Shown here in pieces: positions 1-64,000 of a stretch of 64,000 bases of DNA (position 1 is its first letter; every line of letters starts with the position of its first letter). The position numbers and the translations under genes were made by a program. The notes beneath the pieces were generated by a model that was not told the origin of the DNA, made no database searches, and saw nothing but the letters and a program-made list of their open reading frames with translations. This DNA comes from Olivibacter sitiensis DSM 17696 (GTDB taxonomy: Bacteria > Bacteroidota > Bacteroidia > Sphingobacteriales > Sphingobacteriaceae), in contig NZ_ATZA01000008.1 in NCBI RefSeq assembly GCF_000427965.1, positions 13,752 through 77,751 on the forward strand, given 5' to 3'.

Positions 1-21
1 GCAAAGAGCGTACTCTATATC

Positions 22-48
22 AGATGTGAGATATGAGATATGAGATTA
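22..48. repeat. Short degenerate repeat, TGAGATATGAGA type
   Basis: Overlapping copies of GATGTGAGATATGAGA and GATATGAGAT occur here. The same words recur at 62640-62672 near the other end of the window, so this is a dispersed simple repeat and not chance local sequence. No function is evident. Confidence 0.55.
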
Positions 49-242
49 GACCATCATGCGGCGCTTGAAAGGCCTTCTGAAAGGAACAACAGTCATAGCA
101 GCAAGGATAGCACGCTACACTATCCCCCTTTTGGAGGGGGGCGCGGCGGCATTGAGCATTGGGAGGGGGAGGTGGTACATGCAACCGTCTCTATGCTCTT
201 CGTTATTTTCCGAAAGGCAATGGCGAAGCATAGATCAAGGTA

Positions 243-441
243 GGTCTGAGACCTGCAATATCTACAGGTTCGAGATGCGCTTTGCTAACATCTCGAACAG
301 CATGGGGCAATGCCAAAGTAACGGAAAAGAAGTAAAAGCCTTGGCCCGGCTTGAGGGCCCTGACTAGTCCTTAGTCTCCTGCACACGATCAGCGCTACAG
401 ACCTACGGACAGTTAGGGCAAGTTGAAAACTTGCTTTTATT
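243..441 (+). other. Chain of hairpins ending in a terminator-like stem
   Basis: Successive inverted repeats can be read directly: GGTCTGAGACC (243-253), ACCTG/CAGGT (251-269), a perfect 10-bp stem GTTCGAGATG/CATCTCGAAC with an 11-nt loop (268-298), GCAT/ATGC (300-313) and a perfect 7-bp stem GCAAGTT/AACTTGC (418-434) followed by TTTTATT. The last stem looks like an intrinsic terminator on the plus strand although no gene precedes it. It may be a small structured RNA or a composite repeat. Confidence 0.4.
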
Positions 442-561
442 GGACAGCCCGAGTTAACCAGCTCGCACGTGGCCATTACCCCGAAACTCGCGCTAGCTGA
501 GGAGAGCTTGCGGACGGTAGAAATTGCGGCGCAGGCAGGCGGAACTATGCAGGGCGGCCTT

Positions 562-667
562 GGAAAGTTTGCGTCTCGGGATTTTGGTGGCTTGTGGATC
601 AGAGGGATGGATGCAGCGAAGCCTAGCGTCCATCTGGTATAGGCCGCCAAAATCCAGCAAACTTTCC
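562..667. repeat. Large imperfect inverted repeat with nested hairpin
   Basis: GGAAAGTTTGC (562-572) is exactly complementary to GCAAACTTTCC (657-667), and GATTTTGGTGGC (580-591) matches GCCGCCAAAATC (643-654) in 11 of 12 positions. Inside lies a smaller stem, GATGGATG against CGTCCATC. The arrangement fits a MITE-like or REP-like palindromic element. No transposase is nearby. Confidence 0.55.
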
Positions 668-689
668 CCAGCCGCAAAAGCAGTTTTTG

Positions 690-721
690 CCTACTTTTTT
701 CTGCTTTGGCAAAAAAGTAGG
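690..721. repeat. Hairpin with 11-bp arms
   Basis: CCTACTTTTTT (690-700) pairs with AAAAAAGTAGG (711-721) around a 10-nt loop, next to a smaller GCAAAA/TTTTGC hairpin (674-690). It could act as a terminator in either direction, but it is more likely part of the dispersed repeat cluster. Confidence 0.45.
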
Positions 722-772
722 TGCCCAGTCGCGGCAAGAGCGACGGAAAGGAAAGAGCGAAAGGAAAAACCC

Positions 773-800
773 GTAGAGACGTAACATCTTACGTCTCTAC
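773..800. repeat. Perfect palindromic repeat (GTAGAGACGTAA arms)
   Basis: Arms of 12 bp, GTAGAGACGTAA and TTACGTCTCTAC, flank a 4-nt CATC loop. A degenerate copy lies at 61014-61043. The sequence resembles highly iterated palindromes seen in several bacterial phyla, but genome copy number cannot be judged from this window. Confidence 0.6.
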
Positions 801-968
801 TAAACCATCATCATAACACCTTACACCTGTACTAGACCCTGTTTTAGCCAATAATAATCTTCCATTTGCAATTCATAGGGAAAAAGCGTAGTTTTAAGAG
901 ATTTTTAGATAGCATGGATGCTGCCAATTTTTTGTCTTTTAATTTTTTACTTTATTACTTAATATATT

Positions 969-1964
969 ATGGATCCCAATTTTACACCTATATTTATCGT
1001 GGTTGGCGCCGTCATCGCGCTGTTTTTTTTCTTGTACCTGCTGCCAGTAAATCTGTGGTTTACGGCACAGCTCTCGGGTGTGAAAGTTAATCTGCTCAAT
1101 TTGTTGTTGATGCGCTTAAGGAAAGTATCGCCTTCTCTGGTGGTCAATGCCATGATCATCTCCACAAAGGCGGGCCTTAACCTCACCTCAAACGAAATCG
1201 AGACCCATTACTTGGCGGGGGGCAATGTAAACAACGTAATCAAAGCGCTCATTTCTGCGGATAAGGCAAACATCCCCTTGGATTTTAAGCTGGCTACGGC
1301 CATCGACTTGGCGGGACGTGATGTGTTCGATGCCGTGCAGATTTCGGTCAACCCCCGCGTTATCAATACGCCTCCCGTTGCGGCCGTGGCCAAGGACGGC
1401 ATACAGCTCATTGCCAAGGCTAGGGTTACCGTTAGGGCCAATATCAACCAATTGGTAGGGGGCGCTGGAGAGGAAACCATATTGGCTAGGGTGGGCGAAG
1501 GTATTGTTACTACGATAGGTTCTGCCGGCAACCACAAGGAGGTGTTGGAGAATCCGGATAAGATATCCAAGACCGTGCTTTCAAAGGGGCTGGACAGCGG
1601 TACGGCCTTCGAGATCCTCTCGATAGATATTGCCGATATCGACATCGGCGAAAACGTAGGTGCCAAGCTGCAGACGGATCAGGCCGAGGCAGACCTTAAG
1701 GTAGCCAACGCACGTGCCGAAGAGCGCAGGGCAATGGCCGTAGCCGCCGAGCAGGAGATGCGTGCCAAGGCGCAAGATGCACGTGCCAAGGTGATAGAGG
1801 CCGAGGCACAGGTACCCATGGCCATGGCCGAGGCGTTTCGCAGTGGAAACTTGGGCATCATGGACTACTATAAGATGAAAAACATACAGGCCGATACGGA
1901 TATGCGCGAGTCTATAGCGAAGCCGGGTACCGGTACTACAGACAAAGGGAAAAATCAAAAATAA
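969..1964 (+). CDS. floA: Flotillin-like protein FloA
   Basis: 331 residues, the usual length for the FloA/YqfA (UPF0365) family. An N-terminal hydrophobic hairpin (about residues 5-30) anchors it to the inner face of the cytoplasmic membrane. A band-7/PHB-like domain follows, then an Ala/Glu-rich helical stretch (about 235-290, with repeated AEA, ARAEE and AKAQDARAK patterns) typical of flotillin oligomerization. Flotillins organize membrane microdomains and affect fluidity and the activity of membrane complexes. The ATG lies just after an AT-rich leader. The -7 box of the next gene overlaps its 3' end, so the two need not share a transcript. Family assignment is secure; the partners in this organism are unknown. 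Confidence 0.93.
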
Positions 1965-1965
1965 G

Positions 1966-1973
1966 TATCTTTG
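1966..1973 (+). promoter_or_regulatory. -7 box TATCTTTG of the pseudouridine synthase gene
   Basis: This perfect match to the Bacteroidota -7 consensus TAnnTTTG begins one base after the floA stop codon and ends 5 nt before the ATG at 1979. A transcript from it would have almost no leader. No clear -33 TTG is visible. Confidence 0.5.
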
Positions 1974-1978
1974 CCCCG

Positions 1979-2686
1979 ATGTTCATGAATGTAGCCGATA
2001 AGCCCATTGTCGATAAGGACATATTGTTCGAAGACAACCACCTCATAGCGGTCAATAAGCGGTCGGGCGATATTGTACAGGTAGACAATACCGGAGACGA
2101 ACCTTTGGATGAAAAGGTGAAGACCTATATCGCAAAGAAATACCAAAAGCCAAATGGCGCATTTCTCGGTGTGGTGCATCGTTTGGACAGGCCGGTGAGT
2201 GGCGTCATCCTTTTTGCCAAGACCAGCAAGGCCTTGGACAGGATAAACAAGATGTTCCAAAGCAGGGATATGCACAAAACCTATTGGGCCGTAGTGCGCA
2301 ATAGACCGGCACAGACCGAGGGGACATTGATTAACTGGCTGGTGAAAAATAGCCAAAAGAACGTGGTAAAAGCTTATGACCACGAGGTGAAGGGGAGCCA
2401 GCGTGCGGAGTTGAGCTACCGGCTCATTGGCCAATTGGAAGGGTACTACCTGCTGGAGGTCAATCCGGTCACGGGAAGGCCCCATCAGATCAGGGTACAA
2501 CTTTCCACCATGGGATGCCCCATTGTGGGAGACAACAAATACGGGTATCCTAGGGGAAGCCTCAAGAGGAGTATCTGTTTGCATGCCAGGAGACTGGAGT
2601 TTGAGCATCCTATAAAAAAGGAGCAGGTGCGCATTTTTGCGCCACTTCCCCTAGACGGCTTCTGGGAGCGGTTTGAGCAGTTTTAG
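1979..2686 (+). CDS. RluA-family RNA pseudouridine synthase
   Basis: 235 residues with the RluA catalytic signature HRLDRPVSG (catalytic Asp about residue 70) and the downstream PVTGRPHQIRVQL motif. The enzyme isomerizes uridine to pseudouridine in rRNA or tRNA. No N-terminal S4 domain is present, so it resembles the short RluC/RluA-type paralogs of Bacteroidota; the target site cannot be assigned. The start at 1979 is 5 nt after a -7 box; the in-frame ATG at 1985 is an alternative. It lies 14 nt after floA. Confidence 0.9.
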   Translation: MFMNVADKPIVDKDILFEDNHLIAVNKRSGDIVQVDNTGDEPLDEKVKTYIAKKYQKPNGAFLGVVHRLDRPVSGVILFAKTSKALDRINKMFQSRDMHKTYWAVVRNRPAQTEGTLINWLVKNSQKNVVKAYDHEVKGSQRAELSYRLIGQLEGYYLLEVNPVTGRPHQIRVQLSTMGCPIVGDNKYGYPRGSLKRSICLHARRLEFEHPIKKEQVRIFAPLPLDGFWERFEQF

Positions 2687-2737
2687 ACTTGGGATTGCCG
2701 TTTTTACTTTTAAATTTTTACTTTTTACTTTTTCAAT

Positions 2738-3199
2738 ATGGAAAGAGTTTGGATATATCAAGCAGATAGAGTGCTGGATGCACGGGAGTCCGATAGCGTA
2801 TTGAACGCGCTGACGGATTTTGCCAGCCAGTGGAAAGTGCATGGCAAGCCGCTGGCGGCTAGGGCCGAACTGCGCTATAACCTCTTCGCTATTTTGATGA
2901 TCGATGAGTCGGTAGCAATGGCCTCTGGCTGTTCCATTGACAAGTCGGTGCATCTGATGAAAGAGTTGGGGCAGGAGCTGGGCATAGATTTCTTTGACAG
3001 GATGCGGATAGCTTACCGCAACGGAAGCACGATAAAGGTAGTTTCGCGAGATCAGTTTGAGGATAAGATCTCCAATGGCGAGATAACGGCAGACACCATC
3101 GTTTTCAATAACCTGGTGAAAAATGCAGCGGAACTGCAAGATGAATGGGAAGTGCCCTTTCAGCGTAGTTGGCACGCCAAGGTTTTTCAGCTAGCCTAG
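2738..3199 (+). CDS. Conserved hypothetical protein of Bacteroidota
   Basis: 153 residues, soluble, no signal peptide or membrane segment. It begins MERVWIYQADR and ends with a basic-aromatic tail (FQRSWHAKVF). I recognise it as a small protein widely conserved in Bacteroidota and often labelled ABC transporter ATPase, but no Walker A or B motif or ABC signature is visible, so that name is not supported. A run of tttttactttt words precedes the ATG, as also seen before floA. It converges with mtgA, leaving only 13 nt between them. Function unknown. Confidence 0.8.
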   Translation: MERVWIYQADRVLDARESDSVLNALTDFASQWKVHGKPLAARAELRYNLFAILMIDESVAMASGCSIDKSVHLMKELGQELGIDFFDRMRIAYRNGSTIKVVSRDQFEDKISNGEITADTIVFNNLVKNAAELQDEWEVPFQRSWHAKVFQLA

Positions 3200-3212
3200 T
3201 AGTTACCCGTTT

Positions 3213-4007
3213 TCAGGGTATCTTGGTGTACTTCATATACCTCACTATGGTAGAGGCTTTTCTGTTGATAAAGGCCGTGGGTTTCTCCGGCGACCAACGT
3301 CTTGGATTGGGCAGTACGGCAATGATGAGCGCGGCCTGCCTTTGCGTTAGGGATTTGCCGCTTTTGTTGAAATAGTTTTTTGCGGCAGCCTCGGCACCAT
3401 ATAGGCCATCGCCCATCTCTATTACGTTAAGGTATACCTCCAAGATTCGCTGCTTGCTCCACAGCAGTTCTATCAGGACAGTAAAGTAAACTTCAAAGCC
3501 TTTGCGAAACCAGGAACGTCCCGGCCAGAGAAACACGTTTTTGGCCGTCTGTTGGCTGATGGTGCTCCCTCCGCGAACGCTTTTGCCTTGCTGATTACGT
3601 TTATAGGCATCTTGGATAGCCTTGGTGTCAAAGCCATGGTGCACCAAAAAGCGGGCGTCCTCGCCGGCAATGGCAGCTCTTTTTAGGTTGTCCGACAGTT
3701 CCCCGTAGTTTAACCAGCTTTTTTCTATCTTAAACGTTTTTCCTTCCGCCTTGCGTTCAAAGGCCCGGTGTATCATGAGGTAAGTGATGGGCGGATTGAT
3801 GAAGCGGAGCGCGAGTACCCAGGTGAAGGTAGCTACGAAATAATACAAAAAAAACAGGGCTATGCTGCGTTTGTAATCCTTTTGTCTTAAGGCCTCGAGG
3901 AGGTTGTACCTCTGCAGCCTATCCTTTTTCCCCTTTTTGGTGCTGTTGGTGCTAGGAGATTTCTTGCCTTTGAAAGAGTTTTTCTTTTTCGTACGCCTGA
4001 TAGCCAT
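3213..4007 (-). CDS. mtgA: Monofunctional peptidoglycan transglycosylase
   Basis: 264 residues. A basic, Lys-rich cytoplasmic N-terminus (1-45) is followed by one transmembrane helix (about 48-68) and a GT51 domain. The catalytic Glu sits in GEDARF (about residue 116), and RGGSTISQQTAKN and QRILEVYLNVIEMG are canonical family motifs. It polymerizes lipid II into glycan strands at the periplasmic face. No transpeptidase domain follows, which separates it from class A penicillin-binding proteins. The ATG is followed by a run of Lys codons, as usual for this family. Confidence 0.95.
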   Translation of the reverse strand: MAIRRTKKKNSFKGKKSPSTNSTKKGKKDRLQRYNLLEALRQKDYKRSIALFFLYYFVATFTWVLALRFINPPITYLMIHRAFERKAEGKTFKIEKSWLNYGELSDNLKRAAIAGEDARFLVHHGFDTKAIQDAYKRNQQGKSVRGGSTISQQTAKNVFLWPGRSWFRKGFEVYFTVLIELLWSKQRILEVYLNVIEMGDGLYGAEAAAKNYFNKSGKSLTQRQAALIIAVLPNPRRWSPEKPTAFINRKASTIVRYMKYTKIP

Positions 4008-4091
4008 GATGCGGAATTGTCGGATGCAAATCTATGGTGAAGTTTGCCATATAAGCAATAGGGAAAGCTTATTTTGGGAAAGAAAAGGGGA

Positions 4092-4131
4092 ATAAAAAAA
4101 ACGCAGTGCTGAAGATGGGTACAGCACTGCG
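4092..4131 (-). terminator. Intrinsic terminator of the rpsF-rpsR-rplI operon
   Basis: On the minus strand a perfect 10-bp stem (CGCAGTGCTG/CAGCACTGCG, 4102-4131) with a 10-nt loop is followed by a T-rich run. It sits 26 nt past the rplI stop. Confidence 0.85.
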
Positions 4132-4156
4132 CTTTGCGTTTTTATAAGCTTGTCGA

Positions 4157-4600
4157 CTACTCGGCAATAACGTTGAAAGTTACTTTTACCTTTACCTCTT
4201 TGTGGAGGTTAAGGTTTGCCGTGTATTCACCTAATTCCTTAGGATCTACGTCGAAAGTAATGCGACGGCGATCTACATCAAAGCCTTCTTTCTTCAACGC
4301 GTCGGCAATCTGGATAGAATTGACAGATCCGAAGATCTTGCCGCTCTCGCCTGCCTTTGCGCCAATGCTCAAGGTGATCTTTTCCAATTTGGATGCTAGA
4401 TCCAATGCATCTTGCTTGATTTTCTCTTGCTTGAACTGAGCTTGCTTAACGTTCTCAGCCAATACTTTCTTGGCAGAGGGAGTAGCCATGATGGCTAGTC
4501 CTTGAGGGATAAGGTAATTGCGGCCGTAACCGTTTTTTACTGTGACGATATCGTCTTTCTCCCCAAGATTCTTAATGTCTTGTTTCAGTATGATTTCCAT
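4157..4600 (-). CDS. rplI: 50S ribosomal protein L9
   Basis: 147 residues. The N-terminal rRNA-binding domain has the L9 signature (VKNGYGRNYLIPQGLA, about residues 21-36), followed by a long connecting helix and a C-terminal domain rich in Lys/Val. L9 binds 23S rRNA near the L1 stalk base. It is the last gene of the rpsF-rpsR-rplI operon, 19 nt after rpsR, the order found in many Bacteroidota. A terminator follows. Confidence 0.97.
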   Translation of the reverse strand: MEIILKQDIKNLGEKDDIVTVKNGYGRNYLIPQGLAIMATPSAKKVLAENVKQAQFKQEKIKQDALDLASKLEKITLSIGAKAGESGKIFGSVNSIQIADALKKEGFDVDRRRITFDVDPKELGEYTANLNLHKEVKVKVTFNVIAE

Positions 4601-4619
4601 GTCGTTTCTTACCTCCTGA

Positions 4620-4883
4620 TTATTTTAATGAATCGGTTACATAAGGTAGTAAACCAATATGGCGCGCCCTTTTTACCGCCTGGGCCACTTTGCGTTGGAA
4701 CTTCAGTGAAGTACCGGTAAGGCGGCGAGGCAAAATTTTACCTTGGTCATTGACAAACTTCAACAGGAAGTTAGCGTCCTTATAATCGATGTATTTGATG
4801 CCATTTTTCTTGAAACGGCAGTATTTTTTACGTGTGTCCTCTACTTTAGGGGCAGTTACGTATTGGATTTGTTCCCTTGCCAT
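4620..4883 (-). CDS. rpsR: 30S ribosomal protein S18
   Basis: 87 residues, with the S18 core [21 protein letters not shown] and the basic [21 protein letters not shown] tail. S18 pairs with S6 on the small-subunit platform. Its ATG overlaps the rpsF stop by one base (TAATG), indicating translational coupling. Confidence 0.97.
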
Positions 4884-5251
4884 TAGCTTGCTACCTCCTC
4901 GGTTTTAGTTTCCGCTTTCTTGTTGAAAGCACCGCTGCGTTTCTTCTCGTTATAAGCTATTGCATGCTTGTCCAAAGAAATGGTCAAGAAGCGCATCACT
5001 CGCTCATCACGTTTGTACTCAAGTTCCAATTTGGCAATCAATTCACCCGGAGCCTTGAATTCAGTTAGGTGATAATATCCAGTTGTTTTCTTTTCAATTG
5101 GATACGCTAGTTTTTTCAAACCCCAATTGTCTTCTGCGACAATTTCGGCTCCGCCTTCGGTAAGGATGTTTTTGAATTTGGCGATGGCCTCTTTCGCAAT
5201 TTCTTCCGATAGCAACGGGGTAAGAATTAATACGGTTTCGTACTGTTGCAT
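4883..5251 (-). CDS. rpsF: 30S ribosomal protein S6
   Basis: 122 residues with the S6 fold signature: [11 protein letters not shown] at the start and [17 protein letters not shown] in the middle. A Lys/Glu/Thr-rich extension ends the protein. S6 binds 16S rRNA together with S18. First gene of the operon, with a well-formed promoter upstream on the minus strand and a small TCCGC/GCGGA hairpin in the leader (5282-5295), a possible site for autogenous S6:S18 control, which is known in other bacteria. Confidence 0.97.
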
Positions 5252-5298
5252 GTTAATAATTAATTTTTATTAATAATGTAATCCGCAAAAGCGGAGTG

Positions 5299-5329
5299 CA
5301 AAGGTATAGCAAAAAATAGAGAAATGCAA
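5299..5329 (-). promoter_or_regulatory. rpsF operon promoter (-33 TTG, -7 TACCTTTG)
   Basis: On the minus strand TTG (5329-5327) is separated by 20 nt from TACCTTTG (5306-5299), a full match to the Bacteroidota primary sigma consensus. The box lies about 48 nt upstream of the rpsF ATG. Confidence 0.7.
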
Positions 5330-5409
5330 GTCGTTTTTCCGATAGTCGTGCACTGAAGGTATTGATAGTGAAATGTTTTCCATCAACCCGGGGCTAAATG
5401 GATTTCCGC

Positions 5410-5442
5410 TTGTCAAAAATCCCTGCAAAATACGTATCTTCG
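5410..5442 (+). promoter_or_regulatory. dnaX promoter (-33 TTG, -7 TATCTTCG)
   Basis: TTG at 5410-5412 and TATCTTCG at 5435-5442 (one mismatch to TAnnTTTG) are 22 nt apart. The box ends 5 nt before the ATG, implying a leaderless or nearly leaderless message. This also argues against the longer upstream in-frame start at 5373, which would lie before the promoter. Confidence 0.55.
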
Positions 5443-5447
5443 CAACG

Positions 5448-7247
5448 ATGGATAACTTCATTGTCTCTGCCAGAAAATATAGGCCTACGACCTTTGAAAC
5501 CGTAGTAGGGCAGCAGCATATAACCGGCACGCTGAAAAACGCAATCAAGAACAACCAACTGGCTCAGGCCTTCCTGTTCTGTGGTCCGCGTGGGGTGGGC
5601 AAAACTACCTGTGCCCGTATTTTGGCGAAAACGATAAACTGCCAGCATATAACGGCGGATATAGAAGCCTGTGGCCAATGCGAGAGCTGCAGGTCCTTTT
5701 CGAACGGCAATTCCTTTAGCATCCACGAATTGGATGCCGCTTCCAACAATTCCGTCGATGATATACGGAGCCTAATAGAGCAGGTGCGCATACCGCCACA
5801 ATCCGGCAAGTATAAAATCTATATCATCGATGAGGTGCATATGCTCTCGCAGCAAGCTTTCAATGCCTTTCTGAAAACATTGGAAGAACCGCCCAGCTAT
5901 GCCATCTTTATTCTGGCTACTACCGAAAAGCATAAGATATTGCCTACCATCCTGTCGCGATGCCAGATTTTCGACTTCAACCGCATCAAGGTGGAGCATA
6001 TTGCGGCACACTTGGGCAGTATAGCCCAGCGCGAAGGGGTGGCATATGATAAGGATGGCCTATACCTGATAGCGCAGAAGGCAGATGGCGGACTTAGGGA
6101 TGCCCTGTCCATGTTTGATCAAATTGTCAGCTTTTCCAATAAGAATGTTTCCTACCAGGCGGTAATAGATAATCTGAATATCCTGGATTATGACTATTAC
6201 TTTAAGGTCACCGACGCTATATTGGCAGAGGATGCCGCGGCTTGTCTTGTCCTGTTTAATGAAATACTTGAAAATGGATTTGACGGCAACCACTTTATTT
6301 CTGGCTTGGCCTCCCATTTCAGGGATTTGCTGGTAGGGAAGGATAAGGTGACGGTGAAATTGCTGGAAGTGAGCGACAGCATCCGCGAGAGGTATATCCA
6401 GCAGGCCGAAAAGACGGCTGTGGGGCTGCTGCTCTCGGCACTCAACATCGCAAACCAGTGCGAAATCAATTACAGGACAAGCAAAAACCAACGCTTGCAG
6501 GTAGAACTTGCCTTGCTGAAGATGTGCCACATAGCAACGGCAGTGCAAGTGGGCAAGACAAAAGTCCCTACCGGTACAGCCCCAGAGGCTGAAAAAAAAA
6601 ACGACAATAAGTTAGCGGGTAACGCATCGCCCGTGGCGCCCTCCGCTCCGCCCGTGGGCGCGCAAATTCGTCCGCCCCTGCCCGATAAGCCCACCACGGC
6701 TGAGGTAAAGGCAGTAGAGCCAAAGCAGGTGCAGGTGGTCGAAGAGCAAACGAAGCTTCGGGTGCCAAAGTTAAAAGGCATTAACCTGTCACCTTCTGCA
6801 CCTAGCCTACACGATGTCTTTAGTGACAAAAAAGAGAATGGAGCAAAAGATGAGCTGGAATATATCAAGGGAGACGAACGCAATCCGTTCAACTATGATC
6901 AGTTTCTGCAACTATGGCATGCCTATGCCGATAAACTAAAAGCAGCCAATAAGATCAGCTTGTTTACCTTGATGACTGCTAATGCACCTAAGTTACGTGA
7001 TGACTTTAAGATAGAGGTCATCGTGGAGAATACGATCCAAGAAGAACTATTGGTCGAATCAAAGATTGATATATTGAATGACATCAGGGTGAAGCTGCAC
7101 AATTTCGATATAGATCTTATCCCGCTACACATGGAGGTGAACACGGTAAGAACACCTTACACGACCCAAGAGAAATACCAAGCACTGGTAGCCAAAAACC
7201 CAGTACTTGATAAATTGCGCCAAACGTTCCACTTAGGCTTGGATTAA
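5448..7247 (+). CDS. dnaX: DNA polymerase III subunit tau (and probable gamma)
   Basis: 599 residues from the ATG at 5448. Clamp-loader ATPase: Walker A GPRGVGKTT (Lys about 52), a four-Cys zinc module (CQHITADIEACGQCESC), Walker B IIDEVH, sensor 1 LATTEKHKILPTILSRC, then lid and collar domains to about residue 370. A Pro/Ala-rich linker (about 375-470) leads to a C-terminal tau region with little recognisable sequence. It loads the sliding clamp and links polymerase cores to the helicase. A run of ten A (6592-6601) lies right after the collar domain, and both other frames stop within 14 nt, so a second product of about 387 residues (gamma) is likely. Divergent from rpsF. Confidence 0.96.
   Translation: MDNFIVSARKYRPTTFETVVGQQHITGTLKNAIKNNQLAQAFLFCGPRGVGKTTCARILAKTINCQHITADIEACGQCESCRSFSNGNSFSIHELDAASNNSVDDIRSLIEQVRIPPQSGKYKIYIIDEVHMLSQQAFNAFLKTLEEPPSYAIFILATTEKHKILPTILSRCQIFDFNRIKVEHIAAHLGSIAQREGVAYDKDGLYLIAQKADGGLRDALSMFDQIVSFSNKNVSYQAVIDNLNILDYDYYFKVTDAILAEDAAACLVLFNEILENGFDGNHFISGLASHFRDLLVGKDKVTVKLLEVSDSIRERYIQQAEKTAVGLLLSALNIANQCEINYRTSKNQRLQVELALLKMCHIATAVQVGKTKVPTGTAPEAEKKNDNKLAGNASPVAPSAPPVGAQIRPPLPDKPTTAEVKAVEPKQVQVVEEQTKLRVPKLKGINLSPSAPSLHDVFSDKKENGAKDELEYIKGDERNPFNYDQFLQLWHAYADKLKAANKISLFTLMTANAPKLRDDFKIEVIVENTIQEELLVESKIDILNDIRVKLHNFDIDLIPLHMEVNTVRTPYTTQEKYQALVAKNPVLDKLRQTFHLGLD
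6592..6615 (+). promoter_or_regulatory. Candidate slippage site in dnaX (A10 run)
   Basis: Ten consecutive A cover codons 382-385 of dnaX. Gain of one A (or a -1 shift) reads K-R-Q then TAA at 6608-6610; loss of one A (or +1) reads T-T-I-S then TAG at 6613-6615. Either gives a 387-388-residue product ending just after the ATPase/collar domains. Thermus thermophilus dnaX makes gamma by transcriptional slippage on an A9 run at the equivalent place. Confidence 0.6.
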
Positions 7248-7327
7248 CGGACTTAAAACTTATAAACTATTACTTGAGACTAGTTCTTGGCGGTCAGCCA
7301 TTAGCTTTGGTCTCTAGTTTTTAAGCT

Positions 7328-7756
7328 TTAGTCTCTTCTCGGGTATCCCTCTTCGTCCAGGTCACCCCTTTCGTCCTCGGGCGTGTCGGCCAGTTTTTCA
7401 TCTTCCTTGCTCAGCCGGGTGATCTTCCCATTGTCCACATGCATACCCAGGTCGTCCAAGTCGGTTTCCAGCGATTTGTTTTCATCATATTCATCGCCTA
7501 CCAATGGATTGGCTTCGTCCCAATCCGAATTGTCATCCTTGCCATGGGGCGCGGCCGTGTCGTAAGGATCTTCATGTTGGTATTCGGGGTCCTCGCTCGG
7601 GTAGTCTACGCTTTCCTCGTCAATATCCAACTCAAAACTGTCTTCGGCTTCATCGTACTTGAGGTTTTCTATATCGCCCATGCTGGCTTGCTCATTCGGC
7701 ATTTCGCCGTTTTCTTGGATGTTGGGCTTGTCGTTATATTTTTCTTGCTTTTTCAT
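7328..7756 (-). CDS. Highly acidic low-complexity protein
   Basis: 142 residues from the ATG at 7756, which is preceded by an AGGAAG ribosome-binding-like sequence; an upstream in-frame ATG at 7786 adds ten residues but has no such site. The protein is dominated by Asp and Glu (for example DSFELDIDEESVDYPSEDPEYQHEDPYD), has no Cys, no signal peptide and no hydrophobic segment, so it is probably intrinsically disordered. I do not recognise a family. It is divergent from the 7TM receptor gene. Confidence 0.7.
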   Translation of the reverse strand: MKKQEKYNDKPNIQENGEMPNEQASMGDIENLKYDEAEDSFELDIDEESVDYPSEDPEYQHEDPYDTAAPHGKDDNSDWDEANPLVGDEYDENKSLETDLDDLGMHVDNGKITRLSKEDEKLADTPEDERGDLDEEGYPRRD

Positions 7757-7832
7757 TTTCTTCCTTATTGATGTTATACTTAACAAGCATCTTTAGAATA
7801 AGTTTTGAGTGCTTTTAAAGTAAATAAGTATG

Positions 7833-7840
7833 TATTTTTG
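7833..7840 (+). promoter_or_regulatory. -7 box TATTTTTG of the 7TM receptor gene
   Basis: A perfect TAnnTTTG box ends 4 nt before the ATG at 7845. It overlaps the upstream in-frame ATG at 7830, so it decides the start in favour of 7845. A possible -33 TTTG (7804-7807) is somewhat far upstream. Confidence 0.5.
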
Positions 7841-7844
7841 CCGC

Positions 7845-9731
7845 ATGCCTAAAATATGTGCGTACCTATTTGCCTTGCTTGCTCCGCTGTTTTTCTGCCA
7901 TGGGCTATTTGCCCAGCGTGCGGTTAGGCTGGTAGACAGCCTGAACCAGCATATTTTTACCTATGGTGAAATAGAGCAACTGTACGATAAGGAAGGCAAG
8001 TGGACTTTGAGCGATATACGATCGAAGCGTTTGGCGACGGCTTTTAAGGCCAGTAAGACCAGTACCCCCCAAAATAAGGTCATCAATGGTGTTTATTGGT
8101 ATAAGGTCAACATCGATTTTCAGCCCAAGGACAACAATTATTTGCTGGAGTTTTTTGACCAAACGATAGATCTGCTAGAGGTCTATTTGCCCGATTCAGC
8201 GGGGCGATACAAGGTATACAAGCTAGGCGACGAGCAGGCCTTCTTTGCAAGGAAGGTGAAGCACAAGAATTTTATCGTTCCCCTTTCTCCTGAACTGAAG
8301 GGGCCTACGGAACTGTTCTTCAAGGTGAGGTCCAGGCAGGTAGCCGATATCATTGTGGTACTACGCTCGGCAGATTTTTTCATTAACTATAGCAATGGCG
8401 AGTACTTCAGCTTTGGATTGTTCTATGGCATGATAGCCATTTTCTGTTTCTATAATTTGCTGATGTTCTTTGCCGTGCGCCAGCCTGCCTATCTCTACTA
8501 CGTGGGCTATATGCTCAGCGTGGCCATGTACGAGTTATGTACGGATGGGGTTGCCTTTCAGTACTTGTGGCCCAGTTGGCCCGAGTGGAATCAATACGCC
8601 TTTGCCGTCGTACTGTGCAGCATGAGTGTTTTTGCCATGCTGTTTGCCCAGCGGCAGCTATTGCTCCGGCGCAAGGCTCCCAAGCTGCATCGCTTTATCA
8701 ACTACGTCATTGCACTGCGCATTTCCTTCTTGGTCTTTGCGTTTCTTTTTGATCGCTCCCTGTTGAACTATAAGTTCCTGGAGGCCGTACCATTGCTGGT
8801 CACCTTTGGTGCGGGTATCTATAGCTATGCTCGCGGTTACCAGCCGGCACGCTATTTCGTACTGGGCTATGGCATCCTGTTTTTTGGCTATAGCTATAAG
8901 TTCCTGATCATGCTGGGAGCAGATTGGCTCAATGTCGGTATCATTACCTACTACATCATGAGTTTCAGTTTTATCCTGGAGATGACTTTTCTTTCCCTGG
9001 CCGTGGGCGATAGGGTGCGGATGATGAAAGAAGGCAGGGAAAGGGCACAACGAAGGGTCATTGAGCAAATGAAAATCAATGAGCGGCTGAAAGATAAGGT
9101 CAATAGGGAGCTGGAAGCGAAAGTGATACAGCGTACCAGGGAGTTGATAGAGAAGAATGCCATCATTGAAAAGCAAAACCTGGAGCTCACGGATATAAAT
9201 AAGGAGCTGGCTTTGCAAAAGGAGCAAATAGCACAAATGAACCAACTGCTGAGCTTGGATAACGAGGAATTGAAAGTCAATGTCGAGCAAGTCACAAAGG
9301 CGAGGGCAATGTCTACCAATTTGAGTTTTGATGAATTTAGCAAGGTCTATCCAGATCAGGATGCCTGTCTCCGCTTTCTGGCCGAACTGAAGTGGCGGGA
9401 TGGCTATCGCTGTAAAAAATGTGGGCATGACCAATACTACGTAGGTAATACGCCCTACGCAAGAAGGTGTGCCCTATGCAAATATGACGAGTCCGCCACG
9501 GTGAATACCGTTATCCAAAACGTGAAAATCCCCATTGCCAAGTGCTTTTATCTCATCTATCTCATTTATAGCACTAAAGGTAAAATTTCTTCACATAAAC
9601 TCTCGGAGATTTTGAATATCCGACAGGCAACTTGCTGGGCCTATAGCAATAAGATTCGAGAGAAAATGGATGCCAAAAAGCGAGAGCTGAAAGGATTAAA
9701 GGGCCAGGGATGGGACGATTTGTTAATTTGA
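7845..9731 (+). CDS. 7TMR-DISM receptor fused to IS1595-type zinc-ribbon DNA-binding domain
   Basis: 628 residues from the ATG at 7845. Order: signal peptide (1-25), extracellular 7TMR-DISMED2-like beta-sandwich (about 35-180, GVYWYKVNIDF to LFFKVRSRQ), seven hydrophobic segments (about 190-385), a long coiled coil (about 390-500), and a C-terminal 125 residues matching the N-terminus of IS1595-family transposases: FDEFSKVYPDQDACLRFLAELKW, zinc ribbon C523-x2-C526 / C542-x2-C545, then a helical region (SSHKLSEILNIRQATCWAYSNKIREKM). The DDE/DDN nuclease domain is absent and the gene stops cleanly, so this looks like a domesticated output domain. Known 7TMR-DISM proteins sense extracellular ligands (often carbohydrate) and carry kinase, cyclase or HTH outputs; here a membrane-tethered transcription factor is inferred. 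It sits 343 nt upstream of PUL 1, on the same strand. Confidence 0.85.
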   Translation: MPKICAYLFALLAPLFFCHGLFAQRAVRLVDSLNQHIFTYGEIEQLYDKEGKWTLSDIRSKRLATAFKASKTSTPQNKVINGVYWYKVNIDFQPKDNNYLLEFFDQTIDLLEVYLPDSAGRYKVYKLGDEQAFFARKVKHKNFIVPLSPELKGPTELFFKVRSRQVADIIVVLRSADFFINYSNGEYFSFGLFYGMIAIFCFYNLLMFFAVRQPAYLYYVGYMLSVAMYELCTDGVAFQYLWPSWPEWNQYAFAVVLCSMSVFAMLFAQRQLLLRRKAPKLHRFINYVIALRISFLVFAFLFDRSLLNYKFLEAVPLLVTFGAGIYSYARGYQPARYFVLGYGILFFGYSYKFLIMLGADWLNVGIITYYIMSFSFILEMTFLSLAVGDRVRMMKEGRERAQRRVIEQMKINERLKDKVNRELEAKVIQRTRELIEKNAIIEKQNLELTDINKELALQKEQIAQMNQLLSLDNEELKVNVEQVTKARAMSTNLSFDEFSKVYPDQDACLRFLAELKWRDGYRCKKCGHDQYYVGNTPYARRCALCKYDESATVNTVIQNVKIPIAKCFYLIYLIYSTKGKISSHKLSEILNIRQATCWAYSNKIREKMDAKKRELKGLKGQGWDDLLI

Positions 9732-10074
9732 TAATACGCGAACCAAAGAAATAGCGAAAATTATTATATTGATAATTAGTGCGTTGTCTTTTTCTTTCAA
9801 TGTTGTTATTCCGTCTCGAAGTGTACATTTTACACCTATCTATTTCCGATTCCTAAAAAAATGATTATCAGTGCTTTATGCTAAATGTGTCCTAGGTTGT
9901 TATTACGTATTAAATTTAATATAATATATTGATTTACAGTTATTTGTGATTAAATAACTCTTGTTTTACACCTTTCTTTGTGTTTATCTTTGCCTCGTGA
10001 TCTGTTGGTTGCTTGCACGGTATCGATCACACCTAACAATTATATATTTCAATTTATTAACCAATTTATAATCT
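9732..10074. other. Intergenic region before PUL 1
   Basis: 343 nt, AT-rich. It contains the PUL 1 promoter (9961-9992) and a GTGATC/GATCAC inverted repeat just after it (9997-10030) within the presumed leader, which could be an operator. No open frame of interest. Confidence 0.5.
9961..9992 (+). promoter_or_regulatory. PUL 1 promoter (-33 TTG, -7 TATCTTTG)
   Basis: TTG (9961-9963) and TATCTTTG (9985-9992) are 21 nt apart, both matching the Bacteroidota consensus. The susC-like ATG is 82 nt downstream, a leader length usual for susC genes. Confidence 0.65.
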
Positions 10075-13002
10075 ATGAAACGGAAATTTTTACTGTTCAT
10101 TTCCTGTTGGTTGATGGCTTTTTGGGCCTATGGCCAAAGCAGATCAATTAAAGGAGTGGTAAAGGACGAAAACGGAAATACCTTGCCAGGTGTCTCCGTA
10201 CTGGTCAAAGGGACTTCTTCTGGTACATCGACCGATATTAATGGGGCCTATGCAATTGATGCATCGCCCGACGCTATTTTGGTTTACAGCCTTATTGGCT
10301 ATAGATCCATAGAGGAGCCGGTAAATAACAGGGAGACAATCAATGTACAGTTTGTCCAAATGGACAATGTGCTGGATGAAGTGGTCGTGGTGGGTTACGG
10401 CACCCAGCGCAAGGGAGATATAACGGGCTCGGTGTCCACCGTCTCTCAAAAGGAATTTGACAATAGGCCCAATACGCAGTTCGGCAGTATCATACAAGGC
10501 AAAATGGCCGGTGTGCAAGTACTGTCTACCTCGGGAAAGCCATCTGCCGGTCTGGATATCCGTATTCGCGGTACCAGTTCCATAGCCGCGAGTTCCAGTC
10601 CGCTGTACGTGGTGGATGGTGTGCCCACCTCCGATACGCGATCGATAAACCCATCGGATATTGAAAGCATGTCTGTCTTGAAGGATGCCTCATCGGCGGC
10701 CATTTACGGCGCACAAGGGGCCAATGGGGTGGTGCTCATCACAACCAAGAAAGGGAAATCGGGCGAGCCCGTATTTGACCTGAATGTCTACAACGGTTTC
10801 ACGCAGCCTTGGCGTACCCTCAAAGTGCTCAATGCCGAGCAATACCGCGACCTGATGACGGAGCTGGGGCAGAATACGAATTGGGATTTGTATACCGCCA
10901 ATACGGACTGGCAAAGGGAGGTCTTTCAAAACGGTTCCTCGCAGAACTACCAGCTGTCTGTTTCGGGCAAAACCGAAAAGACCAGTTACTTTTTGGGAGG
11001 AGGCTATGTGAAGCAGGTAGGTTCTGTAAGAAGCTCGGAAATGGAACGATTCAACTTTCGCATCAATTTGGAGCAAGAGCTGAAGAGCTGGTTGCGCGTA
11101 GGGACAAATGTGGCCTATACGCAATATAAAGATGTAGATGTCAGCGATAATCAAGCCGTCAACCAAGGTGGGGTGATCTTAGGCATGTTGAGTACGCCTC
11201 CGGTCATCGGTACTTATAAAGAAGACGGAACCTTTACGTCCAATCCCTTTCAAGATTGGGAAAACCCAATTGCCTTTACCGATGGAACCGATAGGGGCTA
11301 TAAGAATCAACGGCTGATAGGTAATTTCTATACGGATGTGACCTTGTTGGAAGGATTGACCTTTAGGACCAATTTTGGCCTTGACGCCAATAGCGCCATG
11401 TACGATTTCTTTCAGGATCCGTTCCGCACCAGTTACGGAAGGGCACGGAAAGGCATAAGCAGAAACACGACGGATATGAACCAGTTCTACATATGGGACA
11501 ATACCGTGAAATACCAAAAAGAAATTGGCGAGCATAAGCTGGACGCCTTGGCCGGCACGGTGATTCAGAAAAACCGCTGGGAAAACAATGCCGTAGAGAC
11601 CCAGGGCTTTGCCAGTTCATCTATTCCAACTCCAAATGCGGGTTCTGTCTTGCAGACTGCAACGGCATCAAAATCAGAGAAAGCCAATGCCTCCTTCATC
11701 AGCAGGGTGAACTATAGCTTTCAGGACAAGTACTTGCTGACCGTAAATTTCCGGGTTGATGGTTCGTCCAATTTTGGCCCATCCAATCGCTGGGGCTATT
11801 TCCCTTCGCTATCCGCGGGATGGCGTCTGTCCGAAGAGGATTTCGTGAAAAACTGGGACCTGTTTTCGGATTTCAAGCTACGCGCCGGATGGGGATTGGT
11901 AGGGAATGACAATGTGGGGTCTTACGCCTATCTGGGCCGCGTGGGCATAGGGGCCAACTATCCCATAGGCGGCGAGGCCTTGCCGGGCTCTTACCCCTCT
12001 ACCATACAAAACGACCTGCTGAAGTGGGAGTCCACCGAGCAGACTAATGTAGCGGTCGATATGGGTTTCTTCAACAACAGATTGACCGTGACGGCCGAAG
12101 CCTATTATAAAAACACGACCGACCTGTTGCAATACGTCTTGGTACCCAAAACAACGGGATTTGATAGCGGCCTGCAAAATGTGGGCAGCCTTCAAAATAA
12201 GGGATTGGAATTTCAGGTGAGCTCCATCAACACCAATGGCCCCCTGCAGTGGAGCACCGACGCCAATATTTCCTTCAATAGAAACAAGGTCGTTAAAGTG
12301 ATTGGCGGAGAGCTCTTCAGTGGCAACATTAATGGTAGGGGAGAAATCAGCCTTAGCAGGGAGGGCAAGCCGCTTGGCATGTTCTACGGCTATGTAGCTG
12401 GTGGCGTGGATCCCAATAGTGGCGATATGTACTATTTAGCGGCCGATGGACAAACGACCTTCACGCCGGTGGCTGCCGATAGGCAATTCATTGGTAACCC
12501 CAACCCCGATTTCACCTATGGTATTACCAATAATCTGTCCTACAAAGGATTTGGTTTGAACGTTTTCCTTCAAGGCGTTTACGGCAATGACATCTTCAAT
12601 GCTACCCGGGTAGATACCGAGGGGATGCTCGACCCCAAGAACCAGACCATTGCCGTAATAGATCGATGGAGAGAGGTAGGGGATATTACCGATATACCAC
12701 GTGCGCGTTTTGCCAACATCAACAATTCATTGGCATCCACTCGTTTCATTGAAGACGGATCCTTTCTGCGCTTGCGAGCGGTTACCTTGAGCTATAGCCT
12801 GTCGCAAGCATTGCTCAGCAAAATTAAAGTGAAAAATCTTCGGGTTTACGCAACGGGCGAGAACCTATTTACGATCACGAAATATACTGGCTTCGATCCG
12901 GAAGTCAATGCGTTTGGAGGTAGTAATACGGCCTTGGGAGTCGATTACGGTACCTACCCGCAAGCTCGTAACTTGATTTTTGGACTGAACATGTCATTTT
13001 AA
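10075..13002 (+). CDS. SusC/RagA-type TonB-dependent transporter (PUL 1)
   Basis: 975 residues. Signal peptide (1-20), carboxypeptidase-D-like regulatory domain (about 23-105, IKGVVKDENGNTLPGVSVLVKGT), a plug domain starting VVVGYGTQRKGDITGSVSTV with the RIRGTSS and GVVLITTKKGK motifs, then a 22-strand-type beta-barrel ending in a C-terminal Phe (GLNMSF). No STN domain for anti-sigma signalling is present. SusC proteins import oligosaccharides through the outer membrane with the SusD lid encoded next, only 11 nt away. The downstream GH30 enzymes suggest a beta-glucan substrate, probably beta-1,6-linked. Confidence 0.95.
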   Translation: MKRKFLLFISCWLMAFWAYGQSRSIKGVVKDENGNTLPGVSVLVKGTSSGTSTDINGAYAIDASPDAILVYSLIGYRSIEEPVNNRETINVQFVQMDNVLDEVVVVGYGTQRKGDITGSVSTVSQKEFDNRPNTQFGSIIQGKMAGVQVLSTSGKPSAGLDIRIRGTSSIAASSSPLYVVDGVPTSDTRSINPSDIESMSVLKDASSAAIYGAQGANGVVLITTKKGKSGEPVFDLNVYNGFTQPWRTLKVLNAEQYRDLMTELGQNTNWDLYTANTDWQREVFQNGSSQNYQLSVSGKTEKTSYFLGGGYVKQVGSVRSSEMERFNFRINLEQELKSWLRVGTNVAYTQYKDVDVSDNQAVNQGGVILGMLSTPPVIGTYKEDGTFTSNPFQDWENPIAFTDGTDRGYKNQRLIGNFYTDVTLLEGLTFRTNFGLDANSAMYDFFQDPFRTSYGRARKGISRNTTDMNQFYIWDNTVKYQKEIGEHKLDALAGTVIQKNRWENNAVETQGFASSSIPTPNAGSVLQTATASKSEKANASFISRVNYSFQDKYLLTVNFRVDGSSNFGPSNRWGYFPSLSAGWRLSEEDFVKNWDLFSDFKLRAGWGLVGNDNVGSYAYLGRVGIGANYPIGGEALPGSYPSTIQNDLLKWESTEQTNVAVDMGFFNNRLTVTAEAYYKNTTDLLQYVLVPKTTGFDSGLQNVGSLQNKGLEFQVSSINTNGPLQWSTDANISFNRNKVVKVIGGELFSGNINGRGEISLSREGKPLGMFYGYVAGGVDPNSGDMYYLAADGQTTFTPVAADRQFIGNPNPDFTYGITNNLSYKGFGLNVFLQGVYGNDIFNATRVDTEGMLDPKNQTIAVIDRWREVGDITDIPRARFANINNSLASTRFIEDGSFLRLRAVTLSYSLSQALLSKIKVKNLRVYATGENLFTITKYTGFDPEVNAFGGSNTALGVDYGTYPQARNLIFGLNMSF

Positions 13003-13013
13003 CCAATTAAGCC

Positions 13014-14492
13014 ATGAAAAAGAAAGATATATATCTATACTGTACGCTTACCCTCCTGTTCACAGGAACGGCATGCAATAAATTCTTGGATTTAAATCCT
13101 ATTTCCGTTGCCACAAGCAGCAATGCCTATGTCAGTGCCGGAGATGCCGAGGCAGCATTGACGGGAGTTTACAATTCCTTTACCGCCATGGAATATTATG
13201 TCTGGGACAACATCAACTTCAGCGATGTCATGTCCGACAACTATTACGCAGGGGGAGACGATGCCGAGATATACGCCATCGATAACCTGGAATTGACACC
13301 GGTGAATAGCCGGATCTACCAAAATTGGGGAGAGATGTATGACGCCATCAAGAAAGCAAACGTGGTCATACAGCAGACGCCCGAAATAGCTGATCCAAAA
13401 TTGGACATTGATAATAGGAGGAACCAGATTATTGGCGAAGCATCCTTCTTGCGTGCCTTGCATTATTATCAGCTGGTCAAGGCTTTTGGAGGAGTGCCTA
13501 TCGTGACAGAACCGGTAAGTAGCTTGGATCCCGGCGAGACACAGATTCCCAAATCGACCGAAGAAGAGGTCTATGAGCAGATCGTGTCCGATTTGACCGT
13601 CGCCATGGAAAACCTGCCCGACAGTTATGGCAATGCCGCCAACGTGAACAAGGCCAGGGCTACCAAAGGTGCCGCCAATGCCCTGATGGCTAAAGTGAGC
13701 GCCCAGCGGCCAAACAGGGATTACAATAAGGTCTTGGAACACGCCAATGCCGTCATTTCCAGTCCGGCCAACTATAGCCTCATTCCTTTTCCGGATTTGT
13801 TTGACGGGGCACATTACAACAATGCCGAATCGATCATGGAGGTACAATACCTTGGAGGAAACTACGCCAACTGGGGGCCGCAGATGTTGCTCCCGCCATC
13901 CATCAGTGGCGATTCCTGGCGCAAGTTTGTGACCCCATCCAAGGACTTGGTAAAGGCTTTTGACGACGAGGGGGACGAGATCAGGAAAAACGCCAGTATC
14001 CTATTCGAGAACGTGGAATGGACGGACGAGTTTTGGTCCATCAATACCGGTGGCAGCGTCCCCTTTGCCTATAAATGGAAAAGTGCCAACGGATGGGCGA
14101 GTACCAATAGGCAGTATATCCTCCGTCTGGGCGATATCGTGCTCCTGAAAGCCGAGGCCCTGAACGAGCTGGATAGGCCCGCCGAAGCCTTGGAGGCCCT
14201 GAACGAAATCAGGCAGCGGGTCAGTTTGGATCCCGTGACGACCACCGATAAGGCTGCCCTGCGCCTGGCCATTGAAAAGGAAAGACGGCTGGAGCTTTGC
14301 CAGGAGGCGCAGCGCTGGGACGACCTCAAGCGTTACGGGCGTGCCCTTGCCGTCATGAACGGCCTCAACGAGATAGACCTGCGTACCAATAGGCGAAAGG
14401 AATACAATATGCAGGAGTATAAGCTGTTGCTGCCTTTCCCGCAGAACGAATTGAACCGTAATCCAAATCTTGTTCAAAACCCCGGATACTAA
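13014..14492 (+). CDS. SusD/RagB-type outer-membrane lipoprotein (PUL 1)
   Basis: 492 residues. Lipoprotein signal peptide with lipobox LFTGTAC (Cys about 21), then the SusD alpha-helical TPR scaffold (LDLNPISVATSSNAYVSAGDAEAALTGVY at the start; IGEASFLRALHYYQLVKAFGGVPIV in the centre) and the C-terminal RWDDLKRYGRA...LLPFPQNELNRNPNLVQNPGY end typical of the family. It forms the surface lid on the SusC barrel and binds glycan. It lies between susC and a GH30 gene within one operon. Confidence 0.95.
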   Translation: MKKKDIYLYCTLTLLFTGTACNKFLDLNPISVATSSNAYVSAGDAEAALTGVYNSFTAMEYYVWDNINFSDVMSDNYYAGGDDAEIYAIDNLELTPVNSRIYQNWGEMYDAIKKANVVIQQTPEIADPKLDIDNRRNQIIGEASFLRALHYYQLVKAFGGVPIVTEPVSSLDPGETQIPKSTEEEVYEQIVSDLTVAMENLPDSYGNAANVNKARATKGAANALMAKVSAQRPNRDYNKVLEHANAVISSPANYSLIPFPDLFDGAHYNNAESIMEVQYLGGNYANWGPQMLLPPSISGDSWRKFVTPSKDLVKAFDDEGDEIRKNASILFENVEWTDEFWSINTGGSVPFAYKWKSANGWASTNRQYILRLGDIVLLKAEALNELDRPAEALEALNEIRQRVSLDPVTTTDKAALRLAIEKERRLELCQEAQRWDDLKRYGRALAVMNGLNEIDLRTNRRKEYNMQEYKLLLPFPQNELNRNPNLVQNPGY

Positions 14493-14520
14493 AGATAGAT
14501 TGTCAAACGCAATAGAAGGA

Positions 14521-15978
14521 ATGATGAAAAAAATGATTTTTGCCATAATGGCCATAGTTTTGACCTCTCTGGGACTCTCGTCCTGTAGGGATGTGGGCAT
14601 GAGCCTACTGCCCCCACCCCCACGCTTGGAAGGTGACGGGGATGTGTTGATGTGGCTCACCAAGGGGGACCGCAGCGCACAGCTGGAAAAGCAAAATGCG
14701 CTGCTCAATTTTGGTACGGCTACCAACAGTTTGCCGACCATTACGATTAATGACCAGGCCTCGTACCAGCGAATGGATGGCTTTGGCTATACGCTCACCG
14801 GAGGCAGTGCGGACCTGATCAATGCCTTGCCCGCCAGTACGAGGGATGCCCTGTTGCAGGAACTTTTTTCCGACGACTCCTTGGCCATCCGCGTCAATTA
14901 CCTACGGCTCAGTATAGGTGCTTCCGACCTCAGTGCCGAGCCGTTTACCTATAACGAGATGCCCTCCGGACAGACCGACCCCGATCTGGTCAATTTTTCC
15001 ATACAGAAAGAGCAGGAGAGCCTGATACCCGTGCTCAAGCGGATATTGGCCATCAACCCCGATATCAAGATATTGGGATCGCCCTGGACGGCACCACGTT
15101 GGATGAAGACCACCTTCAACTATGTTGGGGGTAAGTTGCGCCCGGAATATTACACCGTCTATGCCGGCTATTTGGTAAAGTACATCCAGGCCATGCAAAG
15201 CGAGGGCATCACCATCGATGCCATTACGCCGCAGAACGAGCCCTTGCACGGGGGCAACAATCCCAGCATGGTGATGGAAGCGGCAGAACAGGCAGATTTC
15301 ATCAAAAATGCCCTGGGACCTGCCTTTGAGTCCGCCGGTTTGGCTACCAAGATCATCATCTACGACCACAATGCCGATAGACCGGACTATCCCATCAGCA
15401 TCCTGGAGGATGCCGATGCCAATAGGTTCGTAGATGGCTCGGCCTTTCACCTCTATGCCGGCAATATGTCGGCCCTCAGCCAGGTGCACCAGGCCTTTCC
15501 GGACAAAAATGTGTACTTCACCGAGCAATGGGTGGGCGGGCCCAGCAATTTTGCCGAGGACCTGCGGTGGCATATCTCCACCATATTGATGGGGGCCACT
15601 AGGAACTGGAGCAAGAACGTGCTCGAATGGAATCTGGCTGCCGACGCCAATTACGGGCCCGCCACCGACGGGGGATGTACCAATTGCCTGGGCGCGCTGA
15701 CCATACAGGGTGCCGCTGTGGAACGGAACGTGGCCTATTATGTCATTGGCCATGCATCCAAGTTCGTGCCCGATGGATCCCTGCGCATCCAGTCGGACAT
15801 CGTCAGCAATTTGCAGAACGTGGCTTTCAGGACCCCGGAGGGAAAAATCGTGTTGATCGTCATCAATATGAACGGGTCCGAGCAAAGCTTCAATATTGCC
15901 TATGGTGACGAGCAGGTGGAGACCACGCTGGAGGCCGGCGCAGTGGCCACCTACGTGTGGGATGGAGCGGAGTCATAA
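14521..15978 (+). CDS. GH30 glycoside hydrolase lipoprotein, copy 1 (PUL 1)
   Basis: 485 residues from ATG 14521 (14524 is equally possible, after AAGGA). Lipobox LGLSSC puts it on the outer membrane. The GH30 (beta/alpha)8 barrel carries the acid/base Glu in PQNEP (E240) and the nucleophile in YFTEQW (E335), plus SPWTAPRWMKT and QNEPLHGGNNPSM. The flanking beta-sandwich uses both termini. The NNPSM-type sequence resembles Bacteroidota beta-1,6-glucanases of GH30 (subfamily 3), an inference. A near-duplicate lies at 17730-19199. Likely an endo-acting surface enzyme that makes oligosaccharides for SusC/D. Confidence 0.9.
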   Translation: MMKKMIFAIMAIVLTSLGLSSCRDVGMSLLPPPPRLEGDGDVLMWLTKGDRSAQLEKQNALLNFGTATNSLPTITINDQASYQRMDGFGYTLTGGSADLINALPASTRDALLQELFSDDSLAIRVNYLRLSIGASDLSAEPFTYNEMPSGQTDPDLVNFSIQKEQESLIPVLKRILAINPDIKILGSPWTAPRWMKTTFNYVGGKLRPEYYTVYAGYLVKYIQAMQSEGITIDAITPQNEPLHGGNNPSMVMEAAEQADFIKNALGPAFESAGLATKIIIYDHNADRPDYPISILEDADANRFVDGSAFHLYAGNMSALSQVHQAFPDKNVYFTEQWVGGPSNFAEDLRWHISTILMGATRNWSKNVLEWNLAADANYGPATDGGCTNCLGALTIQGAAVERNVAYYVIGHASKFVPDGSLRIQSDIVSNLQNVAFRTPEGKIVLIVINMNGSEQSFNIAYGDEQVETTLEAGAVATYVWDGAES

Positions 15979-15999
15979 TCAATTTAAATCGCAGATGTT

Positions 16000-17730
16000 A
16001 TGAAAAGATATTTAAAATCATGGCTGGCCCTTTTATTCCTCCTGGTAGGTTTGGGTGCCTGTAAGAAAGATAATTTGGATGCGCTGGGGCAATGGGAGTT
16101 TACAGGGCCCGTCCTGTCGTCACCGGCGGCCGATACATCCATCGTACTGGACAACGAGAACCCCCTGGCTAACGTACGGTTCCAATGGGAGAAGGCCGCC
16201 ACTAGCCAACGCTTCAACATTACCTACAAGGTAGTGCTGGTACATCCCGACAGTACGACGGTCAACGACCCCTGGCTATCCGTCAGTGCGGCCAACAACG
16301 GGGCGGCACGCTATGCAAACATTACCAATAAGGTCATTGATGAGGCCTTGGCGGCCCAAGGCTATGAAGTAAATGACGAGGTGCCACTCAAGTGGGGCGT
16401 GGTGGCCGAGGCCTTGGGTAGGCAGGTGTTTGGCTTCCTGCCCTTGACCATCACCCGACTGGAAAGGGAGGAAATACCGGAAAACCTTTACATAGCCGGG
16501 GCGGCGACCGAGGTCAATACCGATGTCAGCAACGCCATCCGGATGAAGCCTATCCGGAAACAGGACGGGTCCGGTACGGGTATTTTCGAAATCTATACCT
16601 CCCTGCAAACAGGAGGAGGATTCCGTTTCTATGCCCAGCGAAGCGCCCAAGGCAGGGTCATTGGCGGAAGCAATGGCACCATCAGGAACAATGGTGAGGC
16701 CATCACCGTCAGTGAGAGTGCCACGTACCGCATCCGTATAGACCTGGAGGCCAATACCTATTCGCTGCTCAAGATAGACAAATGGAGCATCGTGGGCAGT
16801 GTGATTGCCGATGGTTGGGGAGGCGATGAACCTTTGGAATACCAGGGAGGCGGTATATGGAGAAGCTCGGTCAATCTGCTCGATCCTGCTGGCGAGGATG
16901 CCCGTTTTATATTCAGGGCCAACGGCGATTGGGACCTGGGGATGAAAAGGGTAGAGTCTACGGCCAACACGGTGCTGATGGAAAATGCGGCCGAAGAGCT
17001 TGGCTTTGCGTTGGAGGACATTCCCCTTACGAGCTTTGGCAGGCATATCGTCACCTTGGATCTATCTGCCGAAGGTTACACCTACCAGATAGAGCAGGAC
17101 AATAGCGTGGAAACGCCCACTACCACACCTGACAGGCTGTTCCTGATTGCCGATGGGGAAGCAGCCGTGGAATTTACAAAGGATGGCAATCGTTTTACCA
17201 GCCCCAATTTCATACCCTTGCAGGCCGGAAAGCCGTATTATTTCAGCGGCAGCGAAAATGGCTCCGGCCAACGGTACACACTGAGCGGCACGCTTGGCCT
17301 GGCCGACGATTTGAGTGCCGATAACGTACGCGGTAACGTGGAATTTGGTGTCAGCGACAATCCGTTCCAGGTGAACCAGGACCAGGCATATAACATAACG
17401 GTCGATTTTGGTGAGGCTAGTTTGGCGTGGAGGTTCTACAATATCAAGTTGTTCCATTGGGACGATTGGGAGGCCCGTAGGGAGTTGCGGATGAACTATG
17501 TTCACCCCCTGCAGTTTGCGCTGACGGCCGATCTGAACGCAGGGTACAACTCCAAGTTCATATCGCCCTGGGATGTAGAATTGAGCAGTCCTACGCCTAC
17601 GGCCATGGAGGGGCAGTTGACCTCCGACGGACAGGATATCAAGGCAACGGCCGAATCTGGTAGTTATGTGGTTCGTATTGTCGTCAACGCAGACTTTAAC
17701 GGAGGAACGTATCAATTTGAAAAGCAATAA
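16000..17730 (+). CDS. SusE/SusF-like surface glycan-binding lipoprotein (PUL 1)
   Basis: 576 residues with lipobox LVGLGAC (Cys about 21). The N-terminal part (about 35-155) resembles the SusE Ig-like domain (FQWEKAATSQRFNITYKVVL), and tandem CBM-like beta-sandwiches follow (about 155-245, 250-360, 370-470 and 470-576), seen as repeated patterns such as LYIAGAAT, WSIVGSVIADGWGGDEPLEYQGGGIWRSSV and LFLIADGEAAVEFTKDGNRFTS. Such proteins hold glycan at the cell surface. Its position between two GH30 genes supports a role with the same substrate. No enzyme motif is visible. Confidence 0.85.
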   Translation: MKRYLKSWLALLFLLVGLGACKKDNLDALGQWEFTGPVLSSPAADTSIVLDNENPLANVRFQWEKAATSQRFNITYKVVLVHPDSTTVNDPWLSVSAANNGAARYANITNKVIDEALAAQGYEVNDEVPLKWGVVAEALGRQVFGFLPLTITRLEREEIPENLYIAGAATEVNTDVSNAIRMKPIRKQDGSGTGIFEIYTSLQTGGGFRFYAQRSAQGRVIGGSNGTIRNNGEAITVSESATYRIRIDLEANTYSLLKIDKWSIVGSVIADGWGGDEPLEYQGGGIWRSSVNLLDPAGEDARFIFRANGDWDLGMKRVESTANTVLMENAAEELGFALEDIPLTSFGRHIVTLDLSAEGYTYQIEQDNSVETPTTTPDRLFLIADGEAAVEFTKDGNRFTSPNFIPLQAGKPYYFSGSENGSGQRYTLSGTLGLADDLSADNVRGNVEFGVSDNPFQVNQDQAYNITVDFGEASLAWRFYNIKLFHWDDWEARRELRMNYVHPLQFALTADLNAGYNSKFISPWDVELSSPTPTAMEGQLTSDGQDIKATAESGSYVVRIVVNADFNGGTYQFEKQ

Positions 17731-19199
17731 TGTATAATAAGAAATATAGAACCAGGTTTTTGGGAAGGTGTTTGATCGCCTCCTCAAGAGCTTGCCATCG
17801 CATGATAAGCGGTTTGGCTTTATTTTCCATAATTGGATTCTTGGTAGCCTGTCAAGCGACTTCGGAGCAGCAAATCCAAGCCTACTACACCAAGGGCGAT
17901 AGGAGCGCCCTTTTGGAACCGATGGGCGAGGTGGCCGTATTCGGTCAAGAGAGAGAGGCCCATGCCGTGACCATTACCGTAGATAGCGATAGCACGTTCC
18001 AGGCCATGGATGGCTTTGGTTATACGCTCACCGGCGGCAGTGCCGATCTGATCCATGCCCTGCCCGAAGACATGCAGGACAGTCTTTTGCACGAACTGTT
18101 TTCAGACGGGGAAAATGCCATCCGTGTCAATTACCTGCGCATCAGTATAGGTGCCTCCGACCTGAGTGCCTCCGTCTTTACCTATGACGAAATGCCCGCC
18201 GGGGAAACGGATCCCGAGCTGCGGCATTTTACCATGGATAAGGAAAGGGAGTCCTTGATACCCGTCCTGAAAAAGATCGTGGCTATCAACCCCGCCATCA
18301 AGATCCTCGGCTCCCCCTGGACGGCCCCTACCTGGATGAAGACCAATCAATCGTTCAAGGGCGGAAGCCTCAAAGAGGCCTATTACCAGGCCTATGCGGA
18401 TTATTTCGTGAAATATATCCGGGCAATGGCCGATGAGGGGATTTCCCTGGATGCCATTACCATACAAAATGAGCCCCTGCACCCCGGCAACAACCCAAGC
18501 ATGTACATGGAGGCACAAGAGCAGGCAGACTTTATTAAGACAGCTCTGGGCCCTACGTTTGAGCGGGCTGCAATCCGTACCAAGATCATCGTGTACGATC
18601 ATAATGCCGATCGGCCAGATTACCCCCTGCACATCCTGCAAGATCCGGAGGCGGCCAAGTATGTGGATGGATCTGCCTTTCATCTCTATGGGGGGCAGAT
18701 ATCGGCCCTTTCCACCGTGCATGAGCAGTTTCCCGAAAAGCATATCTATTTCACGGAGCAATGGGTGGGCGGCCCGGGCAATTTTGCCCAAGACTTGCAA
18801 TGGCATATATCCACCTTGATCATTGGAGCAACCAGAAACTGGAGTCGCAATGTGCTGGAATGGAACCTGGCTGCCGATGCGCAATACGGGCCGCATACCG
18901 ATCAAGGGGGCTGCACTTCCTGCCTGGGTGCCATCACCATTCAGGATGGGGAGGTACAGCGCAACGTGGCCTATTATGTCATCGGCCATGCATCCAAGTT
19001 TGTGCCGGATGGCTCCAGGCGCATTGCCTCCAACCTGGTGGAAGCTTTGCCCAATGTGGCATTCTTGACCCCCGAAGGCAAAAAAGTGTTGATTGTCATC
19101 AATACGGGCAAGGAGGATCAAGCATTTCAAATTGCCCATGCGGGCAAAGCGACAGCTGTCCAGCTTAACGCTGGCGCAGTCGCTACTTATATTTGGTAA
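17730..19199 (+). CDS. GH30 glycoside hydrolase lipoprotein, copy 2 (PUL 1)
   Basis: 489 residues from the ATG that overlaps the previous stop (TAATG). A start at 17802 would give a more conventional lipoprotein signal (MISGLALFSIIGFLVAC); from 17730 the signal is long and very basic. Catalytic Glu pair: IQNEP (E248 from 17730) and YFTEQW (E343). It shares long identical runs with copy 1 (DGFGYTLTGGSADLI, YLRxSIGASDLSA, RNVLEWNLAADA), with synonymous and a few amino-acid changes, so the two arose by fairly recent duplication. Probably the same beta-1,6-glucanase activity with shifted product range. Confidence 0.9.
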   Translation: MYNKKYRTRFLGRCLIASSRACHRMISGLALFSIIGFLVACQATSEQQIQAYYTKGDRSALLEPMGEVAVFGQEREAHAVTITVDSDSTFQAMDGFGYTLTGGSADLIHALPEDMQDSLLHELFSDGENAIRVNYLRISIGASDLSASVFTYDEMPAGETDPELRHFTMDKERESLIPVLKKIVAINPAIKILGSPWTAPTWMKTNQSFKGGSLKEAYYQAYADYFVKYIRAMADEGISLDAITIQNEPLHPGNNPSMYMEAQEQADFIKTALGPTFERAAIRTKIIVYDHNADRPDYPLHILQDPEAAKYVDGSAFHLYGGQISALSTVHEQFPEKHIYFTEQWVGGPGNFAQDLQWHISTLIIGATRNWSRNVLEWNLAADAQYGPHTDQGGCTSCLGAITIQDGEVQRNVAYYVIGHASKFVPDGSRRIASNLVEALPNVAFLTPEGKKVLIVINTGKEDQAFQIAHAGKATAVQLNAGAVATYIW

Positions 19200-19219
19200 T
19201 CTATTGATATCGAAAGACC

Positions 19220-20683
19220 ATGGATAATAAAATATTTCTTTCATTTGCCTTTTTGGCGGTTGCTTGTACGCCATCCGTTAAGCAATCGGAGCAAAAACAG
19301 GCGGCGAAAATAGCTATAAGCAAAAGACAGGTGGAGCTCATCGTGACTGCCAAGGATAGTAACTGGCGGCTGACCACCGTAGATACCCTGCAGTTCCGAC
19401 CATTGGCTCAACCGGTGGAGACCGATGTCGTGGTGTTCGTAGATCCCGCAAAGACCTTTCAGGAAATGGTGGGCATAGGCGGTGCCATTACCGACGCCTC
19501 GGCAGAGGTATTTGCCGAACTGCCCGAAGCGAAAAAGCAGGAATTTCTTCGGGCTTATTATGACAAAGAGCGGGGTATCGGCTACAGCTTGGCTAGGACA
19601 AACATCAACAGCTGTGATTTTTCCAGTGGCAGCTACACCTATGTGTCCGATGGCGACAGCACATTGAGCAGTTTTGATATTGCGCACGACAAAGCTTTCA
19701 AAATTCCGCTCATAGAGGCGGCTAGGAACGCGGCGGGAAACGACCTGCCCTTGTTCGTCAGCCCTTGGTCTCCGCCCGCCTGGATGAAAGACAATAAGAA
19801 CATGCTTCAGGGAGGAAAGCTGCTGCCACAATATAGGGGGGCATGGGCAGCCTACTACATCAAGTTTATACAGGCTTATGAGCAACTTGGGATTCCCGTT
19901 TGGGGCCTTACCGTACAAAATGAGCCCATGGCCACGCAGACTTGGGAATCGTGCCTCTACACAGCAGAAGAAGAAAGGGATTTTATTAAGGAATACCTCG
20001 GGCCAGCCTTGCACAAGGCGGGTATGCAGGACAAGAAACTGATAGCTTGGGATCACAACAGGGATTTGCTATATCAAAGGGCCAGTACCGTACTCCATGA
20101 TCCGGAAGCGGCCAAGTATGTGTGGGGCATCGGTTACCACTGGTATGAAACGTGGACTGGTGCGGGCAACAACTTTGAAAGCATGCAACGCGTGAAAGAG
20201 GCATTTCCCGATAAGCAATTGATCTTTACGGAAGGGTGTATCGAGAAGTTTGATCTGACAGAAGTAAACAGCTGGCGATTGGGCGAGCACTATGGCAAGA
20301 ACATGATACACGATTTCAACAACGGTACCGCTGCTTGGTGCGATTGGAATATCCTATTGGACGAAAAAGGCGGACCAAACCATGTGGGCAACTTTTGCTT
20401 TGCTCCCGTCCATGCCGATCTACGTAGCAAGGAGCTCATCTATACCAGCGCCTATTATTACATCGGTCATTTCTCTAAATACATCAAATCGGGAGCCAAG
20501 CGCATCGTGAGTTCGCCCAGTCAGGATCGCCTGTTGAGCACTGCGTTTATCAATCCAGATGGAGGCATCGTGGTGGTGGTCATGAACCCTACGGATGATC
20601 CTATTGATTACAAATTATGGATAGATGGGGCGGCAACGGACGTGAAGGCGGCGGCGCACTCCATCGGCACATTGTTGCTGTAG
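19220..20683 (+). CDS. GH30 glycoside hydrolase lipoprotein, copy 3, divergent (PUL 1)
   Basis: 487 residues with a very short lipoprotein signal (lipobox FLAVAC, Cys about 16). GH30 motifs: VQNEPMATQTWESC (acid/base E235) and IFTEGC (nucleophile E338), with GIGGAITDASA in place of DGFGYTLTGGSA. It is much closer to the glucosylceramidase-like GH30_1/GH30_3 branch than to copies 1 and 2, so it probably has a complementary specificity, for example exo-action on released oligosaccharides. Last gene of PUL 1. No GH3 beta-glucosidase follows, unlike the Bacteroides beta-1,6-glucan locus. Confidence 0.88.
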   Translation: MDNKIFLSFAFLAVACTPSVKQSEQKQAAKIAISKRQVELIVTAKDSNWRLTTVDTLQFRPLAQPVETDVVVFVDPAKTFQEMVGIGGAITDASAEVFAELPEAKKQEFLRAYYDKERGIGYSLARTNINSCDFSSGSYTYVSDGDSTLSSFDIAHDKAFKIPLIEAARNAAGNDLPLFVSPWSPPAWMKDNKNMLQGGKLLPQYRGAWAAYYIKFIQAYEQLGIPVWGLTVQNEPMATQTWESCLYTAEEERDFIKEYLGPALHKAGMQDKKLIAWDHNRDLLYQRASTVLHDPEAAKYVWGIGYHWYETWTGAGNNFESMQRVKEAFPDKQLIFTEGCIEKFDLTEVNSWRLGEHYGKNMIHDFNNGTAAWCDWNILLDEKGGPNHVGNFCFAPVHADLRSKELIYTSAYYYIGHFSKYIKSGAKRIVSSPSQDRLLSTAFINPDGGIVVVVMNPTDDPIDYKLWIDGAATDVKAAAHSIGTLLL

Positions 20684-20710
20684 CTGCTTGATAGAGGGAC
20701 TCGATCCCTG

Positions 20711-21805
20711 TTAGAAATTATCAATCAGCACGTTTTTGAGCGAAGATTGGGCCAGAGCGTCAAGCGATCCATTTTTGGACTCCTTTACCCCCTTGAGGTC
20801 ATAGGTTTTACCCTTTGACCTCACTTTAATCCCCACGGTTCCATCGGTTTCGTAGATACAGTAAGATGCATCTTGATTCGTAAATGTCACGGTGTTTAGG
20901 TCTCTGTCATAGGTGATTTTTCCATAGGTCATCTCTTGTTTTTCCTCGTCATAAAAAGGCTGCGGATAATAGAACTCAATACTTTCGTCAGGACGTTGGA
21001 GGGCATAGTATATCACTTCAGATTCGGCAAATAAGAGCACTTTCTTTTTACTTTTTTCCAGATCGAATGAAAAAAGCACTTCCATGGCATCATTATAGGG
21101 AAGAAAAAGCTGTTCGCTTACGGTAGCTTTGTCATTCTCCCATTCTGTATTTGTCACTTCCACAAAATACGGTTCGCGATTGGAAGCCCCTTCTTCAACG
21201 ACCTTTATCACCCTCGGTTCGTTATTGACGACTTTAAATTCCGAAAATTGATGCCAACAACAGCCGCTTTTGGTCATGGTATGGATAGTTTTGGTCGTAT
21301 AATCCACTTGAAACAGTCCGCAATATTCATTTGAAAGCACCGAAAAGCTTTCACTGAAATGGAATTTGCCATTTCCGTCCGCTAGGTAAATGTCGAAAGA
21401 TGGCCCACCATAGCAACTAGCATAGCCGTTCATCAAAGCAAAGTCTTCCTCCTCGTCAAAGTTGAAATCTGCATAGATCAGCACACTTTGACTGCCATAG
21501 GGCAATTCGTGAATATTGGGAATGGCTTCATTTTTATCATTGATCAGGTAATCGGGAAAATCGAAAGTGCCTGCTTCTAGCACGATATTATTCGTGCTTT
21601 TGTCGTATATCCTGATCAGGTAATCTGGAACGCTTCCCTCTTCTTCATAAACCGAAGGGGTACTGCTAGGGATTTGTTCCTTGTTTAGATCAATGAGTGC
21701 ATAGTATTTATCCGAAAAATCATGAATTTTAATCGGAAATTCCAATTGTGCATACAGATTGCCAGAAGTACACAGAGCGATAATATAAAACACAAAAAAT
21801 TTCAT
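20711..21805 (-). CDS. Secreted XAC2610-like protein
   Basis: 364 residues from ATG 21805 (an upstream ATG at 21817 adds four residues). A signal peptide (MKFFVFYIIALCTSGNLYAQ) predicts export. The centre carries an FG-GAP-like, potentially Ca-binding stretch, DFNFDEEEDFALMNGY...SCYGGPSFDIYLADGNGKFHFSESF, which is the hallmark of XAC2610-related proteins of unknown function. Two conserved Cys clusters (SCYGG, SGCCWHQF) may form disulfides. It converges with PUL 1, 27 nt away, and is unlikely to belong to it. Confidence 0.7.
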   Translation of the reverse strand: MKFFVFYIIALCTSGNLYAQLEFPIKIHDFSDKYYALIDLNKEQIPSSTPSVYEEEGSVPDYLIRIYDKSTNNIVLEAGTFDFPDYLINDKNEAIPNIHELPYGSQSVLIYADFNFDEEEDFALMNGYASCYGGPSFDIYLADGNGKFHFSESFSVLSNEYCGLFQVDYTTKTIHTMTKSGCCWHQFSEFKVVNNEPRVIKVVEEGASNREPYFVEVTNTEWENDKATVSEQLFLPYNDAMEVLFSFDLEKSKKKVLLFAESEVIYYALQRPDESIEFYYPQPFYDEEKQEMTYGKITYDRDLNTVTFTNQDASYCIYETDGTVGIKVRSKGKTYDLKGVKESKNGSLDALAQSSLKNVLIDNF

Positions 21806-21882
21806 TCGTAAAATCATTAATTGATTTTACGAATCTACAAATCTTTACCTAGCATAAATTCCCTGCTTTCAGGGATTTTTAC

Positions 21883-22860
21883 CTATATCTCATATGCCAC
21901 CCTTGCAAACTTGTTCCTGTACTCAATGGGCGTAAGCCCCGTAATCTTTTTAAATAGATCCCTAAAGGCTTTTGTATCCGTATAACCCACATCCAACATG
22001 ATTTCAGTTACATTCTTCCTCGATGCTTCAAAGAACTTTTTGGCGGCTTCTACTCTTACTCTTTGTATATAGTCTATAGGGGTATTGTTGGTGGCTTCTT
22101 TAAATTTCCGTTCAAAAGTCCGACGGCCTGTATTAATTAGATTTGCTAAAGTTGCTATGGATATTTTATTATGATAGTGCTTTTCGATGTAATCCTGTAC
22201 TTTTTGAATGTCATCATCACCGTGATTCCGTTGACCTTTGAATATCGCGAATTGAGATTGACTATCCCTTCCAATATCTAATGCAAAATATTTTGAAATC
22301 ATGATTGCTGTTTCTCTATCCGCAAACTTTTCAACCAGGTACAATATTAAATTCCATAAACTGCTTGCCCCACCGCTGCTGTAAATATTATCGTGTTCTG
22401 TGATGATCGCCCCATCTTCTACCTGCACATCGGGGTATCTTTCTTTAAATTCGCTAACATGGGCCCAATGTGTCGAGCATTTCTTACCATGGAGTAAACC
22501 CGTTTCGGCCAAAAGAAAGGCGCCGACACACAAACTGGCGAGACTTGAACCTTTCTCGTGCAATTTTTTAAAATACGGTATCGCTTCTGCATTGGCCTCA
22601 ATCCCTTTGGCAATATCGCCAAACGTGGGAGGTATGATCAACAAGTCCGTTTCGGTCACCTCTTTAAGCAACCTATTGGTTTTTATCATGTATTCGCCAT
22701 TGTTGGCAGGTACATATTCTTGCAGGCCCACGTACTCCACTTCAAAGATGGGCTTTTTGCCAAATGTGGTTAAAAACTCATTGGCGGTATGAAAGGTTCT
22801 GAATGGTGGTGTAACGGCTTCAATTACCCCATACTCTGGTACAAAGACAGAAATCTGCAT
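21883..22860 (-). CDS. GlxA-type transcriptional regulator (DJ-1/PfpI + AraC)
   Basis: 325 residues from ATG 22860 (MQISVFVPEYG); a longer in-frame start at 22905 would prepend a non-conserved tail. The N-terminal half is a DJ-1/PfpI class I amidotransferase-like domain with nucleophile-elbow sequence SLCVGAFLLAETGLL; the C-terminal 100 residues are an AraC HTH pair (ISIATLANLINTGRRTFERKFKEAT, VTEIMLDVGYTDTKAFRDLFKKITGLTP). Such regulators activate detoxification or catabolic genes. It is divergent, by 139 nt, from the AHSA1-DoxX-DUF1801-VOC cluster, which it may control. Confidence 0.9.
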   Translation of the reverse strand: MQISVFVPEYGVIEAVTPPFRTFHTANEFLTTFGKKPIFEVEYVGLQEYVPANNGEYMIKTNRLLKEVTETDLLIIPPTFGDIAKGIEANAEAIPYFKKLHEKGSSLASLCVGAFLLAETGLLHGKKCSTHWAHVSEFKERYPDVQVEDGAIITEHDNIYSSGGASSLWNLILYLVEKFADRETAIMISKYFALDIGRDSQSQFAIFKGQRNHGDDDIQKVQDYIEKHYHNKISIATLANLINTGRRTFERKFKEATNNTPIDYIQRVRVEAAKKFFEASRKNVTEIMLDVGYTDTKAFRDLFKKITGLTPIEYRNKFARVAYEI

Positions 22861-22958
22861 AGCAACGAAAGTATTAGGCCGCAAGGTAAAAAATAGTTTT
22901 GTCATAATTCACCCCTAATTTGTCGTTTTCACAACAGCTACGATCTTGTATCCTATCG

Positions 22959-22966
22959 TAATTTTG
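22959..22966 (+). promoter_or_regulatory. -7 box TAATTTTG before the AHSA1 gene
   Basis: A perfect TAnnTTTG lies 33 nt upstream of the ATG at 23000 in the divergent region shared with the GlxA-type regulator. No -33 TTG stands at the right distance. Confidence 0.4.
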
Positions 22967-22999
22967 AATTGTAAATTTAATGCACAAAAAATAAAAACA

Positions 23000-23425
23000 A
23001 TGGCACCAGTAACAAGAATTATGGTAGAAGCAACAGCAAATGCTCCCGTAGCAAAAGTTTGGAAGACTTGGAATACACCAAGCGACATTATGCAGTGGAA
23101 TACCGCTGATCCCAGTTGGCATACCCCAAGCAGTGAAAATGACCTGCGCGTAGGCGGTAAGTTTAAGAATCGGATGGAGGCGAAAGATGGCAGTTTTTGC
23201 TTTGACTTCGAAGGCATTTATGATAAGGTAGAGCTGCATAAGGAAATTACTTATATCATGCCTGACGGGAGAAAAGCTACTACCTTGTTTACGGCGCAAA
23301 ATGGTAAAACCGACATAAAAACCACCTTTGATGCTGAAACGGAAAATGATCCTGAATTTCAGAAACAAGGATGGCAAGCTATCTTGGACAACTTTGCAAA
23401 ATATGTTGAATCAACTAATTTATAA
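23000..23425 (+). CDS. AHSA1/SRPBCC-family protein
   Basis: 141 residues from ATG 23000 (the upstream frame start at 22946 would overlap the -7 box). START/SRPBCC fold: VEATANAPVAKVWKTWNTPSDIMQWN at the start, DLRVGGKF in the middle, WQAILDNFAKYVE at the end, as in activator-of-Hsp90-like (AHSA1) small proteins. These bind hydrophobic ligands in a deep cavity; no enzymatic residues are evident. First gene of a plus-strand cluster with DoxX, DUF1801 and VOC genes. Confidence 0.88.
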   Translation: MAPVTRIMVEATANAPVAKVWKTWNTPSDIMQWNTADPSWHTPSSENDLRVGGKFKNRMEAKDGSFCFDFEGIYDKVELHKEITYIMPDGRKATTLFTAQNGKTDIKTTFDAETENDPEFQKQGWQAILDNFAKYVESTNL

Positions 23426-23435
23426 TATTACTAAA

Positions 23436-23488
23436 ATGAAACCTGCCATGTCAGCGCCTGGACCAAGGCGATGAATTGCAGGTTCCAT
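23436..23488. other. Inverted repeat between AHSA1 and DoxX genes
   Basis: ATGAAACCTGCCAT (23436-23449) pairs in 12 of 14 positions with ATTGCAGGTTCCAT (23475-23488) around a 25-nt loop. No T-run follows, so it is not a standard terminator; it may modulate the message or stabilise the 3' end. Confidence 0.35.
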
Positions 23489-23517
23489 GAGGCCGTTAAA
23501 AAACAAATTATTTTCGA

Positions 23518-23892
23518 ATGAAAAAGAAAAGAACAATCTTCTGGGTGGCAACGACCATCATCATCCTTTGGGAAGGTGTCATGCCACTTAGCACCCTGCT
23601 GTTTGCACCGCAGCAGGCGACCGTCGGTACAAAGCCTTTGGGCTATCCCGATTATTTTGCCTATACGCTTATCATCTGTAAAGTACTCGGCGTAATAGCG
23701 ATCTCCTTTCCAAAAATACCGGCTAAGTTAACCGAATGGGCATATGCGGGGCTTACCTTTAATTTGATCTTTGCATTCATCAGTCATGCCTATGTAGATA
23801 AAAACATCGGCTTTATGCTCATGCCACTGGTGGTGTTGGGCATCCTGGCCGTTTCTTACATTTATAACCGTAAAATCCAGACCAATGGCTAA
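23518..23892 (+). CDS. DoxX-like membrane protein
   Basis: 124 residues with four predicted transmembrane helices (about 8-28, 48-65, 74-92, 98-116). The pattern VMPLSTLLFAPQQATVGTKPLGYPDYFAYTLIICKVLGVIAI matches DoxX-like family proteins of Bacteroidota. The role is unknown; DoxX proteins are tied to redox or thiol stress in other bacteria. Its last 8 nt overlap the next gene, so the two are translationally coupled. Confidence 0.82.
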   Translation: MKKKRTIFWVATTIIILWEGVMPLSTLLFAPQQATVGTKPLGYPDYFAYTLIICKVLGVIAISFPKIPAKLTEWAYAGLTFNLIFAFISHAYVDKNIGFMLMPLVVLGILAVSYIYNRKIQTNG

Positions 23893-24253
23893 GACAAATT
23901 ATCAAACCATTGATGAGTATCATCAGGCATTTAGCGATGAGTCATTGGCGCGGATGCAGACCATCCGAAAAATCATTCACGAAGTGGTGCCGGATGCCGC
24001 GGAAAGCATCAGTTATCAAATACCTTGTTTTAGATACCATGGCTATCTGCTATACTACTGCGCATTTCCCAAACATATCTCGTTATCGCATCCCTATAGT
24101 GCGGCATTTTGGGAACACTTCAAGGGTGATCTGGAGGGATATAAAACAAGCAAATCTATTATCCAGTTTCCAATGGATAAACCGCTGCCCGAGGCGCTTA
24201 TCAGGAAAATCATCGCATTCCGGAAAAAGGAGAATGAGGAAAAGGCTAAATGA
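23885..24253 (+). CDS. DUF1801 / YdhG-like protein
   Basis: 122 residues, soluble. The motif TIDEYHQAF...RMQTIRKIIHEVVPDAAESISYQIPCFRYHGYLLYYCAFPKHISLSHP is that of DUF1801 (YdhG/YjhG frataxin-like fold), sometimes called an iron chaperone, though iron binding is not evident here. C-terminus LIRKIIAFRKKENEEKAK is basic. It overlaps the DoxX gene by 8 nt. Confidence 0.85.
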   Translation: MAKTNYQTIDEYHQAFSDESLARMQTIRKIIHEVVPDAAESISYQIPCFRYHGYLLYYCAFPKHISLSHPYSAAFWEHFKGDLEGYKTSKSIIQFPMDKPLPEALIRKIIAFRKKENEEKAK

Positions 24254-24331
24254 AATAATTAATTGATCACCACGTAAACTTTGACACAATGGAATTTGCA
24301 GTAGGAGGAAAGTGGCAAGCTTAAATCGGTT

Positions 24332-24733
24332 ATGAATGTCTCCAATTATGGCAAATTGGTGAGCGCGGTTTTCATTACATTTTCCGGTAATTGCAGGAAA
24401 GCGCTCACCTATTACCATACCTGCTTTGGTGGTACATTGCAATTTGAAACTTTTGAAAAAGAACTACAAGGTTACACAGAAATGCCGGTCGTTAGTGGGG
24501 CGCTGGTTTCCGATCGCGTCTTGATCTACGGTTCGGACTTGGTACACAACGAAGGAAGAACACTTGGGAATTACATGTCTATTTTTCTACTTTGCGAAAA
24601 CACGGACGACAGGCAGGCGCTGATTGAACAACTGAAACCTAATAAAAAGGATCTTTTTGCAGGATATTACGATGACCAAAAACTAGTTGAAATAACCGAT
24701 GCGTTTGACGTGAGGTGGGTATTGGGTGTTTAA
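24332..24733 (+). CDS. VOC-family (glyoxalase-like, PhnB type) protein
   Basis: 133 residues. The VOC beta-alpha-beta-beta-beta units are recognisable: ITFSGNCRKALTYYHTCFGGTLQFETFE, then GALVSDRVLIYGSDL and LFAGYYDDQKLVEITDAFDVRWVLGV, as in PhnB/YjdN-like proteins. Usual metal ligands are not obvious, so activity is uncertain. 78 nt separate it from DUF1801; that gap has a short 11-codon open frame (24290-24325) that is probably not a gene. Confidence 0.78.
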   Translation: MNVSNYGKLVSAVFITFSGNCRKALTYYHTCFGGTLQFETFEKELQGYTEMPVVSGALVSDRVLIYGSDLVHNEGRTLGNYMSIFLLCENTDDRQALIEQLKPNKKDLFAGYYDDQKLVEITDAFDVRWVLGV

Positions 24734-24930
24734 CAATAGTTTGGCATCATCATCCCGCAAGAAGCTATAGGCTTTGCATATGCCCCCTTAGCTTGCCCTT
24801 TAAACGGAAAAACTCGCTAATTGTGGAATCTCGTTCTTGATGGGGGGATGAAATGAACCCATTGAACCCCTTTAAGGAGATTTTGAAGATAATTCGGAGC
24901 GTTTACAAGATCAGAAGTTGATAATTGATA

Positions 24931-25245
24931 TTACTGTCCAACATGAATACTTAAATTAGGTAACTCGACTTGAAGTTTTACTTTTGCTTGCAATGCAGTA
25001 AAAACTCTCAATAATGTGTCCATGGTTACATTACTTGCATTGTTTTCAAGTCTGGAGATCTGAGCTTTCTGAACACCGATCAGTTTTCCCAATTCTTCCT
25101 GAGTCAAGTTACGTTCTTGTCGGGTTTGTCTAATTGCCTTACCTATTAAGTCCATTTGAAGTTCGTATTCAAATAAATCTCTTTCTACAGTCCCTATCTT
25201 TCCGATAAGTTCGTCCTGCACTTCATCTAACGTATGTGTTTTCAT
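24931..25245 (-). CDS. higA: HigA-type antitoxin (XRE HTH)
   Basis: 104 residues. An N-terminal helical arm (1-35) precedes a Cro/C1 HTH (LTQEELGKLIGVQKAQISRLENN, about 47-69) and a short C-terminal tail. It lies 42 nt downstream of the toxin gene on the same strand: the toxin-first order is characteristic of higBA. The antitoxin would neutralise HigB and repress the shared promoter. Confidence 0.85.
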   Translation of the reverse strand: MKTHTLDEVQDELIGKIGTVERDLFEYELQMDLIGKAIRQTRQERNLTQEELGKLIGVQKAQISRLENNASNVTMDTLLRVFTALQAKVKLQVELPNLSIHVGQ

Positions 25246-25287
25246 AATATTCTTGCCGACTTTATCCTCCTGCCAGGGAGTTTATGT

Positions 25288-25623
25288 TTATTTTTCGTTG
25301 AAGTACTTCGTCCTTAATTGTATCGCCCTTATAACTTGTGTATCTGGTACTTTACTTTGTTTCTTAATAAAACCGTGCGTTGAAACAACTAATGTATCAG
25401 ACGAGGAAGTTTTGTCCCAAAATGCCAAAAGTCTATATTGAATCCCTTGATATAAAGTTCTAAATTCCCATATGTCATTATTTAGCTTTTTGAATAATTC
25501 GGGATCGTGTTCCGTTTGGGCCTTACGAATATTGTAAAGTATTTTCTCATAGTGTTTGCGTTCCAGTCCTCTTAAAAACGCGAAAGCCTCATCCAAAAAT
25601 ACAATTTCAAAACGTTTGTTCAT
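25288..25623 (-). CDS. higB: HigB-type toxin (RelE superfamily, Gp49-like)
   Basis: 111 residues from ATG 25623 (MNKRFEIVFLDEA); the longer upstream frame is rejected because its first 53 residues are not family-like. The RelE/HigB fold is seen in IWEFRTLYQGIQYRLLAFWD and LVVSTHGFIKKQSKVPDTQVIRAI, the Gp49-like (DUF891) signature. HigB toxins cleave ribosome-bound mRNA. Paired with the XRE antitoxin just downstream. The region is AT-rich relative to the PULs, consistent with acquisition. Confidence 0.85.
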   Translation of the reverse strand: MNKRFEIVFLDEAFAFLRGLERKHYEKILYNIRKAQTEHDPELFKKLNNDIWEFRTLYQGIQYRLLAFWDKTSSSDTLVVSTHGFIKKQSKVPDTQVIRAIQLRTKYFNEK

Positions 25624-26035
25624 TGATTTCACATCCTGAAACAAAGATAGCGAAAGTTTCATTATAACGAAACTTTTGGTTTTGTGTTTTTGATTTGCTA
25701 GAAACAGGATGCAAATTTCCGAAGAGATGCTATAAGTCAACCTATCAGCGAGAGGAAAAAGAACGATATTTCGCTGATTCAACGTAAAATTGTTCTAAAC
25801 TTCTTAGTAAGATATGCCAAAATGTACCTTGAATGCTAGTAGCGGGAGGGCGAATCTCTTAATATAGTTAAAAACAGGGGCAATTTTTTAGCGTTGGTAT
25901 ATTAAATTGGCTTCAATCAAAATCAAAGATTCGCTACGCTCATCGTTCTTTTTCCGTTTAATTCTTTTGCCTGAGCACGCTCACAAAAGTCTTAAAACGA
26001 AAAAAAGCGACTTTTTACAGTCGCTCTTCAATCGG
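25624..26035. other. Intergenic region between higB and tRNA-Ser
   Basis: 412 nt without a credible gene. It contains the higBA promoter region, a 14-bp inverted repeat (GGAAAAAGAACGAT at 25754-25767 and its complement at 25942-25955) and the tRNA terminator at its right end. Confidence 0.5.
26001..26025 (-). terminator. Terminator of tRNA-Ser
   Basis: On the minus strand AGCGACT (26025-26019) pairs with AGTCGCT (26012-26006) around a 6-nt loop and is followed by TTTTTT, 11 nt past the tRNA 3' end. Confidence 0.8.
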
Positions 26036-26123
26036 CGGAGAGTGAGAGATTCGAACTCTCGATACCCTTTTGAGGTATACACACTTTCCAGGCGTGCTCC
26101 TTAAACCACTCGGACAACTCTCC
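26036..26123 (-). tRNA. tRNA-Ser (anticodon GGA)
   Basis: 88 nt. Acceptor stem GGAGAGT pairs with ACTCTCC, discriminator G, no encoded CCA. The anticodon stem CACGC/GTGTG encloses loop CTGGAAA, giving GGA. A long variable arm (TATACCTCAAAAGGGTATC) is the class II serine feature, and the T arm is GAGAGTTCGAATCTCTC. Confidence 0.95.
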
Positions 26124-26233
26124 TTGAGTTCTTTTTTGAGGACTGCAAACATAGGAAAAATAGGATGTATATGCAAACACATTTTTTCTTGCCTGTTCCT
26201 GCATACCATACCATACCTGCCATCCGGCCGGTC

Positions 26234-29002
26234 TCAGGAATAGTCGCCCTGCTGCTTTTTGAAAGCCGATGGGCTAATGCCATATTTGTTTTTGAAGAGC
26301 GTGGCGAAGTAAGTGGGTGAAGAAAAGCCGGTTTGGAGAGCAACTTCGTTGATCGGAATATCCATTTTCAGCAAGTGCTTGGATTTCTTCAACCTACGGT
26401 TCACAATATAATCGTTCACGCTGCAGTCCAAGAGGACTTTTACTTTACGATAAAGCTGTACACGTGATATACCTATCTGTTTGCAGATGGCATCCACGCC
26501 AAATTTTGAATCGCCCAAATGCTGTTCCACCAGTGCCGACAAGTTGTTGAGGAAACGCCTATCGGTAGTGCTAATGCTTGCCCCGTCGGTATCGTTGCTT
26601 GGCACTATCTCACTTACAAAACGTTGTTTCAGCCCTTGCCTGTTAGCAATCAGGTTGTGAATGATGGTCTTGAGGTGATTCACATTGAATGGTTTGGTCA
26701 GATAGGTATCGGCCATAGACATCAATCCCTCATTGATCTGCTCTTCGGTGTCCATAGCAGAGAGCAAGATGATGGGAGTCGACGAAGTTCGGGTATCGTT
26801 TTTCAAACTTTTTACCAGTTCGATGCCGCTTTTGCCGGGCATTACCACGTCGCTGATGATGAGGTCAGGCACCTTACTAAATGCAAGACGCATCCCGTCT
26901 TCGGCGTTGGTAGCCGAATAGATTTGATAGGAACTTCCCAGGGTAGCGTGTAGAAACCGTAAAATTTCCTCATTGTCGTCAATGATCAGCAGTGCATGTT
27001 CTCTAGGCACGCCACCGTCGTCAATGCCTTGGTCAGCTGAGTTCAACGATGTGTGAAATAAGTTGGCCTCCGAAATGCCTTTTTCCTGCTTGTCTTTCTC
27101 TGGTGTAGATTTTTCCAGTTCACTTAGGTGAGCATCACCTACGGGGAGGCGCAGAGCAAAAGAAGTACCTTCATTCTCCTTACTGCTCACCGTAACGTTG
27201 CCATGATGCAGCTCAATGATATCTTTCACGAGTGCCAGCCCGATCCCAGAGCCACCCGTACTATATTCTCCTTGATAGAAGGGATCAAAAATATGCTCTA
27301 TATGGGCTTTGTTAATGCCTTTTCCATTGTCTATCACGCGAATCACAAGATAATCTCCAAAGGTATTTTGTTGTATTCGTATGGTGATCTTACCATTCTT
27401 GGGCGTGAATTTAAACGCATTGGAGAGCAGGTTGTACATTACTTTCTCCATTAGGTCGGCATCGAACCAAAGATGGGTGATAGCACTTCTGTTCTCTATC
27501 TGTATGGGTATGTTCTTTTGCATGGAGAGCGGCTTGAACGACTGGGCGATTTGGTGCATAAATTTATACACATTCTGCGAAGAAGCCCTTAGCTTGAGCT
27601 TTTCGTTCTCCAGTCTTTGCAGGTCTATCAATTCCGACACGAGGTTGAGCAATCGCAAGGCATTGCGCTTTATCAATAGCAATTGATCCTTGGCACTTAC
27701 GTTGAGCTCGCTAGTCCTTAGTAGCTCCTCAATAGGAGCCAGGATCAAGGTAAGAGGTGTTTTGAATTCGTGCGAGATATTGGTGAAGAAATTTATTTTT
27801 GCTTGCGATGCCTCTTTCACCCGATCGTTCATTTCAATAAGCTGTTGTTGCTGATTCCGAATTTCGGCATTCTGATGTTCCAAATGCTTGTTCTTGTCCC
27901 AATTGCTTTTCAATAGGTAAAAAGAGACCCCTGCGAATACGATGGCTAAGACCAGGCTCAGCACCAAGATATTGAGTACACTTTGTTGGTTTCTGTAGAC
28001 TTTGGCTTGCTCATCTAGGAGTTTTTGCTGCTCATCAATATCTTTTTGCTGATTGTCGATGCGGTCCGCCTGCATCTTCATCAACTCCACGTTGCTAGAG
28101 TCTATCACCAGGGTATGAAGCATGTTGTCCCGCTGATAGGGCGTTTTTTGCAATATGGCGACAGCAGTCTGCACAGCTTCCTTCCCGCCAGTAGCATAAA
28201 GCATAGACGCACTGACGAGCTTTTTGGATATGTTGTCTAAACCATTTCCCTCGCCAGGAAGCGCATCCACCCCCACGATCGTGAGGTTTTTGGCCACTCC
28301 TTTTTCTTGCAGCGCTAGCCTCGTTCCAAGTGCCATTTGGTCATTGAAGGCAAATATGGCATCTGTATTGGCTAGTTTCTGCATATTCAGCGCTACCATT
28401 TTGCTTGCCGTATCCTTGAGCCACTGTCCGTTCAGCGAGGCGATTACCTGCATCTGGAGATGTGGTTTCAGCGCTTCGCGAAATCCCTTTTGACGCTCTA
28501 TGGTTGCCGATGAGCCCGGCAGGCCGGTCACTTCTGCAACGCTGCCTTTTCCCCCCATTTTATGTGCTAGGTACTGACCGGCAAGGAAGCCTATGTTGTA
28601 ATTGTCCGCTCCCACATAGGCATTATACAGGCCAGAAGAGGTCTTTCTATCGGTGACGATAACGGGTATGCCCTGTTGAAATACGGAATCGACTATGGGC
28701 GTTAGCGGCTGCGCTTCATTGGGAGAGATGATCAAGAGATCTATCCCCTCTTTTAGCAAGGCATTGACTTGTTCAATTTGCATCTCGTTACTTCCCCCGG
28801 CATCCATGTATATAAATTCTACTTCTGGATGAAAGGACAGTTCGCGTTTCATCTCCTTCAACATGGTCTCCCGCCAGGCATCATTGCCGATACATTGCGA
28901 AAATGCTATCCTGTACTTCTTTTCCCCCTTGTTTTGGGAGCATGAAGGAAAGAAAATACAACATATGGCGCAAAGTACTATAAGAGAAAAAAAACGATGC
29001 AT
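26234..29002 (-). CDS. Hybrid two-component system regulator with sugar-binding sensor (PUL 2)
   Basis: 922 residues from ATG 29002. Order: signal/lipobox-like N-terminus (FPSC), a periplasmic-binding-protein domain of the ribose/LacI type (about 28-315: YRIAFSQCIGNDAWRETM, ISPNEAQPLTPIVD, TDRKTSSGLYNAYVGADNY), linker, transmembrane helix (about 345-366), HisKA with NISHEFKTPLTLILAPIEELL, HATPase (DNGKGI, GSGIGLALVKDI), receiver (LLIIDDNEEIL, LIISDVVMPGKSGIEL, YLTKPF) and an AraC HTH. BT1754 of Bacteroides thetaiotaomicron has this same architecture and binds fructose. Divergent from the transporter and GH32 genes, it presumably activates PUL 2 when fructose reaches the periplasm. Confidence 0.93.
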   Translation of the reverse strand: MHRFFSLIVLCAICCIFFPSCSQNKGEKKYRIAFSQCIGNDAWRETMLKEMKRELSFHPEVEFIYMDAGGSNEMQIEQVNALLKEGIDLLIISPNEAQPLTPIVDSVFQQGIPVIVTDRKTSSGLYNAYVGADNYNIGFLAGQYLAHKMGGKGSVAEVTGLPGSSATIERQKGFREALKPHLQMQVIASLNGQWLKDTASKMVALNMQKLANTDAIFAFNDQMALGTRLALQEKGVAKNLTIVGVDALPGEGNGLDNISKKLVSASMLYATGGKEAVQTAVAILQKTPYQRDNMLHTLVIDSSNVELMKMQADRIDNQQKDIDEQQKLLDEQAKVYRNQQSVLNILVLSLVLAIVFAGVSFYLLKSNWDKNKHLEHQNAEIRNQQQQLIEMNDRVKEASQAKINFFTNISHEFKTPLTLILAPIEELLRTSELNVSAKDQLLLIKRNALRLLNLVSELIDLQRLENEKLKLRASSQNVYKFMHQIAQSFKPLSMQKNIPIQIENRSAITHLWFDADLMEKVMYNLLSNAFKFTPKNGKITIRIQQNTFGDYLVIRVIDNGKGINKAHIEHIFDPFYQGEYSTGGSGIGLALVKDIIELHHGNVTVSSKENEGTSFALRLPVGDAHLSELEKSTPEKDKQEKGISEANLFHTSLNSADQGIDDGGVPREHALLIIDDNEEILRFLHATLGSSYQIYSATNAEDGMRLAFSKVPDLIISDVVMPGKSGIELVKSLKNDTRTSSTPIILLSAMDTEEQINEGLMSMADTYLTKPFNVNHLKTIIHNLIANRQGLKQRFVSEIVPSNDTDGASISTTDRRFLNNLSALVEQHLGDSKFGVDAICKQIGISRVQLYRKVKVLLDCSVNDYIVNRRLKKSKHLLKMDIPINEVALQTGFSSPTYFATLFKNKYGISPSAFKKQQGDYS

Positions 29003-29305
29003 AGATAGCCTGCCTTTAAAGTTTATTGGTGAAAGGTACAAATTTTTCTTTTTTTGAGCGGTCAGGCTCGGTGAAGTGTGTTGAAAATACACTATTCATC
29101 AAACTGCTCTTTATGGTTCAATATTTAAGGTTTATAATACAAAATTAAATTATCAAAAACTAATTGTTAAATTAAAGTTTTGTTTTACAGTGATTTATGG
29201 TTATGTAATATTTAGGTACATTTTTTAAATAATTTGAAACTATAGACCCTATAAAAAGTACGCGATCTGTCTACTTTAGCATCTATAAACCTAAAGAAGA
29301 TAGTT
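29003..29305. other. Divergent promoter region of PUL 2
   Basis: 303 nt, AT-rich. On the minus strand TACCTTTC (29038-29031), one base off TAnnTTTG, lies 28 nt before the regulator ATG. On the plus strand TACTTTAG (29272-29279) is a weaker candidate before the transporter. AraC-type binding sites are expected here but cannot be identified by eye. Confidence 0.4.
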
Positions 29306-30646
29306 GTGACTAAAAATTTGGCATTAGCATGGTCATTTGTGGTGGCCTTAGGCGGTTTCCTTTTTGGATTTGATACCGCGGTCATCTCTGGTGCAGAGCA
29401 GTCCGTTCAAAACTATTGGAAGCTCAATGATTTCGAGCATGGGCTAACTATGGCTATCGCATTAATCGGTACTATAGTAGGCGCGGTAATGGGCGCTTAT
29501 CCTTCCGATAAACTTGGCCGGCGCAATACCTTGTTCCTCGTTGCATTGCTTTATCTCTTTTCTGCTTTGGGGACAGCGCTAGCCCAAGAATGGACAATAT
29601 TCGTTTTATTTAGACTTCTAGGTGGTATAGGGGTAGGGATAAGCTCGGTGACGGCACCTATCTATATTGCTGAAATTTCTCCCGCCAGCTCTAGGGATAA
29701 ACTTGTAGGCCTGTTTCAATTCAATATAGTCTTGGGGATCCTTATCGCTTATCTTTCCAATTATTATTTGGATCAGTTGGGCGTACAGTCCTGGCGTTGG
29801 ATGCTGGGCGTGCAGGCCGTTCCCTCGCTTGTTTTCTTCTTTCTCATCTTTTTGGTTCCCGAAAGCCCTACGTGGCTACTGCTATATAAGCAAGATAAAG
29901 AAGGTGCCGAAAAGGTTTTGAGAAAAATGAATCCAGAAAACCATGAGCAAGAATTGGAACGGATAAAACAGCAAAATACACAAAGGGTTGGAACAGCCAA
30001 AGATTGGGCAATTCTTTGGGATAGAAAATACCGTTTTCCCGTGGTACTTGCCGTGCTGTTCGTCTTATTCAATCAGGCATCGGGTATCAATACCATTATT
30101 TATTATGCGCCACGGGTATTTGAAATGGCAGGTTTGGGCACGCAGGGCTCCTTATTATCAACGGTAGCTATTGGGTTGGTCAATTTTGCCTTTACCCTGA
30201 TAGCCATCAATTTCATTGACCGGATAGGCCGCCGCAAACTCATGCTGATAGGTTCATTGGGCCTTATAGTTACCTTGCTTATGGTATCTTCCGCATTTTA
30301 TAGCAAAGATACCGATGGAATGAATATTACCCTATATCTCATGATGTATGTGGCTTTCTTTGCCTTGTCGCAAGGAGCGGTAATTTGGGTTTTTATAGCT
30401 GAAATATTTCCCGAAGAGATACGTGCGAAAGGGAAGGCCTTAGGCAGCCTTAGCCTTTGGGTATTAGCGGCACTCGTGACATTCTTTTTCCCTACGGTTA
30501 CGGCTTTTTTGGGAGGGGGCAATACCTTTTTGTTGTTTGCTATTTGCATGGTACTGCAGTTGGTATTTGTTTGGAAATGGATGCCCGAAACTATGGATAA
30601 ATCGTTGGAGCGAATGGAGAAAAATATGATAACGCAAACAAGATAA
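29306..30646 (+). CDS. Sugar porter of the MFS (probable fructose importer, PUL 2)
   Basis: 446 residues starting from GTG 29306; no in-frame ATG stands in a plausible place. Sugar porter (SP) family motifs: GFLFGFDTAVISGAEQ, SDKLGRRNTLFLVALL, VPESPTWLLL, FNQASGINTIIYYAPRVFEM, DRIGRRKLMLIG. Twelve hydrophobic segments. It would take monosaccharide (fructose by context) across the inner membrane. The equivalent gene in the B. thetaiotaomicron levan locus is BT1758. It starts the PUL 2 operon, 56 nt before susC. Confidence 0.9.
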   Translation: MTKNLALAWSFVVALGGFLFGFDTAVISGAEQSVQNYWKLNDFEHGLTMAIALIGTIVGAVMGAYPSDKLGRRNTLFLVALLYLFSALGTALAQEWTIFVLFRLLGGIGVGISSVTAPIYIAEISPASSRDKLVGLFQFNIVLGILIAYLSNYYLDQLGVQSWRWMLGVQAVPSLVFFFLIFLVPESPTWLLLYKQDKEGAEKVLRKMNPENHEQELERIKQQNTQRVGTAKDWAILWDRKYRFPVVLAVLFVLFNQASGINTIIYYAPRVFEMAGLGTQGSLLSTVAIGLVNFAFTLIAINFIDRIGRRKLMLIGSLGLIVTLLMVSSAFYSKDTDGMNITLYLMMYVAFFALSQGAVIWVFIAEIFPEEIRAKGKALGSLSLWVLAALVTFFFPTVTAFLGGGNTFLLFAICMVLQLVFVWKWMPETMDKSLERMEKNMITQTR

Positions 30647-30702
30647 TAACGCAATTAAACAGAGTAAACCAATAAAATAAACTGATAAACCAATATGAAG
30701 CT

Positions 30703-33700
30703 ATGAAGAAAAGACTATTGTTTCTATTATTTACGATGTCACTTGTTTTTAACGTACGAGGCCAAACGCCGCAAGTTTCGGGCAAAGTGACAGACTTGGG
30801 CGGAAAGCCGTTAGATGGGGTAACGGTTACCCTGGAAGGGACTACCACCATTGTGGTTTCCAATAGCGATGGGACCTATTCCATTGCTGCCAAGCCCGGA
30901 CAAACGCTAATTTTCTCGATAGTAGGTGCTGACGCCGTAAGGCGGACCATTGAGGGCACAGACCAGCCAATAAACGTACAGTTAGACCTCAATTACAACC
31001 TCGATGAGGTCGTGGTAACTGGCTACCAAACAGAGAGAAAAAAAGACCTTACCGGTGCGGTAGCCATTGTTGATGTGGAAGAAATGCGCAAACAGGCCGT
31101 GGCCAACCCCATGAAGGCTTTGCAAGGACAGGTACCGGGCATGTATATCACGGGCAATGGCGCTCCAAGTTCGCCCGCTACCGTCCGTATACGTGGTGTC
31201 GGCACGCTTAATAACAACGATCCATTGTATATCATCGATGGGGTACCTACCAAAGCAGGCATGCATGAGATCAATCAAGCAGATATCGAGTCCATGCAAG
31301 TGTTGAAAGACGCTTCCGCGGCCAGTATCTATGGCTCACGTGCCGCCAATGGTGTCATCGTCATTACCACCAAGCATGGCAAGCAGGGTAGCACACAACT
31401 CAATGCCAACGTCTATTCTTCCTTGTCTTCCTATGTCAATAGGGTGAAAATGCTGGATACAGAAGGATACGGCAGGGCTTTGTGGCAGGCAAGCGTCAAC
31501 AGTGGCAGCGATCCCAATGCCAGCGGACTTCCATACCGCTACGATTGGCAGGTCGATCCCAATACTAACTTGCCGGTCCTAAATAACATCTATGTGCCAG
31601 AATATTTGGACGAAGCCCATACCATGCGTTCGGCCAATACGGATTGGTTTGACGAGATATCGCAGATCGGTGTAGTGCAAAACTACGACGTGCAATTGTC
31701 CAATGGTACAGAAAACGGCAATTACCTGCTTTCACTGGGCTATTTTGACAACAAAGGCGTAGTAAGGACAACAGGGTTCAATCGTATTTCTGCACGATTC
31801 AACTCAGACTATAAACTGTTCGACGGCAGGCTAACCATCGGAGAGAACATGAGTTTAACGAAGACGAGGGAGGTGGCCACTACGCCGCTCAACGAGTCTA
31901 CGCAGGCACTGCCCATTATCCCGTGCACACGGTAGACGGCATAGGCTGGGGCGGTCCTGTCGATGGCATGAACGACAGACAAAATCCCGTTCGTGTCCTC
32001 GAAGACAATAAGCAGAACGGTTATCATTATTTGCGCCTATTCGGGAACTTCTTTGCCGATGTGAAGATTTTGCAAAACCTCACCTTCCGCTCCAATGTAG
32101 GTATCGACTATGGAAGCAATACATCCAGAAATTGGCAGAAAAAATACCAGTCCGGTTATTTGGTGAACGACGTGAATCGCGTCATCAATCGGCAAAGCAA
32201 TAGTGTAAAGACTACTTGGTCCAATACACTTAACTACAACCTGGTAATGGATAAGCATCGATTGGATGTATTGGGGGGTACGGAATATTACGTGGAGGAT
32301 TTCAGTGAGTTCATGGCCTCGCGGGAAGGTTATATCCTGGAGGATCCAGATTACATGTACCTCGATGCAGGCACCGGACTCAAGGACAACGAAGGCTTTG
32401 GTGCCAAGCATGTGCTACTATCCTATTTTGCCAAGGCCAACTATTCTTATTTGGACAGGTACTTGCTTTCCGCCACCTTGCGCTATGACGGTTCCTCCCG
32501 TTTTGGTGAGAACAACCGCTTTGGTACCTTCCCTGCATTTTCGGCCGGTTGGCGTATCAGTGAAGAGGCCTTTATCAAAAATGCTACCTCCCTATTCGAC
32601 GATTTGAAATTGCGATTTGGATGGGGGATGACCGGCAATCAGGAAATAAACAACAACGCCATCTATAATATTTACTTGGCTAACTATGATTTTACTTCCT
32701 ATGACATCAACGGCAATAAAAGTGGTGTCTTGCCCTCCGGTGTGTTCTTGTCCCAAAATGCCAATCCCGATCTGCGGTGGGAAGCCACCAGCATGAGCAA
32801 TGCAGGTATTGACTTCTCTTTCCTGAACCAAAAGCTATATGGTAGCGTAGACGCCTACTTGAAGAAGACCTCAGATATCCTTTTGCTACCGCCTTATATT
32901 GGCACGCTGGGAGAAGGAGGGAATAAATGGGTGAACGGTGCTTCCATGGAAAACAAAGGTCTGGAAATCGTTCTAGGCCATCGGGGCAATATCAACGAAG
33001 ACCTGAAGTTGGACATTACGGCCAATTTGGATATCGTGAGGAACAAGGTGACGCACCTGCCGGATGAAGTGGTCAATGCATATGGGGGCGACGGCAGGGG
33101 GCAAAATATCCTTGGACGTACTTTGGACTCGTATTTTGGATACGTAGCCGACGGCATTTTCAGGACACAGCAAGAAGTAGACGAACATGCCAATCAGCCG
33201 GGCAAAGGGATGGGACGTATCCGTTTTGTCGATTTGAACGGCGACGGGGTCATTAACGACTTCGACCGAACTTGGATAGGAGTCCCCATACCCAAATTTA
33301 CCTATGGCTTTAATGCGGCTGTGAACTATAAAAATTTCGACCTGTCGTTCTTCCTGCAGGGAATAGGTCCCGTAGACGTAAACAATGAATTTAAGATATA
33401 TACCGACTTCTGGAGTGCCATCGAATCTTCTTCCAATAAAGGAGCTCGTCTCCTGGACGCCTGGTCACCCAGCAATCCCAATTCGGACATCCCTGCGGCA
33501 TCCTTGACGGACGATAACTGGGAAGCGCGGCTTTCTACCTACCACATCGAGAATGGCACTTATCTGAAATTAAGGAATGCGCAGATTGGCTATACGTTTA
33601 GTAAGGAACTGCTGAACAAGCTGAAAATGCAGTCCTTGCGTATTTACGTGGGAGGTGACAACCTGGGGATCTTATACAAATCAGGGTCTTATACGGGCTT

Positions 33701-33773
33701 GGATCCGGAAAATCCCGGTTTTGGATACCCCAACCCCCTGGTCGTCACGGCAGGTGTTAACGTACGGTTTTAA
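30703..33773 (+). pseudogene. SusC/RagA-type transporter, frameshifted (PUL 2)
   Basis: Two open frames together encode a complete SusC: signal peptide, carboxypeptidase-D-like domain, plug (VVTGYQTERKKDLTGAV, RIRGVGTLNNNDPLYIIDGVPT) and barrel ending NVRF. The first frame stops at 31933-31935 after residue 410; the barrel continues in the frame entered near 31920. Reading ATC-CCG-TGC as ATC-CCC-GTG would restore LPIIPVHTVDGIGWGG, so one C is missing from a C run. Either a real one-base deletion or a sequencing/assembly error. No slippery heptamer is present. If real, the outer-membrane pore of the fructan system is truncated and non-functional. The restored protein would be about 1023 residues. 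Confidence 0.9.
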
Positions 33774-33801
33774 GTCAATGTGCAATAAAACGATATAGGC
33801 A

Positions 33802-35538
33802 ATGAAAAAGATAGTTGAAAATAGATATAAAATTATACTGATGATATGGGCTATGGCTATGGTCAGTAGCTGTAGCAATGTGCTCGATGTAGGGCCAAGG
33901 GGCGCCCTCAATGAAGATCAGGTGTCCAATCCAGAGCAGGCAGAAGGTTTCGTGATTGCCGCTTATTCCCAGTTGGGAAATGACGAAATGAACCGCTCTT
34001 TTAGCATGTATCAGTACGGTAATGTGCGGGCAGACGATGCCTACAAAGGTGGTGGCGGCATCAATGACGGGGATGTATTCCATTTTATGGAAACATTCAC
34101 TACCTCGCGTCCCGACCAATGGAATTACGATGTCATGTGGTACAATATATATGTAGGTATAAGAAGGTGCAATGAAGGACTTAGAATCCTCGACAAATTT
34201 ACCGAGGATGAATATCCTTTGGTGGCAGTACGTAAGGGCGAACTGCGTTTTTTGCGTGGCTATTGGTACCTCATGCTGGAAAACCTGTTTAAGAATATCC
34301 CTTATATAGATGAACATGTCGCCGTAGACGACTACAAGCTGGTGCTGAACAACGAATTTACCCGGGATGAGATTCTGGAGAAAATCGCTGCCGATTTTGA
34401 ATATGCAGTGGAGGTCTTGCCCGCCACGCAACCACAGGTCGGTAGGGCAAACCGTATAGCAGCTTATGCATTTCTTGCCAAAACCAGGCTTTTCCAGGCT
34501 TACGAGCAGAGTGCTTCCCACGCGGTAAGCAACATCAATCCTACTCGGCTGGAACAAGTGGTGGCTGCTGCCGATCAGGTGGTCGCCTCTGGCTATAGCC
34601 TGCAGCCCGACTTTGCCAATAATTTCTTGCCCGGATCATATGAGAATGGCATGGAGGCACTTATTTCCGTGCAGTATTCTGCCAATGACGGTGTTACCAG
34701 CAGTGGCGGTGGCGATACCCGCGGCCGCGTTAACTTTGGCGATATCCTTACCGTACCGCAAGGCATTGGCTGTTGCGATTTCCAAAAGCCATCGCAAACC
34801 TTGGTCAATGCCTTTCGTACCAACGCAAATGGAATCCCCTTGTTGGACAATTACAACCAGCAAAACGTAGACTTTGCCATCCACACCGTAGATCCACGTA
34901 TAGACCATACGGTTTCGAGGCCGGGCGCCCCATGGAAATATGAGCCAAATCGCGTGGTAACTACCTCATGGAGCAGGGCAACAGCCATATATGGCACCTA
35001 TAACTCCATGAAAGAAAACGTATCGCCAGATTGCGATTGCTTTATAAATATTGCTCCTTTCTTTGGCAATACCAAGGCAAGGATTATGATGCGCTATGCC
35101 AACGTGCTCTTGTTTAAGGCCGAAGCCCTGATTGAGCTGGGAAGGCAGGACGAAGCATTGCCACTCATCAATGAAGTGCGCAGCAGGGCAGCGGCGAGTA
35201 CCGAGAGACTGGTACAAGCAAACGGACAACCAACGTCCAACTATGCCATTGACCAGTACGTGCCCGGAGAAAACATCGTATGGAATCAGGAAAATGCACG
35301 CAAGGCAATGCGGTTTGAACGCAGGCTGGAGCTGGCATTGGAGGGCGAACGTTTCTTTGATCTGATGCGTTGGGGCATTGCCGATCAAACGCTCAATGCC
35401 TTCTTTAACGCAGAGAGAGGTACAAGGAGTATTTATCAAGGTGCCAATTTCACCAAGGGAAGGGATGAATTCTTGCCCATACCGCAAAATCAGATCTTTT
35501 GGAGCGAAAATCGATACGTTCAAAATCCAGGCTATTAA
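33802..35538 (+). CDS. SusD/RagB-type lipoprotein (PUL 2)
   Basis: 578 residues with lipobox MVSSC (Cys about 24), an N-terminal LDVGPRGALNEDQVSNPEQAEGFVIAAYSQLG stretch and TPR-like helices. C-terminal RFERRLELALEGERFFDLMRWGIA...FLPIPQNQIFWSENRYVQNPGY is the usual SusD ending. It should bind fructan at the surface and cap the SusC barrel. It is intact although its partner susC is frameshifted. 28 nt after susC, 14 nt before the next gene. Confidence 0.94.
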   Translation: MKKIVENRYKIILMIWAMAMVSSCSNVLDVGPRGALNEDQVSNPEQAEGFVIAAYSQLGNDEMNRSFSMYQYGNVRADDAYKGGGGINDGDVFHFMETFTTSRPDQWNYDVMWYNIYVGIRRCNEGLRILDKFTEDEYPLVAVRKGELRFLRGYWYLMLENLFKNIPYIDEHVAVDDYKLVLNNEFTRDEILEKIAADFEYAVEVLPATQPQVGRANRIAAYAFLAKTRLFQAYEQSASHAVSNINPTRLEQVVAAADQVVASGYSLQPDFANNFLPGSYENGMEALISVQYSANDGVTSSGGGDTRGRVNFGDILTVPQGIGCCDFQKPSQTLVNAFRTNANGIPLLDNYNQQNVDFAIHTVDPRIDHTVSRPGAPWKYEPNRVVTTSWSRATAIYGTYNSMKENVSPDCDCFINIAPFFGNTKARIMMRYANVLLFKAEALIELGRQDEALPLINEVRSRAAASTERLVQANGQPTSNYAIDQYVPGENIVWNQENARKAMRFERRLELALEGERFFDLMRWGIADQTLNAFFNAERGTRSIYQGANFTKGRDEFLPIPQNQIFWSENRYVQNPGY

Positions 35539-35552
35539 AATTATAAACAATT

Positions 35553-36933
35553 ATGAGGACAATCCATCTATTTCGTAATAACAGTTTATTGCTACTGTTG
35601 CTATGCGTGCTCTTTGGGACTTCCTGCTCGAAAGAGGAAAATTCTTCTTTCAATCTGAACGCAGAAGTACAACTAAATGCATTCGCCATTGATGGCATCG
35701 AAGGCGACATCAATCAAAATACCGGTGAAATAACTATTGATGTCCCTTTTGGGACCGATATCACCACTTTGGCGCCAGCGTTTACCCTGCGGAGCCCAGA
35801 GCGATCCAGCTGCCGGTACTGTGCTCAATTTTACCGGCACCGTAGCCTACCGCATTACCAATGGTAATCTATATAAGGACTATGAGGTCATTGTCAGGAT
35901 TGTTCCTCCCCTGAACTCATTTGCCATTGAAGGCGTTGAGGGGAACATCGACCACGGTAATAAGAGCGTTTCCCTGTTACTGCCGGACGGCATGGACCTA
36001 AGCGCCCTTTCACCGCAGGTAGAAGTGCAAAATGGTATATCCGTGAGTCCAGCCAGTGGTGCGGTGCAAGACTTTACCGAGCCCGTAACCTACACTTTTA
36101 CCGCTGCTTCATCCAGTGTGGAATATACCGTTACGGTCATCAGCAATTCCATATATGAGTATGCATTCCTCGGTACGGCTGCCAGCAGGGATGCCATTGC
36201 CGATGACGACGAAAAGGCCGCTGCCGATTGGTTCTTTGCCAATTATCCGGAATCCGATTACATCTCCTTCCAAAGCATTGGGGCAGGACGTAGGCTGAGC
36301 AATTACAAGGTCATCTGGTGGCATCACGATGCATCGCAAGACCTGCCAGCCGCTGCAACCAATGCCACCGTGGTCAATGCCTTGAAGGCCTATCGTGCAC
36401 AAGGTGGCGGATTGTTGCTTACTACCTATGCGGCTCTCTATCTGGAGACTCTAGGCGTAGTGCCAGCAGGTAAAGGCCCGAACAATGTGTTTGGCGATTT
36501 TGGCGATGGCGGTTTCATTGAGTATAATGACGATTGGGGTATTTCATTCCGTGGTAGGGAAAGCCATCCGATATTCCAAGGCATAGAAACATACGATACC
36601 GGCAAAGCCAATCTGCTGAGCAAGGGAACCTTTAGAAAGAATCATACCGCCTGGTGGTTCCTGCCCGAGTGGGGCGGATATGGCAATGCGGCCACCTGGC
36701 GCGAACAGACCGGTGGCATCAACTTGGCTTCCGAAGCGTGGGACGATTACCTCGATGGTCGTGTAGGTATTGCCGAGTGGCCTAGTGCAGGTCTGCAGGG
36801 CAACGTGGTGGTCATTACTTTCGGGGCCTATGACTGGTATTCCGAGCCAAGGAACGGCGGTAGTGACAATGCTTATATTGGCAATATACAGCGACTGACG
36901 AAGAATGCCATCGACTATATTAAAAACGATTAG
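35553..36933 (+). pseudogene. DUF4960-type surface glycan-binding lipoprotein, frameshifted (PUL 2)
   Basis: The first frame (from 35553) has a lipoprotein signal (lipobox LFGTSC) and the first half of a DUF5018-like Ig domain, then runs into nonsense after about residue 81 and stops at 35865-35867. The second frame (from about 35795) continues GAQSDPAAGTVLNFTGTVAYRI, a second Ig-like repeat (NSFAIEGVEGNIDHGNKSVSLLLPDGMDLSALSPQVEV) and a C-terminal DUF4960 domain (WWHHDASQDLPAAA, GGGLLLTTYAALYLETLG). One extra base or two missing near 35788-35796 explains it. In B. thetaiotaomicron BT1761 occupies this place and binds levan. Either real or a sequence error. Confidence 0.85.
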
Positions 36934-36953
36934 TACAAGCGTAATCTAGAGAA

Positions 36954-38483
36954 ATGATGATGTATTTAAAAGAAATGTTATTGGCAGGGGCCATCATGAT
37001 GGGATTGAGTGCCTGTAGCAAAGATAATGATACCATTACTTGGCAACCCGAGGAAAGGGAGCGTTTTCTCCTATACCACGAGCCTACAAAAGGTTGGGTA
37101 GGCGACGTGATGCCCTATTACATAAACGGGCGCTTTGAAATTTTCTACCTGAACGATGCCACCGACGTGGAGAAACAGAGTAGTACGGGACAGCATCCCA
37201 TATTCAAACTCTCTACCGACAACTTGGTGGATGTAACGGATGACGGAGAGGTAATCCCATATGGTACCGCCAATACGCAAGATCACTTGATTGGGACGGG
37301 ATCCATGATACAGGTAGGGGATACGTATTACTTTTACTATACAGGACACAATGGTAGCGCCAGCTGGCTACAGAACAACAATACTGGCTGGGTATCTCCC
37401 AATAACCGCGAAGCCGTCATGTATGCCACCAGTAGTGATATGGTCAATTGGACAAAGCAAACCGACTTTATCCTAAAAGCACCATCGGGCTATGCCCGGA
37501 ATGACTTTAGGGATCCCTATGTATTTTACAATGAAGAATTTGGAGAGTACTGGATGTTGGTGAGTACACAGCAGAACGGTAGGGGGGTATTGTTGCTTTA
37601 TACCTCCGACAACCCGGGCAATAACGATTGGAAGCTGGATGGGCCCTTAACCATCCCTGATCATGATTACCTCATGTTGGAATGTGCCGATATATTCAAG
37701 GTCGGAGACAAGTATTACCTGCTTTTTGGTGAGGACTGGACAGGTACGCCAGGCACGCACTACCGTGTTGCCACTTCAACAAGAGGGCCGTGGCTGAAGC
37801 CGGAAAGTGGTAGGGACATGCTTGATGGGCACCAGTTCTATGCAGGTAAAACGGCATCCGACGGCAGTAATCGCTATGCCTTTGCTTGGGCGCATAGACG
37901 CAATCCAGAAAACGACAACGGTGCCAGAACCTGGGCAGGAAACTTGATTACGCATGAGATTTATGCTTTATCAAATGGAGAGCTGGCCGTGAGGATCCCT
38001 GAAGCTTTTAGCTCAAAGATCAATACGGCCTCTGAATGGAGCGTGGTGAATAAGGAGGGAACTGTGAATGAAAGTAATAACGGATTGGTATTGGCTGATG
38101 CCGCATCGGCCACGTTGAATGAATTGGGCGGGACCAATCGCATAACGGCCACCCTTTCGCTGGGTAGTGCAGAGTCCCTTTCCTTGTTCTTTGGCACAGG
38201 TGAATCTACGGGTAGCACCTATGAAATTCGGTTCGAGAAAAACAATAATAGAATTGCCGGGTATAATCTAGGCAATGAGGTGACACGTGTACCATTTGAT
38301 TTTTCCGGTGACGATAGCTATGATATTACCTTGGTAGTGGATGGATCTATCGTAGTCGTTTATGTGAACGATCAAGTAGCACTGACCAACAGAAGCTATG
38401 GGCTACAGCATAAAAATTGGAGACTGACGGCGCATGGGGGGCAGGTTTCACTCACGAATTTCAGTACATTTAAGGCCGAATAG
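36954..38483 (+). CDS. GH32-like lipoprotein with atypical nucleophile motif (PUL 2)
   Basis: 509 residues, lipobox MGLSAC (Cys about 21). Five-bladed propeller motifs: the nucleophile region reads GWVGDVMPYYINGRFEIFYL (D51) instead of WMNDPNG, the stabiliser is FRDP (D187) and the acid/base is in LECADIF (E243). A C-terminal beta-sandwich follows (about 345-509). The GDxMP variant is known in a branch of GH32-related proteins in which activity is often exo on fructans. Surface anchoring suggests an outer-membrane levanase or inulinase, or a glycan-binding relative. 20 nt after the previous gene, in the same operon. Confidence 0.85.
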   Translation: MMMYLKEMLLAGAIMMGLSACSKDNDTITWQPEERERFLLYHEPTKGWVGDVMPYYINGRFEIFYLNDATDVEKQSSTGQHPIFKLSTDNLVDVTDDGEVIPYGTANTQDHLIGTGSMIQVGDTYYFYYTGHNGSASWLQNNNTGWVSPNNREAVMYATSSDMVNWTKQTDFILKAPSGYARNDFRDPYVFYNEEFGEYWMLVSTQQNGRGVLLLYTSDNPGNNDWKLDGPLTIPDHDYLMLECADIFKVGDKYYLLFGEDWTGTPGTHYRVATSTRGPWLKPESGRDMLDGHQFYAGKTASDGSNRYAFAWAHRRNPENDNGARTWAGNLITHEIYALSNGELAVRIPEAFSSKINTASEWSVVNKEGTVNESNNGLVLADAASATLNELGGTNRITATLSLGSAESLSLFFGTGESTGSTYEIRFEKNNNRIAGYNLGNEVTRVPFDFSGDDSYDITLVVDGSIVVVYVNDQVALTNRSYGLQHKNWRLTAHGGQVSLTNFSTFKAE

Positions 38484-38526
38484 CACGGTGGTATATATTA
38501 AAGCCATTTTACAAATACGACATATA

Positions 38527-40047
38527 ATGAAGAAAGTAAGCATTGCATTTTACTGTATAGCGGTGGCCATAATGGCTTCTTGTGGCAATCAACAGAACAA
38601 AAAGGAAGAGATTATGGACGAGCGGGAGCAATATAGACCCCAATACCACTTTTCGCCCAAAAGTGGATGGATGAACGATCCGAATGGCATGGTTTACCTA
38701 AACGGAACTTATCATTTCTTTTTCCAGCATAACCCCGATAGCACCGTTTGGGGGCCCATGCATTGGGGGCACGCCACGAGTACCGATCTGGTACACTGGG
38801 AAGAGCAGCCCATCGCCCTGTTCCCCGATAGCTTGGGTACTATCTTTTCCGGTAGTGCCGTAGTAGATAAGGACAATACGGCTGGTTTTGGCGAAAATGC
38901 CATCGTAGCCATTTTCACACATCATAATGACGCCATAGAGAAAGAAAGGACCGGCTTGCACCAATACCAAAGTTTGGCTTATAGCACAGACGAGGGAAAG
39001 ACATGGACAAAATATGAAGGCAATCCTGTACTGCCCAACCCGGGTATCTGGGACTTTCGCGATCCCAAGGTGATGTGGCACGAGGCGTCCAAGCAATGGG
39101 TCATGACACTGGCTACCAAGCAAAGCGTTACCTTCTATGCATCTCCCAATTTGAAAGAATGGAATAGGCTCAGCGAGTTTGGCGAAGGGATCGGTGCACA
39201 CGGCGGCGTTTGGGAATGCCCGGATTTGATCGAGCTGGATAGCGACAAAGGGAAAAAATGGGTGCTGCTTGTCAGCATCAATCCCGGAGGCCCCAACACA
39301 GGCTCGGCCACGCAATATTTCATTGGCCAGTTTGATGGCACGCACTTCAAGTCCGACCATACCGACACCCGTTGGATCGATTACGGGCCGGAGGACTATG
39401 CCGGTGTCACGTTCTTCAATACGGGCGATAGAAAAATCTTTATTGGATGGATGAACAACTGGGAATATGCCAACGAAATACCGGCGACTACCTGGAGGGG
39501 CGGGGCTACCATCGCACGCGATTTGAAGCTGAAGGATGTGGATGGACAACTGTTCGTCGTATCGGAGCCGGTGAAAGAATTGGAGACCATTTACGGAGAG
39601 GCGGGCGAAGAGGCAGAAGTAACGGTAACGGATGCCTACGACCTTACCGACAAGGTGAAGCGTTTCAAAGGGCAGTACAGCCTTGAATTTGAGCTGGATG
39701 CAGCAAAGGATTTCACGATTCATTTGGTTAATAGTAAGCAGGAAGAGGTGGTGATAGGCTACGATGCCAAGGATAATAATTATTACGTAGATCGCAGCAA
39801 ATCGGGCAATACCGATTTTAAGGACAACTTCGTGTTGAAGGCAACGGCACCTCGCATTGCCAAGGGCAAGCTATCCTTACGTCTTTTGGTCGATGTCAAT
39901 TCCGTAGAGCTATTTGCAGATGGAGGCCTTTCCGTACTGTCCAACTTATTCTTCCCCAGTGAAGTGTTAGATGGCTTGCGCATAGCTGCCCCGGAACAAT
40001 TGACCCTAAAAAACTTGAAGTATCAGGGGATAAATAGTATTCTGTGA
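38527..40047 (+). CDS. GH32 fructan hydrolase (levanase/invertase type, PUL 2)
   Basis: 506 residues from ATG 38527; lipobox IMASC. Canonical GH32: GWMNDPNG (nucleophile D51), WGHATSTDLVHWEEQPIAL, FRDPK (D179), WECPD (acid/base E230), and a C-terminal beta-sandwich with SVELFADGG. It hydrolyses beta-2,1 or beta-2,6 fructosyl bonds, releasing fructose. Last gene of PUL 2, 43 nt after the other GH32 and just before a bidirectional terminator. No fructokinase is in the window, so phosphorylation must be encoded elsewhere. Confidence 0.95.
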   Translation: MKKVSIAFYCIAVAIMASCGNQQNKKEEIMDEREQYRPQYHFSPKSGWMNDPNGMVYLNGTYHFFFQHNPDSTVWGPMHWGHATSTDLVHWEEQPIALFPDSLGTIFSGSAVVDKDNTAGFGENAIVAIFTHHNDAIEKERTGLHQYQSLAYSTDEGKTWTKYEGNPVLPNPGIWDFRDPKVMWHEASKQWVMTLATKQSVTFYASPNLKEWNRLSEFGEGIGAHGGVWECPDLIELDSDKGKKWVLLVSINPGGPNTGSATQYFIGQFDGTHFKSDHTDTRWIDYGPEDYAGVTFFNTGDRKIFIGWMNNWEYANEIPATTWRGGATIARDLKLKDVDGQLFVVSEPVKELETIYGEAGEEAEVTVTDAYDLTDKVKRFKGQYSLEFELDAAKDFTIHLVNSKQEEVVIGYDAKDNNYYVDRSKSGNTDFKDNFVLKATAPRIAKGKLSLRLLVDVNSVELFADGGLSVLSNLFFPSEVLDGLRIAAPEQLTLKNLKYQGINSIL

Positions 40048-40066
40048 TGGTGTATAACCGTTGAAG

Positions 40067-40103
40067 AAAAAGGCCTTTGGTAACTATGCCAAAGGCCTTT
40101 TTT
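40067..40103. terminator. Bidirectional terminator between PUL 2 and LysR gene
   Basis: AAAAAGGCCTTTGG pairs with CCAAAGGCCTTTTT around a 9-nt loop, with A and T runs on both sides, so it can stop transcription from both converging genes. Confidence 0.9.
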
Positions 40104-40998
40104 ATGTCTCCTTCGCCTGCTTTATCAATTCCTCAATGAGTATACGGGCTGCCTTTTTCTGGTATATTTCTTTTTGCCAGATGACGTAGGCGTGCTGTAT
40201 GATCACCTTGCCATCTTCGCCCTTTATGGGGATGCCCATTAGGTGTGGCCAATTTCTCGCTAAGGACTGCTCGGTCACAATGGTGGCCCAATTGCTGGAG
40301 ACTACCAGCTCCAGGGTAGATCGTACATCGTTCAGTTCCATGCGTATCCGAGGCTTCAGTCCTTTTTGCTTGAACAGCTTGTCGATGAACCTTCGCGTCC
40401 TGAATTCATTTCCAGGTAACACCATTTCCTGTTCCGCAAGTTCTTCGATGCTCACCTCCTTGCGGCCTGCAAGGGCGTTTTGGTCGGATACCGCCATCAT
40501 CAACCTCGATGTCAGTAGAAATTGTTTGATCAGCTCATCATCGTCGCTCTCGATATGAAAGGTGAGAATAAGGTCGAGCTGGGAGGCGCGCAACTTCTGC
40601 TCTAGTACGGCCGAGGTACCATATTCCATATAAGTATGTATTTTGGGGTAACGGGCTGTAAACGAAGCCAGCGCTTTGATAAGTGCGTGAGAGAGCGCAT
40701 AGGTCACTCCAATGCGCAACTCCCCGGTAGCCAATTGTTGAAGTTCGTTCAAGGCCATTTTGGCCTCATCAGCCTGCTGTAGAATACGTTGTGCATAGCG
40801 CAGCAATATGGCACCTGCTTCAGTCAGGTTTTCTATGCGCTTACCTATCCGATTGAATAAAGGAACACCCATCTCGTCTTCCATAAGCTTGATTTGTTGG
40901 GATAGGGTAGATTGCGTGATAAAACAAGATTTGGCCGCTTCGGTAAAGTTCATCTTTTCTGCCGCAGCTACAAAATAAGTCAATTGTCGGAGTTCCAT
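40102..40998 (-). CDS. LysR-family regulator next to prp genes
   Basis: 298 residues. N-terminal winged HTH (MELRQLTYFVAAAEKMNFTEAAKSCFITQSTLSQQIKLMEDEMGVPLFNR), then a periplasmic-binding-like effector domain (ELRIGVTYALSHALIKALASF, LPGNEFRTRRFIDKLF). Overall it resembles the CynR/OxyR-like branch but has no Cys pair of OxyR, so it senses a metabolite. Divergent from prpB by 165 nt, it is the natural candidate regulator of the 2-methylcitrate genes; in proteobacteria prp is under an AraC or Fis-type PrpR, so the LysR link is an inference. Confidence 0.88.
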   Translation of the reverse strand: MELRQLTYFVAAAEKMNFTEAAKSCFITQSTLSQQIKLMEDEMGVPLFNRIGKRIENLTEAGAILLRYAQRILQQADEAKMALNELQQLATGELRIGVTYALSHALIKALASFTARYPKIHTYMEYGTSAVLEQKLRASQLDLILTFHIESDDDELIKQFLLTSRLMMAVSDQNALAGRKEVSIEELAEQEMVLPGNEFRTRRFIDKLFKQKGLKPRIRMELNDVRSTLELVVSSNWATIVTEQSLARNWPHLMGIPIKGEDGKVIIQHAYVIWQKEIYQKKAARILIEELIKQAKET

Positions 40999-41069
40999 AC
41001 CTGGTCTATATCGGTTTTATCAATAACAACAGTAAGAATAATTCATTAAGCAAATTTACTAAAATACCA

Positions 41070-41077
41070 TACATTTG
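41070..41077 (+). promoter_or_regulatory. -7 box TACATTTG of the prpBCD operon
   Basis: A perfect TAnnTTTG lies 86 nt upstream of the prpB ATG, in the divergent region. The -33 position carries no TTG, as expected of a promoter that needs an activator. A TATCGGTTTTATCAATA stretch (41009-41025) is a possible LysR site. Confidence 0.5.
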
Positions 41078-41163
41078 TAGCAAAGGAATAATCCAATGGG
41101 TGCTTGATCCATTTTAGATCCTTCTTAGTCTCTGGGAATGAGACAGTAACAAATTTACCAATT

Positions 41164-42051
41164 ATGACAAAGACACTTTCACCCGGTGCCCGATTCAGGG
41201 AAGCCATATTACAGGAAAAGCCACTTCAAATAGTGGGAACTATTAATGCCAACCATGCACTCTTGGCCACACAGGCCGGTTTTAAGGCCATTTATCTATC
41301 GGGTGGTGGTGTTGCTGCGGGTTCCTTGGGTATTCCGGACCTAGGTATTACCACATTGGATGACGTGCTCACCGATGTGTCGCGTATTACTTATATATGT
41401 GATACGCCCCTGCTGGTAGATGTAGACACGGGATTTGGACCATCTTCATTCAACGTAGCACGTACGGTGAAATCGCTGATAACGGCTGGTGCCGCCGCCT
41501 TGCATATTGAGGATCAGGCAGGAGCCAAACGCTGCGGCCACAGGCCAAACAAAGAACTTGTCAGTAAGGAAGAAATGGTGGACCGCATTCGGTCTGCCGT
41601 GGATGCCCGTACCGATGAAACCTTTGTAATTGGTGCACGCACGGATGCCTTGGCCGGCGAAGGTTTGGAAGCCGCATTGGACAGGGCCGCGGCCTATGCC
41701 GAGGCAGGGGCCGATTTCATATTTGCCGAAGCTGTGCATGACCTGCCCTATTATCTCAAATTCAAGGAAGCAACAGGACTACCCGTACTGGCCAATATCA
41801 CCGAGTTCGGAATGACCCCTTTGTGGACAACGGACGAACTTAGGGAGGCAGCGGTCGATTTGGTTCTTTATCCCCTGTCGGCATTTAGGGCCGCTAATAA
41901 GGCGGCATTGAACGTATTCGAGCATTTGCGAAAAGAAGGAACGCAGAAAAACGTAATTGACACAATGCAGACTCGCCAAGAACTTTATGAGAGCATAGGC
42001 TATTATGATTATGAAACAAAGCTGGATGAACTTTTTGCTGCCAAACAGTAA
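41164..42051 (+). CDS. prpB: 2-methylisocitrate lyase
   Basis: 295 residues from ATG 41164; the longer frame from 41104 is not family-like. Isocitrate-lyase superfamily barrel with the catalytic KRCGH loop (C124 in [17 protein letters not shown]), and [16 protein letters not shown] and VIGARTDA motifs specific for PrpB. It splits 2-methylisocitrate into pyruvate and succinate, the last step of the 2-methylcitrate cycle. First gene of prpBCD; 45 nt to prpC. Confidence 0.96.
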
Positions 42052-42096
42052 TAGCAGCAGCCATTAGATGCTTTCTGAATAAAAAAACGACTAACC

Positions 42097-43245
42097 ATGG
42101 AACAAACTATTCAAACTCCAAAACCTAAAAAATCGGTAGCCCTTTCTGGTGTGGCAGCTGGTAGCACCGCCTTATGCACCGTAGGGAAAAGTGGAAACGA
42201 CCTACATTACCGAGGCTATGATATACACGATTTGGCCGAAAAGGCCAGCTTTGAGGAAGTAGCCTACCTGCTCATACACGAAAAACTACCTACCCACGCG
42301 CAATTAAGGGCGTATAAAACCAAGCTGAAGGCATTGAGGGGATTACCACAGATTGCCAAGAAAGTATTGGAAGAGATACCCGCAGCAGCGCATCCCATGG
42401 ATGTGTTGCGAACCTATACCTCCGTTTTAGGTACCTTATACCCGGAAAAGGATGACCACAATAAACCCGATGCCAGGAACATAGCGGACCATCTGTTGGC
42501 CTCTTACCCATCGGCCTTGCTCTATTGGTACCATTTCACGCACAATGGACGAAAGATAGAGACCGAGACTGACGATGACAGCATCGGAGCACATATCCTC
42601 CATTTGTTACATGGACAGAAGCCTTCCAAACTTTGGGAAGAGGCCATGCAGATCTCTCTTGTACTCTATGCCGAACACGAGTTCAATGCCTCCACCTTTA
42701 CAGCTAGGGTGATAGCCGGTACCGGCTCCGACTTCTATTCCTGCATTACCGGTGCCATTGGTGCCTTGCGCGGACCCAAGCATGGCGGCGCAAACGAGGT
42801 GGCTTTTGAAATTCAGAGTCGCTATGCTTCGCCTGAGGAGGCCGAGGAAGATATTATAGCGCGTTTGCAGCGTAAGGAGGTGGTCATTGGCTTTGGCCAT
42901 CCCGTCTATACCATTTCGGATCCCCGGAACGAGATCATCAAGCAAGTGGCCAAGCGCCTGTCAGATAGCGTGGGCGATACGCTGCTTTACGACATAGCCG
43001 AAAGGTTGGAATCCGTGATGCAACGGGAAAAGAAGATGTTCCCCAATCTGGACTGGTTCTCGGCGGTTTCCTATCACCTGATGGGTATACCTACCTACTT
43101 TTTTACGCCATTGTTTATCATGTCTCGCATTACCGGATGGAGCGCGCATGTCATCGAACAACGCATAGACGGGAAGATCATACGCCCGAGCGCCAATTAC
43201 ATCGGCCCGGATAACCTGGACTTTGTTCCAATTGACCAACGTTAA
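42097..43245 (+). CDS. prpC: 2-methylcitrate synthase
   Basis: 382 residues, short for citrate synthases and typical of PrpC. Active-site sequences: [12 protein letters not shown] (His), [15 protein letters not shown] (His) and [19 protein letters not shown] (Asp); N-terminal [29 protein letters not shown] is characteristic of the PrpC subgroup. It condenses propionyl-CoA with oxaloacetate. Between prpB and prpD; 36 nt before prpD. Confidence 0.96.
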
Positions 43246-43281
43246 CATTTTTAAAACCATAAAAAACAACAATATACATTT

Positions 43282-44736
43282 ATGTCTTCAGCTATCAGCA
43301 ACAATATCCGTCCCGATGCCGATCAAGTCTTGATTGATATCGTCGATTATGCCTTAAATTATGAAATCACCAGCGATTTGGCGTGGTCTACCGCCCATTA
43401 TGACCTGTTGGATACCCTTGGCTGCGGCTTCAATGCCTTGCGTTTCCCTGCCTGTACCAAACTGTTGGGCCCGGTAGTGCCAGGTACCGTCGTGCCCCAT
43501 GGCACCAAGGTGCCCGGTACTTCCTATCAGTTGGATCCCGTGCTGGGTGCATTCAATATAGGTACCATCATCCGCTGGCTGGATTTTAACGATACGTTCC
43601 TGGCAGCAGAATGGGGACATCCGTCGGATAACCTCGGAGGCATATTGGCCGTGGCCGACTGGCTCTCCCGCAAGGCAATTGCCGAGGGAAAAGAGCCTCT
43701 GACTGTCAAGACCGTGTTGGAAGGCATGATCAAGGCACATGAGATACAGGGATGCATTGCTTTGGAAAATTCGTTCAACAAGGTCGGATTGGACCACGTT
43801 ATCTTAGTGAAAATCGCTTCTACGGCAGTAGTAGGTAAAATTCTTGGCTTAAGTCGCGATGAACTCATCAATGCCGTATCATTGGCCTTTGTAGACGGAC
43901 AGTCCTTACGTACCTACCGCCACGCACCCAATACGGGCAGTCGCAAGTCTTGGGCTGCCGGCGATGCTACTTCCAGGGCGGTGAAATTGGCCCTGATGGC
44001 CCAAAAGGGCGAGATGGGCTACCCTTCTGTATTGACAGCACCCGTATGGGGCTTCTATGATGTCTCTTTCAAGGGAAAAAGCTTCCAGTTCCAGCGGGCT
44101 TATGGTTCTTATATCATGGAAAATGTGCTGTTCAAGATATCGTTCCCGGCCGAGTTCCACGCACAGACAGCTGCCGAGGCGGCCATGACTATCCATAAGC
44201 AGTTGCAGGAAGCAGGCAAGACCGTGGAAGACATTAAGACCATCAAGATACGTTCCCACGAAGCGGCCATTAGGATTATTTCCAAGACGGGACCGCTCTA
44301 CAACCCGGCAGACAGGGATCACTGCCTGCAATACATGATCGCCGTACCACTCATTTTTGGTCGCTTGACGGCCGAGGATTATGAAGATAAGATCGCATCT
44401 GATCCGAGGATCGACGCCCTGCGCGATAAAATGGTGGTGGAAGAAGATCCTCAGTTTACGACAGATTATCACGATCCCGAGAAGCGTTCCATTGCCAATG
44501 CGCTCACCGTCATATTCAACGACGATTCTTCACTTCCCGAGGTGGTTGTGGAATATCCCATCGGGCACAAACGCCGCCGTGAAGAAGGTATTCCGCTGTT
44601 GATCGATAAATATAAATCCAATCTCGGACTGCTGTTTGCTCAAAAGCAAAAGGAAACCATTCTGGAGCTGTCGCTGGATTATGATAAGCTAGTGGACACT
44701 CCCGTGCACGAATTCGTGGATCTATTGGTATTATAG
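43282..44736 (+). CDS. prpD: 2-methylcitrate dehydratase
   Basis: 484 residues, MmgE/PrpD family. Recognised from [69 protein letters not shown] and [33 protein letters not shown]. It dehydrates 2-methylcitrate to 2-methyl-cis-aconitate. Rehydration to 2-methylisocitrate needs an aconitase, which is not in the window and must be supplied elsewhere. Last gene of prpBCD. Confidence 0.96.
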
Positions 44737-45082
44737 GGGACCTCTGTGCTGCGCGCCCTAGCATGACTAGAGCCGCGCGGTAATAGAGTGAAGAAATAAA
44801 AGTATAGAAGGAATTAACTGGCTATGATGAAAAATAAGATTTTTTCGGCCATCAGAATATATTAGAGCAGGTTACATTAATACGAAAGAGACTAACTTAA
44901 TAAGCGTTATCGTATAAGGGCATCCTAATTATGCATGTTTTGCCAATGCCCCTATACGATACGTGATTTTATTTTTTATCGCAATTATTCAGTTTTAAAC
45001 ACTAGCAATATTTTTTCGATGGTACATCACTATCGGTATCGCTAGCTATTTTATTTTTTTTAACCATAATACCCCTAAGTTA
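44737..45082. other. Intergenic region between prpD and pckA
   Basis: 346 nt. It contains a 15-bp inverted repeat (44909-44960) followed by a T-rich tract, and AT-rich sequence before pckA with no clear TAnnTTTG box. A 13-codon open frame at 44824 is the only other feature and is unlikely to be a gene. Confidence 0.5.
44909..44960 (+). terminator. Candidate terminator or operator: 15-bp inverted repeat
   Basis: ATCGTATAAGGGCAT (44909-44923) and ATGCCCCTATACGAT (44946-44960) match in 14 of 15 positions; the loop is 22 nt. TTTTATTTTTTAT follows 5 nt later, as in a terminator, but it lies 172 nt past prpD and 122 nt before pckA, so it could equally regulate pckA. Confidence 0.5.
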
Positions 45083-46657
45083 ATGAAAAAGCAATTGCCC
45101 AATTTATTAACCAATCCCATCATTCATTACAACCTGGATGCGGATAGATTGACAAGCCAAACCCTGGCATTGGGTCAAGGAACGTTAAGTGACACTGGAG
45201 CATTAGTAGTTTGTACAGGTGCATTTACTGGAAGAAGTCCCAACGATAAGTTTGTGGTCAAAGATGAAATCACTGTCGACACCGTCGATTGGAATGCGTA
45301 CAACAAACCCATAGAAGAGCGTTATTTTCATGCCCTAAAAACGGATTTGCTCGCTTTTTTGAACAACCAAAAGGAGGTATGGGTGCGCGATGTATATGCC
45401 TGTGCTAGCCCTGCCTTTCGGCAAGGTGTAAGGGTTATCAATGAGACACCGTGGTGCAATCTTTTTGTCGCCAATATGTTCATTGCCCCTACAGTAAGCG
45501 AACTGGAAACATTCGAACCGGATTGGCTTATTATCCAAGCCCCCAGTTTTAAGGCTACGGTCGAAAAGCATGGAACCAGACAGGAAAATTTTGCGGTGAT
45601 TTCGTTTCAGCACAAAACTATACTGATAGGTGGTACGGGCTACACGGGAGAGATAAAGAAAGGCGTGTTTTATGTCCTCAATTTTCTGTTGCCTTATGAG
45701 AAGAATGTGCTGAGCATGCACTGCAGCGCCAATGTGGGAGAGCAAGGAGACACGGCCATTTTCTTTGGACTGAGTGGTACGGGCAAAACCACCTTGAGTG
45801 CCGATCCCCACCGTCGGTTGGTGGGCGATGATGAACATGGCTGGTCGAATGAGGAGGTGTTCAATTTCGAGGGTGGCTGTTATGCCAAGGCTATTAACTT
45901 GACCCAAGAGAGCGAACCGGAAATATATGGAGCCATTAGGCATGGGGCACTGGTGGAAAATGTTGTTTTCTGTCCCGGGACGAAGCAGGTGGATTTTTCG
46001 GATATTTCCATCACGGAAAACACCCGCGTAAGCTATCCCTTATCCTATATAGAAAATGCGCTTATTCCGTCCATAGCAGGGCTGCCGCAAAATATTTTCT
46101 TTCTCACCTGTGATGCCTATGGGGTATTCCCACCGCTGAGCAGGCTCAGTCCCGAGCAGGCCATGTATTATTTCATCAGCGGCTATACGGCCAAGATTGC
46201 GGGTACCGAAGAAGGTATAACAGAGCCACAGGTGACCTTTAGCGCTTGTTTTGGTGCGCCTTTTCTGCCTTTGCACCCAGGCTTTTATGCTAAGATGCTG
46301 GGAGAGAAAATCGAGAAATATAAAGTGAACGTCTGGATGGTCAATACCGGTTGGACAGGGGGGAGTTATGGCGTAGGAAGTCGTATCAAACTATCCTATA
46401 CCCGAGCGATGATCAATGCGGTACTGGACGGAAAGATGGACGATGCGGTCTATGAACCACATGCGGTATTCGGTGTGCAGGTACCCCACTCCGTGCCCGA
46501 TGTGCCCAGCGAACTTTTAAATCCCATAAATACTTGGGGAGATAAGCGACTTTATGAACAAACGGCGCTGAAACTGGTTCAGAAGTTCAGGACGAATTTC
46601 GATTGCTACGCATCGGAAGTATCACCGGAGATATTGGCCGCTGGCCCCAAAAGCTGA
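45083..46657 (+). CDS. pckA: Phosphoenolpyruvate carboxykinase (ATP)
   Basis: 524 residues. ATP-type PEPCK: CTGAFTGRSPNDKFVV at the start, the kinase-1a P-loop GLSGTGKTTLSADP (about 229-242), the metal-binding stretch LVGDDEHGWS and the C-terminal NTGWTGGSYGVGSRIKLSYTRAMINAVL. It decarboxylates and phosphorylates oxaloacetate to PEP. In this setting it would work with pyruvate carboxylase, 2 kb downstream, to turn pyruvate from propionate breakdown into PEP. Confidence 0.97.
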   Translation: MKKQLPNLLTNPIIHYNLDADRLTSQTLALGQGTLSDTGALVVCTGAFTGRSPNDKFVVKDEITVDTVDWNAYNKPIEERYFHALKTDLLAFLNNQKEVWVRDVYACASPAFRQGVRVINETPWCNLFVANMFIAPTVSELETFEPDWLIIQAPSFKATVEKHGTRQENFAVISFQHKTILIGGTGYTGEIKKGVFYVLNFLLPYEKNVLSMHCSANVGEQGDTAIFFGLSGTGKTTLSADPHRRLVGDDEHGWSNEEVFNFEGGCYAKAINLTQESEPEIYGAIRHGALVENVVFCPGTKQVDFSDISITENTRVSYPLSYIENALIPSIAGLPQNIFFLTCDAYGVFPPLSRLSPEQAMYYFISGYTAKIAGTEEGITEPQVTFSACFGAPFLPLHPGFYAKMLGEKIEKYKVNVWMVNTGWTGGSYGVGSRIKLSYTRAMINAVLDGKMDDAVYEPHAVFGVQVPHSVPDVPSELLNPINTWGDKRLYEQTALKLVQKFRTNFDCYASEVSPEILAAGPKS

Positions 46658-46718
46658 AGGACACGAAAATGATGATAGTAAAGACACCTAATTTTATGTA
46701 CCTTAAAACTAACCAACT

Positions 46719-48641
46719 ATGTTTTATGCTTATCAAATTAAGTCATTAGAGGCCTATCGGGAGCTTTATAAAAAGAGTGTCACGCATCCCGAAAACTTTT
46801 GGAGTGATGTCGCTACCCATTTTCAGTGGCATCGAAAGTGGGACAAAGTGCTGGACTGGAGCTTTGCGGAGGACGATCTTCATATTGAATGGTTTAAGGG
46901 GGCTAAACTCAACATCACGGAGAATTGCCTAGACAGGCATTTGCCCGTCAACGGCAATAAGAATGCCATTGTCTGGGTGCCCAACAATCCCGATGATCGC
47001 TGTCGGATATTGACCTACAACGTGCTGTTCAAGAAAGTATGCCAGTTTGCCAACGTGCTGAAGAACAATGGCGTGAAAAAAGGCGATTCCGTATGTGTTT
47101 ACATGGGCATGATCCCCGAACTGGCCATTGCCATGTTGGCCTGTGCCCGTATCGGGGCCGTTCATTCCGTTGTCTTTGGCGGCTTTTCTGCCAAGAGCAT
47201 TGCCGAGCGTATACACGACTGCCAGGCGCGGCACGTCATCACCTGTGATGGCTCCTATCATGGCGCCAAGATTGTTCCTCTAAAAGACATCATAGATGAT
47301 GCCGTGATTACCTGTCCGGAAGTGGAACGGGTGATCGTGCGTACGCGCACCCATACCCCGGTCTCCATGATCAAGGGACGCGATGTATGGTGGGAGGACG
47401 AGATTGCGGAGGTAGAATCTCTGGGTATGGAAAACTGTGCTGCAGAAGACATGGATGCCGAAGATCCGCTTTTTACCCTATACACATCGGGCTCTACGGG
47501 CAAGCCCAAAGGGGTGGTGCATGCCACGGCCGGCTATATGGTGTACACGGCCTATGCCTTTGTCAATGTACTGCAGTTCGATCCCCGCGATGTCCATTTT
47601 GCCACCGCCGATATCGGCTGGATTACAGGGCATAGCTTTGTGGTGTATGGTCCTTTGCTGGCCGGTGGCACTACCATTATTTATGAGGGCATACCGGTAT
47701 ATCCGGATGCGTCCAGCCTATGGAAGATTGTCGAACGCTTTCACGTCAACTCGCTCTATACGGCCCCTACGGTCGTCCGCAGCCTGATGAGCTATGGCGA
47801 TGAACCGGTAGACAAGCACGACACCTCTTCCTTGAAAGTACTTGGAAGTGCGGGGGAGCCGCTGAACGACGAGGCATGGCACTGGTACCACCAGAAAATA
47901 GGTAAGGGCAAAGCGCCGGTGGTCGATTCCTGGTGGCAAACGGAAACGGCCGCTCCGATGATATCCAGCCTGGCAGGGGTGACCCCGGGCGTGCCCGGAT
48001 GGGCGACCTTGCCATTGCCCGGAGTGCAGCCGGTACTGGTGGATTCCGAAGGCAAGGAAATCAACGAACAGGTGGCATCGGGCAATCTGTGCATCCGCTT
48101 TCCATGGCCGTCCATCATCAGGACTACCTTTGGCGATCACGAGCGCTTTAAGCAGGCCTACTTTACGACTTTCCCGGGCTATTACTTTACCGGTGACGGG
48201 GCCAGCAGGGACGAGGCCGGAAATTACAAACTGACGGGGCGCGTAGACGATGTGCTCAATGTAAGTGGCCACCGTATCGGTACGGCAGAATTGGAAAATG
48301 CCATCAACATGCACAATGGAGTGGTAGAAAGTGCCGTGGTAGGTTATCCACATGCCCTGAAAGGGCAAGGAATATATGCCTATGTCATTTTCAAGTCGGG
48401 CCATCAGATAGACGAAAAAGAGGTACGGCAGAATATTGCCGCTACGGTCAGTAGGATTATCGGAGCGATAGCCAAGCCGGAGAAAATCCAGTTTGTGCCT
48501 GCACTTCCCAAGACACGCAGCGGGAAGATCGTCAGGCGTATCTTGCGAAAGATAGCCGAAAATGACCTGGAGAACTTTGGAGATATAAGTACGCTGCAGG
48601 ATACCGAGATCATCGACACCATCGTGCAAGGTAGGCTTTGA
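46719..48641 (+). CDS. acs: Acetyl-CoA synthetase (AMP-forming; may also activate propionate)
   Basis: 640 residues, full-length Acs: N-terminal ACAS_N domain (SVTHPENFWSDVATHFQWHRKWDKVLDWSF), core YTSGSTGKPKGVVHA, GSAGEPLNDEAWHWYHQKIG, DSWWQTETAAP (the substrate-pocket Trp of Acs kept) and C-terminal acetylatable Lys in TRSGKIVRR (K603). It makes acetyl-CoA from acetate, ATP and CoA. Because no prpE accompanies prpBCD, this enzyme may also supply propionyl-CoA. It is 61 nt after pckA and 44 nt before pyc. Confidence 0.94.
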   Translation: MFYAYQIKSLEAYRELYKKSVTHPENFWSDVATHFQWHRKWDKVLDWSFAEDDLHIEWFKGAKLNITENCLDRHLPVNGNKNAIVWVPNNPDDRCRILTYNVLFKKVCQFANVLKNNGVKKGDSVCVYMGMIPELAIAMLACARIGAVHSVVFGGFSAKSIAERIHDCQARHVITCDGSYHGAKIVPLKDIIDDAVITCPEVERVIVRTRTHTPVSMIKGRDVWWEDEIAEVESLGMENCAAEDMDAEDPLFTLYTSGSTGKPKGVVHATAGYMVYTAYAFVNVLQFDPRDVHFATADIGWITGHSFVVYGPLLAGGTTIIYEGIPVYPDASSLWKIVERFHVNSLYTAPTVVRSLMSYGDEPVDKHDTSSLKVLGSAGEPLNDEAWHWYHQKIGKGKAPVVDSWWQTETAAPMISSLAGVTPGVPGWATLPLPGVQPVLVDSEGKEINEQVASGNLCIRFPWPSIIRTTFGDHERFKQAYFTTFPGYYFTGDGASRDEAGNYKLTGRVDDVLNVSGHRIGTAELENAINMHNGVVESAVVGYPHALKGQGIYAYVIFKSGHQIDEKEVRQNIAATVSRIIGAIAKPEKIQFVPALPKTRSGKIVRRILRKIAENDLENFGDISTLQDTEIIDTIVQGRL

Positions 48642-48685
48642 AATTTAATGCGGATTGTAATGCGTTCATACAAAATTATCTATAT

Positions 48686-51600
48686 ATGGAAATCAAGAAA
48701 TTGCTCATCGCCAATAGAGGTGAAATCGCCATTCGCATAGCGCGCGCAGCTACGGAGCTCGGCATAGCTACGGTGGCCATTTATACGTATGAAGATCGGT
48801 TCTCCCTGCATCGCTACAAGGCAGACGAAGCTTATCAGATAGGGGACGACAATGATCCGCTGAAACCCTACCTGAACATCGAGGAGATCATTCGGATAGC
48901 GCAGGAAAGTGGCTCCAATGCCATTCATCCCGGCTACGGATTTCTTTCGGAAAATGCCGACTTTGCACAGCAGGTCACCGAGGCCGGTCTACTGTTCATA
49001 GGGCCATCTGCCCAGGCCATGCGCGCATTGGGCGATAAGGTCTCGGCCAAGGAGGCAGCCATAGCTGCAAAGATTCCCATCATCGAAAGCAACATAAAGG
49101 CGTTGACCAGCGAAGAGATCGCGTTGGAAGAGGCAAATCGGATAGGCTATCCCTTGATGATCAAGGCCGCCGCCGGCGGAGGTGGCCGTGGCATGCGCGT
49201 GGTGCGCAATGACGAGGACCTAAAAAAGGCTTTCCGCGAAGCCCGTAGCGAGGCCAAGAACGCCTTTGGCAATGATACCGTATTCATCGAAAAATATGTG
49301 GAAAATCCCAAGCATATCGAGGTACAGATAGTGGGCGATAAGCACGGCCACCTGGTGCATCTCTATGAGCGGGACTGCTCCGTGCAAAGGCGATTTCAGA
49401 AAGTGGTGGAGTTTGCCCCATCCGTCACGTTGAAGGACGAGACCCTGCAAAAGCTCTATCAATATGCGTTGGACATTGCTGCCGAGGTGGACTACAACAA
49501 TGTCGGTACCGTGGAGTTTCTCGTGGATGCCGAGGAAAACATTTACTTCATAGAGGTCAATACACGCATTCAGGTAGAGCATACCGTGACCGAATTGATC
49601 ACGGGCGTCGACCTGATCCGTACGCAGCTGTATATTGCGCAGGACTACCCTTTGTCTTCTCCGGAAATAGGGCTGGGCGACCAGCAGGCCATTCCCAAGA
49701 CGGGCGTGGCCATACAGTGCCGCATCACCACGGAAGACCCCCAGAACGATTTCAAGCCCGACTATGGCACCTTGGTAACCTATCGCAATGCCGGTGGCTT
49801 CGGTATACGACTGGATGAGGGCAGTACCTATGTGGGCATGAAGATCAGCCCGTTTTTCGATTCCATGTTGGTGAAGGTATGTGCACATGGCACCACGCTG
49901 GCCGATGCATCGGCTAAGATGATGCGGGCATTGAAAGAAATGCGTATCCGTGGCGTGAAAAACAATATTCTTTTCTTGGAAAACCTCATTGGTCATCCTA
50001 TTTTTCAGTCGGGCGATACCAATGTGGGTTTCATTGCCGAGCATCCAGAACTGTTCAGCTTCAGTCCCATGCAGGACCGTGCCACCAAGCTGATGAAGTA
50101 CATTGCGGATGTCATCGTCAACGGTAATCCCGAGGTGAGCGACAAAAAGCCCAGCATCCGGTTTGAGAAACCCATTGTACCTCCTTTTTCCAAAGGAGAG
50201 CATTTTCCTGAAGGTAGCAAACAGTTGCTGGACAGCATGGGACCCGAGCGTTTCAGCGAGTGGATCCGCCAGGAGAACAAGGTATTCTATACCGATACAA
50301 CCTTTCGTGATGCCCATCAGTCCATATTGGCTACGCGTGTACGTACCTACGACATGCTGAACGTGGCCGAGGGCTTTGCCAAGGATTTTCCCAGCCTCTT
50401 CAGTATGGAGGTATGGGGCGGAGCTACCTTCGATGTATGCATGCGTTTTCTCAAGGAAGACCCCTGGCAACGGCTGATTGACTTTCGCAAGGCCATCCCG
50501 AACATCCTGCTACAGATGCTCATACGGGGTACCAATGGTTTGGGCTATGCGGCCTATCCCGATAACCTGATCGAAACGTTTGTGGAGAAAAGCTGGGAAA
50601 GTGGGATAGACGTGTTCCGTATCTTCGATTCGCTCAACTGGATGAAGAACATGGCCCCCTGCATCGAGATGGTGCGCAAGCGTACTAATGGTATTGCCGA
50701 GGGGACCATCTGCTATACGGGCGATATCGTAGATCCCAAACGTACCAAGTATACCTTGGAGTACTACCTGAAACTGGCCAAGGAGCTGGAAGATGCCGGA
50801 GCGCACATGTTGGGGATCAAGGATATGGCCGGCCTGTTGAAGCCGGCAGCTGCCAAGTTGCTGGTCTCGGCACTGAAAGAGACGGTGAAGCTACCTATCC
50901 ATTTGCATACGCACGATACCTCGTCGCTGCAATGCGCCACTTACCTGGAGGCCATCAATGTGGGGGTGGACATCGTGGACTGTGCATTGGGGTCCGTCTC
51001 TGGGCAGACATCGCAACCCAGCCTGAACTCCGTGGCCGAGATGATGCGCTTTCATCCGCGCGAAAACCCCATCAATATCGCTTCGCTGAACGACTATTCC
51101 GATTATTGGGAGTCCGTACGTAAATATTATTATTCTTTCGAGGCCGATTTCAAGGGAAGTCGGGCGCAGGTATTCGAGGACGAAATACCGGGCGGCCAGT
51201 TTTCCAACCTCAAGCGGCAGGCCGATGCGCTGGGATTGGGCACGCAGTTCTACGAGGTGACAAAAATGTACACCCGCGTGAACCGGATGTTTGGCGACAT
51301 TATCAAGGTAACCCCCAGCTCCAAGGTGGTGGGCGACATGGCGCAATTCATGGTGTCCAATAAATTGGACCCGGAAGATATTTACTCCAAAGGCGATACC
51401 CTCAATTTTCCGGAATCGGTGAAAGACTTTTTTCTAGGAAAGATCGGACAGCCGGTAGGTGGATTTCCGGAGGATTTGCAAAAGATCATCCTGCGCGATG
51501 AACAGCCTTTTACGGACAGGCCCAACCAACATCTCGAACCGGTCGATTTCGATAGGGAATTGGCCGATTTCCAGGACGAGTATGGCAAGGAGCTGACGCT

Positions 51601-52129
51601 CTTGGATTTCCTTTCCTATAAATTCTATCCCAAGGTGTTCAAGGATTACCTAGAACACAAGAATCTATATGGCGATGTCTCCGTGCTGCCCACGCCGTTG
51701 TTCCTCTATGGCATGCAGCCGGGAGAAGACGCCTCCATCAAGATCGCCACGGGAAAGACCTTGTTGGTACAGTTCTCGGGCTATGGACCCACCAATGAGG
51801 AAAAGGGCACGCGGACATTGTTCTTCAAGCTGAACGGGCAGACCCGCCCGCTGGAGGTGCTGGACAAGAGCATCAAGGTGACGGTAGTAGAGAACAGAAA
51901 GGCCGATGCCGGCAATCCCAAGGAAATAGCGGTTCCCTTACGTGGCATGATTTCCAAGATATCCGTCAAGGCAGGACAAGAGGTGAAGAAGAACCAGCCC
52001 TTGTTTGTCATAGAGGCCATGAAGATGGAAACGACTATCACGGCCATGGAAGATGCGGTCATCGATGCGGTAGTGCTATCGGAAGGCACCTTGGTCAATG
52101 TCAATGATTTAGTGCTGGTTTTGCGTTGA
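48686..52129 (+). CDS. pyc: Pyruvate carboxylase
   Basis: 1147 residues from ATG 48686; the upstream frame start at 48638 overlaps the acs stop and is less likely. Biotin carboxylase (1-455: LIANRGEIAIRIARA, AAAGGGGRGMRVV, FIEVNTRIQVEHTVTE), carboxyltransferase (about 525-800: FRDAHQSILATRVRT, RGTNGLGYAAYPDN), PC-specific tetramerization region, and a C-terminal biotinyl domain with the acceptor Lys in EAMKMET (K1113). It makes oxaloacetate from pyruvate, feeding both PrpC and PckA. Single-chain alpha4 type. Confidence 0.97.
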   Translation: MEIKKLLIANRGEIAIRIARAATELGIATVAIYTYEDRFSLHRYKADEAYQIGDDNDPLKPYLNIEEIIRIAQESGSNAIHPGYGFLSENADFAQQVTEAGLLFIGPSAQAMRALGDKVSAKEAAIAAKIPIIESNIKALTSEEIALEEANRIGYPLMIKAAAGGGGRGMRVVRNDEDLKKAFREARSEAKNAFGNDTVFIEKYVENPKHIEVQIVGDKHGHLVHLYERDCSVQRRFQKVVEFAPSVTLKDETLQKLYQYALDIAAEVDYNNVGTVEFLVDAEENIYFIEVNTRIQVEHTVTELITGVDLIRTQLYIAQDYPLSSPEIGLGDQQAIPKTGVAIQCRITTEDPQNDFKPDYGTLVTYRNAGGFGIRLDEGSTYVGMKISPFFDSMLVKVCAHGTTLADASAKMMRALKEMRIRGVKNNILFLENLIGHPIFQSGDTNVGFIAEHPELFSFSPMQDRATKLMKYIADVIVNGNPEVSDKKPSIRFEKPIVPPFSKGEHFPEGSKQLLDSMGPERFSEWIRQENKVFYTDTTFRDAHQSILATRVRTYDMLNVAEGFAKDFPSLFSMEVWGGATFDVCMRFLKEDPWQRLIDFRKAIPNILLQMLIRGTNGLGYAAYPDNLIETFVEKSWESGIDVFRIFDSLNWMKNMAPCIEMVRKRTNGIAEGTICYTGDIVDPKRTKYTLEYYLKLAKELEDAGAHMLGIKDMAGLLKPAAAKLLVSALKETVKLPIHLHTHDTSSLQCATYLEAINVGVDIVDCALGSVSGQTSQPSLNSVAEMMRFHPRENPINIASLNDYSDYWESVRKYYYSFEADFKGSRAQVFEDEIPGGQFSNLKRQADALGLGTQFYEVTKMYTRVNRMFGDIIKVTPSSKVVGDMAQFMVSNKLDPEDIYSKGDTLNFPESVKDFFLGKIGQPVGGFPEDLQKIILRDEQPFTDRPNQHLEPVDFDRELADFQDEYGKELTLLDFLSYKFYPKVFKDYLEHKNLYGDVSVLPTPLFLYGMQPGEDASIKIATGKTLLVQFSGYGPTNEEKGTRTLFFKLNGQTRPLEVLDKSIKVTVVENRKADAGNPKEIAVPLRGMISKISVKAGQEVKKNQPLFVIEAMKMETTITAMEDAVIDAVVLSEGTLVNVNDLVLVLR

Positions 52130-52146
52130 GCATAGGTTCGAAAGAA

Positions 52147-52169
52147 CCCCGATACTTGTTCTATCGGGG
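52147..52169 (+). terminator. Probable terminator after pyc
   Basis: CCCCGATA (52147-52154) pairs perfectly with TATCGGGG (52162-52169) around a 7-nt loop, 17 nt after the pyc stop. The T tract after it is weak. Confidence 0.6.
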
Positions 52170-52197
52170 CTGATTTCATGCTGGACTTCTCTTAATG

Positions 52198-53448
52198 TTA
52201 TATATGGGAAGTATCCGTATTGTCCTTTGTGTCTTTGCTACCCAGTTTCATCAGATCTGGAACCAAAAACGATATAAGGCCAATGACACTTATAGCACTT
52301 CCAAGTATTACGAAAGTACGGGCAATGCCAATATGGTCTGCCAAAAAGCCAGTGCTCAGCAATCCGATGATGGACGGTAAGATGGCTATGCTGAAGAACA
52401 TAGAAAACACCCTGCCCAACATGGATGGGTCTATCTCTTCTTGAAGAATGGTGGTAAAGCTGGCATTGTAAATGGATGCTGCCATACCACCTATGGCCGT
52501 GAGTCCAACAAAGATGACAAAAGCCCAGGAAGGTAATACGCCCGATATGGCCAGGGTAGCACCCAGCAGTAGATGCATGCTATTGATGAGCACGACTTTG
52601 CTGATGTTGGGTTTAAAGACACCCAAAAAGGCGCCACCTATTAGCATCCCTACTCCCCATATGATTTCAATAACGCTCATATGAAAGGTGCCACCTTCAA
52701 AATGCTGCAGCGTGAGCAAGGGGAAAAGCACGGCCACCGGCATGATGCAGAAAGTGGCCAATATGGAGAACAAGAAGAGGTAGGACAAGCCCCTTTTCTT
52801 GGATATAGCCTGGATGCCGATGGCGAGGTCTTGTATGACCTGACGTACGCCGTTGGATAGTGACTTGTTGGGTTCCGGCCTTGGGATCTTGACAAACAGC
52901 AGCGTGCTAATGGCTACAATGGCTCCAATGACATCCGCCAGCAATACATAGCCAATTTCGAACAAACCGATAAGCAGTGCGCCCAGCGCGGGCCCCGCAA
53001 TATTGGATACCGACTGGATGGATTGGTTGATGCCTGCAATGCGAAGCAATTCGGACTCGGGGGCCAGCAGTGGAATAGAGGCCTGCATCGCCGGCATATG
53101 GAATGCCGAACCGACAGAGCGTAATCCAAGCAGCAGGTAGATAAACCACAATTGGAATTGCCCCATGTAAAATGTGATAGACATGGCCAGGGTGCATAGC
53201 GCTATGAATCCATCGGCCAGCATCATGGTCTTCTTGCGGTCCCAGCGGTCGATATAAACTCCCGCCAATGGCCCCAGTAGTGCTTGTGGTAGCAAACCGG
53301 CGATAGCGGCCGCCGCTAGCACTTCTGCCGATTCCGTCTCCAGGCTTAACCATATAATGACGGCAAAATTGACCGCCGAGCTGCTAAGCAATGATATAAA
53401 TTGTCCACCCCAGATAATGGCGAAGGTTTTTTTCCACGTATTTTGCAT
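52198..53448 (-). CDS. MFS efflux transporter, MefA-like
   Basis: 416 residues with twelve hydrophobic segments. The MefA/MFS_3 pattern is clear: FAIIWGGQFISLLSSSAVNFAVIIWLS, LLPQALLGPLAGVYIDRWDRKKTMMLAD, GLRSVGSAFHMPAMQASIPLLAP, EIDPSMLGRVFSMFFSIA. Such proteins export macrolides or other small molecules; the substrate cannot be inferred. It converges with pyc (69 nt), and is separated from bshC by 246 nt containing a bshC terminator. Confidence 0.88.
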   Translation of the reverse strand: MQNTWKKTFAIIWGGQFISLLSSSAVNFAVIIWLSLETESAEVLAAAAIAGLLPQALLGPLAGVYIDRWDRKKTMMLADGFIALCTLAMSITFYMGQFQLWFIYLLLGLRSVGSAFHMPAMQASIPLLAPESELLRIAGINQSIQSVSNIAGPALGALLIGLFEIGYVLLADVIGAIVAISTLLFVKIPRPEPNKSLSNGVRQVIQDLAIGIQAISKKRGLSYLFLFSILATFCIMPVAVLFPLLTLQHFEGGTFHMSVIEIIWGVGMLIGGAFLGVFKPNISKVVLINSMHLLLGATLAISGVLPSWAFVIFVGLTAIGGMAASIYNASFTTILQEEIDPSMLGRVFSMFFSIAILPSIIGLLSTGFLADHIGIARTFVILGSAISVIGLISFLVPDLMKLGSKDTKDNTDTSHI

Positions 53449-53560
53449 GGTAATAAAAAGGTATTTGTGTTTTTCCCCATCCTGTGTTAATGATAACGTA
53501 ATGGAAAAAAATGTTGAAATAAAAAATCTATGAATAAATACGGTTTTCGGAATGAAATCC

Positions 53561-53598
53561 CGAAAAAATAAAATGCCAAAAAGAGGGAAGTCCTTTGG
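53561..53598 (-). terminator. Probable terminator of bshC
   Basis: On the minus strand GCCAAA and TTTGGC arms (53574-53598) with a short T-rich tail (53570-53561) form a stem about 100 nt past the bshC stop. Confidence 0.5.
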
Positions 53599-53694
53599 CG
53601 CTTAGACCCAGCCCCTGTAGTGCATGTCTATGATATTACTAATTGGCTTCATGGATGAAACATGTTTAGGAAGCAAATATAATTTTTTTGCTAA

Positions 53695-55290
53695 CTAATA
53701 CAAAATGGTGAACTTCATGTCCAGCGGGCGAAAGACATGTATCAATTCACGGATTAGCTGATCGCCGTACTTTACATATAGGAGACCAAAGTTCTGGTTT
53801 CTTTCTTGCAGTACACCGTTCGGGAAAAGAGCTTCTTTTATATGGTCAATTTGATGAATAGCATTATCGAAATTTTGTTTATCCGCCTTCACCATTTTCT
53901 TTTCCAGGTTTTGGATGGCACGGTGAAGGTTTGTCTTAATGGCCTCCGTACTAGGTTTCAGGGTGGCGTCTATCTTTCCTATCCGATCCTTAATACGCTC
54001 AAATATGTCATTCAGGTCGTTCCACTCATCAAGTAGGTTGAGCCGGTTTTTGGAATGTATGCGAACGTATTCTTTCTTAAGCTCGTCGGTGTTTTTGAAA
54101 ATGCTCTTGAATGACAGGTTGAGCTTAAACACTTTGTAGTCTAGGTTCTCGTTGGATATAACGGCCGAGTTTCTGGGCAGTAGCATAGGAAAGGGAATGC
54201 CGTAGTGTTGGAAATTCGACTTTAGCTGTAGCCAATAGGCAACCTCAGCACCGCCACCAATATAACAGAGGTTTGGAAGGAGCACCTCTTGGTACAAGGG
54301 GCGCATCACCACATTGGGGCTGAATCTTTCTGGGTGTTGGTCAATTTCCTCTTGCAATGCCGACGCAGAGAAAGTGATATCGGTGTTCAGCACTTGGTAT
54401 TCATCTTTTTCGCCGTCCTTGATGATACGCTCTCTATATTCATCAGTCAGGTAGAAGAAATTGATCTCGCGGGCATGGACTTGCGGTTCGTAGCCCAATT
54501 TTTCCAATTGCTTTGTCGTTTTGGCAATTTCTTCAAAGGAATGCTGTTCTAGGATGTCTTTTTTCATGATGTCCTTGAAAGTATCCTTAAACACTTTACG
54601 GTCCGCATCGACGATGACGAGACCAAACTCCTTGAAGAGCCCATGGACCAGGTACCTGGTGGCGTCCGACAGGCATTTATGTTCCAAATAAGCCTTTTCG
54701 GTCAAATAAGCCAGCTTATCGGCATTGGGCGATACCCCCAGCATACGCTGGTATTTCCGTACGGTCCTGGCCATGGAAGCCGTATTCATACGTCCAGTGG
54801 CCGATACGGGGTTAGTGTCCCATTTTATGTTTTCATTCAATAATGTTGTATGGTTTATTTCCGGAAAATCGTGATCTTCCGTGGCCATCCAATAGACGGG
54901 TACAAAATGGCAATCTGGGTATTGGGCCGCCAGGTCCTGGCAAAGTTTGATCGTAGAAGCGATTTTGAAAATGAAATAAAGGGGGCCGGTGAATATGTTG
55001 AGCTGATGCCCGGTGGTGATGGTAAACGTATTTTCCGACTTCAATTTTTCGATGTTGGCCTTAACAAGCTCACCATCATGTAGCGTCTGTCCATATTGTT
55101 TCAGCAGCTCACTTGCCAGCAGCCCGCGGTCTACCTTAACCTTTTTTCTATCAGTTATCTGCTTGCCAAAATTTTCCAGCGCGGGATAATGCCCATAAAA
55201 AGGGCTAAGCTTTTTGTCTTTCGCTATATAATCTATTAAAGTCTTGGAAAAACTGTTGGTATCGCTATAATTGATGTAAGTAGCCTTCAC
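53695..55290 (-). CDS. bshC: Bacillithiol biosynthesis cysteine-adding enzyme BshC
   Basis: 531 residues, the family length. Motifs TTGHQLNIFTGPLYFIFKIASTIKL and FVPVYWMATEDHDFPEINH are diagnostic of BshC, with a long C-terminal coiled-coil (ENRLNLLDEWNDLNDIFERIKDRIGKIDATLK). It adds cysteine to GlcN-malate in the last step of bacillithiol synthesis, known in Firmicutes and, in genomic terms, also in Bacteroidota. bshA and bshB are not in the window. 70 nt downstream of rimO's stop; its own -7 box lies upstream. Confidence 0.95.
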   Translation of the reverse strand: MKATYINYSDTNSFSKTLIDYIAKDKKLSPFYGHYPALENFGKQITDRKKVKVDRGLLASELLKQYGQTLHDGELVKANIEKLKSENTFTITTGHQLNIFTGPLYFIFKIASTIKLCQDLAAQYPDCHFVPVYWMATEDHDFPEINHTTLLNENIKWDTNPVSATGRMNTASMARTVRKYQRMLGVSPNADKLAYLTEKAYLEHKCLSDATRYLVHGLFKEFGLVIVDADRKVFKDTFKDIMKKDILEQHSFEEIAKTTKQLEKLGYEPQVHAREINFFYLTDEYRERIIKDGEKDEYQVLNTDITFSASALQEEIDQHPERFSPNVVMRPLYQEVLLPNLCYIGGGAEVAYWLQLKSNFQHYGIPFPMLLPRNSAVISNENLDYKVFKLNLSFKSIFKNTDELKKEYVRIHSKNRLNLLDEWNDLNDIFERIKDRIGKIDATLKPSTEAIKTNLHRAIQNLEKKMVKADKQNFDNAIHQIDHIKEALFPNGVLQERNQNFGLLYVKYGDQLIRELIHVFRPLDMKFTILY

Positions 55291-55319
55291 GTATTTTTCT
55301 GTTTTCAGATCAAACGGAA

Positions 55320-55327
55320 CAAAATTA
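55320..55327 (-). promoter_or_regulatory. -7 box TAATTTTG before bshC
   Basis: A perfect TAnnTTTG on the minus strand, 29 nt upstream of the bshC ATG. A TTTG 25 nt further upstream is slightly beyond normal spacing. Confidence 0.4.
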
Positions 55328-55360
55328 ATACTTGTTAATAAAAAGCGGTGCCAAACCTGT

Positions 55361-56692
55361 TTATTTTACAATAGTACCATAAAGATCAAAATCTTCTGCA
55401 CGATTTATCCGGGCTTCTACAAATCGGCCTATAGAAGCATATTGCTCATCAGCGGCTAATATAACCTCATTATCTACTTCGGGAGAGTCATATTCCGTAC
55501 GGCCTATGAATTGCTTGTCTTCCAATCGGTCTATCATCACCTTGAAAGTTTGGCCAACCTTGCTTTGGTTTATGTCGTAGGATATGGACTGTTGCAACTC
55601 CATGATGGAAGCTACGCGTTCTTCCTTGACATTGTCTGGAATATTGTCTTCCAGTTGGTAGGCGTGTGTCTTTTCCTCGTGGGAATAAGTGAAACATCCA
55701 AGCCTGTCAAAGCGCGTTTCCTCTACCCAATTGTACAATTCCTGAAAATCTTGTTCCGTCTCACCCGGATAGCCGCAAATCAGTGTAGTGCGTAGAGCAA
55801 TTTCGGGCACCTTATCACGGATAGCGTGAACCAAATCGATGGTCTTCTGCTTGGTGATGCCGCGGCGCATGGATTTCAGCATCGCGTCCGAGACATGTTG
55901 TAAGGGCATATCCAGGTAATTGCAGATGTTTTCGCGTTCGTTCATGGCGTCCAGTATATCCATTGGGAAGCCCGATGGATAGGCATATTGAAGCCTGATC
56001 CATTCTATGCCGTCTACATCAGAAAGACGGCGCAATAGGTCGGCAAGGTTGCGTTTGCCATAGATATCCAAACCATAGTAGGTGAGGTCCTGCGCAATCA
56101 ATATGAGTTCCTTGGTGCCGTTTTTGGCCAAGAATTTTGCCTCTTTGACCAGCTCATCCATGGATTTGGAGACATGCTTGCCACGCATAAGTGGGATAGC
56201 ACAAAAGGAGCAGGGTCTATTACAGCCCTCGGCGATTTTGAAATAGCTGAAATGTGCCGGCGTGGTAAGCATTCTTTCCCCCACAAGCTCGTACTTGTAG
56301 TCGGCACCTACGGTCTGCAGCAGGTCTTGCAGGTCATTGGTGCCAAAATAGGCATCCACGTTGGGTATTTCCGCTTGTAATTCTGGCTTATACCTTTCAG
56401 ATAGACATCCGGTTACGATTACCTTGTTTACCTTTCCCTGGTCTTTAAGGGAGCTGTATTGCAATATGGTGTCAATGGATTCCTGCTTGGCATTATCTAT
56501 AAAGCCACAGGTGTTGATGACCACGATGTCGTCTTCCCCTATGTGTGCAGCTTCATGTACCACGTCCAGGTGGTTGCCGCGCAGCTGGCCCATGAGAACC
56601 TCACTGTCATGAATATTTTTTGAACAACCCAAGGTGACCACATTGATTCTCGGTTTTTTGGGTGTTTCAATGTTACTTGTCTTCGTCTTCAT
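55361..56692 (-). CDS. rimO: Ribosomal protein S12 methylthiotransferase
   Basis: 443 residues. N-terminal MTTase/UPF0004 domain with cluster Cys at 23, 62 and 96 (TLGCSKN, NTCGF, TGCLS), radical-SAM motif CNRPCSFC (157, 161, 164), and a C-terminal TRAM domain (about 375-443). It methylthiolates Asp of S12, near the decoding centre. The IAEGCNRPCSFC and TLGCSKN forms indicate RimO rather than MiaB. 36 nt after ftsY, likely co-transcribed. Confidence 0.95.
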   Translation of the reverse strand: MKTKTSNIETPKKPRINVVTLGCSKNIHDSEVLMGQLRGNHLDVVHEAAHIGEDDIVVINTCGFIDNAKQESIDTILQYSSLKDQGKVNKVIVTGCLSERYKPELQAEIPNVDAYFGTNDLQDLLQTVGADYKYELVGERMLTTPAHFSYFKIAEGCNRPCSFCAIPLMRGKHVSKSMDELVKEAKFLAKNGTKELILIAQDLTYYGLDIYGKRNLADLLRRLSDVDGIEWIRLQYAYPSGFPMDILDAMNERENICNYLDMPLQHVSDAMLKSMRRGITKQKTIDLVHAIRDKVPEIALRTTLICGYPGETEQDFQELYNWVEETRFDRLGCFTYSHEEKTHAYQLEDNIPDNVKEERVASIMELQQSISYDINQSKVGQTFKVMIDRLEDKQFIGRTEYDSPEVDNEVILAADEQYASIGRFVEARINRAEDFDLYGTIVK

Positions 56693-56728
56693 CTTTTTAT
56701 TTTAAACTTCCCTCCTTTGGAAAGCTTA

Positions 56729-57703
56729 TCAACCATTATCTTGCTTGAAGAGAGACTCCACAAAAGCCTTTTTATTGAATAGTTGAAGGGCATCCATGCT
56801 TTCGCCCACTCCGATGTATTTTACGGGAATCTTAAATTGATCGGATATACCTATCACCACGCCGCCTTTGGCCGTACCATCCAGTTTGGTCAATGCCAAG
56901 GCATTGACATCGGTGGCTTGGGTAAACTGTTTGCATTGCTCAATGGCGTTTTGGCCCGTAGAAGCATCCAATACCAATAAGATTTCGTGTGGAGCACCCG
57001 GCACCAGTTTGGACATGCTGTTCTTGATCTTGGTAAGCTCGTTCATCAGCGCTACCTTGTTGTGCAGGCGCCCTGCGGTATCGATGATCGCTACGTCCTC
57101 TCGGTTGGCAATAGCAGATTGTACGGTATCGAAGGCTACGGAAGCAGGGTCCGAACCCATAGCTTGCGATACCACGCGTACTCCCACGCGCTCTCCCCAA
57201 AGTTTTATTTGGTCCACAGCCGCCGCCCTGAAGGTATCGGCAGCACCTAGCACCACTTTGTTGCCCGCTTCTTTAAGCTTATGGGCTAGTTTGCCAATAG
57301 TGGTGGTCTTACCAACGCCGTTTACGCCCACCACCATGATGACATAGGGTTTGTGCTGGCTGTAGTTTAGTTGTTCGAAATCTTCACTGTTGTTTTCCGC
57401 CAGCAACGACTGAATTTCCTCTCGCAGTATGTCATTCAACTCGGAGGTATTGACATACTTATCTCTGGCTACACGGTTTTCTATGCGTTCTATGATTTTT
57501 AGCGTGGTGGAGACTCCCACATCGGATGTGACCAGAATTTCCTCTAGTTCATCCAACACTTCGTCATCTACCGTCGACTTGCCCACCATGACCTTGGCCA
57601 TCTTGGAAAAAAAACCATCCTTGGTCTTTTCAAGGCTTTTATCTAATGCTTCTTTGGTCTCCGCTGTTTGTTCTTTCTTTTTGAAAAAATCAAATAATCC
57701 CAT
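56729..57703 (-). CDS. ftsY: Signal recognition particle receptor FtsY
   Basis: 324 residues from ATG 57703 (MGLFDFFKKKEQ), the usual Bacteroidota length without a long acidic A domain. NG GTPase: P-loop GVNGVGKTTTIGKLAHKL (Lys about 132), DTFRAAAVDQIKLW, DTAGRLHNKVALMNEL, TKLDGTAKGGVVIGI. It docks SRP-ribosome complexes at the membrane. A longer frame from 57781 adds a non-conserved leader. Preceded by DUF4295, L33 and L28 genes on the same strand, a typical Bacteroidota order, but a terminator stands between. Confidence 0.96.
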   Translation of the reverse strand: MGLFDFFKKKEQTAETKEALDKSLEKTKDGFFSKMAKVMVGKSTVDDEVLDELEEILVTSDVGVSTTLKIIERIENRVARDKYVNTSELNDILREEIQSLLAENNSEDFEQLNYSQHKPYVIMVVGVNGVGKTTTIGKLAHKLKEAGNKVVLGAADTFRAAAVDQIKLWGERVGVRVVSQAMGSDPASVAFDTVQSAIANREDVAIIDTAGRLHNKVALMNELTKIKNSMSKLVPGAPHEILLVLDASTGQNAIEQCKQFTQATDVNALALTKLDGTAKGGVVIGISDQFKIPVKYIGVGESMDALQLFNKKAFVESLFKQDNG

Positions 57704-57872
57704 GTTACAAAATCGTGTTAAGTCAAATATTTTTGTTGCCGTTTGTCTATGACAACCTAAATGATACATACTCAGGAACACAAAGCTAATAAATTGGCCT
57801 TAATATACTAGCAGATGCATTTCGAATTGTCGTAAGTACTATTACAAACCCTTATTGCACCAAAGCAAATAT

Positions 57873-57905
57873 AAAAAAAGCCCCTCCGAGAATACGGAAC
57901 GGCTT
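57873..57905 (-). terminator. Terminator of rpmB-rpmG-DUF4295
   Basis: On the minus strand the stem AAGCC..TCCG / CGGA..GGCTT (57905-57878) is followed by TTTTT. It lies 29 nt past the DUF4295 stop, so ftsY needs its own promoter or read-through. Confidence 0.75.
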
Positions 57906-57933
57906 AAACTCTTCTTCAAGAAGACCAATACAC

Positions 57934-58113
57934 TTACTGATTATCAGTAACGGCTTCTTTAGCAGCTTCTACAGCTTCTTTGATATGGTCGTTATGCGCA
58001 ATCAATTCCTTGAATGTATAAGCACCAGTTTTGGGCGATTTTACAGCAGTAATTACCTTGGTATAGTCTTTACCCTTGCCAGTCTTAAGCGCCGCTACGG
58101 TTTTCTTTGCCAT
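57934..58113 (-). CDS. DUF4295 small basic protein
   Basis: 59 residues, beginning MAKKTVAALKTGKGKDY and ending EAVEAAKEAVTDNQ. It matches DUF4295, a small protein found only in Bacteroidota and almost always next to rpmG and rpmB, so it is probably ribosome-associated. Function unproven. 47 nt after the rpmG stop and in the same operon. Confidence 0.88.
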   Translation of the reverse strand: MAKKTVAALKTGKGKDYTKVITAVKSPKTGAYTFKELIAHNDHIKEAVEAAKEAVTDNQ

Positions 58114-58160
58114 CTTATTTTATTTATATGCCCTTTTCAAGGGGCTTGTTGCAAAACAGA

Positions 58161-58343
58161 TTATTTAATTTCTTTGTGAACAGTTACTTTCCTAAGTACT
58201 GGATTGAATTTCTTCAATTCCAAGCGCTCTGTTGTGTTTTTCTTGTTCTTAGTGGTAATGTAACGAGACATGCCCGGCAAGCCACTTTCCTTATGTTCAG
58301 TACATTCTAGAATTACTTGAACTCTGTTACCTTTTTTAGCCAT
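58161..58343 (-). CDS. rpmG: 50S ribosomal protein L33
   Basis: 60 residues with the L33 pattern [41 protein letters not shown]. Only one Cys is present, so the zinc-ribbon Cys pairs of C-plus L33 are lost (C-minus type). Between rpmB and DUF4295. Confidence 0.95.
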
Positions 58344-58432
58344 TGTTATGTTGTCTTTTAATGCTGCTGTACAGCAGTATCTTTGTCTTAAGAGATAAAT
58401 TCAGCCTTAAACTATACGAGAAAGCCTATTTA

Positions 58433-58666
58433 CTAAACGTAACCCTTTTTTAGAAACTTATTGATCACTGCGGTAATACCATTCTTGTTAATGGTCTTGA
58501 TAGCCGAAGTGGATACCTTTAATGTTATCCAACGGTTTTCTTCCGGGATAAAGAACCTCTTAGTATGCAGGTTGGGGTAAAACTTACGTTTGGTTTTTGC
58601 GTTTGAGTGCGAAACGTTATTTCCAGTAATGACTGTTTTACCTGTTAAATCACAAATTCTTGACAT
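58433..58666 (-). CDS. rpmB: 50S ribosomal protein L28
   Basis: 77 residues: MSRICDLTGKTVITGNNVSHSNAKTKRKFYPNL is the L28 core; VSTSAIKTINKNGITAVINKFLKKG the C-terminus. Of the zinc Cys only one near the N-terminus remains, the C-minus form. First gene of the ribosomal-protein operon on the minus strand. Confidence 0.96.
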   Translation of the reverse strand: MSRICDLTGKTVITGNNVSHSNAKTKRKFYPNLHTKRFFIPEENRWITLKVSTSAIKTINKNGITAVINKFLKKGYV

Positions 58667-58714
58667 GACTATATATTCGTTTTGTTGTAAAACTCATTTT
58701 CTCAAAAGAGTTTG

Positions 58715-58746
58715 CAAATATCTGTAAAAAATATGTTTTATGCAAA
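58715..58746 (-). promoter_or_regulatory. rpmB operon promoter (-33 TTTG, -7 GATATTTG)
   Basis: On the minus strand TTTG (58746-58743) and GATATTTG (58722-58715, one mismatch to TAnnTTTG) are 20 nt apart. The box ends 48 nt upstream of the rpmB ATG. Confidence 0.5.
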
Positions 58747-58861
58747 CAATGAATTTTTAAAATTTTAGATATTTATTCGTCAGCCTATAGGGATCACTTC
58801 CAAGTTCCCTTCTTATTCCTCATTTTTTGCCTCATGACAGATCACTTTTTGCTCCGATTAC

Positions 58862-58891
58862 TTGCTTTATTGCTAATTTGCTATATATTTG
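58862..58891 (+). promoter_or_regulatory. Promoter of the zinc-ribbon/HTH gene (TTG, TATATTTG)
   Basis: TTG (58862-58864) and TATATTTG (58884-58891) are 19 nt apart, both consensus. The ATG is 27 nt after the box. A second, weaker box TAAAATTTG ends only 3 nt before the ATG. Confidence 0.55.
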
Positions 58892-58918
58892 CTAACTTGA
58901 TATATATAAAATTTGTCT

Positions 58919-59338
58919 ATGGATGAGCTCATTTGCCCTAGATGTTTCTCGGGAAATTGCGTGAAAGGAGGCATTGTCAATGACCGGCAGCGCTATAAAT
59001 GTAAGTCATGCAATTACTATTTCACGGTAAACAAGCTTGGCAAACGTATAGATGGGTACTATATCATCAAGGCTTTGCAGCTTTACCTGGAAGGGATCAG
59101 CTATCGCGAAATCGAGCGTATATTGGGTATAAGCCACGTTTCAGTCATGAATTGGGTGAAACAGTACGGTGTTAGCCGGCCTAGTCATACCGATTATAGA
59201 CCTACCTACCGAATTATGAAGCACGAAGACGTTAAGGCTTTTTATTCCGACCCGAATAATTTGAAAGGAAGCGGAATGATTTTGACCGAGCTTGGCGATA
59301 AGTTTATGCTCATCAAGTGGGAACGCTTTAAAGAGTAG
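58919..59338 (+). CDS. Zinc-ribbon/HTH protein resembling the IS1 InsA DNA-binding region
   Basis: 139 residues from ATG 58919. N-terminal zinc ribbon ELICPRC...RQRYKCKSCNYYF with C6-x2-C9 and C28-x2-C31, then an HTH (GISYREIERILGISHVSVMNWVKQYG, about 59-84), as in InsA of IS1-type elements. The remaining 55 residues (VSRPSHTDYRPTYRIMKHEDVKAFYSDPNN...) match nothing I know; no catalytic domain and no inverted repeats flank it. It is an intact stand-alone gene, so it looks domesticated, probably a small transcription factor. 215 nt downstream lies the porin-symporter operon, which it may control. Confidence 0.8.
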   Translation: MDELICPRCFSGNCVKGGIVNDRQRYKCKSCNYYFTVNKLGKRIDGYYIIKALQLYLEGISYREIERILGISHVSVMNWVKQYGVSRPSHTDYRPTYRIMKHEDVKAFYSDPNNLKGSGMILTELGDKFMLIKWERFKE

Positions 59339-59553
59339 CTTTCTTTTAATTATTTGATTTCGCCTTTATTTTATTTGTTTTTATACTATTTCGCATAATA
59401 GTAAACGATATATTTTAGCAATAATATATATCATTTTTGCACCGAAGATAACACTATTGCAACTTAGCTCCATGTTCGTGCATAGCGAACACGCTTTTAG
59501 GCCATAAAGCACAATACGTTTTTTTACCAATTATAAGATTAAACTTTTTAATT

Positions 59554-60951
59554 ATGAAAAATATACGTAAAGGTTTATTGCTCCTTGTTGTGGGCGTTTG
59601 GAGCGGGGCTTGGATGGAGGCCAATGCACAAGGCTCTGACATATATGGCCCAGGCCTTAAGGTAAACATTGATAGTACAGGGCAGAAGTACGTACGATTT
59701 CTCATCTGGAATCAGATTTGGGCAAGAACGGGAGCCAATAACCCTGGGACCATGGAAAACGATGTCCCAGCAGATAATACCTGGGACATCGGGGCAAGGC
59801 GCTTGCGTTTTCTTGCCTACGCGCAAATTTCACCGCGATACCTCATCCTCACACATTTTGGCATAAATAATCAATCGTTCGTGAGCGGTGGGGCATCTGG
59901 TAGTACAGGAACTGGGGGATATGGGCAAGGGAAAAAGCCGGGGATGTTTTTCCATGATGTGTGGAACGAGTATGCCCTCATTCCCGATCTCAATCCCTTA
60001 AGTGGCACCCAGAACAAATATACCCTATATATTGGTGGCGGCTTGCACTATTGGTGGGGCTTGTCGCGCATGACATCGGCTTCTACGCTCAACTTTTTGG
60101 CCATAGATGCACCTATATTCAACTGGCCATTGATAGAGAATTCCGATCAGTTCGCCCGTCAGTTTGGTATCTATGCCAAAGGAAAACTGTCAAAACTGTG
60201 GTACCAGTTTAACGTGAACAAGCCTTTCGCTACCAATGCTGTGCCCAGTGCTGCCGATGTGGCTGTAGATCATAATACGGGAAAGGCATCCTATGGCGGA
60301 TATGTAGACTGGGAATTTTTGGAAGGTGAATCGCAGCTATTGCCTTTCCGCGTGGGGAGTTACCTTGGGAGCAAAAAAGTCTTCAATTTGGGAGCGGGTT
60401 ACTACATCAACTCGGAAGGAACACAAAGTGTGGATGCTGGTGGCGTGACCAGGCAACACGATATCAAGCTATTTGCAGTGGATGCCTTTGCCGATATCCC
60501 CTTTGGCGACCCAAGCAATAAAATGGCCGTTACCGCATACAGTGTTTTTTATGATTATGATTTCGGACCCAACTACCTTAGGAACATCGGTATCATGAAT
60601 ACCGGCGTAGCCGATCCCAACTTTACGGGGCAAAGGGCCATGGAAGGCCCCGGGAATGCCAGGGCCATGATGGGAACCGGACAGATATGGTACACCCAGG
60701 CGGGGTTGGTACTGCCCAGGTTTGTACCGCATTCCAAAACAAGGTTACAACCTTTTGCCGCCTATACCTACAAGAAATTCGAAGCACACGAGCAAAGTGG
60801 AAACTTTTGGGATATAGGAGCCAATCTTTTGCTCGATGGGCAGAATGCCAAGATTACGGCACAGTACTCTTCACGTCCCCTGTTCGATCAAGCAGGATAC
60901 AGATTTGATAGGAAGGGTGAATTTGTGATCCAATTGCAAGTATACCTGTGA
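59554..60951 (+). CDS. Outer-membrane porin
   Basis: 465 residues. Signal peptide to ANAQ (about 25). Beta-rich sequence with alternating aromatic and charged residues, VRFLIWNQIWARTGANNP, FAVDAFADIPFG, ending in FVIQLQVYL with the C-terminal hydrophobic residue of porins. It resembles OprO/OprP-type or short-chain substrate porins of Bacteroidota. It would let the symporter's substrate enter the periplasm; its gene lies 112 nt before that symporter. A GTTCG/CGAAC hairpin (59474-59490) is in the leader. Confidence 0.78.
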   Translation: MKNIRKGLLLLVVGVWSGAWMEANAQGSDIYGPGLKVNIDSTGQKYVRFLIWNQIWARTGANNPGTMENDVPADNTWDIGARRLRFLAYAQISPRYLILTHFGINNQSFVSGGASGSTGTGGYGQGKKPGMFFHDVWNEYALIPDLNPLSGTQNKYTLYIGGGLHYWWGLSRMTSASTLNFLAIDAPIFNWPLIENSDQFARQFGIYAKGKLSKLWYQFNVNKPFATNAVPSAADVAVDHNTGKASYGGYVDWEFLEGESQLLPFRVGSYLGSKKVFNLGAGYYINSEGTQSVDAGGVTRQHDIKLFAVDAFADIPFGDPSNKMAVTAYSVFYDYDFGPNYLRNIGIMNTGVADPNFTGQRAMEGPGNARAMMGTGQIWYTQAGLVLPRFVPHSKTRLQPFAAYTYKKFEAHEQSGNFWDIGANLLLDGQNAKITAQYSSRPLFDQAGYRFDRKGEFVIQLQVYL

Positions 60952-61013
60952 TGTACGATTTTAGATTTGCAATTTTAAATTTAATTTAGACAACGAAAAA
61001 CCTCTTGTAAAAA

Positions 61014-61043
61014 GTACAGACGTAATGTATTACGTCGCTATAC
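61014..61043. repeat. Degenerate second copy of the GACGTAAT palindrome
   Basis: GACGTAAT (61019-61026) pairs with ATTACGTC (61029-61036) around GT, with imperfect flanks. It is the same motif family as the perfect palindrome at 773-800 and sits between the porin and symporter genes. Confidence 0.5.
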
Positions 61044-61063
61044 CAATAAATAAAAACTAAATT

Positions 61064-62641
61064 ATGGAAACAACAACAGCAAAAGCCGTCGATAGCAAAA
61101 CCCTGTGGAAGGTCATCGGCGCATCTTCATTAGGTACATTGATAGAATGGTACGACTTTTACATTTTTGGTAGCCTGGCCATTGTAATATCGACCAAGTT
61201 CTTTCCTGCCGACAACCCTACGGCGGCTTTTCTATCTACCTTGGCCACCTTTGCCGCGGGTTTCGTGGTGCGACCCTTTGGTGCCTTGTTCTTTGGGCGT
61301 TTGGGCGATATCATCGGACGGAAGTACACCTTTATGGTCACCTTGTTGATCATGGGGCTTTCTACCTTTGCCATAGGTTTGGTACCCGGCTACGAGACCA
61401 TTGGCTTTGCTGCCCCCATCTTGGTGCTCACTTTTCGCCTCTTGCAAGGACTGGCATTGGGAGGCGAATACGGAGGAGCGGCTACTTATGTGGCCGAATA
61501 TTCCGAACCTGAAAAGCGTGGTTTTCGCACATCATGGATACAAACCACGGCTACCTTCGGTCTTTTTATCTCGCTAGGGGTTATTATGGTTACAAAGAAC
61601 AGCATGTCCGAGGAAACATTTCAGGACTGGGGATGGCGTGTGCCTTTCCTCATATCTGTCGTGATGGTAGTGGTTTCTTATTTCATACGTAAAAATATGG
61701 AGGAATCGCCCCTCTTCAAGAAAGCAAAGGTTGCGGGCAAGACGTCGAGCAATCCATTGAAAGAATCTTTCGGCAATCGTTACAACTTCAAGTTCGTGTT
61801 GCTGGCCCTCTTCGGAGCTGCCATGGGACAGGGCGTGGTGTGGTATGCCGGCCAGTTCTATGCCTTGTCTTTCTTGCAAAATGTGTGTAAGGTAGATTTC
61901 GATCAAACTAATTACATCATAGGAGCAGGGCTATTGGGCGGAACGGGCTTCTTTGTCTTCTTTGGTTGGCTATCAGATAAAATAGGACGCAAAACGGTGA
62001 TGTTGGCAGGCATGCTGATAGCCATACTGACCTATAGGCCCATATTTGACAAGATTTATCAAACCGCCGATGCGGCAAATAAAGAAGTGGTGGAAGGTAG
62101 CCAAAAGGTGGACGTGCATGAAGTGCCAGCAGAAGGTAGTGCCGATATCGTCAAAACTACCGTTACTACAACAGCTTATACGGATGGTAGCCTACTGAAG
62201 GAGACGGTCAAGGAGCGCTTGGCCAATGGCGATGCCAGTGCAACGGCATTGGTATCGAAAGGCAAGAGCATGCATGTGGGGAGTAGCAGCTTTTGGACCT
62301 TGGCGCTGCTTTCCTTTATACTGGTGCTATATGTGACCATGGTATACGGACCTATTGCTGCCTTTTTGGTAGAGATGTTCCCGGTAAAGATTCGGTATAC
62401 GTCCATGTCCCTGCCCTATCATATAGGCAATGGTATTTTTGGCGGCCTCTTGCCGGCAATTGCTACCTACCTAGTAGCCAAGTCGCAGCACATCAATGAA
62501 GCAGCCATAGCGGCCGGCCAGGCCGCCCCGGTAGATAAGCCCTATCTCGAAGGACTGTGGTATCCTATTATCATTGCAGGTACCAGCTTCATCATCGGTG
62601 TATTGTACGTGAGCAATAAGAAGAGGAATATTATTGAATAG
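61064..62641 (+). CDS. MHS-family MFS symporter
   Basis: 525 residues, twelve hydrophobic segments. Metabolite:H+ symporter motifs: SSLGTLIEWYDFYIFGSLA, FVVRPFGALFFGRLGDIIGRKYTF, LRLLQGLALGGEYGGAATYVAE, and PVKIRYTSMSLPYHIGNGIFGGLLP in the second half. An unusual hydrophilic stretch of about 85 residues (about 322-409, rich in Thr/Val/Lys/Glu) interrupts the C-terminal half. MHS carriers take up citrate, alpha-ketoglutarate, proline or similar solutes with protons; the exact substrate is not evident. Follows the porin and precedes two small membrane proteins and an SSS-type sensor. Confidence 0.88.
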   Translation: METTTAKAVDSKTLWKVIGASSLGTLIEWYDFYIFGSLAIVISTKFFPADNPTAAFLSTLATFAAGFVVRPFGALFFGRLGDIIGRKYTFMVTLLIMGLSTFAIGLVPGYETIGFAAPILVLTFRLLQGLALGGEYGGAATYVAEYSEPEKRGFRTSWIQTTATFGLFISLGVIMVTKNSMSEETFQDWGWRVPFLISVVMVVVSYFIRKNMEESPLFKKAKVAGKTSSNPLKESFGNRYNFKFVLLALFGAAMGQGVVWYAGQFYALSFLQNVCKVDFDQTNYIIGAGLLGGTGFFVFFGWLSDKIGRKTVMLAGMLIAILTYRPIFDKIYQTADAANKEVVEGSQKVDVHEVPAEGSADIVKTTVTTTAYTDGSLLKETVKERLANGDASATALVSKGKSMHVGSSSFWTLALLSFILVLYVTMVYGPIAAFLVEMFPVKIRYTSMSLPYHIGNGIFGGLLPAIATYLVAKSQHINEAAIAAGQAAPVDKPYLEGLWYPIIIAGTSFIIGVLYVSNKKRNIIE

Positions 62642-62760
62642 ATGTGAGATATGAGACGTGAGATATGAGATATCTGACTGAAGTCTTGATACTCATGTCT
62701 TGATACTCATGTCTTGATACTTGATACTCATGTCTTGATACTTAAAATAAATTGAAAAAT
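62640..62760. repeat. Dispersed and tandem short repeats (TGAGATATGAGA, TCTTGATACTCATG)
   Basis: The words GAGATATGAGA recur at 62640-62672 as at 22-48. From about 62684 the 14-nt unit TCTTGATACTCATG repeats with truncations (TCTTGATACTTGATACTCATG) to about 62742. No spacers of unique sequence are present, so it is not a CRISPR array. Possibly derived from the simple-repeat family dispersed in this genome. Confidence 0.6.
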
Positions 62761-62776
62761 CTAAAATAAAAATACC

Positions 62777-63010
62777 ATGGATGGATTAAGAAGAATTTTG
62801 GGATTTGTATGGATATTGTTGGGACTGGCAGCGGGTTACTATTTTTTGGTGAGTCAGGCCATTCCTCAATTCCAAAGTGACAATTCGGAAGATTTAGTTC
62901 CGGCAATTATATATACATTTGTTTTGACCCCTATCATTACGGGTGGGCTTATTGTATTCGGGGTATATGCATTGCAGGGTGAGTACGATCGAAGAAAGAT
63001 AGATGAGTAG
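62777..63010 (+). CDS. Small membrane protein, DUF6814 type
   Basis: 77 residues with two hydrophobic helices (about 7-27 and 44-66) and a charged C-terminus (GEYDRRKIDE). It matches the short membrane proteins that accompany MHS transporters in Sphingobacteriaceae (DUF6814-like). Possibly a transporter subunit or stabiliser. 6 nt before the next gene. Confidence 0.75.
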   Translation: MDGLRRILGFVWILLGLAAGYYFLVSQAIPQFQSDNSEDLVPAIIYTFVLTPIITGGLIVFGVYALQGEYDRRKIDE

Positions 63011-63016
63011 TAATAT

Positions 63017-63220
63017 ATGGACAAAAAAACACGCATAGGTTATAGAATGGTGCTCATATGTGCCATGGGCATGCTTCTGCTCAACTATCCTATCCTAAGT
63101 GGGCCCAATAGCAATGAATTGCTGTTGGGCATACCTGTGTTATATTTATATGTATTTATCGTCTGGTTCGTCTTGGTACTACTTATCTATATAGGCGTTA
63201 ATCGCATTAAGGGAAAATGA
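63017..63220 (+). CDS. Small membrane protein, DUF3311-like
   Basis: 67 residues with two helices (about 9-28 and 38-60). Small two-helix proteins of this kind often precede SSS transporters and are thought to assist them. Its stop overlaps the start of the next gene by 3 nt (ATGA), so the two are translationally coupled. Confidence 0.7.
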   Translation: MDKKTRIGYRMVLICAMGMLLLNYPILSGPNSNELLLGIPVLYLYVFIVWFVLVLLIYIGVNRIKGK

Positions 63221-64000
63221 ACATTTTTGTCATCACTATCTGTGCATTTATCTACCTGCTTTTGCTCTTTCTCATCGCCCAATGGGCAGAAAAAGCAAAA
63301 GCTAGAAAGTTTCTGTACGGTCCCTATGTATATGCGCTTTCCCTAGCGGTCTACTGTTCTGCATGGACTTTTTATGGCAGTATAGGCAGAGCCAGTATAC
63401 ATGGCCTTGATTTTCTTACTACCTATATTGGTCCCACTTTGATGGCTCCTATCTCTTGGTTGGTGTTGCGGAAGATGATTCGTATATCCAAGGCCCAACG
63501 TGTCACCACGGTGGCCGATTTTGTGTCGGCACGCTATGGCAAAAGTACGGCGTTGGGAGCCCTGGTCACCGTAATTTGCATAGTGGGTGTTACGCCCTAT
63601 ATTTCCTTGCAGATAAAGGCCATAGGCAATAGCTTGGGAATATTGATGGGGCAAAGTTCGCAGGCTAATTTCCCCATAGGGACCGACTTGGGGAATCTAC
63701 CCCTGTATATTACTGTCCTCCTAGCCATATTTATCATCATTTACGGCAATCGTCATATCGATTCGGCCAAAAGGCATACCGGTATGGTAGCTGCGGTGGC
63801 CTTTGAGTCATTTGTAAAGCTATTCGCATTTTTAGCGGCAGGTATCGTCATTACTTTTTTTATCTTCAACGGCTTTGGCGATATTTTTGGACAAATGGCA
63901 AACCATGTAGCTCCTAAAAATAACTTTGTTCTAGAGGGCAACCAACCTTATGTGAGTTGGTTTTCCTTCAACTTCCTTTCCATGTTTGCCGTCATCTTGC
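63217..64000 (+). CDS. SSS-type transporter / sensor histidine kinase (5' part; cut by window end)
   Basis: 261 residues of an open frame that runs off the window. Hydrophobic segments begin at residue 1; the sequence YCSAWTFYGSIGRAS...YIGPTLMAPISWLVLRKM and TTVADFVSARYGKSTALGAL matches the sodium:solute symporter module of CbrA-like hybrid histidine kinases rather than a plain transporter. The kinase part would lie beyond the edge. The ATGA overlap with the previous gene sets the start at 63217. It likely senses the solute taken up by the porin/MHS pair. Confidence 0.8.
   Translation, partial: MNIFVITICAFIYLLLLFLIAQWAEKAKARKFLYGPYVYALSLAVYCSAWTFYGSIGRASIHGLDFLTTYIGPTLMAPISWLVLRKMIRISKAQRVTTVADFVSARYGKSTALGALVTVICIVGVTPYISLQIKAIGNSLGILMGQSSQANFPIGTDLGNLPLYITVLLAIFIIIYGNRHIDSAKRHTGMVAAVAFESFVKLFAFLAAGIVITFFIFNGFGDIFGQMANHVAPKNNFVLEGNQPYVSWFSFNFLSMFAVIL

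Follow-up and report, generated by a model that had tools for sequence, protein, structure and literature searches.

How does a bacterial membrane receptor come to end in the DNA-binding part of a transposase, and what would such a protein control? This question is raised by a 64,000-nucleotide stretch of the genome of Olivibacter sitiensis DSM 17696 (hereafter the window), in which a seven-transmembrane receptor gene lies directly upstream of a glycan-utilisation operon. Control of such operons in Bacteroidota has been described in terms of hybrid two-component systems (HTCS), ECF/anti-sigma pairs and SusR-type regulators (PMC10316084, PMC10766802). We present here the architecture and conservation of the receptor, the single capture from which its output derives, its linkage to the operon and a conserved repeat pair that is tied to the receptor. 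Our main reading, to which we assign a probability of roughly 0.85, is that the receptor acts on the glycan-utilisation operon as a membrane-tethered one-component transcription factor, one that does the job of SusR with a transposase-derived DNA-binding domain.

The open reading frame 7830/7845-9731 on the forward strand encodes 628 amino acids counted from the ATG at 7845. A sequence-only reading had described its product as a complete 7TMR-DISM receptor with signal peptide, extracellular sandwich, seven membrane segments and coiled coil, and both the Pfam domains and an AlphaFold model agree with this description. The 7TM and DISMED2 domains score above their Pfam cut-offs (Table 1), and the model (pLDDT 84.6) places in order a signal helix, the sandwich, seven transmembrane helices, a long helix and a head composed of the ribbon and a helix-turn-helix (HTH). 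A single helix spans residues 366-488 of the model, with low pLDDT at 454-483, and a search of PDB structures with the full-length model matched the RetS sensor domain. Pfam detects no kinase, receiver, cyclase or AraC domain in the 628-residue protein. The receptor thus shares its extracellular and 7TM domains with 7TMR-DISM proteins of known output (kinases, GGDEF, HTH) but differs from them in its IS1595 zinc ribbon-HTH output, and our literature search found no description of a 7TMR-DISM protein with this output. One receptor gene elsewhere (L301:112-2208) carries a long, apparently exact tandem duplication inside the coiled coil.

Table 1. Features of the receptor gene, the downstream intergenic region and the adjoining operon (window positions)
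Feature	Position	Strand	Basis
7TMR-DISM receptor with IS1595-type zinc ribbon/HTH output	7845..9731	+	ORF, Pfam, AlphaFold model
Signal peptide, approx. residues 1-24	7845..7916	+	Sequence; N-terminal helix in model
Periplasmic 7TMR-DISMED2 sandwich, residues 43-173	7971..8363	+	Pfam, 83 bits
Seven-transmembrane domain 7TMR-DISM_7TM, residues 186-390	8400..9014	+	Pfam, 151 bits; seven helices in model
Long helix / predicted coiled coil, residues ~391-495	9015..9329	+	AlphaFold model
Zn_ribbon_IS1595, residues 503-547, four invariant Cys	9351..9485	+	Pfam; homologue alignment
IS1595 transposase HTH region, residues 560-617	9522..9695	+	NCBIfam NF033547 positions 2-62
Operator-like repeat 1, GTTGTTATTCCGTCTCG, diverged copy	9802..9818	+	Aligns with conserved repeat in congeners
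Operator-like repeat 2, GTTGTTATTACGTATTA, 94 bp from repeat 1	9896..9912	+	Congener alignment; pair score
Candidate Bacteroidota -7 element, TATCTTTG, 89 bp after repeat 2 start	9985..9992	+	Element scan
SusC-like TonB-dependent transporter, first gene of predicted target operon	10075..13002	+	Pfam
SusD-like lipoprotein	13014..14492	+	Pfam
GH30 glycosidase	14470..15978	+	Pfam
SusE/SusF-like surface glycan-binding protein	16000..17730	+	Pfam
GH30 glycosidase, best solved match 5NGK	17730..19199	+	Pfam; phmmer
GH30 glycosidase	19220..20683	+	Pfam

The C-terminal tail had been likened to the DNA-recognition end of an IS1595 transposase with a C523/C526/C542/C545 ribbon, and profile searches confirm that the match is real. 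Zn_ribbon_IS1595 is found at 27.9 bits in the whole protein and 31 bits in the tail alone (Pfam cut-off 25.4 bits), BLASTP aligns the tail with an IS1595 transposase from the host's bacterial family at 40% identity over 124 amino acids (E 5e-34), profile-profile comparison with IS1595 transposases gives 99.8% probability over 122 columns, and the four cysteines are invariant among 57 homologues. Residues 560-617 match only the first 62 of the 215 positions of the NCBIfam IS1595 model (33.9 bits against a cut-off of 75), which indicates that the HTH is present and that the DDE nuclease domain is absent, as the sequence-only reading had also held. A structure search with the tail returned no significantly similar solved structure. 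The receptor therefore has the zinc ribbon and HTH in common with IS1595-family transposases but differs in being fused to a sensor, vertically conserved and devoid of the DDE domain.

The origin of this output as a captured transposase head, likewise proposed earlier, is supported by a tree of 70 DNA-binding domains, built on few columns and weak at its inner forks, in which all 45 receptor domains and one propeller fusion fall on one side of a single branch with 96/97 support. The receptor clade is sister to one subgroup of IS1595 transposases, and this placement of all receptor domains in a single clade argues for one capture followed by spread. The propeller fusion (L084:9112-12381), nested among the 7TM receptors in the tree, carries the same output on an HTCS-type Reg_prop/Y_Y_Y propeller sensor. 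Conversely, in one genome (G005) the 7TM sensor of the receptors is joined to a LuxR/GerE-type HTH output, the HTH scoring just under the Pfam cut-off. The natural reading of these sequences is that sensor and output are separately exchangeable and that one DNA-binding output has been swapped for another. A search of related loci with the tail matched only two solo Flavobacteriaceae reading frames; these encode a 153-residue zinc ribbon/HTH protein without nuclease at the same place in two genomes (5974-6435 in both L014 and L015), possibly another domestication.

Full-length orthologues at 58-61% are present in all four congeners, which makes the fusion more than a chance event. Within the host's bacterial family, full-length copies occur in 84 of 251 genomes, often several per genome (E <= 1e-150, manual tally of the result table). 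The tail is also found on frames of 600-700 amino acids in families f12, f15, f36 and f49 of the class, with the domains verified on one example each. Additionally, complete copies reside on named plasmids of Persicobacter, Flammeovirga and Aureibacter, where their neighbours are GH3/GH16/SusD genes, a ribokinase operon and GH43/GH97/GH3 genes, respectively; the zinc ribbon of the Aureibacter copy falls just below the Pfam cut-off, and NCBI names the plasmid copies "7TM diverse intracellular signaling domain-containing protein". Among 61 genomes assigned to Bacteroidaceae by 16S signature, the tail profile matched transposases and fragments and no receptor fusion. Taken together, the sequences describe the receptor with transposase-type output as a large, old family with hundreds of relatives within one phylum.

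Neither the susC-susD-GH30 operon nor the repeat pair downstream of the receptor figured in the sequence-only reading. The GH30 protein encoded at 17730..19199 scores 280 bits in phmmer against 5NGK as compared to ~160 bits for glucocerebrosidases, and 5NGK is, we assume, the GH30_3 endo-1,6-beta-glucanase BT3312. The association with glycan genes extends well beyond the window. Among 65 receptors from the host's bacterial family, the next gene on the same strand is susC in 39 and GH30 in 7, whereas susC is next to none of 20 kinase-type DISM paralogues (p 6e-7 for the contrast with the receptors), a control set that constitutes one orthologous group. When six genes are considered, a susC or GH30 match is found for 61/65 receptors as opposed to 2/20 kinase-type paralogues. 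It is very probable that the receptor directly switches on the adjoining glycan genes.

The gap between receptor and susC contains two direct copies of GGTATTAAAGCGTATCA in the same orientation, ~92 bp apart. Such repeats are spaced 86-94 bp in 38 of 39 receptor-susC gaps of the same bacterial family, the 39th being that of the window, where the pair has diverged, and the heptamer AGCGTAT is found in 35 of 44 gaps against 0.45 expected. The window repeats score singly at 4.2 and 7.0 bits (maximum ~28); as a pair they align in register with those of the congeners and outscore 500 of 500 shuffles. A whole-genome search of 251 genomes recovered the pair in 32, once per genome; every one of the 32 carries the receptor (Fisher p 5e-18), and a reversed control gave 1 match. 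These pairs sit between receptor and susC in 31 of the 32 cases; in the genome designated G028, the sole pattern-matched pair is upstream of another susC ~18.5 kb away. At two loci (L058 and L062), inserted DNA parts the receptor from susC, encoding in L062 a transposase-like protein, and the repeats remain with susC. Where GH30 takes the place of susC, a variant repeat pair lies upstream of GH30. No pair was found beside about a dozen same-family receptors that precede neither susC nor GH30, and beside receptors of families f12, f15 and f49 nothing consistent rose above shuffles. In most loci, a TAnnTTTG/A element follows 88 or 99 bp past repeat 2, two spacings that differ by about one helical turn, and this spacing is the strongest sign that the pair may be a transcriptional operator. 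A comparison with the inverted repeats of several IS1595 copies, whose ends are mostly not firm, showed no convincing likeness that would derive the operator from transposon ends. TGATWATCA-like boxes (window ~9868-9880 and 9930-9945) are conserved between and after the repeats in the gaps of loci L041-L068. Two of the loci hold an additional repeat pair, spaced 77 bp at L046:15689-15782 and 90 bp at L066:3886-3992; both are possible further targets.

We propose that the periplasmic sandwich senses a glycan breakdown product, which at the window locus would probably be a 1,6-beta-gluco-oligosaccharide. The signal would travel through the seven-helix domain and a presumably dimeric coiled coil to a pair of zinc-ribbon/HTH heads in the cytoplasm, whose ancestor is the DNA-binding end of an IS1595 transposase. 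These heads would then bind the two direct repeats ~92 bp apart upstream of the susC or GH30 gene and, once bound, would activate rather than repress transcription from the downstream -7 (TAnnTTTG) promoter. It is homology, together with the linked repeat pair, that suggests sequence-specific DNA binding by the receptor. The sequence-only reading had summarized the protein as ligand outside, DNA inside and no phosphorelay. This outline, its DNA binding still presumptive, gains support from the absence of kinase and receiver domains, the sibling with a LuxR-type HTH, the fusion to a propeller sensor and the upstream direct repeats.

What ties the protein to the DNA element is co-occurrence, and one could accordingly suppose that the receptor belongs to the operon, that a different regulator binds the repeats and that the zinc-ribbon tail works through protein-protein contact. 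Zinc ribbons can indeed bind proteins, and the TGATWATCA boxes close to the pair hint at a second factor. Nevertheless, we consider this arrangement improbable, as the repeat pair was detected in no genome that lacks the receptor, follows the receptor to GH30 and distal susC targets, and faces an output that comprises the entire transposase DNA-binding region including the HTH. Less probable still is that the pair belongs to susC as an RNA or leader element and has no relation to the receptor. Its location in the susC upstream region, and its persistence there when the receptor is displaced, would fit such an element, but the pair also precedes GH30 genes that adjoin receptors, lies upstream of a predicted -7 element at the 88 or 99 bp spacings described above, and is missing by score from SusR-type susC loci.

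The host genome does carry IS1595 copies at contig ends, which might suggest that the gene is a recent fusion without function, or a receptor gene that a since-decayed transposase has entered. This reading is already refuted by conservation, and we give it practically no weight: every congener has an orthologue at 58-61%, the four cysteines do not vary, the receptor domains form one old clade, and the receptor gene is flanked by dnaX and the conserved susCD operon, with no insertion sequence on either side. The occurrence of the same architecture in 84/251 genomes, in other families and on plasmids likewise rules out a fusion that is unique to this genome or unstable.

The preferred reading, a tethered regulator of the adjoining operon, finds its closest parallel in SusR-type proteins, which are membrane-spanning one-component regulators encoded immediately upstream of susC-susD-GH30 (PMC5481569, PMC3878776). 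These regulators (TPR-DUF6377 with a C-terminal HTH; e.g. B. thetaiotaomicron BT3705 and BT3309) occupy the same operon position as the receptor. The published locus order is regulator, susC, susD, GH30 and binding protein, and the window has susC, susD, GH30, a SusE/F-like gene and two more GH30 genes after the receptor. For SusR-type regulators, direct repeats were predicted 67 or 77 bp apart and read as the sites of dimers (PMC3878776), so that long-spacer direct repeats upstream of susC are common to them and to receptor loci (86-94 bp), a likeness of analogy and not of membership. Operon position and repeats could suggest that the receptor belongs to the SusR family, an assignment that we reject on sequence: in Bacteroidaceae, the regulators encoded ahead of the genes most closely related to the window susC are TPR/DUF6377 proteins with a single transmembrane segment and an HTH without zinc ribbon, and neither the receptor nor the tail profile matches any of them. 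Their susC gaps do not score with the receptor repeat matrix, and several have repeats of other sequence 66-67 or 77 bp apart. Consequently, the receptor would work like SusR without being one. The receptor shares with HTCS the control of a glycan operon by one polypeptide but lacks the histidine kinase, receiver and AraC domain.

We think it likely that these receptors form a phylum-wide class of Bacteroidota glycan-operon regulators, derived from one IS1595 capture and acting from the membrane on paired direct-repeat operators, a fourth type alongside SusR, HTCS and ECF/anti-sigma systems that has to date been annotated solely under the NCBI name quoted above. If so, a common and unrecognised type of regulator is added to glycan-operon control in this phylum, and, with a predicted operator in hand, regulons could be read directly from the genomes of soil and marine Bacteroidota. 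The family would also provide a clear bacterial example of a transcription factor that owes its DNA-binding domain to a transposase, one in which donor subgroup, single capture and presumed target sites are all visible, as well as a tractable system for studying how a protein fixed in the membrane can reach two sites on DNA ~92 bp apart.

The window contains further glycan-related genes. One SusC-like gene is apparently split into two overlapping frames (30703-31935 and 31923-33773) by a frameshift or an assembly error. On the reverse strand, 26234-29092 encodes what reads as an HTCS-like protein, in which a periplasmic sensor of the sugar-binding-protein type is combined with a kinase, a receiver and an AraC end, and this gene adjoins a sugar transporter gene at 29306-30646.
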